Position numbers and translations under genes: made by a program
Notes under the pieces: model-generated
Seen by the model: only the letters and a program-made list of their open reading frames with translations
What the model was told of the DNA's origin: nothing
Database searches by the model: none
In this document: one piece after another, positions 1 to 64,000 of the stretch
Position numbering within the stretch: position 1 is the stretch's first letter
Layout of the letters: each line of letters starts with the position of its first letter
Assembly: GCA_021292105.1 (NCBI GenBank)
Contig: CM037872.1
Location: 13,790,791 to 13,854,790, forward strand
Direction of reading: 5' to 3'
Length of the DNA: 64,000 nucleotides
From: Anadara kagoshimensis
Lineage: Eukaryota > Mollusca > Bivalvia > Arcoida > Arcidae

Positions 1-190
1 TATAATGGAACAGCACGCGATTCATAAGAGACCTGTCGGAAGTTTTAACACTACGAAGCTAACAGAAGGGTTCGAATCTTGGCTGTTGTGTACATGTGAC
101 CGTGGTATGGCCGAAAAGCTGCAAATATTCAAAAAGCAACTGCCAAAAAACTGTACTGTACCTAACGGTTCGTCACTGATAAGTTGATTG
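1..190 (+). other. Open reading frame at window edge, possible partial exon
   Basis: A frame is open from the left edge to a TGA/TAG-type stop near 187 (about 60 codons, first Met at base 5). I do not recognise the protein and see no zinc finger, membrane segment or repeat. It could be the terminal exon of a gene lying to the left, since an AATAAA hexamer follows at 536-541. An overlapping minus-strand frame of similar length makes chance equally likely. Confidence 0.15.
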
Positions 191-982
191 TCTCGGACAG
201 GCCTGTACCGCACTCAGAAGATTTTATTTCAAACCGTATTTTCAATCATGTTTAATTTCTACCTTAGCTATGCTGCTATGAACATGAATCACTCAACTCA
301 ATACTAGTATTTGATTTTCTCATTCGGCTATTCAAGTCGATTGCCTCTGTTTCTGGTCACAAAAGGAATGTCGGAAAACTCGTAATGTCTAAATCAAACA
401 TCATAAACAAGGACATGAAGATTTTAATTGCTTTAATTTGTTTTCTTCGCAAATATGACTCATTCTGGATACAACAATTCATTATTAATTGTGATATGTT
501 ACATAATAGTGTGATTAATATAAATAATATTGTACAATAAATATAAATAAAAGAGTCTAACTTGGTTTTGGATGTAAATTATGCTTGCCAGCTTGTAATA
601 ATTACATATGTTGTGTTTAGGAAATCGATTTTAGGAGTTCAATATAGAAAATGAGAATATGTTTTAATCTGATAAATATAACTATTTATTTTATTTCGTA
701 TTTCAATATTTTACAATAATTAAGATAAAAATAAACTAACGTCGTTTCTGTGCGAGATTGATTTTCATGCACAAACGAGGGTTTTGATTCCGTTCGGTAA
801 ACTCGATTACACACAAATATCAAATAACAATATACTAGTAGTTAAAACAGATTTTAAATATCAATCTGAGTACTTTTTTGTATCTGAATATGCAACAAAA
901 AATTTTCATTATGCATTGAACTGATGCGTGTATCAAAGGGTTATCTCCCCTTTGACCAGTACAACTTTCCTACAGTAATTGG
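191..982. other. AT-rich intergenic stretch, nothing recognised
   Basis: No splice-flanked exon, repeat family or RNA gene was recognised. An AATAAA hexamer at 536-541 (plus strand) could be a polyadenylation signal for something upstream, but nothing else supports this. Confidence 0.5.
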
Positions 983-1235
983 AACCACCATGATAACTCA
1001 GTGGTAGAGTGCTTGCATCGGTATGTGGGAGGTCGTGGGGCCAAGACGTGAAACTAGGTAGTGATTGTTTTTCACCAAGCACTCGGCATTAGAAATAAAA
1101 GTCACGGGGTCTTTTGGAAGAAACCTTAAAAACCGATGTCACCTGTCACAGCACTGTACAGCTGGTGACGTCTCGACATACGTGAAATATTCTTGCTTGA
1201 GACGTGAGCCCCATTCAATCAACCAATCATGCATT
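983..1235 (+). mobile_element. tRNA-derived SINE, plus strand, degraded head
   Basis: The head keeps a box A-like stretch (ACTCAGTGGTAGAGTG near 997) but its box B is worn. It is followed by the mollusc SINE central region (CACCAAGCACTCGGCATTA near 1073, then AAAGTCACGGGGTCTTTTGG) and a 3' end with CAATCAACCAATCA. The same modules in the same order recur at 7298-7604, 8571-8770 and 10431-10700, so it is one family in this genome. Confidence 0.75.
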
Positions 1236-1254
1236 ACCTTATGCACTATCTGAG

Positions 1255-1421
1255 TATACATTATAGTAAGAGTGAGTGAGCAATGATTTCGTAATGCCAA
1301 GTGCTTGGCGAAAGAACAGTCACTACCCACTTTAAAGTCTTGGGTCAGACCCGGCCGGGGTTCGAACCCACGACCTCCCACTTACGGAGCGAGCACTCTA
1401 CCAACTGAGCTACCGCAGTGG
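1255..1421 (-). mobile_element. tRNA-derived SINE, minus strand, intact pol III boxes
   Basis: Read on the minus strand, it starts near 1421 with TAGCTCAGTTGG (a good box A), then GGTTCGAACCCC (box B, plus-strand position about 1357-1370). The family central motif follows (TAGTGACTGTTC, then GCCAAGCACTTGGCATTACG). It is truncated after the central motif. Its head is the best preserved of all SINEs here. It is not a tRNA gene: no acceptor stem closes around the boxes. It lies tail to tail with the plus-strand SINE at 983-1235. Confidence 0.8.
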
Positions 1422-1463
1422 CACATTATAGTAAGATACTAAGTAATGCGGAATGTCCATCAT

Positions 1464-1707
1464 CAGGCTGACCAATTCGACGGATTTATCCGGTTTTGAT
1501 GGATTTGTATCGTAAAAACGGACGGATAAAATGAAAAGGTCCAGTGAGTTGGATTTTTACTATTTTGACGTTTTTTTTAAATTAAAATTATTACAAATTC
1601 GGACGTTTAGTATGGAAATTGTACCAAAATTAAACACTTAACGATAAAAAACTACCTAATGGCAACCTTGCGCACTTAAAATGTACCAATCTGGACAAAT
1701 ATATAGG
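1464..1707 (-). mobile_element. Short TIR element of the CAGGCTGACCA family, copy 1 (right end lost)
   Basis: It begins CAGGCTGACCAATTCGACGG and matches, on the opposite strand, the complete copy at 2389-2619 over most of its length, including the shared blocks GTATGGAAATTGTACCAAAA and CAACCTTGCGCACTTAAA. The second terminal repeat is missing after about 1707. It is non-autonomous with no coding capacity. The CAGG start suits a hAT-type MITE, but that assignment is an inference. Confidence 0.7.
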
Positions 1708-2388
1708 TTTGTCTGCATCATTCGCAGATAGGTAACTGGCTACTTATAGAAGAAAAGTTAGCCACTAGTAGCCACTTACTAATAGCTATTAACTTTATCT
1801 ACATGTATCTTACTACTACAAACGATAATTTCAGTTTTCTCGATAAATATGAATGACATGTTTTAGTGTGCTTTACTTGGACTAAAGTGTGGGAAGCAAG
1901 TTCAAAACTGACATTGCACTAATAAACTGATAAACGTGTATTTGTTTTATTTCAACAGCGACGTTTGATACTGAATGTCGCTGATTTCAAATGGAATATT
2001 AAAACCCAATATATTTTTTCATTACTTTTTGCCGCATTAAATTGTAAAAGTTTCTAAATTTTTGGCGTAAAACAGTTGTTTAAGCAGCAACATTTAACAC
2101 AAATTCAATTCCACTGATTTAAGCAATCAAATTCAAATGCCACATTTGTTTTTATACATGCCGTACATGTATATCATTACTAGATCCGCAATATGCAATT
2201 AAGATTGGGTTAATAAAATCGACAACATGTATATTACCTACAGGGCCCACTTTCACAATCATTCCTTAACTAAGATTTTCCTCAACTTATTTCTTTCAAA
2301 TTCTGAAGAGGAAAAAATACACGTTAAACTCGTGAATATTTTGAAAGAATAGCAAAATTATTCATACTTTAAATTTGGCAGATTTAAG
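1708..2388. other. Intergenic stretch, nothing recognised
   Basis: AT-rich DNA between two copies of the same short TIR element. No exon, RNA gene or recognisable repeat was found. Confidence 0.5.
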
Positions 2389-2619
2389 CAGGCTGACCAA
2401 ATCCAATTTATTTATTTGTCCAGATAGGTACATTTAAGTGCGCAAGGTTGCCACTTTTAGGTTCCTTTTTATCGTTAAGTTGATTTTGGTACAATTTCCA
2501 TACAAAAAGTCCAAAGTGGAAAAAATCTGTGTTATTTGACGTTTTCATTTTATCCATCCGTTTATCCGTTTTATGGTACAAATCTTATTATTCTATCAAA
2601 AACGGAATTGGTCAGCCTG
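2389..2619 (+). mobile_element. Short TIR element of the CAGGCTGACCA family, copy 2 (complete)
   Basis: It is 231 bp, starting CAGGCTGACCAAATCC and ending GGAATTGGTCAGCCTG, so the ends are inverted repeats of about 15 bp. The flanks TTTAAG (left) and TTTAGG (right) may be a worn target duplication. There is no reading frame of note. It is the reference copy for 1464-1707 and for the interrupted copy at 53988-55628. Confidence 0.8.
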
Positions 2620-2687
2620 TTTAGGTCAAGGAAAATCTTAGTGAAACCAGGGTTCAAACATGATAATTATGACATGTTTCGAAACAC

Positions 2688-2695
2688 TATAAATA
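2688..2695 (+). promoter_or_regulatory. Candidate TATA box of the YjbQ-family gene
   Basis: TATAAATA lies about 200 bp before the chosen ATG at 2894, which would put transcription start near 2720. It is the only good TATA-like motif between the upstream MITE and the gene. Motif only; no transcript evidence. Confidence 0.35.
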
Positions 2696-2893
2696 ACCCA
2701 ATCTGACAGTTGTCTTAACTCATTTGTTCAAATGTTTCACGAGTTATCGTCCTTGCATTGTTCGGTGTTCCGGTTTCAAGTCCGATACGTCTTTTGGTTA
2801 AAGTATTACATATGCTAAATGTATGGAAGAGCATCAAGTTGCACACTCTCAGTCATAAGTCGATACATTTTAAACTTTAAGAAATTTTCAACC

Positions 2894-5800
2894 ATGGAGG
2901 GATCAGGGATTGTTTGGTATCAGAAAGAAGTTTCAATAGGTGCAAAGAAAAGAGGATGTCATCTCATAACAGACGAGTTGTTGTCGAAAGGACCAGACAT
3001 AAAAAATGTGAAAATAGGCACAGTAAATGTCCACAGTTAGTAGGCTAAGTCAAATTTTAATAATGTAAGAGTTATGCATTGAAATGACACATTAAGACTA
3101 GGCCTATATATATCTCCCTTCCCTATCTCTCACCACTACATTAGCTCAGTTGGTAGAATGCTCAGACAGTATGTGATCCTTGATCCTTGATTCCGGGCCC
3201 AAATGGCACCAATATTCTCTTGGTAGTCTTTCCCCTATTGTAACTTGTCTCACTTGTAAACTAATTATTCAAGATGATGGAATTCAAGGGTCAATGTTGC
3301 GCCGGATTAGTACTTGTTACTGTCGGAGAAGTTCTTCCTGTCTCAACGACATACTCGGCTACTTGTGCTCGTATGATATCCTTCCACTTTTTGATCTCCT
3401 CATGTTCTTCTTCTTGCAGTAGGTCTTGGAGGCTTGGATTGAATAGCCCTAGCTCTGCTTGAAGATTTACTGTCAGGGTATTTCTAGGCAAATCATACAG
3501 CTGACAGTGTAGCAGAAAGTGCTCTGTGGTCTCTGTTACTCCGCAGGCACATCTGTTGTCTGGGACGAGTTTGACTGTGTGTTTGTACCCATTCAGAAAG
3601 GAGTAACTGGTTTGTAGTATGTGTGTGTGTGTGTGTGGGGGGGGGGGGGGGGTAAACCACAGACATTGTTTCTGATATCAAAAAATAACACTCTGTACAT
3701 AAAATATCAGAAACAAGTGCAGGTGGTTCAAACCGCAAGAATTAAAAATGGACTGTGACTGATCTTTGTCAAGCACTTGTCATTTATTAAAATAAAAGTC
3801 CTTTAGGAAAGAGCTTAAAAAATGGTGGAATGCTAAAGAACCCTTCCTGCTATATCTCTTGGTATCTCAATGTAAGTGAAACAAAGTTCTCCGGTTTATT
3901 GAGATCAATCATAAAGCATAAATTTTGTCAATCATGTTGATAAAAATATTATATTTCTCACACTTGGTCATCTTGTTTTTACTGGTACAAGATTTACTTG
4001 TTCCACGCTAGTGTTGAGACAAATTACATGCCAAAATTCATGTTGGTTTTTGGTACACTGAATTCATGAACTCGTAATCATTTTATGCAAGAACTTCAAC
4101 AAAATTTGATAACGCGAATTTCAGAAGGCAAGGATAATGGCATGAAAAGTGAACATTTAATGCAAATATTTGTTTATAAATCTCATTTTAATGTTGCAGA
4201 TGTGCAAGAAAAAGAATACTACACCAGATATCTCTGTCTAACACTGTTACCAGTGTAAGATTCTATAAGCCTTGATTATAAATTGAAAACCCCCCATTTA
4301 CATATTGTTATACACCAGCTCGACTATCTTAGTTCAGGTATACATTATAAGTTACAATAAGTCTGTATAGAATTGTGTTTGATGCACCATTCAAGATTAT
4401 TTCACTCATATTGAAGGAATATGTCCTAAAATGGTGGAGGAAACCGGAGTACCTGGAAGAAAACATCACCTTTAACCAGACCAGCTCACTAGGCTTTGCA
4501 GAAGTAGGATCTGAACACTGAGGCTAACAATGACCTTTATTTATAAACAAAAAACTTTCATCAATAATTTACTGTATTTTTTTGTTTTCTGTTTTACAGT
4601 AAAGCACACATCAGCCAGTCTCTGTTTGAATGAGGTACTAGTATTATCTATTTATTTTATGTGTATATATTTGTTGAGCCATAATAAATTAATACCTACA
4701 TTTTCATCCAAATATTTTTCACAGTGGGGTGGGGGACAGAGCACCAAACACTATACTTTTCTTTTGAAAATCCATCTATACCAATGCACAACTCGATCGG
4801 AAGCCTATTACCTTATAGCTCATGGAGCACCAGGTGTTTTATCATCAAGGTCGGATGTTAACTGAATGGCTCATTGAGCGAGCAGATTTGGTGATTTCAT
4901 CAAAACCGAACATTAGTTTAAAATCGGAAATAAAATAAATTGGGTTGGATGTTAAAATATGGTTGGGCCGGGGATGAAAATGTACATATTAATTTATTAT
5001 GGCCTTACAGTACTCTGAAAGAACCTATTTTACACGCACTCTTATGTACATACAAACTTGAATATATATAGTACTTGTAATTTATAATTTACAAGTCTTT
5101 TCTGTCCACTATTAAGTCAGCGTAATTGATTAAGCTAAAGATAGGTCTAAGTTTTATCTGTTGTCTATGTAAGTGGAAGTTTAGAAACAACCTTTTTAAC
5201 AGCTTGCCATTTTGCTGATTGAAACATGCTTATTTTCCTTCATGAATACATCAATTAACTTATGAAATATTGCTGAAATGTCATTATTTCATGCATTTTT
5301 ATATGTCAATGTATTTATATTATAGCATTGAGGGAGAAAGCACACAAAAAAAACCCTTCCAGAGTATACTGCTTCAGGATCAAACCCAAACTCTGTCATT
5401 CTGTGTGGTAAGCAAGTGCTCTAACCCTAACATAATGAGAAAAGGTTTGGATTTTCTGGTGATTTCTCCCCTCTTCAGAAAAAATCCTTCTTGAGTATCC
5501 TGGTTGAGGATCAAACACAAACTCAGCTTTCTGGGTGATAAGCAAGTGCTCTAATTCTAACATAATGAGAAAAGGTCTGAATTTTCTGGTGATTTCTCCC
5601 CTCTAGAAAAAAATTCCTACCCAAGTCCCAGCTGTGGAACAAACACAAATTCAGTTTTCTGGGTGATAAGTAAATGCTATATCCCCCCCCCTCCCTTTGT
5701 AATAAAATATAAAGTTACAAGCATTGATTGAATTTTTTTTCTATTTCAGAACTGGGATCCTGATGTCAGGTGAGTAAATTTTCAATTAGTTTTCAAGATA

Positions 5801-8800
5801 AACACCAGGGCCCTGGTTATTTGGGGCTGTTATTGGGGCCCCATTCTCATTTAAATAATCTTATGGCTTTTTAACAAAAATGTTATAACATTGAATAAGG
5901 AGAGAAAAACTTATGCCGGGGGTATAAATTAGCTTCTCAGATAGTTTATTGTTTACATTTACGATTACTGACAAGTTACTGATGTATTACATGTATTTTG
6001 TGTATACATTTCAGAGTGGACATGGAAATGATGTTAAATAAAGTTATACCAGAGGTATGTAAAAAATAATTAAAACTAGAAAAGGTTATTCTTTACAAGG
6101 GGAATAAATCCATAGGTAGGTCAGGATTATAGAGTGGGTGACTCAGGTGGTAGAACAGAAATTTTCAAATAACAACTTGTGCAATCCCTGAATTGTGCAC
6201 AGGAACATTGTCATGAAGAAGCAATAGTGTAAACCTTAACAGATAATAGAGTTTGCCAGCATCAATACCCCTTAACATTTGTGCAGAATGGTTTGGATAA
6301 CGTTTAAGTTGAAATTTACTGGAATAACATCATTTTTATGGGAAAACATGAACTTGAGTGATTCCATCTTCAATGAAAATACATGTAGTTGTTCTACAGA
6401 AATGTTATGGGGTATCATATGGAACACTGACAAACCCCATTGTGCAAAATCTTTTGTATGAAATATTGATTTCTTCCACATTTTAGGGTTTCATATTCCC
6501 ATTTAGTCAACACTGTTAAGAAAACCTTAAATTAGATTCACCAAGAAATTATTTTACCATAGTATTTTTTCAACATGTGCATGTAGTTTGTTTTATGGTG
6601 CATATTTTACATATGTAATTGATATTTTTTCTTCAAAAAAATCATTATGTTTTGTTAATGTTCATGTAAAGATTTTATAAAATAAAATATTTTTTCACAT
6701 TTCAGAGTACACCATTTAAACATTCATGTGAAGGTCCAGATGATATGGTAAGTATTGTAATTGTATAGTTGCTTTTATCCACTAGGGATTTAATTTTGCT
6801 ATATTTGCAGGTTTGACTTTGTAGTGTGAAATTAGATACAAAGTGAATATTTTCATGTAGCATTCATTAATCATAGACTTGATATCCTCCATACAGAAAA
6901 TTGTTAACACTGTCTAATGCATCCCAAAATTATATACCAGTGAATAAGTCCAAGTGGCTGAACTGCGAAATTTATTCCCCACATTTATTCTGAATTAAAC
7001 AACTAAACAGCATTTTTAGTGTTCAAACCTCCCCCCAATCTTGAAAAAACTAGGGCCAAATTTAAAAAAAAGTTGGTTAATAGTATAGCATAAATCTTAT
7101 TTGTTTATTTGAAAGGATAAGTGTTAAATCAAAGAAAGTGGTTGAAATTATTTATTCAAAACTCAACTAAGACTAAAGGATGAAAAAAATGGGCCAACCC
7201 TGGCCCGCTCATTATTTTTGTAAGACAAAATTATTATATTTGGTCTAATGGCACAAGGGCCTTTTCAAATCTAATTTTGCATTTCCAATTTATTGATGGA
7301 GTTTTAGCCCCAGTCAAGAATATTTCACTTATATCAAGATGCTTAAGGTGAAGTGACAGAAATTTTTACTTAAGCAGTGCGCTCAGAGCATTGTGTAGGA
7401 ATAGGGCTTTAGTTGTGACCCCTTCTGCATCATTTTTCAAGGTCTCTTCTGATAGACCCCATAACTTTCATTCTACTGGTAAATGCATAATGCTTTGCAT
7501 AAAGAATATTCACTACCTATTTTAAAGTCTTGGTCAGACCAAGCCATGTATCGAAGCCTGACTTCCTACATACAAAATGAGCACTTTATCAGCTGTTGTA
7601 GTGGAACAGTTTTTGCTAGAAAATTAATGTTTGTTGTACAATGTATTTGTAGCCAGCACATGTAAAAGCGGCATTTATAGGTACGGATTGTACTATACCA
7701 ATCACTAATGGCCAACTAAATCTAGGTACATGGCAAGGACTTTGGTTGTGTGAACATAGAAATCACGCAGGTAATTTTATTAACAGATAATTACACTTTT
7801 GTTGTAGCCAGCACATGTTAAAGCAGCATTTATAGGTACAAGTTGTAATATACCAATCACCAATGGAAAACTTAATCTAGGTAGATGGCAAGGACTGTGG
7901 TTGTGTGAACATAGAAATCATGCAGGTAAATTTGATAGAAGTTATATCTGTTTGAAGATATGGTATTGTCTAGCTACAACAAAGGGTTTTAAATGAGTAT
8001 ATTCTAAAATGAGAGTTTTGAGGCTTGCATATTAGATATTCTCTACATCAGCATTTGCTTTAATAAATTCATTGAAATGGGGAAGCTTAGTTTTCACATT
8101 TATATGTCCTAGAATGGACATCTTACAGTTTTAAAAGAAAATTGAAACTAAATCTAAATTCTAGTAGCTGATGATGGGTGTAAATACTATACAATAAAGG
8201 TTTATAGAGCTATTTGTAACTGACATGACAAATAATTCAAAGTATGGAAGCATAAAGGGGACAAATCTACACAACCATGCGAGTCATATTTTCACAAAAT
8301 TTTGTAACCACCATTATAATGATAATTGGGTAGCCACATGCAAAAAGTTCTGAAAGATAGTATGTGCTGACATTTTGACTGTTTTCATATTGTGAGGATA
8401 AAATTTCCTCTTATTACAAAAAAGTACATTTACAAGTACTAAGATTATACATTTAACAGAGTCTTACGTTAGTGTTCATATGATATTGACTTTATAAAAC
8501 TCATTGAATGAATTGATTATAACATGAATACTTGAGACTCTATTTACTAAATCATTCTTTTTCAAACTACCACTACAGTAGTTCAGTAGGTTGAGTGCTT
8601 GCTTCATATGTGGGATGTCGTGGGTTCAAAGTCTGGCTGGATCTAACCAAGATTTGAAAAAAAGATAGTGACTGTTCATCGCCAAGCACTCAACCCTTGG
8701 CATGTTAAAGACTCCTCCCTGCACATTCTTCTGAGCACACTGAAAACCCTAAAATCTGTTGTTGGTTGGGGGGGGGGGTACAAAAGAAAGTGTTACTGAT

Positions 8801-8916
8801 GTTTTTACATTAGAACAAAACTTCAACAACAACTAGTTAAAATATCTAATTTTACTTTTTCTATTTTTATAGGGTCAAGGACATTAGTTGTGACAGTTCA
8901 AGGTTGTCCAAAATAG
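2894..8916 (+). CDS. yjbQ-like: YjbQ/UPF0047 family protein, complete seven-exon gene with duplicated exon 6
   Basis: Coding exons: 2894-3035, 4600-4634, 5750-5769, 6015-6054, 6706-6747, then 7653-7770 or 7808-7925, then 8873-8916 (TAG). The sum is 441 nt, 146 aa, normal for the family. Introns are GT/AG; the first donor (A/GTTAGT) is weak but gives the conserved spacing. Family marks: WYQKEV (8-13), [11 protein letters not shown] (20-30), [11 protein letters not shown] (49-59), DPDVRVDME (62-70), [14 protein letters not shown] (88-101), [13 protein letters not shown] (118-129), VVTVQG (138-143). E. coli YjbQ has the same blocks in the same order and has been reported to show weak thiamin-phosphate synthase activity; the physiological role is unknown, and in the animal it is inferred only. 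ATG 2894 has a strong Kozak context (ACCATGG). An in-frame ATG at 2819 would add 25 basic, Ser/Thr-rich residues. Confidence 0.93.
3136..3205 (+). mobile_element. SINE tRNA-like head fragment
   Basis: TTAGCTCAGTTGGTAGAATG is a box A-like head of the same SINE family; box B is degraded (GATTCCGGGC). It lies 100 bp into intron 1 of the YjbQ-family gene. Confidence 0.55.
3291..3621 (-). mobile_element. Non-LTR retrotransposon (LINE) 3' coding fragment
   Basis: On the minus strand a frame of about 110 codons runs from 3621 to a stop at 3291-3293. Near its start it carries [16 protein letters not shown], the Cys-Cys-His-Cys knuckle (CxCG...ETxxHxLLxC) found at the C-terminal end of many LINE ORF2 proteins, followed by a charged tail with [10 protein letters not shown]. 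Only the last part of ORF2 is present; the 5' side ends at a GT microsatellite. It is a dead 5'-truncated insertion in intron 1 of the YjbQ-family gene. The clade cannot be fixed from this piece. Confidence 0.75.
3619..3652 (+). repeat. (GT)n-(G)n microsatellite
   Basis: Nine GT units run into a pure run of about 16 G at the 5' border of the LINE fragment. The length of the G run is likely to be uncertain in any assembly. Confidence 0.9.
3722..3870 (+). mobile_element. SINE central fragment
   Basis: GTGGTTCAAACCGC resembles a box B. It is followed by the family central block in worn form (CTTTGTCAAGCACTTGTCATT, then AAAGTCCTTTAGGAAAG and AAAGAACCCTTCCTGC). It may belong with the head at 3136, split by the LINE insertion. 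Confidence 0.5.
4385..4530 (+). repeat. Dispersed-repeat fragment
   Basis: GGTGGAGGAAACCGGAGTAC followed by CCTGGAAGAAAA has the look of a dispersed mollusc repeat rather than of an exon. The assignment rests on general familiarity with the motif; no second copy is in the window. It lies in intron 1 just before exon 2. Confidence 0.3.
5345..5680 (+). repeat. About 2.7 copies of a ~128-bp tandem repeat
   Basis: The blocks AAACCCAAACTCTG, AAACACAAACTCAG and AAACACAAATTCAG recur about every 128 bp, each followed by a GTGATAAGCAAGTGCT-like stretch and TTTTCTGGTGATTTCTCCCC. It ends next to a C-rich run at about 5682. It lies in intron 2, 70 bp upstream of exon 3. Confidence 0.8.
7298..7604 (-). 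mobile_element. tRNA-derived SINE, minus strand, nearly full length
   Basis: The minus strand starts near 7604 with a worn tRNA-like head, then GACTTTAAAATAGGTAGTG and the central block, and ends near 7298 with the family 3' end (TATAAGTGAAATATTCTTGA). It is in intron 5 of the YjbQ-family gene, about 50 bp before exon 6a. Confidence 0.7.
7653..7770 (+). CDS. yjbQ-like: Alternative exon 6a of the YjbQ-family gene
   Basis: 118 nt with AG before and GT after, encoding residues 94-132 plus one base. It keeps the family-typical Gly-Thr-Trp before the QGLWLCEHR block. It has no stop, and its phases (0 in, 1 out) are identical to the second copy at 7808. A SINE (7298-7604) sits just upstream in the same intron. 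Confidence 0.9.
7808..7925 (+). CDS. yjbQ-like: Alternative exon 6b of the YjbQ-family gene
   Basis: A tandem duplicate of exon 6a, 155 bp downstream, also 118 nt with intact AG and GT. It differs at 13 nucleotides but only four residues: D105S, T107N, Q114K and T119R. Eight of the 13 changes are silent, suggesting both copies are held under protein-level constraint. T119R changes a position that is Thr in E. coli YjbQ. Including both exons in one mRNA would shift the frame, as 118 is not a multiple of 3. Confidence 0.85.
8571..8770 (+). mobile_element. tRNA-derived SINE, plus strand, internally deleted
   Basis: The head has GTAGTTCAGTAGGTTGAGTG (box A-like) and GTGGGTTCAAAGTC (box B-like), then TAGTGACTGTTCATCGCCAA and GCACTCAACCCTTGGCATG. 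The distal part is shortened and ends in a G run (8768-8777). It lies in the last intron of the YjbQ-family gene. Confidence 0.7.
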
Positions 8917-9039
8917 GAACCTATAGATTTTTAATTAACATAAATTTATATATTTATTAGCTGTGATATTTGGAAACCTACTTTATGTTCTGGTGTCAGA
9001 ATCTGTCTACATGTGTCTGAATCAGCTATATATACCACG

Positions 9040-9210
9040 CATCTTTTGAACTGAATATTTTGTTCAGATTCAACATACAGCTTCTGAACTGAGGATTTTG
9101 TTTGCATGGATTCAACAGACATCTTCTGAAATGAATATTTTGTTTGCATGGATTCAACAAACATCTTCTGAAATAAATATTTTGTTTGCATGGATTCAAC
9201 ACAGATTTAC
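9040..9210 (+). repeat. 42-bp minisatellite, about four copies
   Basis: Units contain GGATTCAACAGACATCTTCT and TGAATATTTTGTTTGCAT. As 42 is divisible by 3, each frame reads as a 14-residue repeat, but no flanking exon supports translation. It is probably in the 3' UTR or just downstream of the YjbQ-family gene (stop at 8916). Confidence 0.85.
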
Positions 9211-10430
9211 ACAGAGGATTTTTACTATACAATGGAATATAAAAGCAAGTTGTATTGAAGAATTTATGCATGCCAATTATAATGTGTATGACTTTCTGAG
9301 AGTCAAGGTTTGACAAAAAGTATATTTAGTCAAGATGAGATAAGTGTATTCACAGTTAGATTTTGTAACCCATCTGCAAAATAGTAATAACTTGCATAAG
9401 GGCTGTGTGTTATGAATATACACTATGTGAAGGTTGTAAGACTGGCAAAGTTAAAAAGTTGTTTATGGTATTGTTGAAAAAAAAATAAACCCAACTAATA
9501 CAGGATCCAAAAGGTCCGAAATATTACTCCTTGTTGTAATTTTAATGCTTAGAACAAGTAAATACACATCAGTTATATCCCCTGGATTGTTACAATTTTT
9601 ATTAATTAACAACGTGTTTTTGTTACAGTATGTAAAAACCTGGCTCACCAATAAATTTACAAAATGTGGTCAATATGAGATAAACATTGCTAATTTGAAC
9701 AATATATTAAAAACATTAGCCAGTATTGGTCCTGTGTCACAGTGGCACTTGGTCTTAGCATTGGGATAATACCTTGGTAAAATTACTCAGCTAATAGTGT
9801 CAACATCTACCTCTGACAAGAATAGTGCAGGGAATATGGTAAACAAATATGCTTAAATATAATAATGTTTGCAATTTTATGTAATTAAATTAAATGCAGA
9901 ATTTTATCAGGGGTTCACACATATTTTATTATACCGGTGTGTAAACATTGTAATAAAAATTAAAATATAAATTATGGTGGTTTTGATGTTATAAATAGTT
10001 CATTTACTTGGTCTCAGCTTCACATTCATTCTGAAACTGAAATATTTTGTAAACTTAAAACTGGCAAATTTGAAATTTTAATAAAATGATGCGTTTTCAA
10101 GATATAGCACCATTATTCGGGAATTTACGGTGTCAATTTGAAGATGGCAAGATAAGTTTATGCCATTTGAGTGGTAGTTTATTCAAGTGTTTTGGTTGCA
10201 GAACAAATTTCAAAACATGAACTCCAAGAGTAATTGCTAACATTAACTTTATTCGGAAACTTTAATGATTATGAAACTGCAGCAAGATAATTTAAGTAAT
10301 CTTTCATGTTATATGCATTATTTACCCTTATGATGTCTCTCTTCCCTTGTGAAAGTTCAAATGTTTAACTTAATTTGCCAGTTTTAAAGCTTTTACTTTG
10401 CTTTTTTATTGTGATTTGTGATCATAAGAG
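9211..10430. other. Intergenic or 3' UTR stretch, nothing firm
   Basis: AT-rich. A TTTTTGTTACAG acceptor-like site near 9628 precedes about 46 open codons ending at 9769, but no donor-bounded partner or recognisable protein was found. AATAAA hexamers at about 9173, 9484 and 9650 could serve the upstream gene. Confidence 0.4.
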
Positions 10431-10700
10431 TGAGTTGAGTTGAGTAATGGTGTTTAACATCCCAGTCATGAATATTACACTTATATCGAGATGTCGCCAG
10501 CTTTAGGCGAAAATGCAGTGGTTTTGCGTGTGGGTTGCACTAATGGCATTATACAGCAGGGTTCTTTATTGTGCCATGCCCACCGTGACACGGGACCTCA
10601 ATTATTTTAAGTTCCCATCTGAAAGAACCATGGCTTTCATTTTGTTATGCTGAGTGCTTGGCTAAAGAACAGTAACTACCCACTTTCAAGTCTCGGGTCG
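10431..10700 (-). mobile_element. tRNA-derived SINE, minus strand, complete 3' half
   Basis: On the minus strand it shows the family in its best-preserved form: GTAGTTACTGTTCTTTAGCC, GAGGTCCCGTGTCACGGTGG, ATAAAGAACCCTGC, TAAGTGTAATATTCATGACT, then GTTAAACACC and a (CAACT)n-like tail at 10431. The tRNA head is cut off near 10700. Confidence 0.85.
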
Positions 10701-12030
10701 CAAATTTTGCCATGTTATGTCCTACAATTTGATACCTAGTCTCTACTTTGTGGCACCTATAAAATTATATGCAGTTTCAAAATAAAGTGCATAAATGATC
10801 TGTAAAATTAACCAAATTTGCCTTAACTGCAAGCAGTTGATCCCTGAATATCTGGAAACTTACAAAAGGAATTAAAAATCCATTCAACATTTTAGATTGT
10901 ACTCAATCCTGCCAAAAAATCCATCTCTATAAGGCTCATCTACTTTTAAAGGCCTGTAAAATTTTATCTAAATTGCTCTTTATTTTTGTTATTTGGAAGT
11001 TCTAGAGGTGTCTGACCACTTGTAATAGTGTAGCAGTGTCTATACAATATCGTGTATACTGCTTTGCTTGAGGTGTCTAACCACTTGTGGTGAAGTATAC
11101 TTTGTGCCATACATATCATGCCATATATCATATTCATCATTATTGATTATAATATGGACTTTCCAATCAAATTGGAGATGATAAAGGTTTTGGTCAAATT
11201 TTTTATGGCTCTTTCAGTTTACTGAAGATATTTAAAAAAAATACTAATTGCTTTCTAGGGTTGTAAAAAGAATAGCCTTGTGAAGTTATATGGAGTTGTT
11301 ATGTCAACTAATGTTCTTTATCCATTGAAAGTAATTATTCTGCACATACTTTTGGAACTGGTTGGTTAAATTTTGTTTTACCATGTTTTACATTACATCA
11401 ACAATGTTCAGCTATTCTTGATGACCATTTTTATTTATCTCAAAGATTATGCAAATACAAGCCTGCATGTTGCGTTTGTGCAAGTGTTTTTGGTATGCTT
11501 TGAAATCACAGGCGACCATTATCTAGAGTGCTAGTACATGCGTCTGTAATGTGGCAAAAACATCACCCACTGGCCCGGAGCAAACCTATTAAGGTCTACA
11601 ACAAGGGTGAATCATTTGGTTCGCTAGTGAACCATGCAAGAAGTTCTGAAAAATATACACATGGCAATAGCCAACGTAACTAATTAGTTTACAACGCAAG
11701 CTAAAACAAGACGATAAAAGAGAAACACATTGATATCAATGAATATAAAACTCCACTTTGAACGGGCACTCGACACCCATTAATGTTTTTTTAATACCAT
11801 TCCAGTCGCCATTGGAAGGTTTCTTCAACCATTCCACTTATTTTACAACCAAGTCTATCAATACGCACACTTAAAAATGTAACAATGTCGAATAAAGTTA
11901 GTACTCGATGGTTGTATATACATAAAGTATTTAAACCAATTCATAATATTACTCTGTACATTATATATATATGTATGATTATGTTTTATTATATGTATGG
12001 TGAACACTGTAATCCAGGATACCAATAAAG

Positions 12031-12063
<33 letters not shown>

Positions 12064-13002
12064 AAACGATAGAAAGGTATTGTCATACACAACATATTCG
12101 ACGTTTCCAAAAATCCAGCCAATTAAGAAAATGTCACGATTAAAAAGCGAACATTAACAATAAATACAACATATACTCACAAATACAGACTGTTTAAGGC
12201 TCTTCTAACAACAGGTGGCAATGGTGGACATACATTGTAGTAGTGATTAAAATGAAAAACACAATTTTTTTTACTGAAATGGGATGCCATTTAATACGCA
12301 CCCAACTAGGAAATCCGTTTTTTCCAACCGTATGCACGGTGAAAAAATGTGAATAGCTAATGGCACATTGTGAAGTTTCATAAAATATCGTAATTAGTTT
12401 TTTGAGATAAGTGGCAGACAGATAGAGTAAATACTTCGTAACTAAAAGCACATCTCAACAAAGTGTTCTCTGACGTTTTCATCCGTTTCAATTCAAACTC
12501 TTCTTCCTCCTCTCGACATCACCGATAAAGTCTCGAAAGTGTTCCATGTCGCGTTAGGCATGGTACGGTTTAAGAATCCTTCTTGTACATTGTCCTGACC
12601 AAACGGCAAAGGTCAAAACTTCTGACACTTGATGCTGTCGTGAAATATTCTTAACACTATTCAAAAGATCAATCTTCGACATTGCCAATAAACAAATCTT
12701 CATTAGTGTGTTTAAAAATCTTTTTGTTGCTTTCCAAAAATTATACTTGACAGCACCCTTGAACACATCTAAGTACACAAGTTAAACAGCCAATGAAAGA
12801 CTAGTAAAAATTTACATTTGGACACCAAAGTCCTCCCTGGCTTTTGTTCCTTTGTAATGGTAAGATCTAAACCGTCATGTATCCTTCTTGCTTGCTTTAC
12901 ATTATCGGTTCAGAGCATAGTCAGTAGCTGGTTAAGATGGAAAGCGACTGTGACCCCTATGCCCCAAAAATAAACTTGAAAGTCTAAAATTAAATAACAT
13001 TT
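10701..13002. other. Gene-poor intergenic DNA with an (ATT)n tract
   Basis: No gene was recognised. An (ATT)n microsatellite at about 12031-12062 follows GGATACCAATAAAGATT, which looks like the 3' tail of a decayed LINE. Two minus-strand frames of 74-85 codons (12194-12451, 12554-12778) have no recognisable motif and no splice-site support. Confidence 0.4.
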
Positions 13003-13887
13003 TTAGCTTACCTGAGCCAAGGTTCAGATCAGCTATTGCCATCTATCTTCGTCCGTCGTGTGTAACCTTTTCGAATTGTAATCAACTCCAAAATTACTGA
13101 CCCAAATTGGATGATATTTAGCAGTAATGGGCTTTCAGATTTGCACAAGTTGATGAAGGGGTTATGTCCCCTTAGGGTCCCATAAAGGGGGAAATTGTAA
13201 AAATCTTTAAAAATCATCTCCTCTGAACATACAAGAGATTTAGCTTAGGTATTTCGTGTGAAACATACTTAGGACACCTAGTTTTAGATTTGGACAAATC
13301 GTAGCTTTAGGGGCCAAAATTGGAAAATGGCAAGGTAATTCAGGAGGGAAATGGCTAAAATTGTGTATTTGTCAATATATCTTGAAAACTATAAACTTTT
13401 TGTATAGACATGTATATTATAGGAATGGCACAACGTACATTTTAATATATAAATGAAGTTCATGTGTTCAAAGGTCAAGGTCACAGATGCAAACGAATAC
13501 CGAAATAGTTAATTATCTAAAAAACTATAAACTTTTTGTATAGCAATATTGTAGATAATGGTCTAACAATCATTTTAAAATAAGAATAAAGGCTATAGGT
13601 TCAAAGGTAAAACGTCACACATACAAACGAATACTTAAATGGTTAATTATCTAAAAAATACGAACATTTTGTATAGGCATATTGTAGGTATTGCCATAAA
13701 GATCATTTTGATATATGGATGAAGGTCATGAATTCAAAGGGCAAGGTCACAGATGCAAATGAATACTGAAATGGCCTAGTTTTTTGTACTTTTGTTTTTC
13801 CTATTTTAGCTTTTTATAAATAATATACTGCAGTTTGAATTTAGATGCATTTAGTATTTTTAGGATAAGTTGTTTTTAATTATATGG

Positions 13888-13942
<55 letters not shown>

Positions 13943-14072
13943 TAATAATAATAATAATACAATTGGTCCTACCTGCTGAAAATTTGGACATTCTCTTTAA
14001 TTAATTGACCTTCGAACCTCTGCATGAGATATGTACACACCCTCAGGTGAGCGTTAAGGCCCATGTGTCGTT
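13003..14072 (+). mobile_element. Pearl/HINE-like element (Helitron-related, non-autonomous), copy 1
   Basis: It starts TTTTAGCTTACCTGAGCC and ends TCAGGTGAGCGTTAAGGCCCA near 14060 followed by a T run, so the ends carry short inverted GAGGTGAGC-like motifs. The middle has about three ~135-bp core repeats (AAAACTATAAACTTTTTGTA, then TTCAAAGGTCAAGGTCACAG) and an (AAT)n tract. The same ends and core recur at 61411-62976. A central tandem core, a microsatellite and insertion in T-runs fit bivalve pearl elements and Helentron-associated elements. Confidence 0.75.
13889..13960 (+). repeat. (AAT)n microsatellite
   Basis: About 23 near-perfect AAT units inside the pearl/HINE element, in the position where such elements typically carry a microsatellite. 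Confidence 0.95.
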
Positions 14073-14190
14073 TTCAGTTGACATATTTTATCTGATTCCA
14101 ACAATTATATGTTTGCACTAAAATATTTAGTTTGCATTTAAAATCCCCCAGACATTGACTTCTTGATAATTAGTTATTAAGCGCTGTTAA

Positions 14191-15185
14191 GGGTCATCTA
14201 AGTAGGAAAATTCAAGTGAAAACCATTTGGTTGAAAAACGTGAAAGAGGGGTATACTTATGAAATTACCTACACAAGTGTGAAGATTTATAAAGAAAAAT
14301 AAAGTAGGAATTGATAATTTAAGAGATTTTAAAATATTTGTTGCATTTTTTAAAGGAAATAGTGCAAAAATACACGTGTTGGGAAAAATAGTTTACAACT
14401 TGTATAACGAATTAATTTAGAAAAATGAAAAGATATTAATATAGTCAACGTCATAGGGCAGTGCAAAGGGGGCAGAGTTTGTTAAAGAACGACGAGGTTT
14501 TTGAAAACTCGACAATTTACAGTTGAGGTTTTATATGATTTGTTTTCCTTTTAAAAATGCGTGTACCAGGCGTGATAGTTCATATTCTAAGGCTACCAAC
14601 GATCCAAGGGAAGACTATGAAAGCTAAGTTTGTATATTACATGTACTTGATTATTGTTGAGGCATATTCGGCTGTATATAGTTCAACATTGTTGAAACAA
14701 AACAATATTCACCTCAATTCAAACAGAACAGTATTATGTGACCGTGCACGTTTAGTGACTTGTTGTATTTTGGATTATTAGTGGCCTTAGAATATAAATA
14801 TCACGCCTGGTACACGCATTTTTAAAAGGAAAATAAATCGTAGATAACATCAACCGTAAATTGTCGAGTTTTCAAAAACCTCGTATTTCTTTAACAAACT
14901 CTGGCCCCTTTGCACTGCTCTATGATGTTGACTATCCTAAGAAATTTTCATTTTTTAAAATTAATTCGTTATACAAGGTGTAAGCTATTTTCCCCAACAC
15001 GTGTATTTTTGCACTATTTTCATTAAAACATGCAACAAATATTTTAAAATTTCTTAAATTATCAATTCCTGCTGTATTTTTATTTATAAATCTTCACGCT
15101 TGTGTAAGTAATTTCATAATTATACCCCTCTTTCAAGCTTTTCAACCAAATGGTTTTCACTTGAATTTTTCTACTTAGATGACCC
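14191..15185. mobile_element. Solitary palindromic TTAA element (995 bp)
   Basis: It starts GGGTCATCTAAGTAGG and ends CCTACTTAGATGACCC-type (here with one change), flanked by TTAA at 14187-14190 and 15186-15189. The arms are inverted repeats of about 390 bp (14191-14578 and 14798-15185) around a ~220-bp loop. No transposase is present. A TTAA duplication is typical of piggyBac and Kolobok elements; which of the two supplied the transposase is not visible. The loop is inverted relative to the 16 standard array copies. Confidence 0.88.
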
Positions 15186-15363
15186 TTAAGCGCCTTGACC
15201 CCAGATTTTGCGATCTGATATACACGTATATGAAATACTTCTAAGATAGAAATGTGTAACCGAAGCAATATACTTGACAACAGACAACACAATCAAAACC
15301 TCAGTGTCAATACTTACAGTGGTAGTACTATCAACAAGACACAAATGGGTTCATTACACTATT

Positions 15364-15884
15364 ACTGTACTTCCAGAAATACTATATGATATAGTCGATG
15401 TACATTATTTTGTTTTACAAGCAGTTCAACTATGTTGTTTATAGAGAGAAAAATGACCTTTTTCAGATAATTATACCTTACATACAGCCCCGTCAGGACC
15501 TCTATGCAAATGAGAGAAGGAAGGTTATGAATTAACCCGTGAATGATATTTTAATCTTTCACCCCAGGTGTGTACCTGTTTACTATATATAGACATACTT
15601 TTCACAGGTAAGAATAGGGACCATACCCTATTGAAACCACGTGACAATTTAAACAATCAACTGTTTGAGGCAACTTAAGGTCATATAAACATGCTGAAGT
15701 TGACAAAAAAGCTAATTTTTCTATATGAGGGGCAAATATAAAATCACTTAACTGAAAGAACGCCAACATTCCTGTTTGGTACAGAAATTTAAAATACTGT
15801 TTTCACAATTTGAAAGAAATACGTTTCGTTATAATCAAGTAAAAAATAAAAGATCGACTATATAGCATTTCTGGAAGTACTGTC
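15364..15884. mobile_element. Inverted-repeat element, about 520 bp
   Basis: The left end GTACTTCCAGAAATACTATA (15367) is repeated in reverse complement near 15853-15882, where the minus strand reads CAGTACTTCCAGAAATGCTA. The terminal repeats are about 30 bp; the interior is AT-rich and non-coding. No target duplication is visible. A small non-autonomous DNA transposon is the simplest reading. Confidence 0.6.
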
Positions 15885-16204
15885 GATTTCCAATTCTTGT
15901 CGGATTTGGACATGGACCAGCGTGTTTGTTTTTTTTTCTTAAAATTGTATTTTTTCAAAAAACTTTTTTATTTGTCACTGTTTCTTATACTTTACTTAAC
16001 CTTAAAATAATTAAGTATGCACATGTCTGTTATCTCTTACAACTGGCTTTGTGATGTTAACTGTTGGTAAATTGCACGTCTTAGGTGTTCAACATTCAAA
16101 ATCTAAAAAAACCCACAAAAGTACAGAAAATATTGCATAATTTGTTGGTGACGTAACATGGTTATGACGAAATAGGTGTCAGTATAGTTTTAAGTCACTG
16201 TCGT

Positions 16205-16645
16205 ATGTCAGTGTTAAATTTGGTTAGCTTTGAACTAGGTTGACCATGTCAAATAGCAGAAAAAATGTGCTATTGTGTTCGTTTTCTTATATTTTCCTAC
16301 TAGTTATCACTGACATTCTCAAGGTTCACAGTGAACAAGTTGTCCTGCCACCAAATGATATATTATGTAACACATGTATTGCCACTAGGTATGTCAGTGC
16401 TTTGAAGCAGGTTGACTATGTCACATAGCAGAAAAAAATCTGCAATAATGTTCGTTTTTCTTACATTTTCTGGCTTCAGCCTTGTATTTGCCGACATCTT
16501 CGAGGTTAAAAGTGAACGTTTTCTCTTGCCACCAATACAATATCCAACACTTATATTGTCACAAGGTATGTCAAATTTGGTTAGTTTTGAAAGGGGTTGA
16601 CTATGTCTAATAACAGAAAAAAATGTGCTATTATGGCTGTTTAAA
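16205..16645 (+). repeat. Divergent tandem repeat, ~171-188 bp, about 2.5 copies
   Basis: TTGACCATGTCAAATAGCAG (16239), TTGACTATGTCACATAGCAG (16410) and TTGACTATGTCTAATAACAG (16598) mark successive units, each followed by a GAAAAAAATGTGCTATTATG-like stretch. Two units open frames of 62 codons starting MTMS with a hydrophobic stretch. The similarity is explained by the DNA repeat, and no gene structure supports them. Confidence 0.75.
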
Positions 16646-16685
16646 TTCATCCGTTTAAATAAACACCGTCATCATTTTGGTTACC

Positions 16686-16744
16686 AAACAATACAATACA
16701 ATAAACTTTATTTATAGTCGATACAGTTTAAGAAACAACTAGAT
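16686..16744 (-). mobile_element. LINE 3'-tail remnant
   Basis: On the minus strand it reads TATAAATAAAGTTTATTG followed by TATTG repeats, typical of the 3' end of a non-LTR element. It directly abuts the left edge of the satellite array. Confidence 0.4.
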
Positions 16745-17810
16745 TGCAATTAGACACATTAATAAACTGCGTATATCAATGATTATTGTTTAAAGTCAAT
16801 AAGCCATAAAATGTAACTGTAAAGTCAATACTACCACACGTGCCGATTACTCATCACAATATTCAAATACCTGAAAAAGTAGATACCCTTATGGGTTGAT
16901 CATAAAAACAATGAAATGGTGTGTTCAACGTAATACAACTCTACAAGTTTCTAAGTCTGGGCGATGAAGCAAAAATTAAAGTGTAAAATACGTTTAAAAA
17001 TGATTCTTATAATTTTGGTAAATTGAGAAAACTGGTGCTTTGTCGTTTTGTTGACAAACTGCTTAAAAAGTGCATCCAAAACACATTTTGCAGATATCCG
17101 ACAAATTACTTACCTTTAGAACTCAGTTGTCGAACGTTGTAAATGAAAGGTATTTAAGAAATATTTGGTGGATTTTTAAGAATTTTGGCAAGAAAACGGC
17201 AAGAAATCTGTCTTGAAAGATTACAAGAATTTTAAGAATCGTTGTAAAAAGTTAGTTTCAACTTCTTTTTTGTTTCATTGTGTATAGTTCGTAATTGTAA
17301 ACCTTGTATTACCGTATATACCATTTCATTGTTTGTATGGCAATACATTAATAAAGCACGAAAGAGTAACCCAGGTGCGTTCCCAAGTAGTTGTCTACTG
17401 TGACGATTAAGTGCACAAACGGGGACTGTATGATTTAAAGTGGGAATAAGTGGAGAAATGAGGGGAGTATAGGGATTGTTTAAGGTTGAATTTTCCTGAC
17501 GAATGCTACTGTACACTATGCCATTGCAAAGTAGAAACCAAGTATATTTAATATTACAGTAATTATAAAAACAAGGCACGATAATGTACACTCCGTTATA
17601 CAATACCATAGGTCCTCCACGATCTGATGGCAAAGTATACAGCGAGTCGATTTAATACTAGGGTAATTTTAACGAATGAAGCGTGCGCCGGCGTGATTAT
17701 ATACAGACGCAGGTAAAAACTTCTTACATCTATATACGTTTAAACGCATTCGTCTTAATAAACACTCAGCCATGAGATCGTAGACGAACTCTACTACCTT
17801 TGTTGGTGGT

Positions 17811-17814
17811 TTAA
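17811..17814 (+). other. Unoccupied site 1 (empty TTAA target)
   Basis: GGTGGTTTAAATTCATATAT is continuous here and in the other block A spacers, while block B has a palindrome starting right after GGTCGTTTAA. Site 1 is therefore empty in these block A units and filled in block B. Confidence 0.85.
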
Positions 17815-17971
17815 ATTCATATATTTAAATTCAGAAAATATACGGGAATGAATATTCCACTTGTTAAAAAAGTACGTAAACTGTCTTAAAACATTTCACA
17901 GGTGTATGAGAGTTTTTATATAATATTTGCTGTTGTTAAGTCCAATGATTGTATATGTGCAAGTAGGTTAA

Positions 17972-19518
17972 GGGTCATCTAAGTAGGAAAATTCAAGCGA
18001 AAACCATTTGGTTGAAAAACGTGAAAGAGGGGTACAATTATGAAATTACCAAGACAAGTATGAAGACTCCTAAATAGAACTAAAGCAGGAACTGATGATT
18101 TAAGAATGTGTAAAATATTTGTTGCATTTTTTTTTCATTGAAATTGTGCAAAAATACGCGTAATGGGGAAAACTAGTTTTCACCTAGTGTAACAAACTAA
18201 TTTTAAAAATGATAAGATATTAATATAGCCAACGGCATAGAAGAGTGCAATGGGACCAGAGTTTGTTCAAGAAATACGAGACTTTTGAAAACTCGACAAT
18301 TTACGGTTGAGATTTTCAACGATTTATTTTCCTTTTAAAAATGCGTGTACCAGGCGTGATATTTATATTCTAAGACCACCAATAATCCAAAATACAACAA
18401 GCCATTATAGTCGAGTTGACACTCCCATATACTCAATACTTGAACCTAGAAATGTTTTTTCCTATGAAGTTTATTTGCTGTTTTGTATTCTATAGGGTCC
18501 TTAGAGTAAAATTAGGTTAGTTGCCCTGGAGGCAACATTGGGCAAATTGAATAATTTGCATATATCCAAGATGGCTGCCAGTCACCATATTGAAAATCTA
18601 TCTTTTGTAAAAGTACACGGTCAGACAATACTGTTCTATTTGAATTGAGGTGAATATTGTTTGGTTTGAACAATGCTGAACTATATACAGCCGAATATGC
18701 CTCAACAATAATCAAGTAATATACAAACTTAGCTTTTTATAATCTTACCTTGGATCGTTGGTAGCCTTAGAATATGAGCTATCACGCCTGGTACACGCAT
18801 TTTTAAAAGGAAAACAAATCGTAGAAACCCTCAATCGTAAATTGTCGAGTTTTCAAACACTTCGTGTTTCTTTCACAAACTCTGTCTCCTTTGCACTGCT
18901 CTATGACGTTGAATATGCTAATATCTTTTCATTTTTTAAATTAATTCGTTATACAAGGTGAAAACTATTTTTTCCCAACACGTGTATTTTTGTACAATTT
19001 CTATAAAGAAATGCAACAAATATTTAAAAAAATTCTTATATTATCAATTCCTTCTTTATTTTTAATTATAAATCTTCACACTTGTGTAGGTAATTTCATA
19101 ATTATACCCCTCTTTCACGTTTTTAAACCAAATTATTTTCACTTGAATTTTCCTACTAAGATGACCCTTAAAGGGAAAATTAATCGTACATAACCTCAAC
19201 CGTAAATTGTCCAGTTTTCAAAAACCTTGTATTTCTTTAACAAACTCTGGCCCCTTTTCGCTGCTCTATGACGTTAAATGTATTCATATCTTTTCATTTT
19301 TTTAAAATTAATTCGTTACACAAGGTGATCGACATCTTTCCCCAACACGTGTATTTTGCACAATTTCCATAAAAATGCAACAAATATTTTTAAAATTCAT
19401 ATATCAATTCCTGCTTTATTTTTATTTATAAATCTTCACACCTGTGTAGGTAATTTCATAATTGTACCTCTCTTTCGCGTTTATTGTTTTCACTTGAATT
19501 TTCCTACTTAGATGACCC
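17972..19518. mobile_element. Array palindrome 1 (enlarged by an insertion and a repeated arm)
   Basis: Flanked by site 2 TTAA on both sides (17968-17971 and after 19518). It carries a ~200-bp foreign insert at 18408-18607. The right arm appears twice: one ends at 19167, and a second partial arm runs 19168-19518. Confidence 0.85.
18408..18607. mobile_element. Insert within array palindrome 1
   Basis: All other copies read straight through from GCCATTA to AAAAGTGCAC here. About 200 bp of unrelated sequence interrupts this copy, with TA at both junctions. It contains a short palindrome, TTGCCCTGGAGGCAA. No terminal repeats are evident, so the class is unknown. Confidence 0.6.
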
Positions 19519-20758
19519 TTAACGCAATTAGACACATTAATAAACTGTGTATATCAGTAATTATTGTTTATAGTCAATAAGCCATAAAATGTAACTGTAA
19601 AGTCAATACTACCACACGTGCCGATTACTCATCACAATATTCAAATAGCTGAAAAAGTAGATACCCTTATGTGTTAATCATAAAAACAATAAAACGGTGT
19701 GTTCAACGTAATACAACCCTACTGCGTTCTTAGTCTGGGCATTGAAGCAAATATTAAAGTTTAAAATACGTTTAAAAATGATTCTTATAATTTTGGTAAA
19801 TTGAGAAAACTGCTTCTTTGTCGTTTTGTTGACAGACTGCTTAAAAAGTGCATCCAAAACACATTTTGCAGATATCCGACAAATTACTTACCTTTAGAAC
19901 TCAGTTGTCGAACGTTGTAAATGAAAGATATTTAAGGAATATTTGGTGGATTTTTAAGAATTTTGGCAAAAAAATGGCAAGAAATCTGTCTTAAAAAATT
20001 ACAAGAATTATAAGAATCGTTGTAAAAAGTTAGTTTTAATTTCTTATATGTTTCATTGCGTAGAGTTAGTAATTGTAAATGTTGTATTACGGTATATACC
20101 ATTTCATTGTTTGTATGGCAATACATTAGTAAAGCACGAAAGAGAACACCAAGCGCGTTCCCAAGTAGTTCTCTACTGTGACGATTAAGTGCACAAACCG
20201 GGACTGTATGATTTAAAGTGGGAATAAGTGGAGAAATGAGGGGAGTATAGGGATTGTTTAAGGTTGAATATTCCTTACGAATGCTACTGTAGTACTGTAT
20301 ACTTTTCCATTGCAAAGTAGAAACAAGGTCGATTTAATATTACAGTAATTATAGAATACAAGGCGTGATAATGTACATTCCGTTATACAATATCATAGGT
20401 CCTCCATGATCTGATGGCAAAGTATACAGCTAGTCGATTTAATACTAGGGTAATTTTAACGAAAGAGGCATGCGCCGGCGTGATTATATACAGACGCATG
20501 TAAAAACTTCTTACACCTATATACGTTTAAACGCATTCGTCTTAATAAACACTCTGCCATGAGATCGTAGACGAACTCTACTACCTTTGTTGGTGGTTTA
20601 AATTCATATATTTAAATTCAGAAAATATATGGAAATGAATATTGCACCTGTCAAAAAAGTACGTAAATTGTCTTAAAACATTTCACAGGTGTATGAGAGT
20701 TTTTATATAATATTTGCTGTTATTAAGTCCAATGATTGTATATGTGCAAGTAGGATAA

Positions 20759-21748
20759 GGGTCATCTAAGTAGGAAAATTCAAGCGAAAACCATTTGGTT
20801 GAAAAACGTGAAAGAGGGGTACAATTATGAAATTAAGAACACAAGTGTGAAGATTCCTAAATAGAACTAAAGCAGGAATTGATAATTTAAGAATTTTTAA
20901 AATATTTGTTGCATTTTTTCATTGAAATTGTGCAAAAATACGTGTAATGGGGAAAACTAGTTTTCACCTAGTGTAACGAACTAATTTTAAAAATGATAAG
21001 ATATTAATATAGCCGACGGCATAGAGCAGTGCAATGAGACCAGAATTTGTTAAAGAAATACGAGACTTTTGAAAACTCGAGAATTTATGGTTGAGATTTT
21101 CAACGATTTATTTTCCTTTTAAAAATGCGTGTACCAGGCGTGATATTTATATTCTAAGGCCACCAATAATCCAAAATACAACAAGCCATTAAAAGTGCAC
21201 AGTCAGACAATACTGTTCTATTTGAATTGAGGTGAATATTGTTTGCTTTGAACAATGCTGAACTATATACAGCCGAATATGCCTCAACAATAATCAAGTA
21301 ATATACAAACTTAGCTTTTTATAATCTTACCTTGGATCGTTGGTAACCTTAGAATATGAACTATCACGCCTGGTACACGCATTTTTAAAAGGAAAACGAA
21401 TCGTAAAAAGCCTCAATCGTAAATTGTCGAGTTTTCAAAAACCTCGTGTTTCTTTCACAAACTCTGTCTCCTTTGCACTGCTCTATGACGTTGACTATGC
21501 TAATATCTTTTCATTTTTTAAATTAATTCGTTATACAAGGTGAAAACTATTTTTCCCCAACACGTGTATTTTTGTACAATTTCCATAAAGAAATGCGATA
21601 AATATTTTAAAAATTCTTATATTATCAATTCCTGCTTTATTTTTATTAATAAATATTCACACTTGTGTAGGTAATTTCATAATTATACCCCTCTTTCACG
21701 TTTTTAAACCAAATTATTTTCACTTGAATTTTCCTACTTAGATGACCC
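20759..21748. mobile_element. Array palindrome 2
   Basis: Left flank is site 2 with one change (GGATAA for GGTTAA); right flank is site 2 (TTAACGCAAGCAATTAC). Confidence 0.88.
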
Positions 21749-22976
21749 TTAACGCAAGCAATTACACATTAATAAACTGTGTATATCAGTGATTATTGTT
21801 TATAGTCAATAAGCCATAAAATGTAACTGTAAAGTCAATACTACCACACGTGCCGATTACTCATCACAATATTCAAATACCTGAAAAAGTAGACACCCTT
21901 ATGTGTTAATCATAAAAACAACAAAACGGTGTGTTCAACGTAAGACAACCCTACTTCGTTCTTAGTCTGGGCATTGAAGCAAATATTAAAGTGTAAAATA
22001 CGTTTAAAATGATTCTTATCATTTTGGTAAATTGAGAAAACTGCTTCTTTGTCGTTTTGTTGACAAACTGCTTAAAAAGTGCATCAAAAACACATTTTGC
22101 AGATATCCGACGAATTACTTACCTTTAGAACTCAGTTGTCGAACGTTGTGAATGAAAGGTATTTAAGGAATATTTGGTGGATTTTTAAGAATTTTGGCAA
22201 GAAAACGGCAAGAAATCTGTCTTGAAAGATTACAAGAATTTTAAGAATCGTTGTTAAAAGTTAGTTTCATCTTCTTTTTTGTTTCATTGTGTATAGTTCG
22301 TAATTGTAAACCTTGTATTACCGTATATACCATTTCATTGTTTGTATGGCAATACATTAATAAAGCACGAAAGAGTAACCCAGGTGCGTTCCTAAGTAGT
22401 TGTCTACTGTGACGATTAAGTGCACAAACGGGGACTGTATGATTTAAAGAGGGAATAAGTGGAGAAATGGGGGGAGTATAGGGATTGTTTAAGGTTGAAT
22501 TTTCCTAACGAATGCTACTGTAGCACTGTATACTTTCCCATTGCAAAGTAGAAACAAGGTCGATTTAATATTACAGTAATTATAGAATACAAGGCGTGAT
22601 AATGTACATTCCGTTATACAATATCATAGGTCCTCCACGATCTGATGGCAAAGTATACAGCTAGTCGATTTTAATACTAGGGTAATTTTAACGAAAGAGG
22701 CGTGCGCCGGCGTGATTATATACATACGCAGGTAAAAACTTCTTACACATATATACGTTTAAACGCATTCGTCTTAATAAACACTCTGCCATGAGATCGC
22801 AGACGAACTCTACTACCTTTGTTGGTGGTTTAAATTCATATATTTAACTTCAGAAAATATTCCACCTGTCAAAAAAGTACGTAAATTGTCTTAAAACATT
22901 TCACAGGTGTATGAGAGTTTTTATATAATATTTGCTGTTATTAAGTCCAATGATTGTCTATGTGCAAGTAGGATAA

Positions 22977-23952
22977 GGGTCATCTAAGTAGGAAAATTCA
23001 AGCGAAAACCATTTGGTTGAAAAACGTGAAAGAGGAGTACAACTATGAAATTACCAACACAAGTGTGAAGATTCCTAAATAGAACTAAAGCAGGAATTAA
23101 TAATTTAAGAACTTTTAAAATATTTGGTTCATTTTTTCATTGAACTTGTGCAAAAATACGCGTAATAGGGAAAACTAGTTTTCACCTAGTGTAACAAACT
23201 TATTTTAAAAATGATGAGATATTAATATAGCCAACGGCATAGAGCAGTGCAATGGGACCAGAGTTTGTAAAAGAAATACGAGACTTTTGAAAACTCGACA
23301 ATTTATGGTTGAGATTTTCAACGATTTATTTTCCTTTTAAAAATGCGTGTACCAGGCGTGATATTTATATTCTAAGGCCACCAATAATCCAAAATACAAC
23401 AAGCCATTAAAAGTGCACAGTCAGACAATACTGTTCTATTTGAATTGAGGTGAATATTGTTTGCTTTGAACAATGCTGAACTATATACAGCCGAATATGC
23501 CACAACAATAATCAAGTAATATAGAAACTTGGCTTTTATAGTCTTACCTTGGATCTTTTGTAGCCTTAGAACTATGAACTATCACGCCAGGATACATCAT
23601 TTTTAAAGGAAATTAATCGTACATAACCTCAACCGTACATTGTCGAGTTTTCAAAAAACTCGTATTTCTTTACAAACTCTGGCCTTTGCGCTGCTCTATG
23701 ACGTTACTATACATATCTTTTCATTTTTTTAAATTAATTCGTTACACAAGGTGATCGACATCTTTCCCCAACACGTGTATTTTGCACAATTTCCATAAAA
23801 ATGCAACAAATAGTTTTAAAATTCATAAATTATCAATTCCTGCTTTATTTTTATTTATAATATTCACACCTGTGTAGGTAATTTCATAATTGTACCCCTC
23901 TTCGCGTTTTCAACCAAATGTTTTCAGTTGAATTTTCCTACTTAGATGACCC
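22977..23952. mobile_element. Array palindrome 3, mixed flanks
   Basis: Left flank is site 2; right flank is site 1 (TTAAATTCATATATATAAG). An unoccupied site 2 follows at 24112-24115. Confidence 0.88.
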
Positions 23953-24111
23953 TTAAATTCATATATATAAGTTCAGAAAATATACGGGAAGGAATATTTC
24001 ACGTGTTTTAAAAAGTACGTAAATTGTCAAAAAACATTTCACAGGTGTTACAAGAATTTTTATATATTGCTTGCTGTTATTAAGTCCAATGATTGTTTAT
24101 GTGCAAGTACG

Positions 24112-24115
24112 TTAA
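24112..24115 (+). other. Unoccupied site 2 (empty TTAA target)
   Basis: GCAAGTACGTTAATGCAATT reads straight across the point where other units have a palindrome between GCAAGTAGGTTAA and TTAACGCAATTAG. It shows the pre-insertion state inside the array. Confidence 0.88.
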
Positions 24116-25326
24116 TGCAATTAGACGCATTATAAACTGTGTATACCTGATTATTGTTTATAGTCAATAAGCCATAAATGTAACTGTAAAGTCAATACTA
24201 CCACATGCCGATTACTCATCACAATATTCAAATACCTGAAAAAGTAGACACCTTATGTGTTAATCAGAAAAACAATAAAACGGTGTGTTCAACGTAATAC
24301 AACCCTACTGCGTTCTTAGTCTGGCATTGAAGCAAATATTAAAGTGTAAAATACGTTTAAAATGATTCTTATAATTTTGGTAAATTGAGAAAACTGCTTC
24401 TTGTCGTTTTGTTGACAAACTGCTTAAAAAGTGCATCCAAAACACATTTTGCAGATATCCGACAATTACTTACCTTTAGAACTCAGTTGTCGAACGTTGT
24501 GAATGAAAGGTATTTAAGGAATATTTGGTGGATTTTTAAGAATTTTGGCAAAAAAGGCAAGAAATCTGTCTTAAAATTACAAGAATTTTAAGAATCGTTG
24601 TAAAAGTTAGTTTAATCTTCTTTTGTTTCATTGTAGAGTTAGTAATTGTAAATTGTATTACCGTATATACCATTTCATTGTTTGTATGGCAATACATTAA
24701 TAAAGCACGAAAGAGTAACCCAGGCGCGTTCCTAAGTAGTTCTCTACTGTGACGATTAAGTGCACAAACGGGACTGTATGATTTAAAGTGGGAATAAGTG
24801 GAGAAATGAGGGGAGTATAGGGATTGTTTAAGGTTGAATATTCCTAACGAATGCTACTGTAGCACTGTATACTTTCCATTGCAAAGTAGAAACAAGGTCG
24901 ATTTAATATTACAGTAATTATAGAATACAAGGCGTGATAATGTACATTCCGTTATACAATATCATAGGTCCTCCATGATCTGATGGCAAAGTATACAGCT
25001 AGTCGATTTTAATACTAGGGTAATTTTAACGAAAGAGGCGTGCGCCGGCGTGATTATATACAGACGCATGTAAAAACTTCTTACACATATATACGTTTAA
25101 ACGCATTCGTCTTAATAAACACTCTGCCATGAGATCGTAGACGAACTCTACTACCTTTGTTGGTGGTTTAAATTCATATATTTAATTCAGAAAATATAGG
25201 AAATGAATATTCACCTGTCAAAAAAGTACGTAAATTGTCTTAAAACATTTCACAGGTGTATGAGAGTTTTTTATATAATATTTGCTGTTATTAAGTCCAA
25301 TGATTGTATATGTGCAAGTAGGATAA

Positions 25327-26299
25327 GGGTCATCTAAGTAGGAAAATTCAAGCGAAAACCATTTGGTTGAAAAACGTGAAAGAGGGGTACAATTATGAAA
25401 TTAAAACACAAGTGTGAAGATTCCTAAATAGAACTAAAGCAGGAATTGATAATTAAGAATTTTAAAATATTTGTTCATTTTTCATTGAAATTGTGCAAAA
25501 ATACGTGTAATGGGAAAACTAGTTTTCACCTAGTGTAACAACTAATTTTAAAAATGATAATATATTAATATAGCCAACGGCATAGAGCAGTGCAATGAGA
25601 CCAGAATTTGTTAAAGAAATACGAGACTTTTGAAAACTCGAATTTATGGTTGAGATTTTCAACGATTTTTTCCTTTTAAAAATGCGTGTACTAGGCGTGA
25701 TATTTATATTCTAAGGCCACCAATAATCCAAAATACAACAAGCCATTAAAAGTGCACAGTCAGACAATACTGTTCTATTTGAATTGAGGTGAATATTGTT
25801 TGCTTTGAACAATGCTGAACTATATACAGCCGAATATGCCTCAACAATAATCAAGTAATATACAAACTTAGCTTTTTATAATCTTACCTTGGATCGTTGG
25901 TAGCCTTAGAATATGAACTATCACGCCTGGTACACGCATTTTTAAAAGGAAAACGAATCGTAAAAACCTCAATCGTAAATTGTCGAGTTTTCAAAAACTC
26001 GTGTTTCTTTCACAAACTCTGTCTCTTTGCACTGCTCTATGACGTTGACTATGCTAATATCTTTTCATTTTTTAAATTAATTCGTTATACAAGGTGAAAA
26101 CTATTTTTCCCCAACACGTGTATTTTTGTACAATTTCCATAAAGAAATGCGATAAATATTTAAAAATTCTTATATTATCAATTCCTGCTTTATTTTTATT
26201 AATAAATATTCACACTTGTGTAGGTAATTTCATAATTATACCCTCTTTCACGTTTTTAACCAAATTATTTTCACTTGAATTTTCCTACTTAGATGACCC
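25327..26299. mobile_element. Array palindrome 4
   Basis: Site 2 on both sides. It is the dimer partner of the copies at 20759 and 29892. It has several one-base deletions relative to them. Confidence 0.88.
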
Positions 26300-27529
26300 T
26301 TAACGCAAGCAATTACACATTAATAAACTGTGTATATCAGTGATTATTGTTTATAGTCAATAAGCCATAAAATGTAACTGTAAAGTCAATACTACCACAC
26401 GTGCCGATTACTCATCACAATATTCAAATACCTGAAAAAGTAGACACCTTATGTGTTAATCATAAAACAACAAAACGGTGTGTTCAACGTAAGACAACCC
26501 TACTTCGTTCTTAGTCTGGGCATTGAAGCAAATATTAAAGTGTAAAATACGTTTAAAAATGATTCTTATAATTTTGGTAAATTGAGAAAACTGCTTCTTT
26601 GTCGTTTTGTTGACAAACTGCTTAAAAAGTGCATCAAAAACACATTTTGCAGATATCCGACGAATTACTTACCTTTAGAACTCAGTTGTCGAACGTTGTG
26701 AATGAAAGGTATTTAAGGAATATTTGGTGGATTTTTAAGAATTTTGGCAAGAAAACGGCAAGAAATCTGTCTTGAAAGATTACAAGAATTTTAAGAATCG
26801 TTGTTAAAAGTTAGTTTCATCTTCTTTTTTGTTTCATTGTGTATAGTTCGTAATTGTAAACCTTGTATTACCGTATATACCATTTCATTGTTTGTATGGC
26901 AATACATTAATAAAGCACGAAAGAGTAACCCAGGTGCGTTCCTAAGTAGTTGTCTACTGTGACGATTAAGTGCACAAACGGGGACTGTATGATTTAAAGG
27001 GTAAGTGGAGAAATGGGGGGTATAGGGATTGTTTAAGGTTGAATTTTCCTAACGAATGCTACTGTAGCACTGTATACTTTCCCATTGCAAAGTAGAAACA
27101 AGGTCGATTTAATATTACAGTAATTATAGAATACAAGGCGTGATAATGTACATTCCGTTATACAATATCATAGGTCCTCCACGATCTGATGGCAAAGTAT
27201 ACAGCTAGTCGATTTTAATACTAGGGTAATTTTAACGAATGAGCGTGCGCCGGCGTGATTATATACATACGCAGGTAAAAACTTCTTACACATATATACG
27301 TTTAAACGCATTCGTCTTAATAAACACTCTGCCATGAGATCGCAGACGAACTCTACTACCTTTGTTGGTGGTTTAAATTCATATATTTAACTTCAGAAAA
27401 TATTCCACCTGTCAAAAAAGTACGTAAATTGTCTTAAAACATTTCACAGGTGTATGAGAGTTTTTATATAATATTTGCTGTTATTAAGTCCAATGATTGT
27501 ATATGTGCAAGTAGGATAAGGGTCATCTA

Positions 27530-28500
27530 AGTAGAAATTCAAGCGAAAACCATTTGGTTGAAAAACGTGAAAGAGGAGTACAACTATGAAATTACCAACA
27601 CAAGTGTGAAGATTCCTAAATAGAACTAAAGCAGGAATTAATAATTTAAGAACTTTTAAAATATTTGGTTCATTTTTTCATTGAACTTGTGCAAAAATAC
27701 GCGTAATAGGGAAAACTAGTTTCACCTAGTGTAACAAACTATTTTAAAAATGATGATATATTAATATAGCCAACGGCATAGAGCAGTGCAATGGGACCAG
27801 AGTTTGTAAAGAAATACGAGACTTTTGAAAACTCGACAATTTATGGTTGAATTTTCAACGATTTATTTTCCTTTTAAAAATGCGTGTACCAGGCGTGATA
27901 TTTATTTCTAAGGCCACCAATAATCCAAAATACAACAAGCCATTAAAAGTGCACAGTCAGACAATACTGTTCTATTTGAATTGAGGTGAATATTGTTTGC
28001 TTTGAACAATGCTGAACTATATACAGCCGAATATGCCACAACAATAATCAAGTAATATAGAAACTTGGCTTTTATAGTCTTACCTTGGATCTTTTGTAGC
28101 CTTAGAACTATGAACTATCACGCCAGGTACATGCATTTTAAAGGGAAAATTAATCGTACATAACCTCAACCGTACATTGTCGAGTTTTCAAAAACCTCGT
28201 ATTTCTTTACCAAACTCTGGCCCCTTTGCGCTGCTCTATGACGTTAAACTTATACATATCTTTTCATTTTTTTAAAATTAATTCGTTACACAAGGTGATC
28301 GACATCTTTCCCCAACACGTGTATTTTGCACAATTTCCATAAAAATGCAACAAATAGTTTTAAAATTCATAAATTATCAATTCCTGCTTTATTTTTATTT
28401 ATAAATCTTCACACCTGTGTAGGTAATTTCATAATTGTACCCCTCTTTCGCGTTTTTCAACCAAATTGTTTTCAGTTGAATTTTCCTACTTAGATGACCC
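27530..28500. mobile_element. Array palindrome 5, mixed flanks
   Basis: Same junction class as 22977-23952: site 2 left, site 1 right, followed by an unoccupied site 2 at 28656-28659. Confidence 0.88.
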
Positions 28501-28655
28501 TTAAATTCATATATATAAGTTCAGAAAATATACGGGAAGGAATATTTCACGTGTTTAAAAAGTACGTAAATTGTCAAAAAATTTCACAGGTGTACAAGAA
28601 TTTTTATATATTGCTTGCTGTTATTAAGTCCAATGATTGTTTATGTGCAAGTACG

Positions 28656-28659
28656 TTAA
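28656..28659 (+). other. Unoccupied site 2, second example
   Basis: Same uninterrupted GCAAGTACGTTAATGCAATT, one higher-order period (about 4.54 kb) from the first empty site. Confidence 0.88.
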
Positions 28660-29065
28660 TGCAATTAGACGCATTAATAAACTGTGTATACCAGTGATTA
28701 TTGTTTATAGTCAATAAGCCATAAAATGTAACTGTAAAGTCAATACTACCACACGTGCCGATTACTCATCACAATATTCAAATACCTGAAAAAGTAGACA
28801 CCCTTATGTGTTAATCAGAAAAACAATAAAACGGTGTGTTCAACGTAATACAACCCTACTGCGTTCTTAGTCTGATTGAAGCAAATATTAAAGTGTAAAA
28901 TACGTTTAAAGATGATTCTTATAATTTTGGTAAATTGAGAAAACTGCTTCTTTGTCGTTTTGTTGACAAACTGCTTAAAAAGTGCATTCAAAACACATTT
29001 TGCAGATATCCGACAAATTACTTACCTTTAGAACTCAGTTGTCGAACGTTGTAAATGAAAGATAT

Positions 29066-29449
29066 TTAAGGAATATTTGGTGGATTTTTAAGAATTTTGG
29101 CAAAAAAATGGCAAGAAATCTGTCTTAAAAAATTACAAGAATTATAAGAATCGTTGTAAAAAGTTAGTTTTAATTTCTTATATGTTTCATTGCGTAGAGT
29201 TAGTAATTGTAAATGTTGTATTACGGTATATACCATTTCATTGTTTGTATGGCAATACATTAGTAAAGCACGAAAGAGAACACCAGGCGCGTTCCCAAGT
29301 AGTTCTCTACTGTGACGATTAAGTGCACAAACCGGGACTGTATGATTTAAAGTGGGAATAAGTGGAGAAATGAGGGGAGTATAGGGATTGTTTAAGGTTG
29401 AATATTCCTTACGAATGCTACTGTAGTACTGTATACTTTTCCATTGCAA
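29066..29449 (-). other. Open frame in the array spacer (127 codons), probably not a gene
   Basis: The longest frame of the spacer; a near-identical 127-codon frame lies at 19932-20315 and a diverged 133-codon frame at 17232-17633. It contains STLNNPYTPLISPLIPTLNH but no recognisable domain. Block B copies and the middle block A copy break it by small indels. It may be a remnant of what the spacer once was, or chance. Confidence 0.15.
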
Positions 29450-29891
29450 AGTAGAAACAAGGTCGATTTAATATTACAGTAATTATAGAATACAAGGCGT
29501 GATAATGTACATTCCGTTATACAATATCATAGGTCCTCCATGATCTGATGGCAAAGTATACAGCTAGTCGATTTAATACTAGGGTAATTTTAACGAATGA
29601 AGCGTGCGCCGGCGTGATTATATACAGACGCATGTAAAAACTTCTTACACCTATATACGTTTAAACGCATTCGTCTTAATAAACACTCTGCCATGAGATC
29701 GTAGACGAACTCTACTACCTTGTTGGTGGTTTAAATTCATATATTTAAATTCAGAAAATATATGGAAATGAATATTGCACCTGTCAAAAAAGTACGTAAA
29801 TTGTCTTAAAACATTTCACAGGTGTATGAGAGTTTTTATATAATATTTGCTGTTATTAAGTCCAATGATTGTATATGTGCAAGTAGGATAA

Positions 29892-30889
29892 GGGTCATCT
29901 AAGTAGGAAAATTCAAGCGAAAACCATTTGGTTGAAAACGTGAAAGAGGGGTACAATTATGAAATTAAGAACACAAGTGTGAAGATTCCTAAATAGAACT
30001 AAAGCAGGAATTGATAATTTAAGAATTTTTAAAATATTTGTTGCATTTTTTCATTGAAATTGTGCAAAAATACGTGTAATGGGGAAAACTAGTTTTCACC
30101 TAGTGTAACGAACTAATTTTAAAATGATAAGATATTAATATAGCCGACGGCATAGAGCAGTGCAATGAGACCAGAATTTGTTAAAGAAATACGAGACTTT
30201 TGAAAACTCGAGAATTTATGGTTGAGATTTTCAACGATTTATTTTCCTTTTAAAAATGCGTGTACCAGGCGTGATATTTATATTCTAAGGCCACCAATAA
30301 TCCAAAATACAACAAGCCATTAAAAGTGCACAGTCAGACAATACTGTTCTATTTGAATTGAGGTGAATATTGTTTGCTTTGAACAATGCTGAACTATATA
30401 CAGCCGAATATGCCTCAACAATAATCAAGTAATATACAAACTTAGCTTTTTATAATCTTACCTTGGATCGTTGGTAACCTTAGAATATGAACTATCACGC
30501 CTGGTACACGCATTTTTAAAAGGAAAACGAATCGTAAAAAGCCTCAATCGTAAATTGTCGAGTTTTCAAAAACCTCGTGTTTCTTTCACAAACTCTGTCT
30601 CCTTTGCACTGCTCTATGACGTTGACTATGCTAATATCTTTTCATTTTTTAAATTAATTCGTTATACAAGGTGAAAACTATTTTTCCCCAACACGTGTAT
30701 TTTTGTACAATTTCCATAAAGAAATGCGATAAATATTTTAAAAATTCTTATATTATCAATTCCTGCTTTATTTTTATTAATAAATATTCACACTTGTGTA
30801 GGTAATTCCATAATTATATCCCTCTTTCACGTTTTTAAACCAAATTATTTTCACTTGAATTTTCCTACTTAGATGACCCTTAACGCAAG
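29892..30889. mobile_element. Array palindrome 6
   Basis: Site 2 on both sides. It closely matches the copy at 20759, 9133 bp away, which is two dimer periods. Confidence 0.88.
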
Positions 30890-31956
30890 TAATTACACAC
30901 ATTAATAAACTGTGTATATCAGTGATTATTGTTTATAGTCAATAAGCCATAAAATGTAACTGTAAAGTCAATACTACCACACGTGCCGATTACTCATCAC
31001 AATATTCAAATACCTGAAAAAGTAAACAACCTATATGTGTTAATCATAAAAACAACAAAACGGTGTGTTCAACGTAATACAACCCTACTGCGTTCTTAAT
31101 CTGGGCATTGAAGCAAATATTAAAGTTTAAAATATGTTTAAAAATGATTCTGATAATTTTGGTAAATTGAGAAAACGGCTTCTTTGTCGTTTTGTTGACA
31201 AACTGCTTAAAAAGTGCATCAAAAACACATTTTGCAGATATCCGACGAATTACTTACCTTTAGAACTCAGTTGTCGAACGTTGTGAATGAAAGGTATTTA
31301 AGGAATATTTGGTGGATTTTTAAGAATTTTGGCAAAAAATGGCAAGAAATCTGTCTTGAAAGATTACAAGAATTATAAGAATCGTTGTAAAAAGTTAGTT
31401 TTAATTTCTTATATGTTTCATTGCGTAGAGTTAGTAATTGTAAATGTTGTATTACGGATATACCATTTCATTGTCTGTATGGCAATACATTAGTAAAGCA
31501 CGAAAGAGTAACCCAGGTGCATTCCCAAGTAGTTGTCTACTGTGACGATTAAGTGCACAAACGGGGACTGTATGATTTTAAGTGGAGAAATGAGGGGAGT
31601 ATAGGGATTGTTTAAGGTTGAATATTCCTTACGAATGCTACTGTAGCACTGTATACTTTCCCATTGCAAAGTAGAAACAAGGTCGATTTAATATTACAGT
31701 AATTATAGAATACAAGGCATGATAATGTACATTCCTTTATACAATATCATAGGTCCTCCATGATCTGATGGCAAAGTATACAGCTAGTCGATTTTAATAC
31801 TAGTGTAATTTTAACGAAAGAGGCGTGCGCCGGCGTGATTATATACAGACACAGGTAAAGCTTCTTACACCTATATACGTTTTAAACCCATCCGTCTTAA
31901 TAAACACTCTGTCATGAGATCGTGGGCGAACTCTACTACCTTTATTGGTCGTTTAA

Positions 31957-32940
31957 GGGTCATCTTAGTTGGAAAATTCAAGTGAAAACCATTTGGTTAA
32001 AACGTGAAAGAGGGGTACAATTATGAAATTACCTACACAAGTGTGAAGATTTATAAATAAAAATAAAGCAGGAACTGATAATTTAAGAATTTTTGAAATA
32101 TGTGTTGCATTTTTTGTTGAAATTGTGCAAAAAAAAAAACACGTGTTGGGAAGATGACTTTCACCTTGTGTAACGAATTAATATGAAAAATAAAAAGATA
32201 TTAATAAATTCAACGTTATAGAGCAGTGCAAAGGGGTCAGAGTTTGTTAAAGAAATACAAGGTTTTTGAAAACTCGATAATTTACGGTTACGGTTATCTA
32301 TGATTTATTTTCCTTTTAAAAATGCGTGTACAAGGCGTGATTTTTATGTTCTAAGGCCACAAATAATCCAAAATACAACAAGTCATAAAAAGTGCATAGT
32401 CACACAATACTGTACTATTTGAATTGAGGTGAATATTGTTTGCTTTGAACAATGCTGAACTATATACAGCCGAATATGCCACAACAATAATCAAGTAATA
32501 TAGAAACTTGGCTTTTATAATCTTACCTTGGATCTTTTGTAGCCTTAGAACTATGAACTATCACGCCAGGTACATGCATTTTAAAGGGAAATTAATCGTA
32601 CATAACCTCAACTGTACATTGTCGAGTTTTCAAAAACTTCGTGTTTCTTCACAAACTCTGTCTCTTTTGCACTGCTCTATGACGTTGACTATGCTAATAT
32701 CTTTTCATTTTTTAAATTAATTCGTAATACAAGGTGAAAACTATTTTTCCCCAACACGTGTATTTTTGTTACAATTTCCATAAAGAAATGCGACAAATAT
32801 TTTAAAAATTCTGATATTATCAATTCCTGCTTTATTTTTATTTATAAATTCACACTTGTGTAGGTAATTTCATAATTATACCCCTCTTTCACGTTTTTCA
32901 ACCAAATTATTTTCACTTGAATTTTCCTACTTAATGACCC
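31957..32940. mobile_element. Array palindrome 7, first of block B
   Basis: First copy with site 1 (GTCGTTTAA) on the left; site 2 on the right. It marks the switch from block A to block B. Confidence 0.88.
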
Positions 32941-34019
32941 TTAACGCAATTAGACACATTAATAAACTGTGTATATCAGTGATTATTGTTTATAGTCAAT
33001 AAGCCATAAAAATGTAACTGTAAAGTCAATACTACCACACGTGCCGATTACTCATTACAATATTCAAATAGCTGAAAAAGTAGATACCCTTATGTGTTAA
33101 TCATAAAAACAATAAAACGGTGTGTTCAACGTAATACAACCCCTACTGCGTTCTTAGTCTGAGCATTGAAGCAAATATTAAAGTTTAAAATACGTTTTAA
33201 AAATGATTCTTATAATTTTTGGTAAATTGAGAAAACTGCTTCTTTGTCGTTTTGTTGACAAACTGCTTAAAAAGTGCATCCAATCACATTTTGCAGATAT
33301 CCGACGAATTACTTACCTTTAGAAACTCAGTTGTCGAACGTTGTGAATGAAAGGTATTTAAGGAATATTTGTGGATTTTTAAGAATTTTGGCAAGAAAAA
33401 CTGCAAGAAATCTGTCTTGAAAGATTACAAGAATTTTAAGAATCGTTGTAAAAAGTTAGTTTCAACTTTTTTTGTTTCATTGTGTATAGTTCGTAATTGT
33501 AAACCTTGTTTTACCGTATATACCATTTCATTTTTATGGCAATACATTAATAAAGCACGAAAGAGTAACCAGGTGCGTTCCTAAGTAGTTGTGTACTGTG
33601 ACGATTAAGTGCACAAACGGGGGACTGTATGATTTAAAGTGGGAATAAGTGGAGAAATGAGGGGAGTATAGGGATTGTTTAAGGTTGAATTTCCTAACGA
33701 ATGCTATTGTAGCACTGTATACTTGTCCCATTGCAAAGTAGAAACAAGGTCTATTTAATATTACAGTAATTATAGAATACAAGGCGTGATAATGTACATT
33801 CCGTTATACATATATCATAGGTCCTCCACGATCTGATGGCAAAGTATACAGCTAGTCGATTTAATACTAGGGTAATTTAACGAAAGAGCGTGCGCCGGCG
33901 TGATTATATACAGACACAGGTAAAGCTTCTTACACCTATATACGTTTTAAACCATCCGTCTTAATAAACACTCTGTCATGAGATCGTGGGCGACTCTACT
34001 ACCTTTATTGGTCGTTTAA

Positions 34020-34989
34020 GGGTCATCTTAGTAGGAAATTTCAAGTGAAAACCATTTGGTTTAAAACGTGAAAGAGGGGTACAACTATGAAATTACCTAC
34101 ACAAGTGTGAAGATTTATAAATAAAATAAACAGGAACTGATAATTTAAGAATTTTGAAATATGTGTTGCATTTTTTGTGAAATTGTGCAAAAAAACCACG
34201 TGTTGGGAAGATGATTTTCACTTGTGTAACGAATTAATATAAGAAATGAATAGATATTAATAAATTCAACGTTATAGAGCATGCAACGGGGCAGAGTTGT
34301 TAAAGAAATACAAGGTATTTGAAAACTCGACAATTTACGGTTGGGTTATTACGATTAATTTTCCCTTTTAAAAATGCGTGTACAAGGCGTGATATTTATG
34401 TTCTAAGGCAACTAATAATCCAAATACAACAAGTCATAAAAAGTGCACGGTCACACAATACTGTACTATTGAATTGAGGTGAATATTGTTTGCTTTGAAC
34501 AATGCTGAACTATATACAGCCGAATATGCTACAACAATAATCAAGTAATATAGAAACTTGGCTTTTATAATCTTACCTTGGATCTTTTGTAGCCTTAGAA
34601 TATGAACTATCACGCCAGGTACATGCATTTTAAAGGGAAAATTAATCGTACATAACCTCAACCGTAAATTGTCGAGTTTTCAAAAACCTTGTATTTCTTT
34701 AACAAACTCTGGCCCCTTTGCGCTGCTCTATGACGTTTAAATTTATTCATATCTTTTCATTTTTTTTAAAATTAATTCGTTACACAAGGTGATCGACATC
34801 TTTTTCCAACACGTGTATTTTGCACAATTTCCATAAAAATGCAACAAATTTTTAAAATTCATATATTATGAATTCCTGCTTATTTTATTTATAAATCTTC
34901 ACACCTGTGTAGGTAATTTCATAGTTGTACTATCTTTCGCGTTTTTCAACCAAATTGTTTTCACTTGAATTTTCCTACTTAGATGACCC
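34020..34989. mobile_element. Array palindrome 8
   Basis: Site 1 left. The right TTAA is reduced to TAA (CCCTAACGC), one of many single-base losses in this part of the array. Confidence 0.85.
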
Positions 34990-36065
34990 TAACGCAATTA
35001 GACACTTAAAACTGTGTATATCAGTGATTATTGTTATAGTCAATAAGCCATAAAATGTAACTGTAAAGTCAATACTACCACAACGTGCCGATTACTCATC
35101 ACAATATTCAAAATAGCTGAAAAAGTAGATACCCTTATGTGTTAATCATAAAAAACAAATAAAACGGTGTGTTCAAACGTAATACAACCCTACTGCGTTC
35201 TTAGTCTGAGCATTGAAGCAAATATTAAAGTTTAAAATACGTTTAAAAATGATTCTTATAATTTTGGTAAATTGAGAAAACTGCTTCTTTGTCGTTTTGT
35301 TGACAAACTGCTTAAAAAGTGCTCCAAATCACATTTTGCAGATATCCGACGAATTACTTACCTTTAGAACTCAGTTGTCGAACGTTGTGAATGAAAGGTA
35401 TTTAAGGAATATTTTGGTGGATTTTTAAGAATTTTGGCAAGAAAAACGGCAAGAAATCTGTCTTGAAAGATTACAAGAATTTTAAGAATCGTTGTAAAAA
35501 GTTAGTTTCAACTTCTTTTTTGTTTCATTGTGTATAGTTCGTAATTGTAAACCTTGTTTTACCGTATATACCATTTCATTGTTTGTATGGCAATACATTA
35601 ATAAAGCACGAAAGAGTAACCCAGGTGCGTTCCTAAGTAGTTGTCTACTGTGACGATTAAGTGCACAAACGGGACTGTATGATTAAGTGGGAATAAGTGG
35701 AGAAATGAGGGGAGTATAGGGATTGTTTAAGGTTGAATTTCCTAACGAATGTATGTAGCACTTATACTTTCCCATTGCAAAGTAGAAACAAGGTCTATTT
35801 AATATTACAGTAATTATAGAATACAAGGCTGATAATGTACATTCCGTTATACAATATCATAGGTCCTCCACGATCTGATGGCAAACATACAGCTAGTCGA
35901 TTTTAATAACTAGGGTAATTTTAACGAAAAAGGCGTGCGCCGGCGTGATTATATACAGACACAGGTAAAGCTTCTTACACTATATACGTTTTAAACCCAT
36001 CCGTCTTAATAAACACTCTGTCATGAGATCGTGGGCGAACTCTACTACCTTTATTGGTCGTTTAA

Positions 36066-37043
36066 GGGTCATCTTAGTAGGAAATTTCAAGTGAAAACCA
36101 TTTGGTTAAAAACGTGAAAGAGGGGTACAACTATGAAATTACCTACACAAGTGTGAAGATTTATAAATAAAAATAAAACAGGAACTGATAATTTAAGAAT
36201 TTTTGAAATGTGTTGCATTTTTGTTGAAATTGTGCAAAAAAAACCACGTGTTGGGAAGATGATTTTCACCTTGTGTAACGAATTAATATAAAAAATGAAT
36301 AGATATTAATAAATTCAACGTATAGAGCAATGCAACGGGGCCAGAGTTTGTTAAAGAAATACAAGGTATTTGAAAACTCGACAATTACGGTTGAGGTTAT
36401 CTACGATTTATTTTCCTTTTAAAAATGCGTGTACAAGGCGTGATATTTATGTTCTAAGGCAACTAATAATCCAAAATATAACAAGGTCATAAAAAGTGCA
36501 CAGTCACACAATACTGTACTATTTGAATTGAGGTGAATATTGTTTGCTTGAACAATGCTGAACTATATACAGCCTAATATGCTACAATAATAATCAAGTA
36601 ATATAGAAACTTGGCTTTTATAATCTTACCTTGGATCTTTTGTAGCCTTAGAATATGAACTATCACGCCAGGTACATGCATTTTAAAGGGGAAAATTAAT
36701 CGTAACATAACCTCAACCGTAAATTGTCGAGTTTTCAAAAACCTTGTATTTCTTTACAAACTCTGGCCCCTTTGCGCTGCTCTATGACGTTAAATTTATT
36801 CATATCTTTTCATTTTTTTTAAAATTAATTCGTTACGCAAGGTGATCGACATCTTTCCCAACACGTGTATTTTGCACAATTTCCATAAAAATGCAACAAA
36901 TATTTTTAAAAATTCATATATTATGAATTCCTGCTTTATTTTTTATAAATCTTCACACCTGTGTAGGTAATTTCATAGTTGTACTATCTTTCGCGTTTTT
37001 CAACCAAATTGTTTTCACTTGAATTTTCCTACTTAGATGACCC
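36066..37043. mobile_element. Array palindrome 9
   Basis: Standard block B copy: site 1 left, site 2 right. Confidence 0.88.
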
Positions 37044-38120
37044 TTAACGCAATTAGACACATTAATAAACTGTGTATATCAGTGATTATTGTTTATAGTC
37101 AAAAGCCATAAAATGTAACTGTAAAGTCAACTACTACCACACGTGCCGATTACTCATCACAATATTCAAATAGCTGAAAAAGTAGATACCCTTATGTGTT
37201 AATCATAAAACAATAAAACGGTGTGTTCAACGTAATTACAACCCCTACTGCGTTCTTAGTCTGAGCATTGAAGCAAATATTAAAGTTTAAAATACGTTTA
37301 AAAATGATTCTTATAATTTTGGTAAATTGAGAAAACTGCTTCTTTGTCGTTTTGTTGACAAACTGCTTAAAAAGTGCATCCAAATCACATTTTGCAGATA
37401 TCCGACGAATTACTTACCTTAGAACTCAGTTGTCGAACGTTGTGAATGCAAGGTATTTAAGGAATATTTGGTGGATTTTTAAGAATTTTGGCAAGAAAAC
37501 GGCAAGAAATCTGTCTTGAAAGATTACAAGAATTTAAGAATCGTTGTAAAAAGTTAGTTTCAACGTTTTTTGTTTCATTGTGTCTAGTTCGTAATTGTAA
37601 ACCTGTATTACCGTATATACCATTTCATTGTTTGTATGGCAATACATTAATAAAGCACGAAAGAGTAACCCAGGTGCGTTCCTAAGTAGTTGTCTACTGT
37701 GACGATTAAGTGCACAAACGGGGACTGTATGATTTAAAGTGGGAATAAGTGGAGAAATGAGGGGAGTATAGGGATTGTTTAAGGTTGAATTTCCTAACGA
37801 ATGCTATGTAGCACTGTATACTTTCCATTGCAAAGTAGAAACAAGGTCTATTTAATATTACAGTAATTATAGAATACAAGGCGTGATAATGTACATTCCG
37901 TTATACAATATCATAGGTCCTCCACGATCTGATGGCAAAGTATACAGCTAGTCGATTTTAATACTAGGGTAATTTTAACGAAAGAGGCGTGCGCCGGCGT
38001 GATTATATACAGACACAGGTAAAGCTTCTTACACCTATATACGTTTTAAACCCATCCGTCTTAATAAACACTCTGTCATGAGATCGTGGGCGAACTCTAC
38101 TACCTTTATTGGTCGTTTAA

Positions 38121-39100
38121 GGGTCATCTAGGAAATTTCAAGTGAAAACCATTTGGTTAAAACGTGAAAGAGGGGTACAACTATGAAATTACCTACACAA
38201 GTGTGAAATTTATAAATAAAAATAAAACAGGAACTGATAATTTAAGAATTTTTGAAATATGTGTTGCATTTTTTGTTGAAATTGTGCAAAAAAAAACCAC
38301 GTGTTGGGAAGATGATTTTCACCTTGTGTGTAACGAATTAATATAAGAAATGATAGATATTAATAAATTCAACGTTATAGAGCAATGCAACGGGGCCAGA
38401 GTTTGTTAAAGAAATACAAGTATTTGAAAACTCGACAATTTACGGTTGAGGTTATCTACGATTAATTTTCCTTTTAAAAATGCGTGTACAAGCGTGATAT
38501 TTATGTTCTAAGGCAACTAATAATCCAAAATACAACAAGTCATAAAAAGTGCACGGTCACACAATACTGTACTATTTGAATTGAGGTGAATATTGTTTGC
38601 TTTGAACAATGCTGAACTATATACAGCCGAATATGCTACAACAATAATCAAGTAATATAGAAAACTTGGCTTTTATAATCTTACCTTGGATCTTTTGTAG
38701 CCTTAGAATATGAACTATCACGCCAGGTACATGCATTTTAAAGGGAAAATTAATCGTACACAAACCTCAACCGTAAATTGTCGAGTTTTCAAAAAACCTT
38801 GTATTTCTTTAACAAACTCTGGCCCCTTTGCGCTGCTCTATGACGTTAAATTTATTCATATCTTTTCATTTTTTTAAAATTAATTCGTTACACAAGGTGA
38901 TCGACATCTTTTCCCAACACGTGTATTTTGCACAATTTCCATAAAAATGCAACAAATATTTTAAAATTCATATATTATGAATTCCTGCTTTATTTTTATT
39001 TATAAATCTTCACACCTGTGTAGGTAATTTCATAGTTGTACTATCTTTCGCGTTTTTCAACCAAATTGTTTTCACTTGAATTTTCCTACTTAGATGACCC
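38121..39100. mobile_element. Array palindrome 10
   Basis: Standard block B flanks. The left end has lost a few bases (GGGTCATCTAGGAAATTTC). Confidence 0.88.
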
Positions 39101-40178
39101 TTAACGCAATTAGACACATTAATAAACTGTGTATATCAGTGATTATTGTTTATAGTCAATAAGCCATAAAATGTAACTGTAAAGTCAATACTACCACACG
39201 TGCCGATTACTCATCACAATATTCAAATAGCTGAAAAAGTAGATACCCTTATGTGTTAATCATAAAAACAATAAAACGGTGTGTTCAACGTAATACAACC
39301 CTACTGCGTTCTTAGTCTGAGCATTGAAGCAAATATTAAAGTTTAAAATACGTTTAAAACTGATTCTTATAATTTTGGTAAATTGAGAAAACTGCTTCTT
39401 TGTCGTTTTGTTGACAAACTGCTTAAAAAGTGCATCCAAATCACATTTTGCAGATATCCGACGAATTACTTACCTTTAGAACTCAGTTGTCGAACGTTGT
39501 GAATGAAAGGTATTTAAGGAATATTTGGTGGATTTTTAAGAATTTTGGCAAGAAAACGGCGAAGAAATCTGTCTTGAAAGATTACAAGAATTTTAAGAAT
39601 CGTTGTAAAAAGTTAGTTTCAACTTCTTTTTTGTTTCATTGTGTATAGTTCGTAATTGTAAACCTTGTTTACCGTATATACCATTTCATTGTTTGTATGC
39701 ATACATTAATAAAGCACGAAAGAGTAACCCAGGTGCGTTCCTAAGTAGTTGTCTACTGTGACGATTAAGTGCACAAACGGGGACTGTATGATTTAAGTGG
39801 AATAAGTGGAGAAATGAGGGAGTATAGGGATTGTTTAAGGTTGAATTTCCTAACGAATGCTATTGTAGCACTGTATACTTTCCCATTGCAAAGTAGAAAC
39901 AGGTCTATTTAATATTACAGTAATTATAGAATACAAGGCGTGATAATGTACATTCCGTTATACAATATCATAGGTCCTCCACGATCTGATGGCAAAGTAT
40001 ACAGCTAGTCGATTTTAATACTAGGGTAATTTTAACGAAAAGGCGTGCGCCGGCGTGATTATATACAGACAACAGGTAAAGCTTTCTTACACCTATATAC
40101 GTTTTAAACCCATCCGTCTTAATAAACACTCTGTCATGAGATCGTGGGCGAACTCTACTACCTTTATTGGTCGTTTAA

Positions 40179-41153
40179 GGGTCATCTTAGTAGGAAATTT
40201 CAAGTGAAAAACCATTTGGTTAAAACGTGAAAGAGGGGTACAACTATGAAATTACCTACACAAGTGTGAAGATTTATAAATAAAAATAAAACAGGAACTG
40301 ATAATTTAAGAATTTTTGAAATATGTGTTGCATTTTTTGTTGAAATTGTGCAAAAAAAACCACGTGTTGGGAAGATGATTTTCACCTTGTGTAACGAATT
40401 AATATAAGAAATGAATAGATATTAATAAATTCAACGTTATAGAGCAATGCAACGGGGCCAGAGTTTGTTAAAGAAATACAAGGTATTTGAAAACTCGACA
40501 ATTTACGGTTGAGGTTATCTACGATTTATTTTCCTTTTAAAAATGCGTGTACAAGGCGTGATATTTATGTTCTAAGGCAACTAATAATCCAAAATACAAC
40601 AAGTCTAAAAAGTGCACGGTCACACAATACTGTACTATTTGAATTGAGGTGAATATTGTTTGCTTTGAACAATGCTGAACTATATACAGCCTAATATGCT
40701 ACAATAATAATCAAGTAATATAGAAACTTGGCTTTTATAATCTTACCTTGGATTTTGTAGCCTTAGAATATGAACTATCACGCCAGGTACATGCATTTTA
40801 AAGGGAAAAATTAATCGTACAACCTCAACCGTAAATTGTCGAGTTTTCAAAAACCTTGTATTTCTTTAACAAACTCTGGCCCCTTTGCGCTGCTCTATGA
40901 CGTTAAATTTATTCATATCTTTTCATTTTTTTAAAATTAATTCGTTACAAGGTGATCGACATCTTTTCCCAACACGTGTATTTTGCACAATTTCCATAAA
41001 AATGCAACAAATATTTTTAAAATTCATAATTATGAATTCCTGCTTTATTTTATTTATAAATCTTCACACCTGTGTAGGTAATTTCATAGTTGTACTATCT
41101 TTCGCGTTTTTCAACCAATTGTTTTCACTTGAATTTTCCTACTTAGATGACCC
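40179..41153. mobile_element. Array palindrome 11
   Basis: Standard block B flanks, with minor indels in the right arm. Confidence 0.88.
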
Positions 41154-42235
41154 TTAACGCAATTAGACACATTAATAAACTGTGTATATCAGTGATTATT
41201 GTTTATAGTCAATAAGCCATAAAATGTAACTGTAAAGTCAATACTACCACACGTGCCGATTACTCATCACAATATTCAAATAGCTGAAAAAGTAGATACC
41301 CTTATGTGTTAATCATAAAAACAATAAAACGGTGTGTTCAACGTAATACAACCCACTGCGTTCTTAGTCTGAGCATTGAAGCAAATATTAAAGTTTAAAA
41401 TACGTTTAAAACTGATTCTTATAATTTTGGTAAATTGAGAAAACTGCTTCTTTGTCGTTTTGTTGACAAACTGCTTAAAAAGTGCATCCAAATCACATTT
41501 TGCAGATATCCGACGAATTACTTACCTTTAGAACTCAGTTGTCGAACGTTGTGAATGAAAGGTATTTAAGGAATATTTGGTGGATTTTTAAGAATTTTGG
41601 CAAGAAAACGGCAAGAAATCTGTCTTGAAAGATTACAAGAATTTTAAGAATCGTTGTAAAAAGTTAGTTTCAACTTCTTTTTTGTTTCATTGTGTATAGT
41701 TCGTAATTGTAAACCTTGTTTTACCGTATATACCATTTCATTGTTTGTATGGCAATACATTAATAAAGCACGAAAGAGTAACCCAGGTGCGTTCCTAAGT
41801 AGTTGTCTACTGTGACGATTAAGTGCACAAACGGGGACTGTATGATTTAAAGTGGGAATAAGTGGAGAAATGAGGGGAGTATAGGGATTGTTTAAGGTTG
41901 AATTTCCTAACGAATGCTATTGTAGCACTGTATACTTTCCCATTGCAAAGTAGAAACAAGGTCTATTTAATATTACAGTAATTATAGAATACAAGGCGTG
42001 ATAATGTACATTCCGTTATACAATATCATAGGTCCTCCACGATCTGATGGCAAAGTATACAGCTAGTCGATTTTAATACTAGGGTAATTTTAACGAAAAA
42101 GGCGTGCGCCGGCGTGATTATATACAGACACAGGTAAAGCTTCTTACACCTATATACGTTTTAAACCCATCCGTCTTAATAAACACTCTGTCATGAGATC
42201 GTGGGCGAACTCTACTACCTTTATTGGTCGTTTAA

Positions 42236-43212
42236 GGGTCATCTTAGTAGGAAATTTCAAGTGAAAACCATTTGGTTAAAACGTGAAAGAGGGGTACAAC
42301 TATGAAATTACCTACACAAGTGTGAAGATTTATAAATAAAAATAAAACAGGAACTGATAATTTAAGAATTTTTGAAATATGTGTTGCATTTTTTGTTGAA
42401 ATTGTGCAAAAAAAACCACGTGTTGGGAAGATGATTTTCACCTTGTGTAACGAATTAATATAAGAAATGAATAGATATTAATAAATTCAACGTTATAGAG
42501 CAATGCAACGGGCCAGAGTTTGTTAAGAAATACAAGGTATTTGAAAACTCGACAATTTACGGTTGAGGTTATCTACGATTTATTTTCCTTTTAAAAATGC
42601 GTGTACAAGGCGTGATATTTATGTTCTAAGGCAATAATAATCCAAAATACAACAAGTCAAAAAAGTGCACGGTCACACAATACTGTACTATTTGAATTGA
42701 GGTGAATATTGTTTGCTTTGAACAATGCTGAACTATATACAGCCGATATGCTACAACAATAATCAAGTAATATAGAAACTTGGCTTTTATAATCTTACCT
42801 TGGATCTTTGTAGCCTTAGAATATGAACTATCACGCCAGGTACATGCATTTTAAAGGGAAAATTAATCGTACATAACCTCAACCGTAAATTGTCGAGTTT
42901 TCAAAAACCTTGTATTTCTTTAACAAACTCTGGCCCCTTTGCGCTGCTCTATGACGTTAAATTTATTCATATCTTTTCATTTTTTTTAAATTAATTCGTT
43001 ACACAAGGTGATCGACATCTTTTCCCAACACGTGTATTTTGCACAATTTCCATAAAAATGCAACAAATATTTTTAAAATTCATATATTATGAATTCCTGC
43101 TTTATTTTATTTATAAATCTTCACACCTGTGTAGGTTAATTTCATAGTTGTACTATCTTTCGCGTTTTTCAACCAAATTGTTTTCACTTGAATTTTCCTA
43201 CTTAGATGACCC
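42236..43212. mobile_element. Array palindrome 12
   Basis: Standard block B flanks. Confidence 0.88.
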
Positions 43213-44291
43213 TTAACGCAATTAGACACATTAATAAACTGTGTATATCAGTGATTATTGTTTATAGTCAATAAGCCATAAAATGTAACTGTAAAGTCAA
43301 TACTACCACACGTGCCGATTACTCATCACAATATTCAAATAGCTGAAAAAGTAGATACCCTTATGTGTTAATCATAAAACAATAAAACGGTGTGTTCAAC
43401 GTAATACAACCCTACTGCGTTCTTAGTCTGAGCATTGAAGCAAATATTAAAGTTTAAAATACGTTTAAAAATGATTCTTATAATTTTGGTAAATTGAGAA
43501 AACTGCTTCTTTGTCGTTTTGTTGACAAACTGCTTAAAAAGTGCATCCAAATCACATTTTGCAGATATCCGACGAATTACTTACCTTTAGAACTCAGTTG
43601 TCGAACGTTGTGAATGAAAGGTATTTAAGGAATATTTGGTGGATTTTTAAGAATTTTGGCAAGAAAACGGCAAGAAATCTGTCTTGAAAGATTACAAGAA
43701 TTTTAAGAATCGTTGTAAAAAGTTAGTTTCAACTTTTTTGTTTCATTGTGTCTAGTTCGTAATTGTAAACCTTGTATTACCGTATATACCATTTCATTGT
43801 TTGTATGGCAATACATTAATAAAGCACGAAAGAGTAACCCAGGTGCGTTCCTAAGTAGTTGTCTACTGTGACGATTAAGTGCACAAACGGGGACTGTATG
43901 ATTTAAAGTGGGAATAAGTGGAGAAATGAGGGGAGTATAGGGATTGTTTAAGGTTGAATTTCCTAACGAATGCTACTGTAGCACTGTATACTTTCCCATT
44001 GCAAAGTAGAAACAAGGTCTATTTAATATTACAGTAATTATAGAATACAAGGCGTGATAATGTACATTCCGTTATACAATATCATAGGTCCTCCACGATC
44101 TGATGGCAAAGCATACAGCTAGTCGATTTTAATACTAGGGTAATTTTAACAAAAGAGGCGTGCGCCGGCGTGATTATATACAGACACAGGTAAAGCTTCT
44201 TACACCTATATACGTTTTAAACCCATCCGTCTTAATAAACACTCTGTCATGAGATCGTGGGCGAACTCTACTACCTTTATTGGTCGTTTAA

Positions 44292-45159
44292 GGGTCATCT
44301 TTGTAGGAAATTTCAAGTGAAAACCATTTGGTTAAAACGTGAAAGAGGGGTACAACTATGAAATTACCTACACAAGTGTGAAGATTTGTGTAACGAATTA
44401 ATATAAGAAATGAATAGATATTAATAAATTCAACGTTATAGAGCAATGCAACGGGGCCAGAGTTTGTTAAAGAAATACAAGGTATTTGAAAACTCGACAA
44501 TTTACGGTTGAGGTTATCTACGATTTATTTTCCTTTTAAAAATGCGTGTACAAGGCGTGATATTTATGTTCTAAGGCAACTAATAATCCAAAATACAACA
44601 AGTCATAAAAAGTGCACGGTCACACAATACTGTACTATTTGAATTGAGGTGAATATTGTTTGCTTTGAACAATGCTGAACTATATACAGCCGAATATGCT
44701 ACAACAATAATCAAGTAATATAGAAAACTTGGCTTTTATAATCTTACCTTGGATCTTTTGTAGCCTTAGAATATGAACTATCACGCCAGGTACATGCATT
44801 TTAAAGGGAAAATTAATCGTACATAACCTCAACCGTAAAATTGTCGAGTTTTCAAAAACCTTGTATTTCTTTAACAAACTCTGGCCCCTTTGCGCTGCTC
44901 TATGACGTTAAATTTATTCATATCTTTTCATTTTTTTAAATTAATTCGTTACACAAGGTGATCGACATCTTTTCCCACACGTGTATTTTGCACAATTTCC
45001 ATAAAAATGCAACAAAATTTTTAAAATTCAATATTATGAATTCCTGCTTTATTTTTATTTATAAATCTTCACACCTGTGTAGGTAATTTCATAGTTGTAC
45101 TATCTTTCGCGTTTTTCAACCAAATTGTTTTCACTTGAATTTTCCTACTTAGATGACCC
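44292..45159. mobile_element. Array palindrome 13, ~110-bp deletion in left arm
   Basis: At about 44387 the left arm jumps from GTGTGAAGATTT to GTGTAACGAATT, losing about 110 bp between short matching GTGT-like words. This explains the short 1946-bp unit. The right arm is intact, so the hairpin would carry a large bulge. Confidence 0.88.
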
Positions 45160-46237
45160 TTAACGCAATTAGACACATTAATAAACTGTGTATATCAGTG
45201 ATTATTGTTTATAGTCAATAAGCCATAAAATGTAACTGTAAAGTCAATACTACCACACGTGCCGATTACTCATCACAATATTCAAATAGCTGAAAAAGTA
45301 GATACCCTTATGTGTTAATCATAAAAACAATAAAACGGTGTGTTCAACGTAATACAACCCTACTGCGTTCTTAGTCTGAGCATTGAAGCAAATATTAAAG
45401 TTTAAAATACGTTTAAAAATGATTCTTATAATTTTGGTAAATTGAGAAAACTGCTTCTTTGTCGTTTTGTTGACAAACTGCTTAAAAAGTGCATCCAATC
45501 ACATTTGCAGATATCCGACGAATTACTTACCTTTAGAACTCAGTTGTCGAACGTTGTGAATGAAAGGTATTTAGGAATATTTGGTGGATTTTTAAGAATT
45601 TTGGCAAGAAAACGGCAAGAAATCTGTCTTGAAAGATTACAAGAATTTTAAGAATCGTTGTAAAAAGTTAGTTTCAACTTCTTTTTTGTTTCATTGTGTA
45701 TAGTTCGTAATTGTAAACCTTGTATTACCGTATATACCATTTCATTGTTTGTATGGCAATACATTAATAAAGCACGAAAGAGTAACCCAGGTGCGTTCCT
45801 AAGTAGTTGTCTACTGTGACGATTAAGTGCACAAACGGGGACTGTATGATTTAAAGTGGGAATAAGTGGAGAAATGAGGGGAGTATAGGGATTGTTTAAG
45901 GTTGAATTTCCTAACGAATGCTACTGTAGCACTGTATACTTCCCATTGCAAAAGTAGAACAAGTCTATTTAATATTACAGTAATTATAGAATACAAGGCG
46001 TGATAATGTACATTCCGTTATACAATATCATAGGTCCTCCACGATCTGATGGCAAAGCATACAGCTAGTCGATTTTAATACTAGGGTAATTTTAACGAAA
46101 GAGGCGTGCGCCGGCGTGATTATATACAGACACAGGTAAAGCTTCTTACACCTATATACGTTTTAAACCCATCCGTCTTAATAAACACTCTGTCATGAGA
46201 TCGTGGGCGAACTCTACTACCTTTATTGGTCGTTTAA

Positions 46238-47215
46238 GGGTCATCTTTGTAGAAAATTTTCAAGTGAAAACCATTTGGTTAAACGTGAAAGAGGGGTACA
46301 ACTATGAAATTACCTACACAAGTGTGAAGATTTATAAAAAAAATAAAACAGGAACTGATAATTTAAATTTTGAAATATGTGTTGCATTTTTTGTTGAAAT
46401 TGTGCAAAAAAAAACCACGTGTGGGAAGATGATTTTCACCTTGTGTAACGAATTAATATAAGAAAATGAATAGATATTAATAAATTCAACGTTATAGAGC
46501 AATGCAACGGGCCAGAGTTTGTTAAAGAAATACAAAGGTATTGAAAACTCGACAATTTACGGTTGAGGTTATCTACGATTTATTTTCCTTTAAAAATGCG
46601 TGTACAAGGCGTGATATTTATGTTCTAAGGCAACTAATAATCCAAAATACAAAAGTCATAAAAAGTGCACGGTCACACAATACTGTACTATTTGAATTGA
46701 GGTGAATATTGTTTGCTTTGAACAATGCTGAACTATATACAGCCGAATATGCTACAACAATAATCAAGTAATATAGAAACTTGGCTTTTATAATCTTACC
46801 TTGGATCTTTTGTAGCCTTAGAATATGAACTATCACGCCAGGTACATGCATTTTTAAAGGGAAAATTAATCGTACATAACCTCAACCGTAAATTGTCGAG
46901 TTTTCAAAAACCTTGTATTTCTTTAACAAACTCTGGCCCCTTTGCGCTGCTCTATGGCGTTAAATTTATTCATATCTTTTCATTTTTTTAAAATTAATTC
47001 GTTACACAAGGTGATCGACATCTTTTCCCAACACGTGTATTTTGCACAATTTCCATAAAAATGCAACAAATATTTTTAAAATTCATATATTATGAATTCC
47101 TGCTTTATTTTTATTTATAAATCTTCACACCTGTGTAGGTAATTTCATAGTTGTACTATCTTTCGCGTTTTTCAACCAAATTGTTTTCACTTGAATTTTC
47201 CTACTTAGATGACCC
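46238..47215. mobile_element. Array palindrome 14
   Basis: Standard block B flanks. Confidence 0.88.
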
Positions 47216-48297
47216 TTAACGCAATTAGACACATTAATAAACTGTGTATATCAGTGATTATTGTTTATAGTCAATAAGCCATAAAATGTAACTGTAAAGT
47301 CAATACTACCACACGTGCCGATTACTCATCACAATATTCAAATAGCTGAAAAAGTAGATACCCTTATGTGTTAATCATAAAAACAATAAAACGGTGTGTT
47401 CAACGTAATACAACCCTACTGCGTTCTTAGTCTGAGCATTGAAGCAAATATTAAAGTTTAAAATACGTTTAAAAATGATTCTTATAATTTTGGTAAATTG
47501 AGAAAACTGCTTCTTTGTCGTTTTGTTGACAAACTGCTTAAAAAGTGCATCCAAATCACATTTTGCAGATATCCGACGAATTACTTACCTTTAGAACTCA
47601 GTTGTCGAACGTTGTGAATGAAAGGTATTTAAGGAATATTTGGTGGATTTTTAAGAATTTTGGCAAGAAAACGGCAAGAAATCTGTCTTGAAAGATTACA
47701 AGAATTTTAAGAATCGTTGTAAAAAGTTAGTTTCAACTTCTTTTTTGTTTCATTGTGTCTAGTTCGTAATTGTAAACCTTGTATTACCGTATATACCATT
47801 TCATTGTTTGTATGGCAATACATTAATAAAGCACGAAAGAGTAACCCAGTGCGTTCCTAAGTAGTTGTCTACTGTGACGATTAAGTGCACAAACGGGGAC
47901 TGTATGATTTAAAGTGGGAATAAGTCGAGAAATGAGGGGAGTATAGGGATTGTTTAAGGTTGAATTTCCTAACGAATGCTACTGTAGCACTGTATACTTT
48001 CCCATTGCAAAGTAGAAACAAGGTCTATTTAATATTACAGTAATTATAGAATACAAGGCGTGATAATGTACATTCCGTTATACAATATCATAGGTCCTCC
48101 ACGATCTGATGGCAAAGTATACAGCTAGTCGATTTTAATACTAGGGTAATTTTAACGAAAGAGGCGTGCGCCGGCGTGATTATATACAGACACAGGTAAA
48201 GCTTCTTACACCTATATACGTTTTAAACCCATCCGTCTTAATAAACACTCTGTCATGAGATCGTGGGCGAACTCTACTACCTTTATTGGTCGTTTAA

Positions 48298-49279
48298 GGG
48301 TCATCTTAGTAGGAAATTTCAAGTGAAAACCATTTGGTTAAAACGTGAAAGAGGGGTACAACTATGAAATTACCTACACAAGTGTGAAGATTTATAAATA
48401 AAAATAAAACAGGAACTGATAATTTAAGAATTTTTGAAATATGTGTTGCATTTTTTGTTGAAATTGTGCAAAAAAAACCACGTGTTGGGAAGATGATTTT
48501 CACCTTGTGTAACGAATTAATATAAGAAATGAATAGATATTAATAAATTCAACGTTATAGAGCAATGCAACGGGGCCAGAGTTTGTTAAAGAAATACAAG
48601 GTATTTGAAAACTCGACAATTTACGGTTGAGGTTATCTACGATTTATTTTCCTTTTAAAAATGCGTGTACAAGGCGTGATATTTATGTTCTAAGGCAACT
48701 AATAATCCAAAATACAACAAGTCATAAAAAGTGCACGGTCACACAATACTGTACTATTTGAATTGAGGTGAATATTGTTTGCTTTGAACAATGCTGAACT
48801 ATATACAGCCGAATATGCTACAACAATAATCAAGTAATATAGAAACTTGGCTTTTATAATCTTACCTTGGATCTTTTGTAGCCTTAGAATATGAACTATC
48901 ACGCCAGGTACATGCATTTTAAAGGGAAAATTAATCGTACATAACCTCAACCGTAAATTGTCGAGTTTTCAAAAACCTTGTATTTCTTTAACAAACTCTG
49001 GCCCCTTTGCGCTGCTCTATGACGTTAAATTTATTCATATCTTTTCATTTTTTTAAAATTAATTCGTTACACAAGGTGATCGACATCTTTTCCCAACACG
49101 TGTATTTGCACAATTTCCATAAAAATGCAACAAATATTTTTAAAATTCATATATTATGAATTCCTGCTTTATTTTTATTTATAAATCTTCACACCTGTGT
49201 AGGTAATTTCATAGTTGTACTATCTTTCGCGTTTTTCAACCAAATTGTTTTCACTTGAATTTTCCTACTTAGATGACCC
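48298..49279. mobile_element. Array palindrome 15
   Basis: Standard block B flanks. Nearly identical to the next copy. Confidence 0.9.
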
Positions 49280-50362
49280 TTAACGCAATTAGACACATTA
49301 ATAAACTGTGTATATCAGTGATTATTGTTTATAGTCAATAAGCCATAAAATGTAACTGTAAAGTCAATACTACCACACGTGCCGATTACTCATCACAATA
49401 TTCAAATAGCTGAAAAAGTAGATACCCTTATGTGTTAATCATAAAAACAATAAAACGGTGTGTTCAACGTAATACAACCCTACTGCGTTCTTAGTCTGAG
49501 CATTGAAGCAAATATTAAAGTTTAAAATACGTTTAAAAATGATTCTTATAATTTTGGTAAATTGAGAAAACTGCTTCTTTGTCGTTTTGTTGACAAACTG
49601 CTTAAAAAGTGCATCCAAATCACATTTTGCAGATATCCGACGAATTACTTACCTTTAGAACTCAGTTGTCGAACGTTGTGAATGAAAGGTATTTAAGGAA
49701 TATTTGGTGGATTTTTAAGAATTTTGGCAAGAAAACGGCAAGAAATCTGTCTTGAAAGATTACAAGAATTTTAAGAATCGTTGTAAAAAGTTAGTTTCAA
49801 CTTCTTTTTTGTTTCATTGTGTCTAGTTCGTAATTGTAAACCTTGTATTACCGTATATACCATTTCATTGTTTGTATGGCAATACATTAATAAAGCACGA
49901 AAGAGTAACCCAGGTGCGTTCCTAAGTAGTTGTCTACTGTGACGATTAAGTGCACAAACGGGGACTGTATGATTTAAAGTGGGAATAAGTCGAGAAATGA
50001 GGGGAGTATAGGGATTGTTTAAGGTTGAATTTCCTAACGAATGCTACTGTAGCACTGTATACTTTCCCATTGCAAAGTAGAAACAAGGTCTATTTAATAT
50101 TACAGTAATTATAGAATACAAGGCGTGATAATGTACATTCCGTTATACAATATCATAGGTCCTCCACGATCTGATGGCAAAGTATACAGCTAGTCGATTT
50201 TAATACTAGGGTAATTTTAACGAAAGAGGCGTGCGCCGGCGTGATTATATACAGACACAGGTAAAGCTTCTTACACCTATATACGTTTTAAACCCATCCG
50301 TCTTAATAAACACTCTGTCATGAGATCGTGGGCGAACTCTACTACCTTTATTGGTCGTTTAA

Positions 50363-51344
50363 GGGTCATCTTAGTAGGAAATTTCAAGTGAAAACCATTT
50401 GGTTAAAACGTGAAAGAGGGGTACAACTATGAAATTACCTACACAAGTGTGAAGATTTATAAATAAAAATAAAGCAGGAACTGATAATTTAAGAATTTTT
50501 GAAATATGTGTTGCATTTTTTGTTGAAATTGTGCAAAAAAAACCACGTGTTGGGAAGATGATTTTCACCTTGTGTAACGAATTAATATAAGAAATGAATA
50601 GATATTAATAAATTCAACGTTATAGAGCAATGCAACGGGGCCAGAGTTTGTTAAAGAAATACAAGGTATTTGAAAACTCGACAATTTACGTTTGAGGTTA
50701 TCTACGATTTTTTTCCTTTTAAAAATGCGTGTACAAGGCGTGATATTTATGTTCTAAGGCAACTAATAATCCAAAATACAACAAGTCATAAAAAGTGCAC
50801 GGTCACACAATACTGTACTATTTGAATTGAGGTGAATATTGTTTGCTTTGAACAATGCTGAACTATATACAGCCGAATATGCTACAACAATAATCAAGTA
50901 ATATAGAAACTTGGCTTTTATAATCTTACCTTGGATCTTTTGTAGCCTTAGAATATGAACTATCACGCCAGGTACATGCATTTTAAAGGGAAAATTAATC
51001 GTACATAACCTCAACCGTAAATTGTCGAGTTTTCAAAAACCTTGTATTTCTTTAACAAACTCTGGCCCCTTTGCGCTGCTCTATGACGTTAAATTTATTC
51101 ATATCTTTTCATTTTTTTAAAATTAATTCGTTACACAAGGTGATCGACATCTTTTCCCAACACGTGTATTTTGCACAATTTCCATAAAAATGCAACAAAT
51201 ATTTTTAAAATTCATATATTATGAATTCCTGCTTTATTTTTATTTATAAATCTTCACACCTGTGTAGGTAATTTCATAGTTGTACTATCTTTCGCGTTTT
51301 TCAACCAAATTGTTTTCACTTGAATTTTCCTACTTAGATGACCC
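50363..51344. mobile_element. Array palindrome 16
   Basis: Standard block B flanks. Exactly 2065 bp from its neighbours on either side. Confidence 0.9.
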
Positions 51345-52427
51345 TTAACGCAATTAGACACATTAATAAACTGTGTATATCAGTGATTATTGTTTATAGT
51401 CAATAAGCCATAAAATGTAACTGTAAAGTCAATACTACCACACGTGCCGATTACTCATCACAATATTCAAATAGCTGAAAAAGTAGATACCCTTATGTGT
51501 TAATCATAAAAACAATAAAACGATGTGTTCAACGTAATACAACCCTACTGCGTTCTTAGTCTGAGCATTGAAGCAAATATTAAAGTTTAAAATACGTTTA
51601 AAAATGATTCTTATAATTTTGGTAAATTGAGAAAACTGCTTCTTTGTCGTTTTGTTGACAAACTGCTTAAAAAGTGCATCCAAATCACATTTTGCAGATA
51701 TCCGACGAATTACTTACCTTTAGAACTCAGTTGTCGAACGTTGTGAATGAAAGGTATTTAAGGAATATTTGGTGGATTTTTAAGAATTTTGGCAAGAAAA
51801 CGGCAAGAAATCTGTCTTGAAAGATTACAAGAATTTTAAGAATCGTTGTAAAAAGTTAGTTTTAATTTCTTATATGTTTCACTGCGTAGAGTTAGTAATT
51901 GTAAATGTTGTATTACCGTATATACCATTTCATTGTTTGTATGGCAATACATTAATAAAGCACGAAAGAGTAACCCAGGTGCGTTCCTAAGTAGTTGTCT
52001 ACTGTGACGATTAAGTGCACAAACGGGGACTGTATGATTTAAAGTGGGAATAAGTGGAGAAATGAGGGGAGTATAGGGATTGTTTAAGGTTGAATTTCCT
52101 AACGAATGCTACTGTAGCACTGTATACTTTCCCATTGCAAAGTAGAAACAAGGTCTATTTAATATTACAGTAATTATAGAATACAAGGCGTGATAATGTA
52201 CATTCCGTTATACAATATCATAGGTCCTCCACGATCTGATGGCAAAGTATACAGCTAGTCGATTTTAATACTAGGGTAATTTTAACGAAAGAGGCGTGCG
52301 CCGGCGTGATTATATACAGACACAGGTAAAGCTTCTTACACCTATATACGTTTTAAACCCATCCGTCTTAATAAACACTCTGTCATGAGATCGTGGGCGA
52401 ACTCTACTACCTTTATTGGTCGTTTAA

Positions 52428-53413
52428 GGGTCATCTTAGTAGGAAATTTCAAGTGAAAACCATTTGGTTAAAACGTGAAAGAGGGGTACAACTATGAAAT
52501 TACCTACACAAGTGTGAAGATTTATAAATAAAAATAAAGCAGGAACTGATAATTTAAGAATTTTTGAAATATGTGTTGCATTTTTTGTTGAAATTGTGCA
52601 AAAAAAACCACGTGTTGGGAAGATGATTTTCACCTTGTGTAACGAATTAATATAAGAAATGAATAGATATTAATAAATTCAACGTTATAGAGCAATGCAA
52701 CGGGGCCAGAGTTTGTTAAAGAAATACAAGGTATTTGAAAACTCGACAATTTACGGTTGAGGTTATCTACGATTTATTTTCCTTTTAAAAATGCGTGTAC
52801 AAGGCGTGATAGTTCATATTCTAAGGCTACTAACGATCCAAGGGAAGATTATAAAAGCTAAGTTTGAATATTACTTGATTATTGCTGAGGCATATTCGGC
52901 TTTATATAGTTCAACATTGTTGAAACCAAACAATATTTACCTCAATTTCAATAGAACAGTATTGTGTGGCCGTGCACTTTTAGTGACTTGTTGTATTTTG
53001 GATTAGTAGTGGCCTTAGAATATAAATATCACGCCTGGTACACGCATTTTTAAAAGGAAAATAAATCGTAGATAACCTCAACCGTAAATTGTCGAGTTTT
53101 CAAAAACCTCGTATTTCTTTAACAAACTCTGGCCCCTTTGCACTGCTCTATGATGTTGACTATCTTAATATCTTTTCATTTTTTAAAATTAATTCGTTAT
53201 ACAAGGTGTAAGCTATTTTCCCCAACACGTGTATTTTTGCACACTTTTCTTTAAAAAATGCAACAAATATTTTAAAATTTCTTAAATTATCAATTCCTTC
53301 TGTATTTTTATTTAAAAATCTCCACACTTGTGTAGGTAATTTCATAATTATACCCCTATTTCACGCTTTTTAACGAAATGGTTTTCACTTGAATTTTCCT
53401 ACTTAGATGACCC
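52428..53413. mobile_element. Array palindrome 17, chimeric terminal copy
   Basis: The left arm is block B type to about 52800. From there the loop runs in the reverse direction and it and the right arm match the solitary element at 14191-15185 (GTGATAGTTCATATTCTAAG, then AACGATCCAAGG). The right TTAA at 53414-53417 is followed by foreign sequence, so this is the true right edge of the array. Confidence 0.88.
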
Positions 53414-53418
53414 TTAAG

Positions 53419-53987
53419 AGTCATACAAACCATCATGGTGATTTTGACACGATTTTGACCACTCAATTACGGTATGCACAACTCTAATTAGACCATATTC
53501 TGGGGTTTTAATGCTCCCTTGTCCTAGAATAGGGTATTTTAAATATGAAAAACTTCCAAAACCAGAAATAATATCTGATATAAATCGTCACAGCCAATTT
53601 CCAAAGTTTTTGATAAAATGTTTTGATATTATCACCAGTTAAACTACAAGTGTTTGTATCCAGTACGTACAGGTCTACGCGTAAGAAAAATATCAACGAT
53701 ATGGACATTGTTTATAATCACGGGTGACATAAAAACGAAGTTTATCTGGGGATAATATCCCAACCATTTATGACACTATCAGATGTCCGATTTGGCAAGA
53801 GGCTTGGGGATTCATTTCAAATATCTTTTTCAGGTTTTAGGATATTTTTTTACATTTAAAATTCCCTATTCGGCTATTCTAGAGCAAAGGAGCATCAAAT
53901 TGTTGGAATGTCGTCTCATTAGGGTTGTGTATACCGCAATCGGATGGTCAAAATGAGCTCAAAATCGTCATGGCGGTTCATATGACT
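53419..53987. mobile_element. Foldback element with ~140-bp inverted ends (569 bp)
   Basis: The left end AGTCATACAAACCATCATGG and the minus-strand reading of the right end (AGTCATATGAACCGCCATGA) align over about 140 bp, including GCGGTATACACAACCCTAAT versus ACGGTATGCACAACTCTAAT and a shared TTTAAAT stretch. The interior is non-coding. It starts one base after the array's terminal TTAA and runs into the next element at 53988. Confidence 0.8.
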
Positions 53988-55628
53988 AGTTCGACAGATT
54001 TATCCGTCTTTGATAAAAACTGGATAAACGGACGGATAAAATGAAAAGTTCAAATTAGACAGATTTTTTCCCAATTTGACTATTTTTAAATTAAAAGTAC
54101 CAGAAAATTCGGACTTTTGTATGGAAATTGTACCAAAATCAAACGCTTATGATCAGGTCTGGGATCAGCCCGAAACGGGGGATCGCCCGATCGGGGGACA
54201 ATCAAAGGGAAGTAATTCTTGTGGGTGTACACGCGAGTACACAGAAGAGTTCCGATGATTGCGAGTAATACTACCTTATGTAAACATCCGGTAGATCGTA
54301 CATAGATACTCGCAATAAAGCTTTGTAAATCCTACAGGCAACAAGTAATATTTAATGACAGACATATCGGCAGTGTTTTATAATGATGACATGAAAGATT
54401 TAATAAAAGAAGAACAATTGAATGAAGATTTTAATTAAACACAAATTGACTGCTAATTCAAATCTATAAATTTAGTCAATTAAAAACATTAATACACTAT
54501 TGTATCTTGTTTTTTATCAGACCACGACATCCATTTTGTCAGTTTTCTTCCTTTTATTTTTTAGTGTAAATGCTGAATAATTAGAAGAATTTTTGTATAT
54601 AGTATAAACTGAGTTCGGAATTTTAAGCAAGTCACTACAAAGCCAATTTGATGATATAATCAATCGTAATAGTTAATACCTTTTCTGTTTATTATTATTA
54701 TTATTTTTTAATTATTAGTGAATATGATTATTTTGTTTGAAATAAAGAACAGGAGGCTAAATGACAAATATTCTTTAGTTTAGAACAATAACGTTGGAAC
54801 TAAAAGCAGGATATAGATTTACCCTACACTCCCGACATTTCGATATATAGCTACATATACACGGGTCAAAACTGAAAAATCAAATTGCCACTAAAAGCTT
54901 AGTTAGTATATTGTGACAGTGGATTGAGAATTGAAACATATACTAATATTAGCTACATATTTACAGCTGTTTACCTGACTTTGCAACAGAATAAAAGTTC
55001 TGACACAACCTGGACATTTTATCCTGAACAATTACAAGTTATTTCATGAAAGAATGTGTAGACTGTAAATTCTTTAAAAACATTTTGGTATTTAATGGTG
55101 GTGGGGCAAAATTCAGACAGAAAATTACCAATATTATCTTCAAAGAGTTGGTTATCACACATCTGAACTAGGTAAGAAACGGTCCTTTTAGCATTTCTAT
55201 ACCCGTAACTACGATGTATTTTTAACGGGAACATTTATAACCGGAAGTGCATTTTTAAGAGCTTATAACTTTTTTTCCGCACGACAGATTTTTTTCCGCA
55301 CGACAAATCTTTAGAAATATCTGTTTACTGTAACTGTTCAAATTTTTAAGTCCCCCTACTTAGAAATGAATCCCCGCGGCCGTTTTTTATAACAGGTCAT
55401 CAATTTTACTCGATTTTAAGCCCGTTTCTAGGCAAACAAATGAAATACGCATGCGCGATGTTATAGTCATAAAAACGCTTAGACGCTTTATCCCCCGATC
55501 GGGCGATTTCGATTTATCCCCCGTTTCGGGCTGATCCCAGACCTGATGATAAAAAGTATCTTAATGACAACCAGGGGACTAAAAATGTACTGATATTGAC
55601 AAATTTATCCATTTAATTGGTCAGCCTG
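53988..55628 (-). mobile_element. Short TIR element of the CAGGCTGACCA family, copy 3, interrupted
   Basis: It matches copies 1 and 2 on both sides of a 1.39-kb insertion: GTATGGAAATTGTACCAAAA before it and AATTGGTCAGCCTG at the right end (55628). The left terminus has been replaced by the foldback element. Without the insert it would be about 245 bp. Confidence 0.8.
54154..55545. mobile_element. 1.39-kb TIR element with 5-bp ATGAT target duplication
   Basis: It starts CAGGTCTGGGATCAGCCCGA and its right end, read on the minus strand, starts the same way. The inverted ends are 45-55 bp, the right one with about 12 extra bases. ATGAT occurs at 54149-54153 and 55546-55550. The related copy at 1464-1707 shows the uninterrupted site (ACTTAACGATAAAAA). 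There is no transposase. CAGG ends with a 5-bp duplication are compatible with a hAT-type (5-bp) non-autonomous element. Confidence 0.85.
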
Positions 55629-55859
55629 TTCTTAATCACAGATCAATTGGACACAACATCTCCTCAGATAAGGTACGTAGTGTGTTAGGTGATACTCAGT
55701 AGAGTTGCTTAAACTTAACTTCAGGTGGGGAAGAAAACTGACAAGTTTAACTCGTGTTTTAAATCCGAATGTTGACAAAGTAACTAACGTCGGATACGGT
55801 AAAGGGGAATTTAGTTCAATGACTTTCACAAGAGACAAATAAACCTAGACGGATCGTTC
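55629..55859. other. Short intergenic stretch before the citron gene
   Basis: Nothing recognised between the nested-element stack and the candidate citron promoter. A minus-strand frame of 68 codons (55632-55838) has no motif. Confidence 0.4.
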
Positions 55860-55992
55860 ATTGTTCATTGGTGTGCTACATACAGGAAGGATTTGCCGGA
55901 AAAGGTTATATCCGGTAGATGGCGCAATTCAAAAACCTGTAAAATGGCGCTGGATTTGAAGATGCAGTCAAAACAATTAAATTGAAACACTG
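55860..55992 (+). promoter_or_regulatory. CIT: Candidate promoter and noncoding first exon of the citron kinase gene
   Basis: AACACTG/GTAAGATG gives a good donor after 55992, and the coding exon's acceptor at 56436-56437 leaves 13 noncoding bases before its ATG, so an upstream noncoding exon is required. This stretch is relatively GC-rich with GCCGGAAAA and ATCCGG (ETS-like) and two ATGGCGC words (55919, 55944; YY1-like), typical of TATA-less housekeeping promoters. The exact start of transcription is not visible. Confidence 0.5.
55944..55985 (+). other. Upstream open reading frame in the citron kinase leader
   Basis: ATG within AAAATGGCGC opens 13 codons (MALDLKMQSKQLN) ending in TGA before the donor at 55992. 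If the leader includes it, it could dampen translation of the main frame; this is an inference. Confidence 0.35.
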
Positions 55993-56450
55993 GTAAGATG
56001 AAACATCGACACAAATTAATGTATAGATATGTTATACTGAAGATCTTGTATTTATTCAAATAGTATTTTGTGACATTTTATTTGGGAATAATTGCTTTAT
56101 CGCACGCATATTTACTATCGCGAAAAAAGCAGGGGGGGGGGGTGGTGTTTGTTGCTGTTCTTGCAAAAATATTTGGAACGGAAACATCCATGCTACGCAT
56201 ATAAAGACTTGCTTTATATTTTACATTCGGACATGATTGAGCAATTTTAAATTTCGATTAAAATCAATTATCTTTGAATATGAAATTTATGGTTATTTGA
56301 TGGCTAATTTTCACAATAAAACAAGGGACCTTGTCCCAATCACAAAACATTAACAACGAAACCCTGATTTCAATTTCATTTCATATTTCAATACATTTTG
56401 AGAATTGATTACTGTCATACATCTTTTTAATTTTCAGGTGAAGTGTAAAA

Positions 56451-58908
56451 ATGGCAGGCAATGGAGATGAACAGCTGTCTTGTCGTTTAAAAACCCTGGA
56501 TAATTTAATAAAAGGGGATACTTATCAGAATGTGACTACAACAATTCTTTCTCAGGATGGACTTTTGGACAGCCTTCTAACCCTGTATGATGAATGTTCA
56601 CATGAACTTCTAATGAGAAATAAATATGTTGCAGCTTTTGTTAGACAGCGTAAGTTATATCGGATGTTTTGTTAAAAACAAAAATTTTTATGGCTGGCAT
56701 GTACAGTACTCAGTAGCATCTAACTCAAATATACAAGAACTGAAATGGCATTCATGCTTAGCCAGGGGTTCAAATTATATTTGTAATAAAACTTAAAAGG
56801 TGCAGGACCTTTATCTTTATTTTTGGCAGGTCCTGCATAAAGTTTTTGAGAGTCCAATATAAACATTGAAATTAGCTTTATGTGCAATTATGTAGAAAAA
56901 TTATGATTATCCTGGTAAAAATGGGAGGTCCACCAGCCTTTTCAGTTTCATTATCAAGGTCCCGATGTAAATTCTGTAGGTCCTGGACCTCGGAGTCGGA
57001 CACAGAATTTTGAACCCTTGTTACTTGTTGAACCCTTTGACATCAGACAGTCGTACACATCTGGAAGGTGGATTTACTGTTTTACACATTGATTTTTCAT
57101 AAATAAAATACCAAAGGTTATTATATATTCAGTAATTAATTTTACATAAGAACTGCATGTAATTGGCTGTAATTTGTAAATTTTTTAAAAGAAATTTTCA
57201 GACATTGATAGCCAATTGCGATTTGGGCTACCAGAAATAGAAACTTGGTGTATCATAATGTATACAATTACTAGTAATTCTTGTTCATGAAATTAATTTT
57301 CAGATGGCTCAACAATTACAGAATTACAGAAGTTACGGATAAAATGTAGAGATTTTGAGGTGAAGGATGTAATTGGGAGGGGACATTTTGGGGAGGTACA
57401 GGTAGTAACAGAGAAATCTTCAGGAACAGTGTATGCCATGAAGATATTGAGTAAACATGAAACTCTAGCACAGCAAGAGGTAAATTATTTATTGATAATT
57501 TGTCTTGATATAAAATAAGAAATAACGTCATGGATTGTACTATCCCAAATACCAGTAATCTGGCAACTGTTGTGGGGGTTCAGTCAAAATTCTTTGATTG
57601 TTTCCTTGAACAGGAAGGGGTTCAGTGGAAGAGTGACCTAGTCCTAACTTGTGCTTACTAATCACTGCCTAGGTTTTGAATCCCACTTTGAGAGATCCCG
57701 TTTTGAAAAAGTTTGTGAATTAGCTTGCTGAAATTCAATGATTTTCTCCACCATAAAAATCTCCATGAAAGTAATAGAATCTAGACTAGGCTGTCAAACA
57801 ATATAACTATACCTGTCTTCGATGAAACATACAGAAGCAATTGTATTGCAATTCCCATGAAAGACAATTGGGGTCATGACCCTCTATGTGTATCAATTTT
57901 CCCACAATATTATGCCATGTCCTACACAGGGGGTCACGTGGTCATGTGAGGTACGCCGATCTCGCATGGCTTAAAATCCTATCTCACATGAGCAGGTATG
58001 GAAGAAATAGTGCAAGGGTCAAAACAAATCAAAATATTTATTAAAAGAAAGAATTGTAAATATAAGAAATGACATTTCTGCTCAGGGTATTTCAAGGGGT
58101 ACTGCCTTTGCGCTTCATCGAATTTGGCACATGATACACTATCTTGCATTACCCCTTGAAATACCATGAGCAGAATGTCATTTCTTAATTGAATTCCACT
58201 CCTTGAAAATTGAAATGGTTATTTTGGCTTTGGTGACAACTATAATGCATACAAAATGCCAAGTTTTTTCAAGATTAAAAACAAAAAATCGGAGTCACTC
58301 AGACTGTGTGGTCCTTGATAAAAATAGTTAATCTGTCACAATTTACGTAACACAAAGTCTAAAAGAATTCCCCATTGCTCAATAGCCTGCTTTGTTACAC
58401 AATAAATTTATATACTGTAAACTTTTTTTGTGTAAATTTTAGATATCATTTTATGAAGAGGAAAGGGATATAATGGCTAAAGCGACAAGTCCGTGGATAA
58501 CAAGGTTACACTACGCCTTTCAGGATCATCAGAATCTGTATTTAGTTATGGAGTTCCATGCTGGAGGAGATTTGTTATCACTGCTATCTAGGTGTGTATA
58601 ATTACTGCAAACTGTTGATTTTTTACATAATTTAAATATTAATAAACAGAGAAAAACGTTATTTATTTATGTTTAAGTTCAGTATGATTAAGTTGTTCCT
58701 AATTGGCTGTCAAAAAAGTTCTGTAAAATTATAAATGCTTATGGTGATTAGATTTCCCTATGTATGTGGATATTCTTGTTGCCTGGATGATTAACAAACA
58801 TTCATGACATGATTCTTCATGAAAAGCATTCAGGAATATTTTTCACAAAATCGTTGAAGTTATTTTGAATGAAAAGTATTTCTTGTATCTTTTAATAATA
58901 ATATATTA

Positions 58909-58964
<56 letters not shown>

Positions 58965-61900
58965 CAATGTATGAATTATTTAATATTATTAACAAGAAAG
59001 TTTTGTATCATGTGACAAATTTTGTATCCTATCTGCAAGAACAGTTTATGTAATTTATTTACTTTATATTTATAATGTATTGTAGGTATCATAGTATAAT
59101 GTATTATAAATATTATATTATATGTATATATCAATATATATTAATGTATCTTACCATACCGCTATTGCATATTTGTAACATGCCCTCATGTTCCACTCTT
59201 AGAGTGGCTGAGGTTATTTATTTTGAAATAAATGAAATGAAAAATGAAAGGATGTATTGTGTGTGACCACTTACTGTCTAACATTTTTTTTTCTATTTTT
59301 AGAAATGATGACATATTTGAAGAAGACATGGCCAGGTTTTATTTAGCAGAGATGAGTCTAGCTATTGATGCTTTACATAGTATGGGTTACGTTCACAGGT
59401 AAAGTTATTTTGAAATTGGAAATTAAGTTAGAATTCAAGGTTATCACATTTTGCCAGACCTTTAATTTTTTCCATTTTTCATTTTATTGTTTATGGCTAA
59501 AAAACTGCAGATTTGTCATTATACTTGGTATTGCAGGGCTCCACAAAGGGTTACAAGCCTTCTGTATAATGTTTTATTATTTTTATTGGCTTATTCACAA
59601 GTCTTGCTACAAACTGGGGATTATAGGCAGTGATTATGCTAAAATATTAATATTTAGGGAAGGTTAATCCACAAAATTTGAACTGCATCATGTTGGAACA
59701 ACTAAACCACAAACCCTATGCAGTAAGTTATTTTATTTCTGACTGAAAAGTCTTGTCATTGACCTGCAGAATAAAAAGGTCTGTCATTGACCTGCAGAAT
59801 AAAAAGGTCTGTCATAGACCTGCAGACTGAAAAGTCATGTCATGAACCTGCAGAATGAAAAGTCTTGTCATAGACCTGTAGAATGAAAAGGTCTGTCATA
59901 GACCAGCAGACTGAAAAGTCATGTCATGAACCTGCAGAATGAAAAGTCTTGTCATAGACCTGTAGAATGAAAAGGTCTGTCATAGACCAGCAGACTGAAA
60001 AGTCATGTCATGAACCTGCAGAATAAAAAGTCTTGTCATAGACCTGTAGAATGAAAAGTCATGTCATAGACCTGTAGACTGAAAAGTCATGTCATGACCC
60101 TGCAGAATGAAAAGTCTTGTCATAGACCTGTAGAATGAAAAGTCATGTCATAGACCTGTAGATTGAAAAGTCATGTCATTAACCTGCAGAATGAAAAGTC
60201 ATGTCATTGATCTGCAGAATGAAAAGTCATGTCATGGACCTGCAGACTTTCAGACCCTTAGAAGTTCCTTATGTACATATTAATATCTTCTACTACACAT
60301 TGACCTGAATGTATTTATACCTTGATTTTCATTGAATTAGAATTAGTTTTACTGTAGTACGTAATAATTTTTCATCTTTTCTTCCAGGGACATAAAACCA
60401 GAGAATATATTGTTAGACTGGCATGGACATGTAAAATTGGCAGACTTTGGTTCATCAGCTAAACTTTCCCCAGATATGCTGGTAATTATTAGAATAATTT
60501 TTGTAGAAAATAAGAGGGAATTGAAAACCGAAAAAAGCTGTTTGAAGGAGGAATGAAAATACAGAAAATTACATTAATTTGGTTAGATCATCACCTATTA
60601 TAAATATATACATGTTCACCAGTCAGTTCTTATGGTATAATAAACATAAGTTTACAAAATTTCAGGAAAATGCTGAGTATAAATAAATATTTTAATGGTT
60701 TTACTATTTAGGTTACTAAGTTCAGTGCAATGAATGGGTTGTTATGTTGTAACTGGGTGGCCTAAATTGTTTTAATAAATTTACAGGCATGTAGTGATTT
60801 TGTTACATTTAAAAAAAAACAACTACCTCCTGCCTTTTAAATTGGGAAAATTTGAAGTTCTGAAATACAGTTAACTGGTTTTTTTTACATGTTTGCAATA
60901 GCTTAGGATCTCTCATTGCAAAGATATTAAATTGTTACAACTAACATTTTGTGGGAAAGACAAATACATTTAATTTACTAGTATATCATTGTTTTTGGAA
61001 TTTTAATGGTGAAATTGGGGCATTTTAGTCATTTTTCCATGGGGAAACTACCTTTATTCTGTAGTAATTTTAAGCAAACAAAATCAGTGACATATACATG
61101 GTACACTGCCAAGCAATGCTTTTGTTAAACATTGTAAATTTAATTTATAATTTTAGGTGTCATCTAGAATGCCAGTAGGTACACCAGATTATGTTTCTCC
61201 AGAATTGTTAACATCAATGAATGACCAACAGAGAAGGACTAATTACGGTGTAGAGGTCGACTGGTGGTCTCTAGGTATCTGTATGTACGAGATGCTGTTT
61301 GGTAAAACTCCATTCACAGATGAAAACGGTTCTATGGTGTTTACATACTCCAATATAATGAACTTTCAGGTAAGAGAAAGATTTGTTTTTTAAATTTACA
61401 TTGTTCAAGGTTTTTAGCTCACCTCACCAAAGGTCATGTGAGCTTATGGTATGGTGCAGCGTGTGTGTGTGCGTGCGTGCGTCGTTAACACACATTTTCG
61501 ACTTCTCCTCTGAAAGTACTTGGCAGATTTCAACGAGACTTGGTCAGAAGCATGTCTGGGTTTGTGCAATTTAGATTTGTTCGTGGTGTTGCCATGGCTA
61601 CCATAACTAGGTCAAGGTGACCTAGGGATGCAAAAATCTTTAAAAATCTTCTTTTTCGAAAGTATTGATTGGAGAAAAAATCTGATGTGATATTTGGCTT
61701 CTCTACGGTCAATTCGGACAAAAAATAGGTTACACATTTTTGCGTTTAATTTTGAAAAAATAGTAAAATAGCTTCAAATTGTTATAACTTGACTATTTGG
61801 CCAGATAATGACATGGGGTTTTCAGTTTTGACATCTTCTTGTTAGTATCTTCAAAATGAGGTCAAGGTCAATTGTAAAGGTCGTGACCTAATTTTTTTTA

Positions 61901-63596
61901 CCTCTGATTATAATTATTATCTCGAAAACTATAAACTTTTTGTATAGTCATGTATATTAGAATTATATGTTGTAGGTATTGATACAATGATCATTTTGAT
62001 GTATAGAAAAAGGTCATGGGTTCAAAGGTCAAGGTCACAGATGTGAGACAATACCGAAATGGTTAATCATCTCGAAAACTATAAACTTTTTGTATAGGCA
62101 TGTATATTAGAATGTTGTAGGTAATGATACAATGATCATTTTGATGTATAGAAAAAGGTCATGGGTTCAAAGGTCAAGGTCACAGATGTGAGACAATACC
62201 GAAATGGTTAATCATCTCGAAAACTATAAACTTTTTGTATAGGCATGTATATTAGAATGTTGTAGGTAATGATACAACGATCATTTTGATGTATAGAAAA
62301 GGGTCATGGGTTCAAAGGTCAAGGTCACAGATGCGAAACAATACCGAAATGGTTAATTATCTCGAAAACTATAAACTTTTTGTATAGGCATGTATATTAG
62401 AATGTTGTAAGTATTGACACAACGATCATTTTGATGTATAGAAAAAGGTCATGGGTTCAAAGGTCAAGGTCACAGATGCTAAACAATACCGAAATAGTTA
62501 ATTATTTCAAAAAACTATAAACTTTTTGTATAGACATGTATATTAGAATGTTGTAGGTATTGATACAACAATCATTTTGATGTATAGAAAAAGGTCATGG
62601 GTTCAAAGGTCAAGGTCACAGATGCGAAAACAATATCGAAATGGTTAATTATCTCGAAAACTATTAACTTTTTGTATAAGCATGTATATTAGAATGTTGT
62701 AGGTATGGATACAACAATCATTGCGATGTATAAAAGAAAAGGTCATGGGTTTAAAGGTCAAGGTCACAGATGCAAAACAATACTGAAATGGTTAATTATC
62801 TTGAAAACTATAAATGTTTTGTATAGGCATGTATATTAGAATGTTGTAGGTATTGATACAATGATCATTTTGATGTAAAGAAAAAAGTCTTAGGGGTTTA
62901 GTATTTATGTTTTCTTTAAATCTATCAGTTAGCCATTAGTTATCAGGTGAGCATATAAGACCCATGGGCCTCTTGTTTTTAGAAGAGGCCATTTTTATAA
63001 CAGTCGAATTTAAAACACCATTACAATATCTTTGCAAAAACAAAATAATGTTGTCATTTTGCAAAATAAAAGGTTAATTACCACATGGCCCTTAAAGATT
63101 GAACAATGAATTTATAAATTATTATCCCCTGCTACATTTCTTCCCAGTTATTTTTCAGTATTCCACAGTCTCAAGTGAGAAATTTCAGCCAAATTCCCTT
63201 CGATGGACTTTATATGGCTACCACATTGCCAGTCTATCACTTCCGAGGGCCATCAACCTGTAACAGGAAGGAGAAAAAATTCAGGGAGTGTCAGGTTCGA
63301 TCCCCAGTCTGACCCTGCATTTTTTTTCCTGCCTGATACATTGGCAAGATACTAGTTCCCCATAGCTCTCATTTAAAGAGCAATTTTCGAATATATATGT
63401 AAAAATCATGTTTGATAAGTTTTTTTGTTTTTGCTTTTATAGAAATGTTTAAGTTTTCCGGACGACAATGAGGTATCAGCATCCGCGGTGGATCTGATAA
63501 GGAAGCTGCTTACAGATAAGGACAACCGTCTGACATACAAGGGAGTAGTTAACCATAGATTCTTCTCAACAGTCAACTTTAAATCAATTAGAGAAG
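56451..63596 (+). CDS. CIT: Citron Rho-interacting kinase, N-terminal part (partial at right edge)
   Basis: Coding exons 56451-56649, 57304-57479, 58443-58591, 59303-59398, 60388-60481, 61157-61369 and 63443-63596, all GT/AG with matching phases, give 360 codons plus one base. Kinase landmarks: GRGHFGEV (91-98), Lys113 in YAMKI, Glu132 in EEERDIM, HRDIKPEN (206-213, Asp208), DFG (226-228), GTPDYVSPE (246-254), VDWWSLG, and NIMNFQ ending exon 7 coding at 309. [28 protein letters not shown]-like and FPDD blocks match citron rather than ROCK or MRCK. The N-terminus ([15 protein letters not shown]) matches the short citron pre-kinase region. Citron acts with RhoA at the midbody and cleavage furrow in late cytokinesis. 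The coiled coil, C1, PH and CNH parts lie beyond the window. Confidence 0.96.
56763..57020. mobile_element. hAT-like MITE in a citron kinase intron
   Basis: It starts CAGGGGTTCAAATTATATTT and ends AGAATTTTGAACCCTTG, so about 20-bp inverted ends bound 258 bp. It contains AGGTCCTGCATAAAG and GTAGGTCCTGGACC. No clear 8-bp duplication remains. The CAGGGG end is typical of hAT elements. Confidence 0.6.
57600..57690 (+). mobile_element. Possible worn SINE head
   Basis: GGGTTCAGTGGAAGAGTG and, 45 bp on, GTTTTGAATCCCACTTTG have box A and box B-like spacing. Divergent; it could be chance. Confidence 0.25.
58063..58187. repeat. Strong intronic hairpin, ~38-bp arms
   Basis: TAAGAAATGACATTTCTGCT through AAGGGGTA (58063-58102) is mirrored in reverse complement at 58149-58187 with about two mismatches, around a ~47-bp loop. 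It may be a minute foldback element. A miRNA-like precursor is conceivable, but the loop is long. Confidence 0.75.
58904..58964 (+). repeat. (AAT)n/(ATT)n microsatellite
   Basis: AAT units switch to ATT units, so the tract is itself partly palindromic. It lies in the fourth intron of the citron gene. Downstream, to about 59235, lies CTCTTAGAGTGGCTGAGG then GAAATAAATGAAATG, which looks like a decayed LINE 3' tail. Confidence 0.85.
59741..60247 (+). repeat. 28-bp minisatellite, about 18 units
   Basis: Units have the form GTCATGTCATAGACCTGCAG plus AATGAAAA, with TGTAG, CAGCAG and GGTCTG variants. Two consecutive 85-bp blocks (59861-59945 and 59946-60030) repeat the same order of three variants. 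It lies in the intron between the exons ending at 59398 and starting at 60388. Confidence 0.95.
61411..62976 (+). mobile_element. Pearl/HINE-like element, copy 2
   Basis: It starts TTTTTAGCTCACCTCACC and ends CAGGTGAGCATATAAGACCC, ATGGGCC, TCTTGTTTTT. GACCCATGGGCCTC near the 3' end can form a short hairpin. The interior has about seven core repeats of 145-148 bp, starting CTCGAAAACTATAAACTTTT at about 61921, 62071, 62216, 62361, 62505, 62653 and 62800. The core matches that of the element at 13003-14072. It occupies the seventh citron intron without touching exons. Confidence 0.85.
63200..63330 (+). mobile_element. Possible SINE fragment with box B
   Basis: GTCAGGTTCGATCCCCAGTC is a good box B, but no box A could be matched at the proper distance. 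It is probably a worn tRNA-derived repeat. Confidence 0.3.
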
Positions 63597-64000
63597 GTAT
63601 TATCACATATATTTGTTGTTTTGTTTTTCATCAATAAGACTTGAAAATAAGCAAGAGTTCAATCCAGTTAAAATTATTTTGAATTGGACATATATGTATA
63701 ACCTGATTGTTTCAATTTGAATAAATTTACTAGTAGTATTAAAGTGTTTTTGATAAATCCAGATAAGAGAAACTGCCCTATGGTAATACATAGGTATTAC
63801 AGAAGATTGTATAATTTGATAAATCTAAATACATGTATAAAGCTGGTCATATCATTACAGACTGAAAATCTTCATAAAATTAAATTCCTGAAAACATCTC
63901 TCTTCTAAAGCATGTTTTTATCTTGAAAATAAATTTTTCCTGAAAAAATTCAAGCCAAACAATTTTGTTGCATACATTTAGATCATTAATTTAAAACAAT
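63597..64000 (+). other. CIT: Start of the next citron kinase intron
   Basis: A GT donor at 63597-63598 opens an intron in phase 1. No acceptor-bounded exon continuing the kinase C-terminal extension is visible before the window ends. Confidence 0.7.

Follow-up and report, generated by a model that had tools for sequence, protein, structure and literature searches.

In the window, that is, the whole 64,000-nucleotide stretch of Anadara kagoshimensis DNA analysed here, recombination inside a transposable element, between a copy at one target site and a copy at another, followed by multiplication of its products, very probably explains what we observe. Each ~1.23-kb tandem spacer carries two TTAA sites, 157 bp apart, and a near-palindromic element of ~990 bp fills either. 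Elements are described below by the sites of their left and right flanks, so that 2/1 denotes site 2 on the left and site 1 on the right.

14191..15185, minus strand: solo copy of this family lying outside the array, flanked by TTAA on each side, its loop reversed relative to the array copies
16746..53413, plus strand: whole array, 17 spacers and 17 elements in a single orientation, from a BLAST map of spacer and element
to ~30879, plus strand: block A of this array
from ~30880, plus strand: block B of this array
17811..17814, plus strand: site 1, empty TTAA
17968..17971: site 2 TTAA, 157 bp downstream of the empty site 1
17972..19518, plus strand: first element, of class 2/2 and compound: an element containing an insert of ~200 bp, then TTAA and a second partial right arm
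20759..21748, plus strand: 2/2 element (parental class), arms ~393 bp, loop ~210 bp
21749..22976, plus strand: reference spacer unit, ~1228 bp including the 157-bp inter-site segment
22977..23952, plus strand: chimeric 2/1 element, switch between 23435 and 23464
23953..24115, plus strand: beta version (second copy) of the 157-bp segment, ending in empty site 2 (TTAA 24112-24115)
25327..26299, plus strand: element, site 2 on both sides
27520..28500, plus strand: chimeric 2/1 element, switch between 27971 and 28000
28501..28659, plus strand: another beta copy of the 157-bp segment, together with empty site 2 (TTAA 28656-28659)
29892..30879, plus strand: element, site 2 on both sides
31957..32940, plus strand: chimeric 1/2 element, opposite switch, between 32617 and 32638
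34020..51344, plus strand: nine more 1/2 elements and their spacers, the elements being site-1-type except in the last ~33 bp (elements start at 34020, 36066, 38121, 40179, 42236, 44292, 46238, 48298 and 50363)
52428..53413, plus strand: right-edge element: left arm of array type; loop (in opposite orientation) and right arm of dispersed type; right flank not from the array

Flank classes in the two arrays

A sister array lies on the same contig, ~520 kb from the window array, and the flanks of the two match in order. Together they hold all four flank classes: 2/2 (n = 11), 1/1 (n = 5), 2/1 (n = 2) and 1/2 (n = 12). Three of these combinations occur in the window, whose array has both 2/1 copies; the five 1/1 copies are all in the sister array. 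When exact junction patterns were sought in 1.115 Gb, the site-1-right pattern was found 7 times and the site-1-left pattern 19 times, all 26 in the window array or its sister array on C16, and reversed-pattern controls gave 0 matches in the same 1.115 Gb, so the junctions are not due to chance.

The preliminary description had reported two TTAA sites about 157 bp apart, an empty site 1, elements with site 2 on both sides, and copies with site 2 left and site 1 right that are followed by an empty site 2. Our measurements agree: the distance is 157 bp, site 1 is empty at exactly 17811-17814, site 2 flanks both sides of 20759, 25327 and 29892 and likewise of 17972, and after 22977-23952 and 27520-28500 the empty TTAA begins exactly at 24112 and 28656, ~157 bp on. 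Its further statement, that block B always has site 1 left and site 2 right and lacks the 157 bp, holds for 10 of 11 copies; in the exception, 52428, the left flank is that of site 1 but the right flank does not belong to the array. This element looks like a different recombinant, its partner an element from outside. The right edge of the array probably arose by exchange with a flanking solo element, as in the other crossovers, to judge from this one copy and the empty site at the sister locus.

Chimeric elements and linked markers

We chose 93 diagnostic positions solely from 1/1 and 2/2 copies, mixed-flank copies being excluded from the choice, and used them to paint 33 rows: 16 of the 17 window array copies (the compound 17972 was left out), 16 of 16 sister-array copies and the solo 14191. 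The painted 2/2 (n = 10) and 1/1 (n = 5) copies were nearly uniform, which is partly so by construction. Elements 22977 and 27520 each showed one switch, from site-2-type to site-1-type, with misfits at 4/88 and 1/92 positions, and 31957 and the sister copy V20709 one switch from site-1-type to site-2-type, with misfits at 1/90 and 1/92. For each of the four, 0 of 2000 shuffles gave as few runs. The check proposed at the outset, whether mixed-flank copies are recombinants, therefore gave a positive answer at positions defined without them.

With V16264 and V22921 as best parents (124 substitutions), the switches fall at columns 476-512 in two copies and 700-722 in the other two, leaving 2-4 misfits each; columns 512-700 are mostly site-1-type in both mixed classes. 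The nearest pure relative of the site-1-type halves is V16264 (2-9 differences) and those of the site-2-type halves are V22921, V25118 and V27333 (0-2 differences). On sequence similarity, all four clear chimeras can be traced to the same two parental haplotypes. Element 22977 has extra exceptions at columns 652 and 664, and sits in a stretch rich in 1-2-bp gaps (40 vs 15 in a comparable copy).

Eleven further copies (nine in the window, V41332 and V30391) switch within the last ~33 bp, as supported by one internal position and the flank markers; the run test did not single them out (119-644 of 2000 shuffles). Among the ten window 1/2 copies a mid-element switch is found only in 31957; the nine other block B units switch only in the last ~33 bp. 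A single exchange therefore does not account for all ten: theirs is separate from that of 31957. These tip-switch copies might instead have arisen by simple deletion from TTAA to TTAA in a single site-1 unit, but this is disfavoured, because their right flank has the site-2-lineage motif TATATC.

The 157-bp segment exists in two versions, alpha (n = 13) and beta (n = 7), with 86-91% identity between versions (~88%) and 93-100% within, and both 2/1 copies have alpha on the left and beta on the right, as the crossover predicts. Markers past site 2 track the right flank in 24/24 filled and 7/7 empty cases, TATATC beyond site 2 being present in 24/24 filled and 0/7 empty cases. Comparison with the C6, C7 and C11 arrays suggests that TATATC is derived. 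The TTAACGC marker is shared by outside arrays and is therefore unusable as a marker of the site-2 lineage.

Proposed history and its alternatives

In the history that we propose, a spacer array already existed when it was entered by two elements of a single near-palindromic DNA transposon family, non-autonomous and TTAA-targeting; one went into site 1 of a unit, the other into site 2 of a different unit. Both parental classes, empty sites and spacer-only arrays elsewhere show this; spacer-only arrays have a single intact TTAA at site 2 in 9/9 C6 units examined (of 10 matches), 2/2 in C19 and 2/2 in C7. The two kinds of unit then paired out of register via the element, and homologous exchange inside it, shown by the chimeric elements and the linked flank markers, combined a left flank from one site with a right flank from the other. 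One product, lacking the 157 bp between the sites, is seen in block B; the reciprocal one, seen at 22977 and 27520, has a 157-bp segment to either side of the element and leaves site 2 empty. Ordinary unequal crossing-over, suggested by spacing and identity, would have multiplied these, giving block B its ~2.06-kb repeats and block A its ~4.57-kb repeat.

The crossing-over between a site-1 and a site-2 element put forward in the preliminary description is thus supported by four independent lines of evidence: the 1/1 parents, the chimeras, the alpha and beta segments and the linked flank markers. Its two mixed classes are of reciprocal type, yet they do not share a switch point (columns 476-512 vs 700-722); the two places, ~190-250 columns apart, need a conversion tract or two events, not a single simple crossover. 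An alternative is non-reciprocal exchange only, with each mixed class made separately by gene conversion or break-induced copying from the element into the flank. The unlike switch points and the largely site-1-type stretch common to both classes would suit such events, which we nevertheless regard as rather unlikely, since both reciprocal classes share two parental haplotypes on both sides and one crossover with a conversion tract is simpler.

It is very unlikely that the pattern is an assembly artefact, with the mixed junctions or the whole sister array produced by joining reads wrongly or by retaining two haplotypes of a single locus. As expected of a retained haplotype, the array flanks do match at 83-96% identity, and each of two flank probes matches exactly one other place in the genome at near full length, ~520 kb off; 1-2-bp gaps also abound in part of block A. 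However, the same mid-element switch is present in both arrays (31957 and V20709) and site 1/site 2 junctions recur 12 times. The reading as recombination within the element would stand even if the two arrays were haplotypes of one locus.

Hybrid-end (aberrant) transposition, in which transposase takes an element's left end from one chromatid and the right end from its partner and inserts the joined pair into the neighbouring TTAA 157 bp away, would yield the deletion, the reciprocal duplication and the resealed empty site in one step. It predicts the same flank patterns, fits the precise TTAA junctions and clean empty sites, and would leave the element nearly unmixed, as it is in the eleven tip-switch copies; the interior of those copies, where one internal position switches, is not decisive. 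We consider it extremely unlikely, because the duplication holds two versions of the 157-bp segment, ~88% identical, instead of two copies of one version, and because the tip-switch copies bear the site-2-lineage marker past site 2, unexpected if their own downstream empty site was the target. In the Galileo study, identical copies indicate hybrid insertion and chimeric copies ectopic recombination (PMC2775673). Here 22977, 27520, 31957 and V20709 are plainly chimeric, not identical and unmixed in both products, which leads us to reject hybrid insertion for these four, and exchanged flanks, chimeric sequence and both parental insertions (eleven 2/2, five 1/1), the marks of ectopic recombination, all occur. 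Independent insertions with an unrelated local deletion and duplication of 157 bp have a practically negligible chance in view of the exact TTAA junctions at both sites, the chimeric arms, the alpha and beta versions and the linked flank markers.

Element family and concerted evolution

TTAA lies on either side of both 14191 and the L002 copy, which were found without asking for it, and also occurs at L050 and L051, which were picked with a TTAA-containing pattern. The piggyBac terminus is of the CCC type; the TTAA agrees with piggyBac, whereas the GGG terminus here differs. A search of a phage collection gave no match, Rfam a single weak tRNA match and nothing else, and two ORFs matched no Pfam family. 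T2-MITEs have terminal AGGRR and a TTAA target; our element resembles the T2-MITE/Kolobok elements of Xenopus in the target and in two terminal purines (GG), a criterion of that group, but its terminus is GGGTCAT and AGGRR is absent (PMC6004289). Tetris, a foldback element with a satellite in Drosophila virilis, is likewise a long-inverted-repeat element in a tandem repeat family, but there the repeats were born inside the element arms, whereas here the spacer array came first, and its 8-10 bp target duplications, of Foldback/Tetris type, are not seen at our TTAA junctions (PMC4079207). Galileo at the Drosophila buzzatii inversion 2z3 shares long-inverted-repeat copies, exchanged flanks and chimeric sequence; that case is one inversion between distant sites, whereas same-orientation tandem copies here give deletion and duplication classes with both parents present (PMC2775673). 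Reversed-ends transposition of maize Ac also gives reciprocal duplication and deletion at transposon ends but is transposase-driven, whereas our evidence is for homologous exchange within the element (PMC3744419).

We compared 29 of 33 spacers; those omitted were 16746 (window), 7654 (sister), 12053-14213 (rearranged) and 42325 (partial). Outside the insertion region, the shared spacer of site-1-filled and site-2-filled units was as alike between as within groups. In the last ~140 bp before site 1 divergence was 8-10% between unit types and 0.6-2% within, and in the 157-bp segment ~12% between unit types, near the ~12% of the two element types, which form a clade in a tree of 15 copies. Divergence clearly above the within-type level is confined to the insertion region, the remaining spacer being homogenised. 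We tentatively suggest that insertions at two non-matching positions may act as a local barrier to concerted evolution and that, if the elements are sisters, one local hop may have split the array into two lineages. Were this so, the lineages would mix everywhere but around the insertions, except through crossovers falling inside the element.

Satellite arrays usually lose their own history through homogenisation. The mechanism described here is already known; the completeness of the record is unusual. Because the two sites, 157 bp apart, are fixed markers of the flanks and the elements mark the interior, a single assembly reveals the exchange points, the parents of each exchange and how far homogenisation reaches. 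The array is also a natural setting for measuring how an inserted transposon interrupts concerted evolution.

Array architecture and age of the spacer

On contig C16 of the 1.115-Gb genome, the window carries a tandem spacer alternating with an element whose ∼210-bp loop lies between ∼393-bp arms that are 86% complementary. The features discussed are as follows (bare coordinates are window positions).

16746-53413: tandem spacer alternating with the ∼990-bp element
17972-19518: compound element, with a ∼200-bp insert near the loop and a TTAA followed by a second partial right arm
52428-53413: array-edge element, half array-type and half outside-type
C16:13286654-13322135, oriented as the window array: sister array
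C6:34047670-34056720: spacer-only tandem array

The element termini start with GGGTCATC and adjoin TTAA; TTAA together with the terminus, searched as an exact 30-base pattern, had 622 genome matches (304 + 318), and the reversed pattern had none. TTAA and the two terminal purines both fit Kolobok as described in the available portion of PMC6004289, but the T2-MITE terminus given there differs from that of our element, a possible Kolobok member. A match on C3 (L002) spans the same join as the compound element. The spacer holds an inverted repeat of itself, and tandem repeats of 133, 28/84 and 145 bp lie near the array (13378-13774, 59741-60248 and 61916-62889), the 145-bp repeat also matching sequence that borders the sister array on its left.

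Spacer-only tandem arrays were found on C6, C7, C11, C18 and C19 (74-80% identity over the longer matches). Because no forward match to the element occurred in these arrays among the matches listed, and the site-2 position of the C6 array was a single TTAACGCAA in 9/9 units among the matches listed, the spacer array probably predates the element insertions.

Flank classes and chimeric copies

The two TTAA target sites, 157 bp apart in the spacer unit, define four flank classes. Site 2 flanks both sides of 11 copies (4 in the window, 7 in the sister array) and site 1 both sides of 5, all in the sister array; 2 copies, both in the window, have site 2 left and site 1 right (site2/site1), and 12 (10 window, 2 sister) have the reverse (site1/site2). 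All exact junctions genome-wide, 7 site-1-right and 19 site-1-left, fell within these two arrays. At site-2 left junctions (20755-20758, 22973-22976 and others) ATAA replaces the left TTAA in 12 of the 13 copies (11 with site 2 on both sides, 2 site2/site1), only 17972 retaining TTAA.

Three copies fall outside these classes: 52428, V29398 and V30391. The last two, with a site-1 left flank and a site-2 right flank respectively, are arranged head to tail in the sister array around one common TTAA (near C16:13308398-13310370). L053 (C2:20178650-20180833) has the same arrangement, so such pairs are not confined to the array; they look as though one element had used the target duplication of another as its insertion site.

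We followed element type along the copies at 93 diagnostic positions picked from the same-site classes only. Both site2/site1 copies change from site-2 to site-1 type at columns 476-512, in the loop (23435-23464 and 27971-28000), relative to their two closest parents. The opposite change occurs mid-element in 2 of the 12 site1/site2 copies, 31957 and V20709, at columns 700-722 (32617-32638 in 31957), again relative to the two closest parents. Both site2/site1 copies departed from a single switch at columns 431 and 991, and 22977 also at 652 and 664; 31957 and V20709 did so at columns 119 and 597. Copy 22977 falls within a stretch (22977-26299) with 40 gaps of 1-2 bp versus 15 in the sister repeat, suggesting residual sequence errors. 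Since the switch positions differ, the segment between them is mostly site-1-type in both classes; this would reflect a conversion tract beside one crossover, or two distinct exchanges that involved parents of the same kinds.

The other 10 site1/site2 copies, like V30391, stay site-1-type until near the right end, with the site-1 letter at column 1003 and the site-2 letter at column 1010. The latter could be an unchanged older letter, because outside-type copies share it, and for these copies the flank marker rather than column 1010 is decisive. After a filled site-2 right flank the sequence reads TATATC in 24/24 cases, and after empty site 2 ACC occupies the corresponding place in 7/7.

The 157-bp segment falls into two groups with 86-91% identity between them, alpha (13 copies preceding site-2 elements) and beta (7 copies following site-1-type right ends). 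In the site2/site1 copies the left segment is alpha and the right is beta, the latter 100% identical to the beta adjoining V16264, the closest site-1 parent. Two like segment copies would be expected from local duplication, or from hybrid insertion between sister chromatids.

Homogenisation and relation of the two arrays

Across 29 of the 33 spacers, units filled at site 1 diverged from units filled at site 2 by 4.1% on average, versus 2.3% and 2.8% within groups. Between-group values lay near within-group values in most 75-column intervals up to column 975, and a peak of 7.5% at columns 525-600 was also present within groups (6.1 and 7.8%). The final two intervals ahead of site 1 reached 8.0% and 10.3% between groups, against 0.6-2.0% within. 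One sister-array spacer (C16:13291053-13293213) has a ∼460-bp internal part in three tandem copies.

In the single assembly analysed, flanks 7916-10698 and 53414-59479 match C16:13279001-13329000 in the same order at 83-96% identity, and two flank probes each had one other near-full-length match (92% at 523 kb, 96% at 519 kb). The two arrays, ∼520 kb apart, may represent a segmental duplication, or two haplotypes that were both kept in the assembly. Window and sister units are up to 99.8% identical while the flanks are 83-96%, which suggests that the arrays exchanged after separating, or that constraints differ between units and flanks.

The window array ends on the right within element 52428, which has an array-type left arm, a reversed loop and a right arm closest to outside-type copies (95.3% identical to V29398 and 94.0% to the solo element 14191, versus 87-90% to array types). 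The flank to its right, TTAAGAGTCATACAA, corresponds to sequence in the sister locus, where the matching TTAA is empty and ATTAACAGTCATACAA lies without an element ∼350 bp past the spacer end. Such an edge would result if an array element had undergone exchange with a solo element that had inserted at this position, judging from this one case.

Origin of the insertions and of the mixed flanks

Site-1 and site-2 types form one clade (FastTree, 15 copies, support 1.000) despite ∼88% identity; they may derive from a local hop or from two subfamily members, or be tied by post-insertion exchange. The available portion of the Galileo study (PMC2775673) distinguishes ectopic recombination from hybrid element insertion by exchanged flanks together with chimeric copies. 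By that criterion, as stated there, the mixed-flank copies are products of ectopic recombination within the tandem array.
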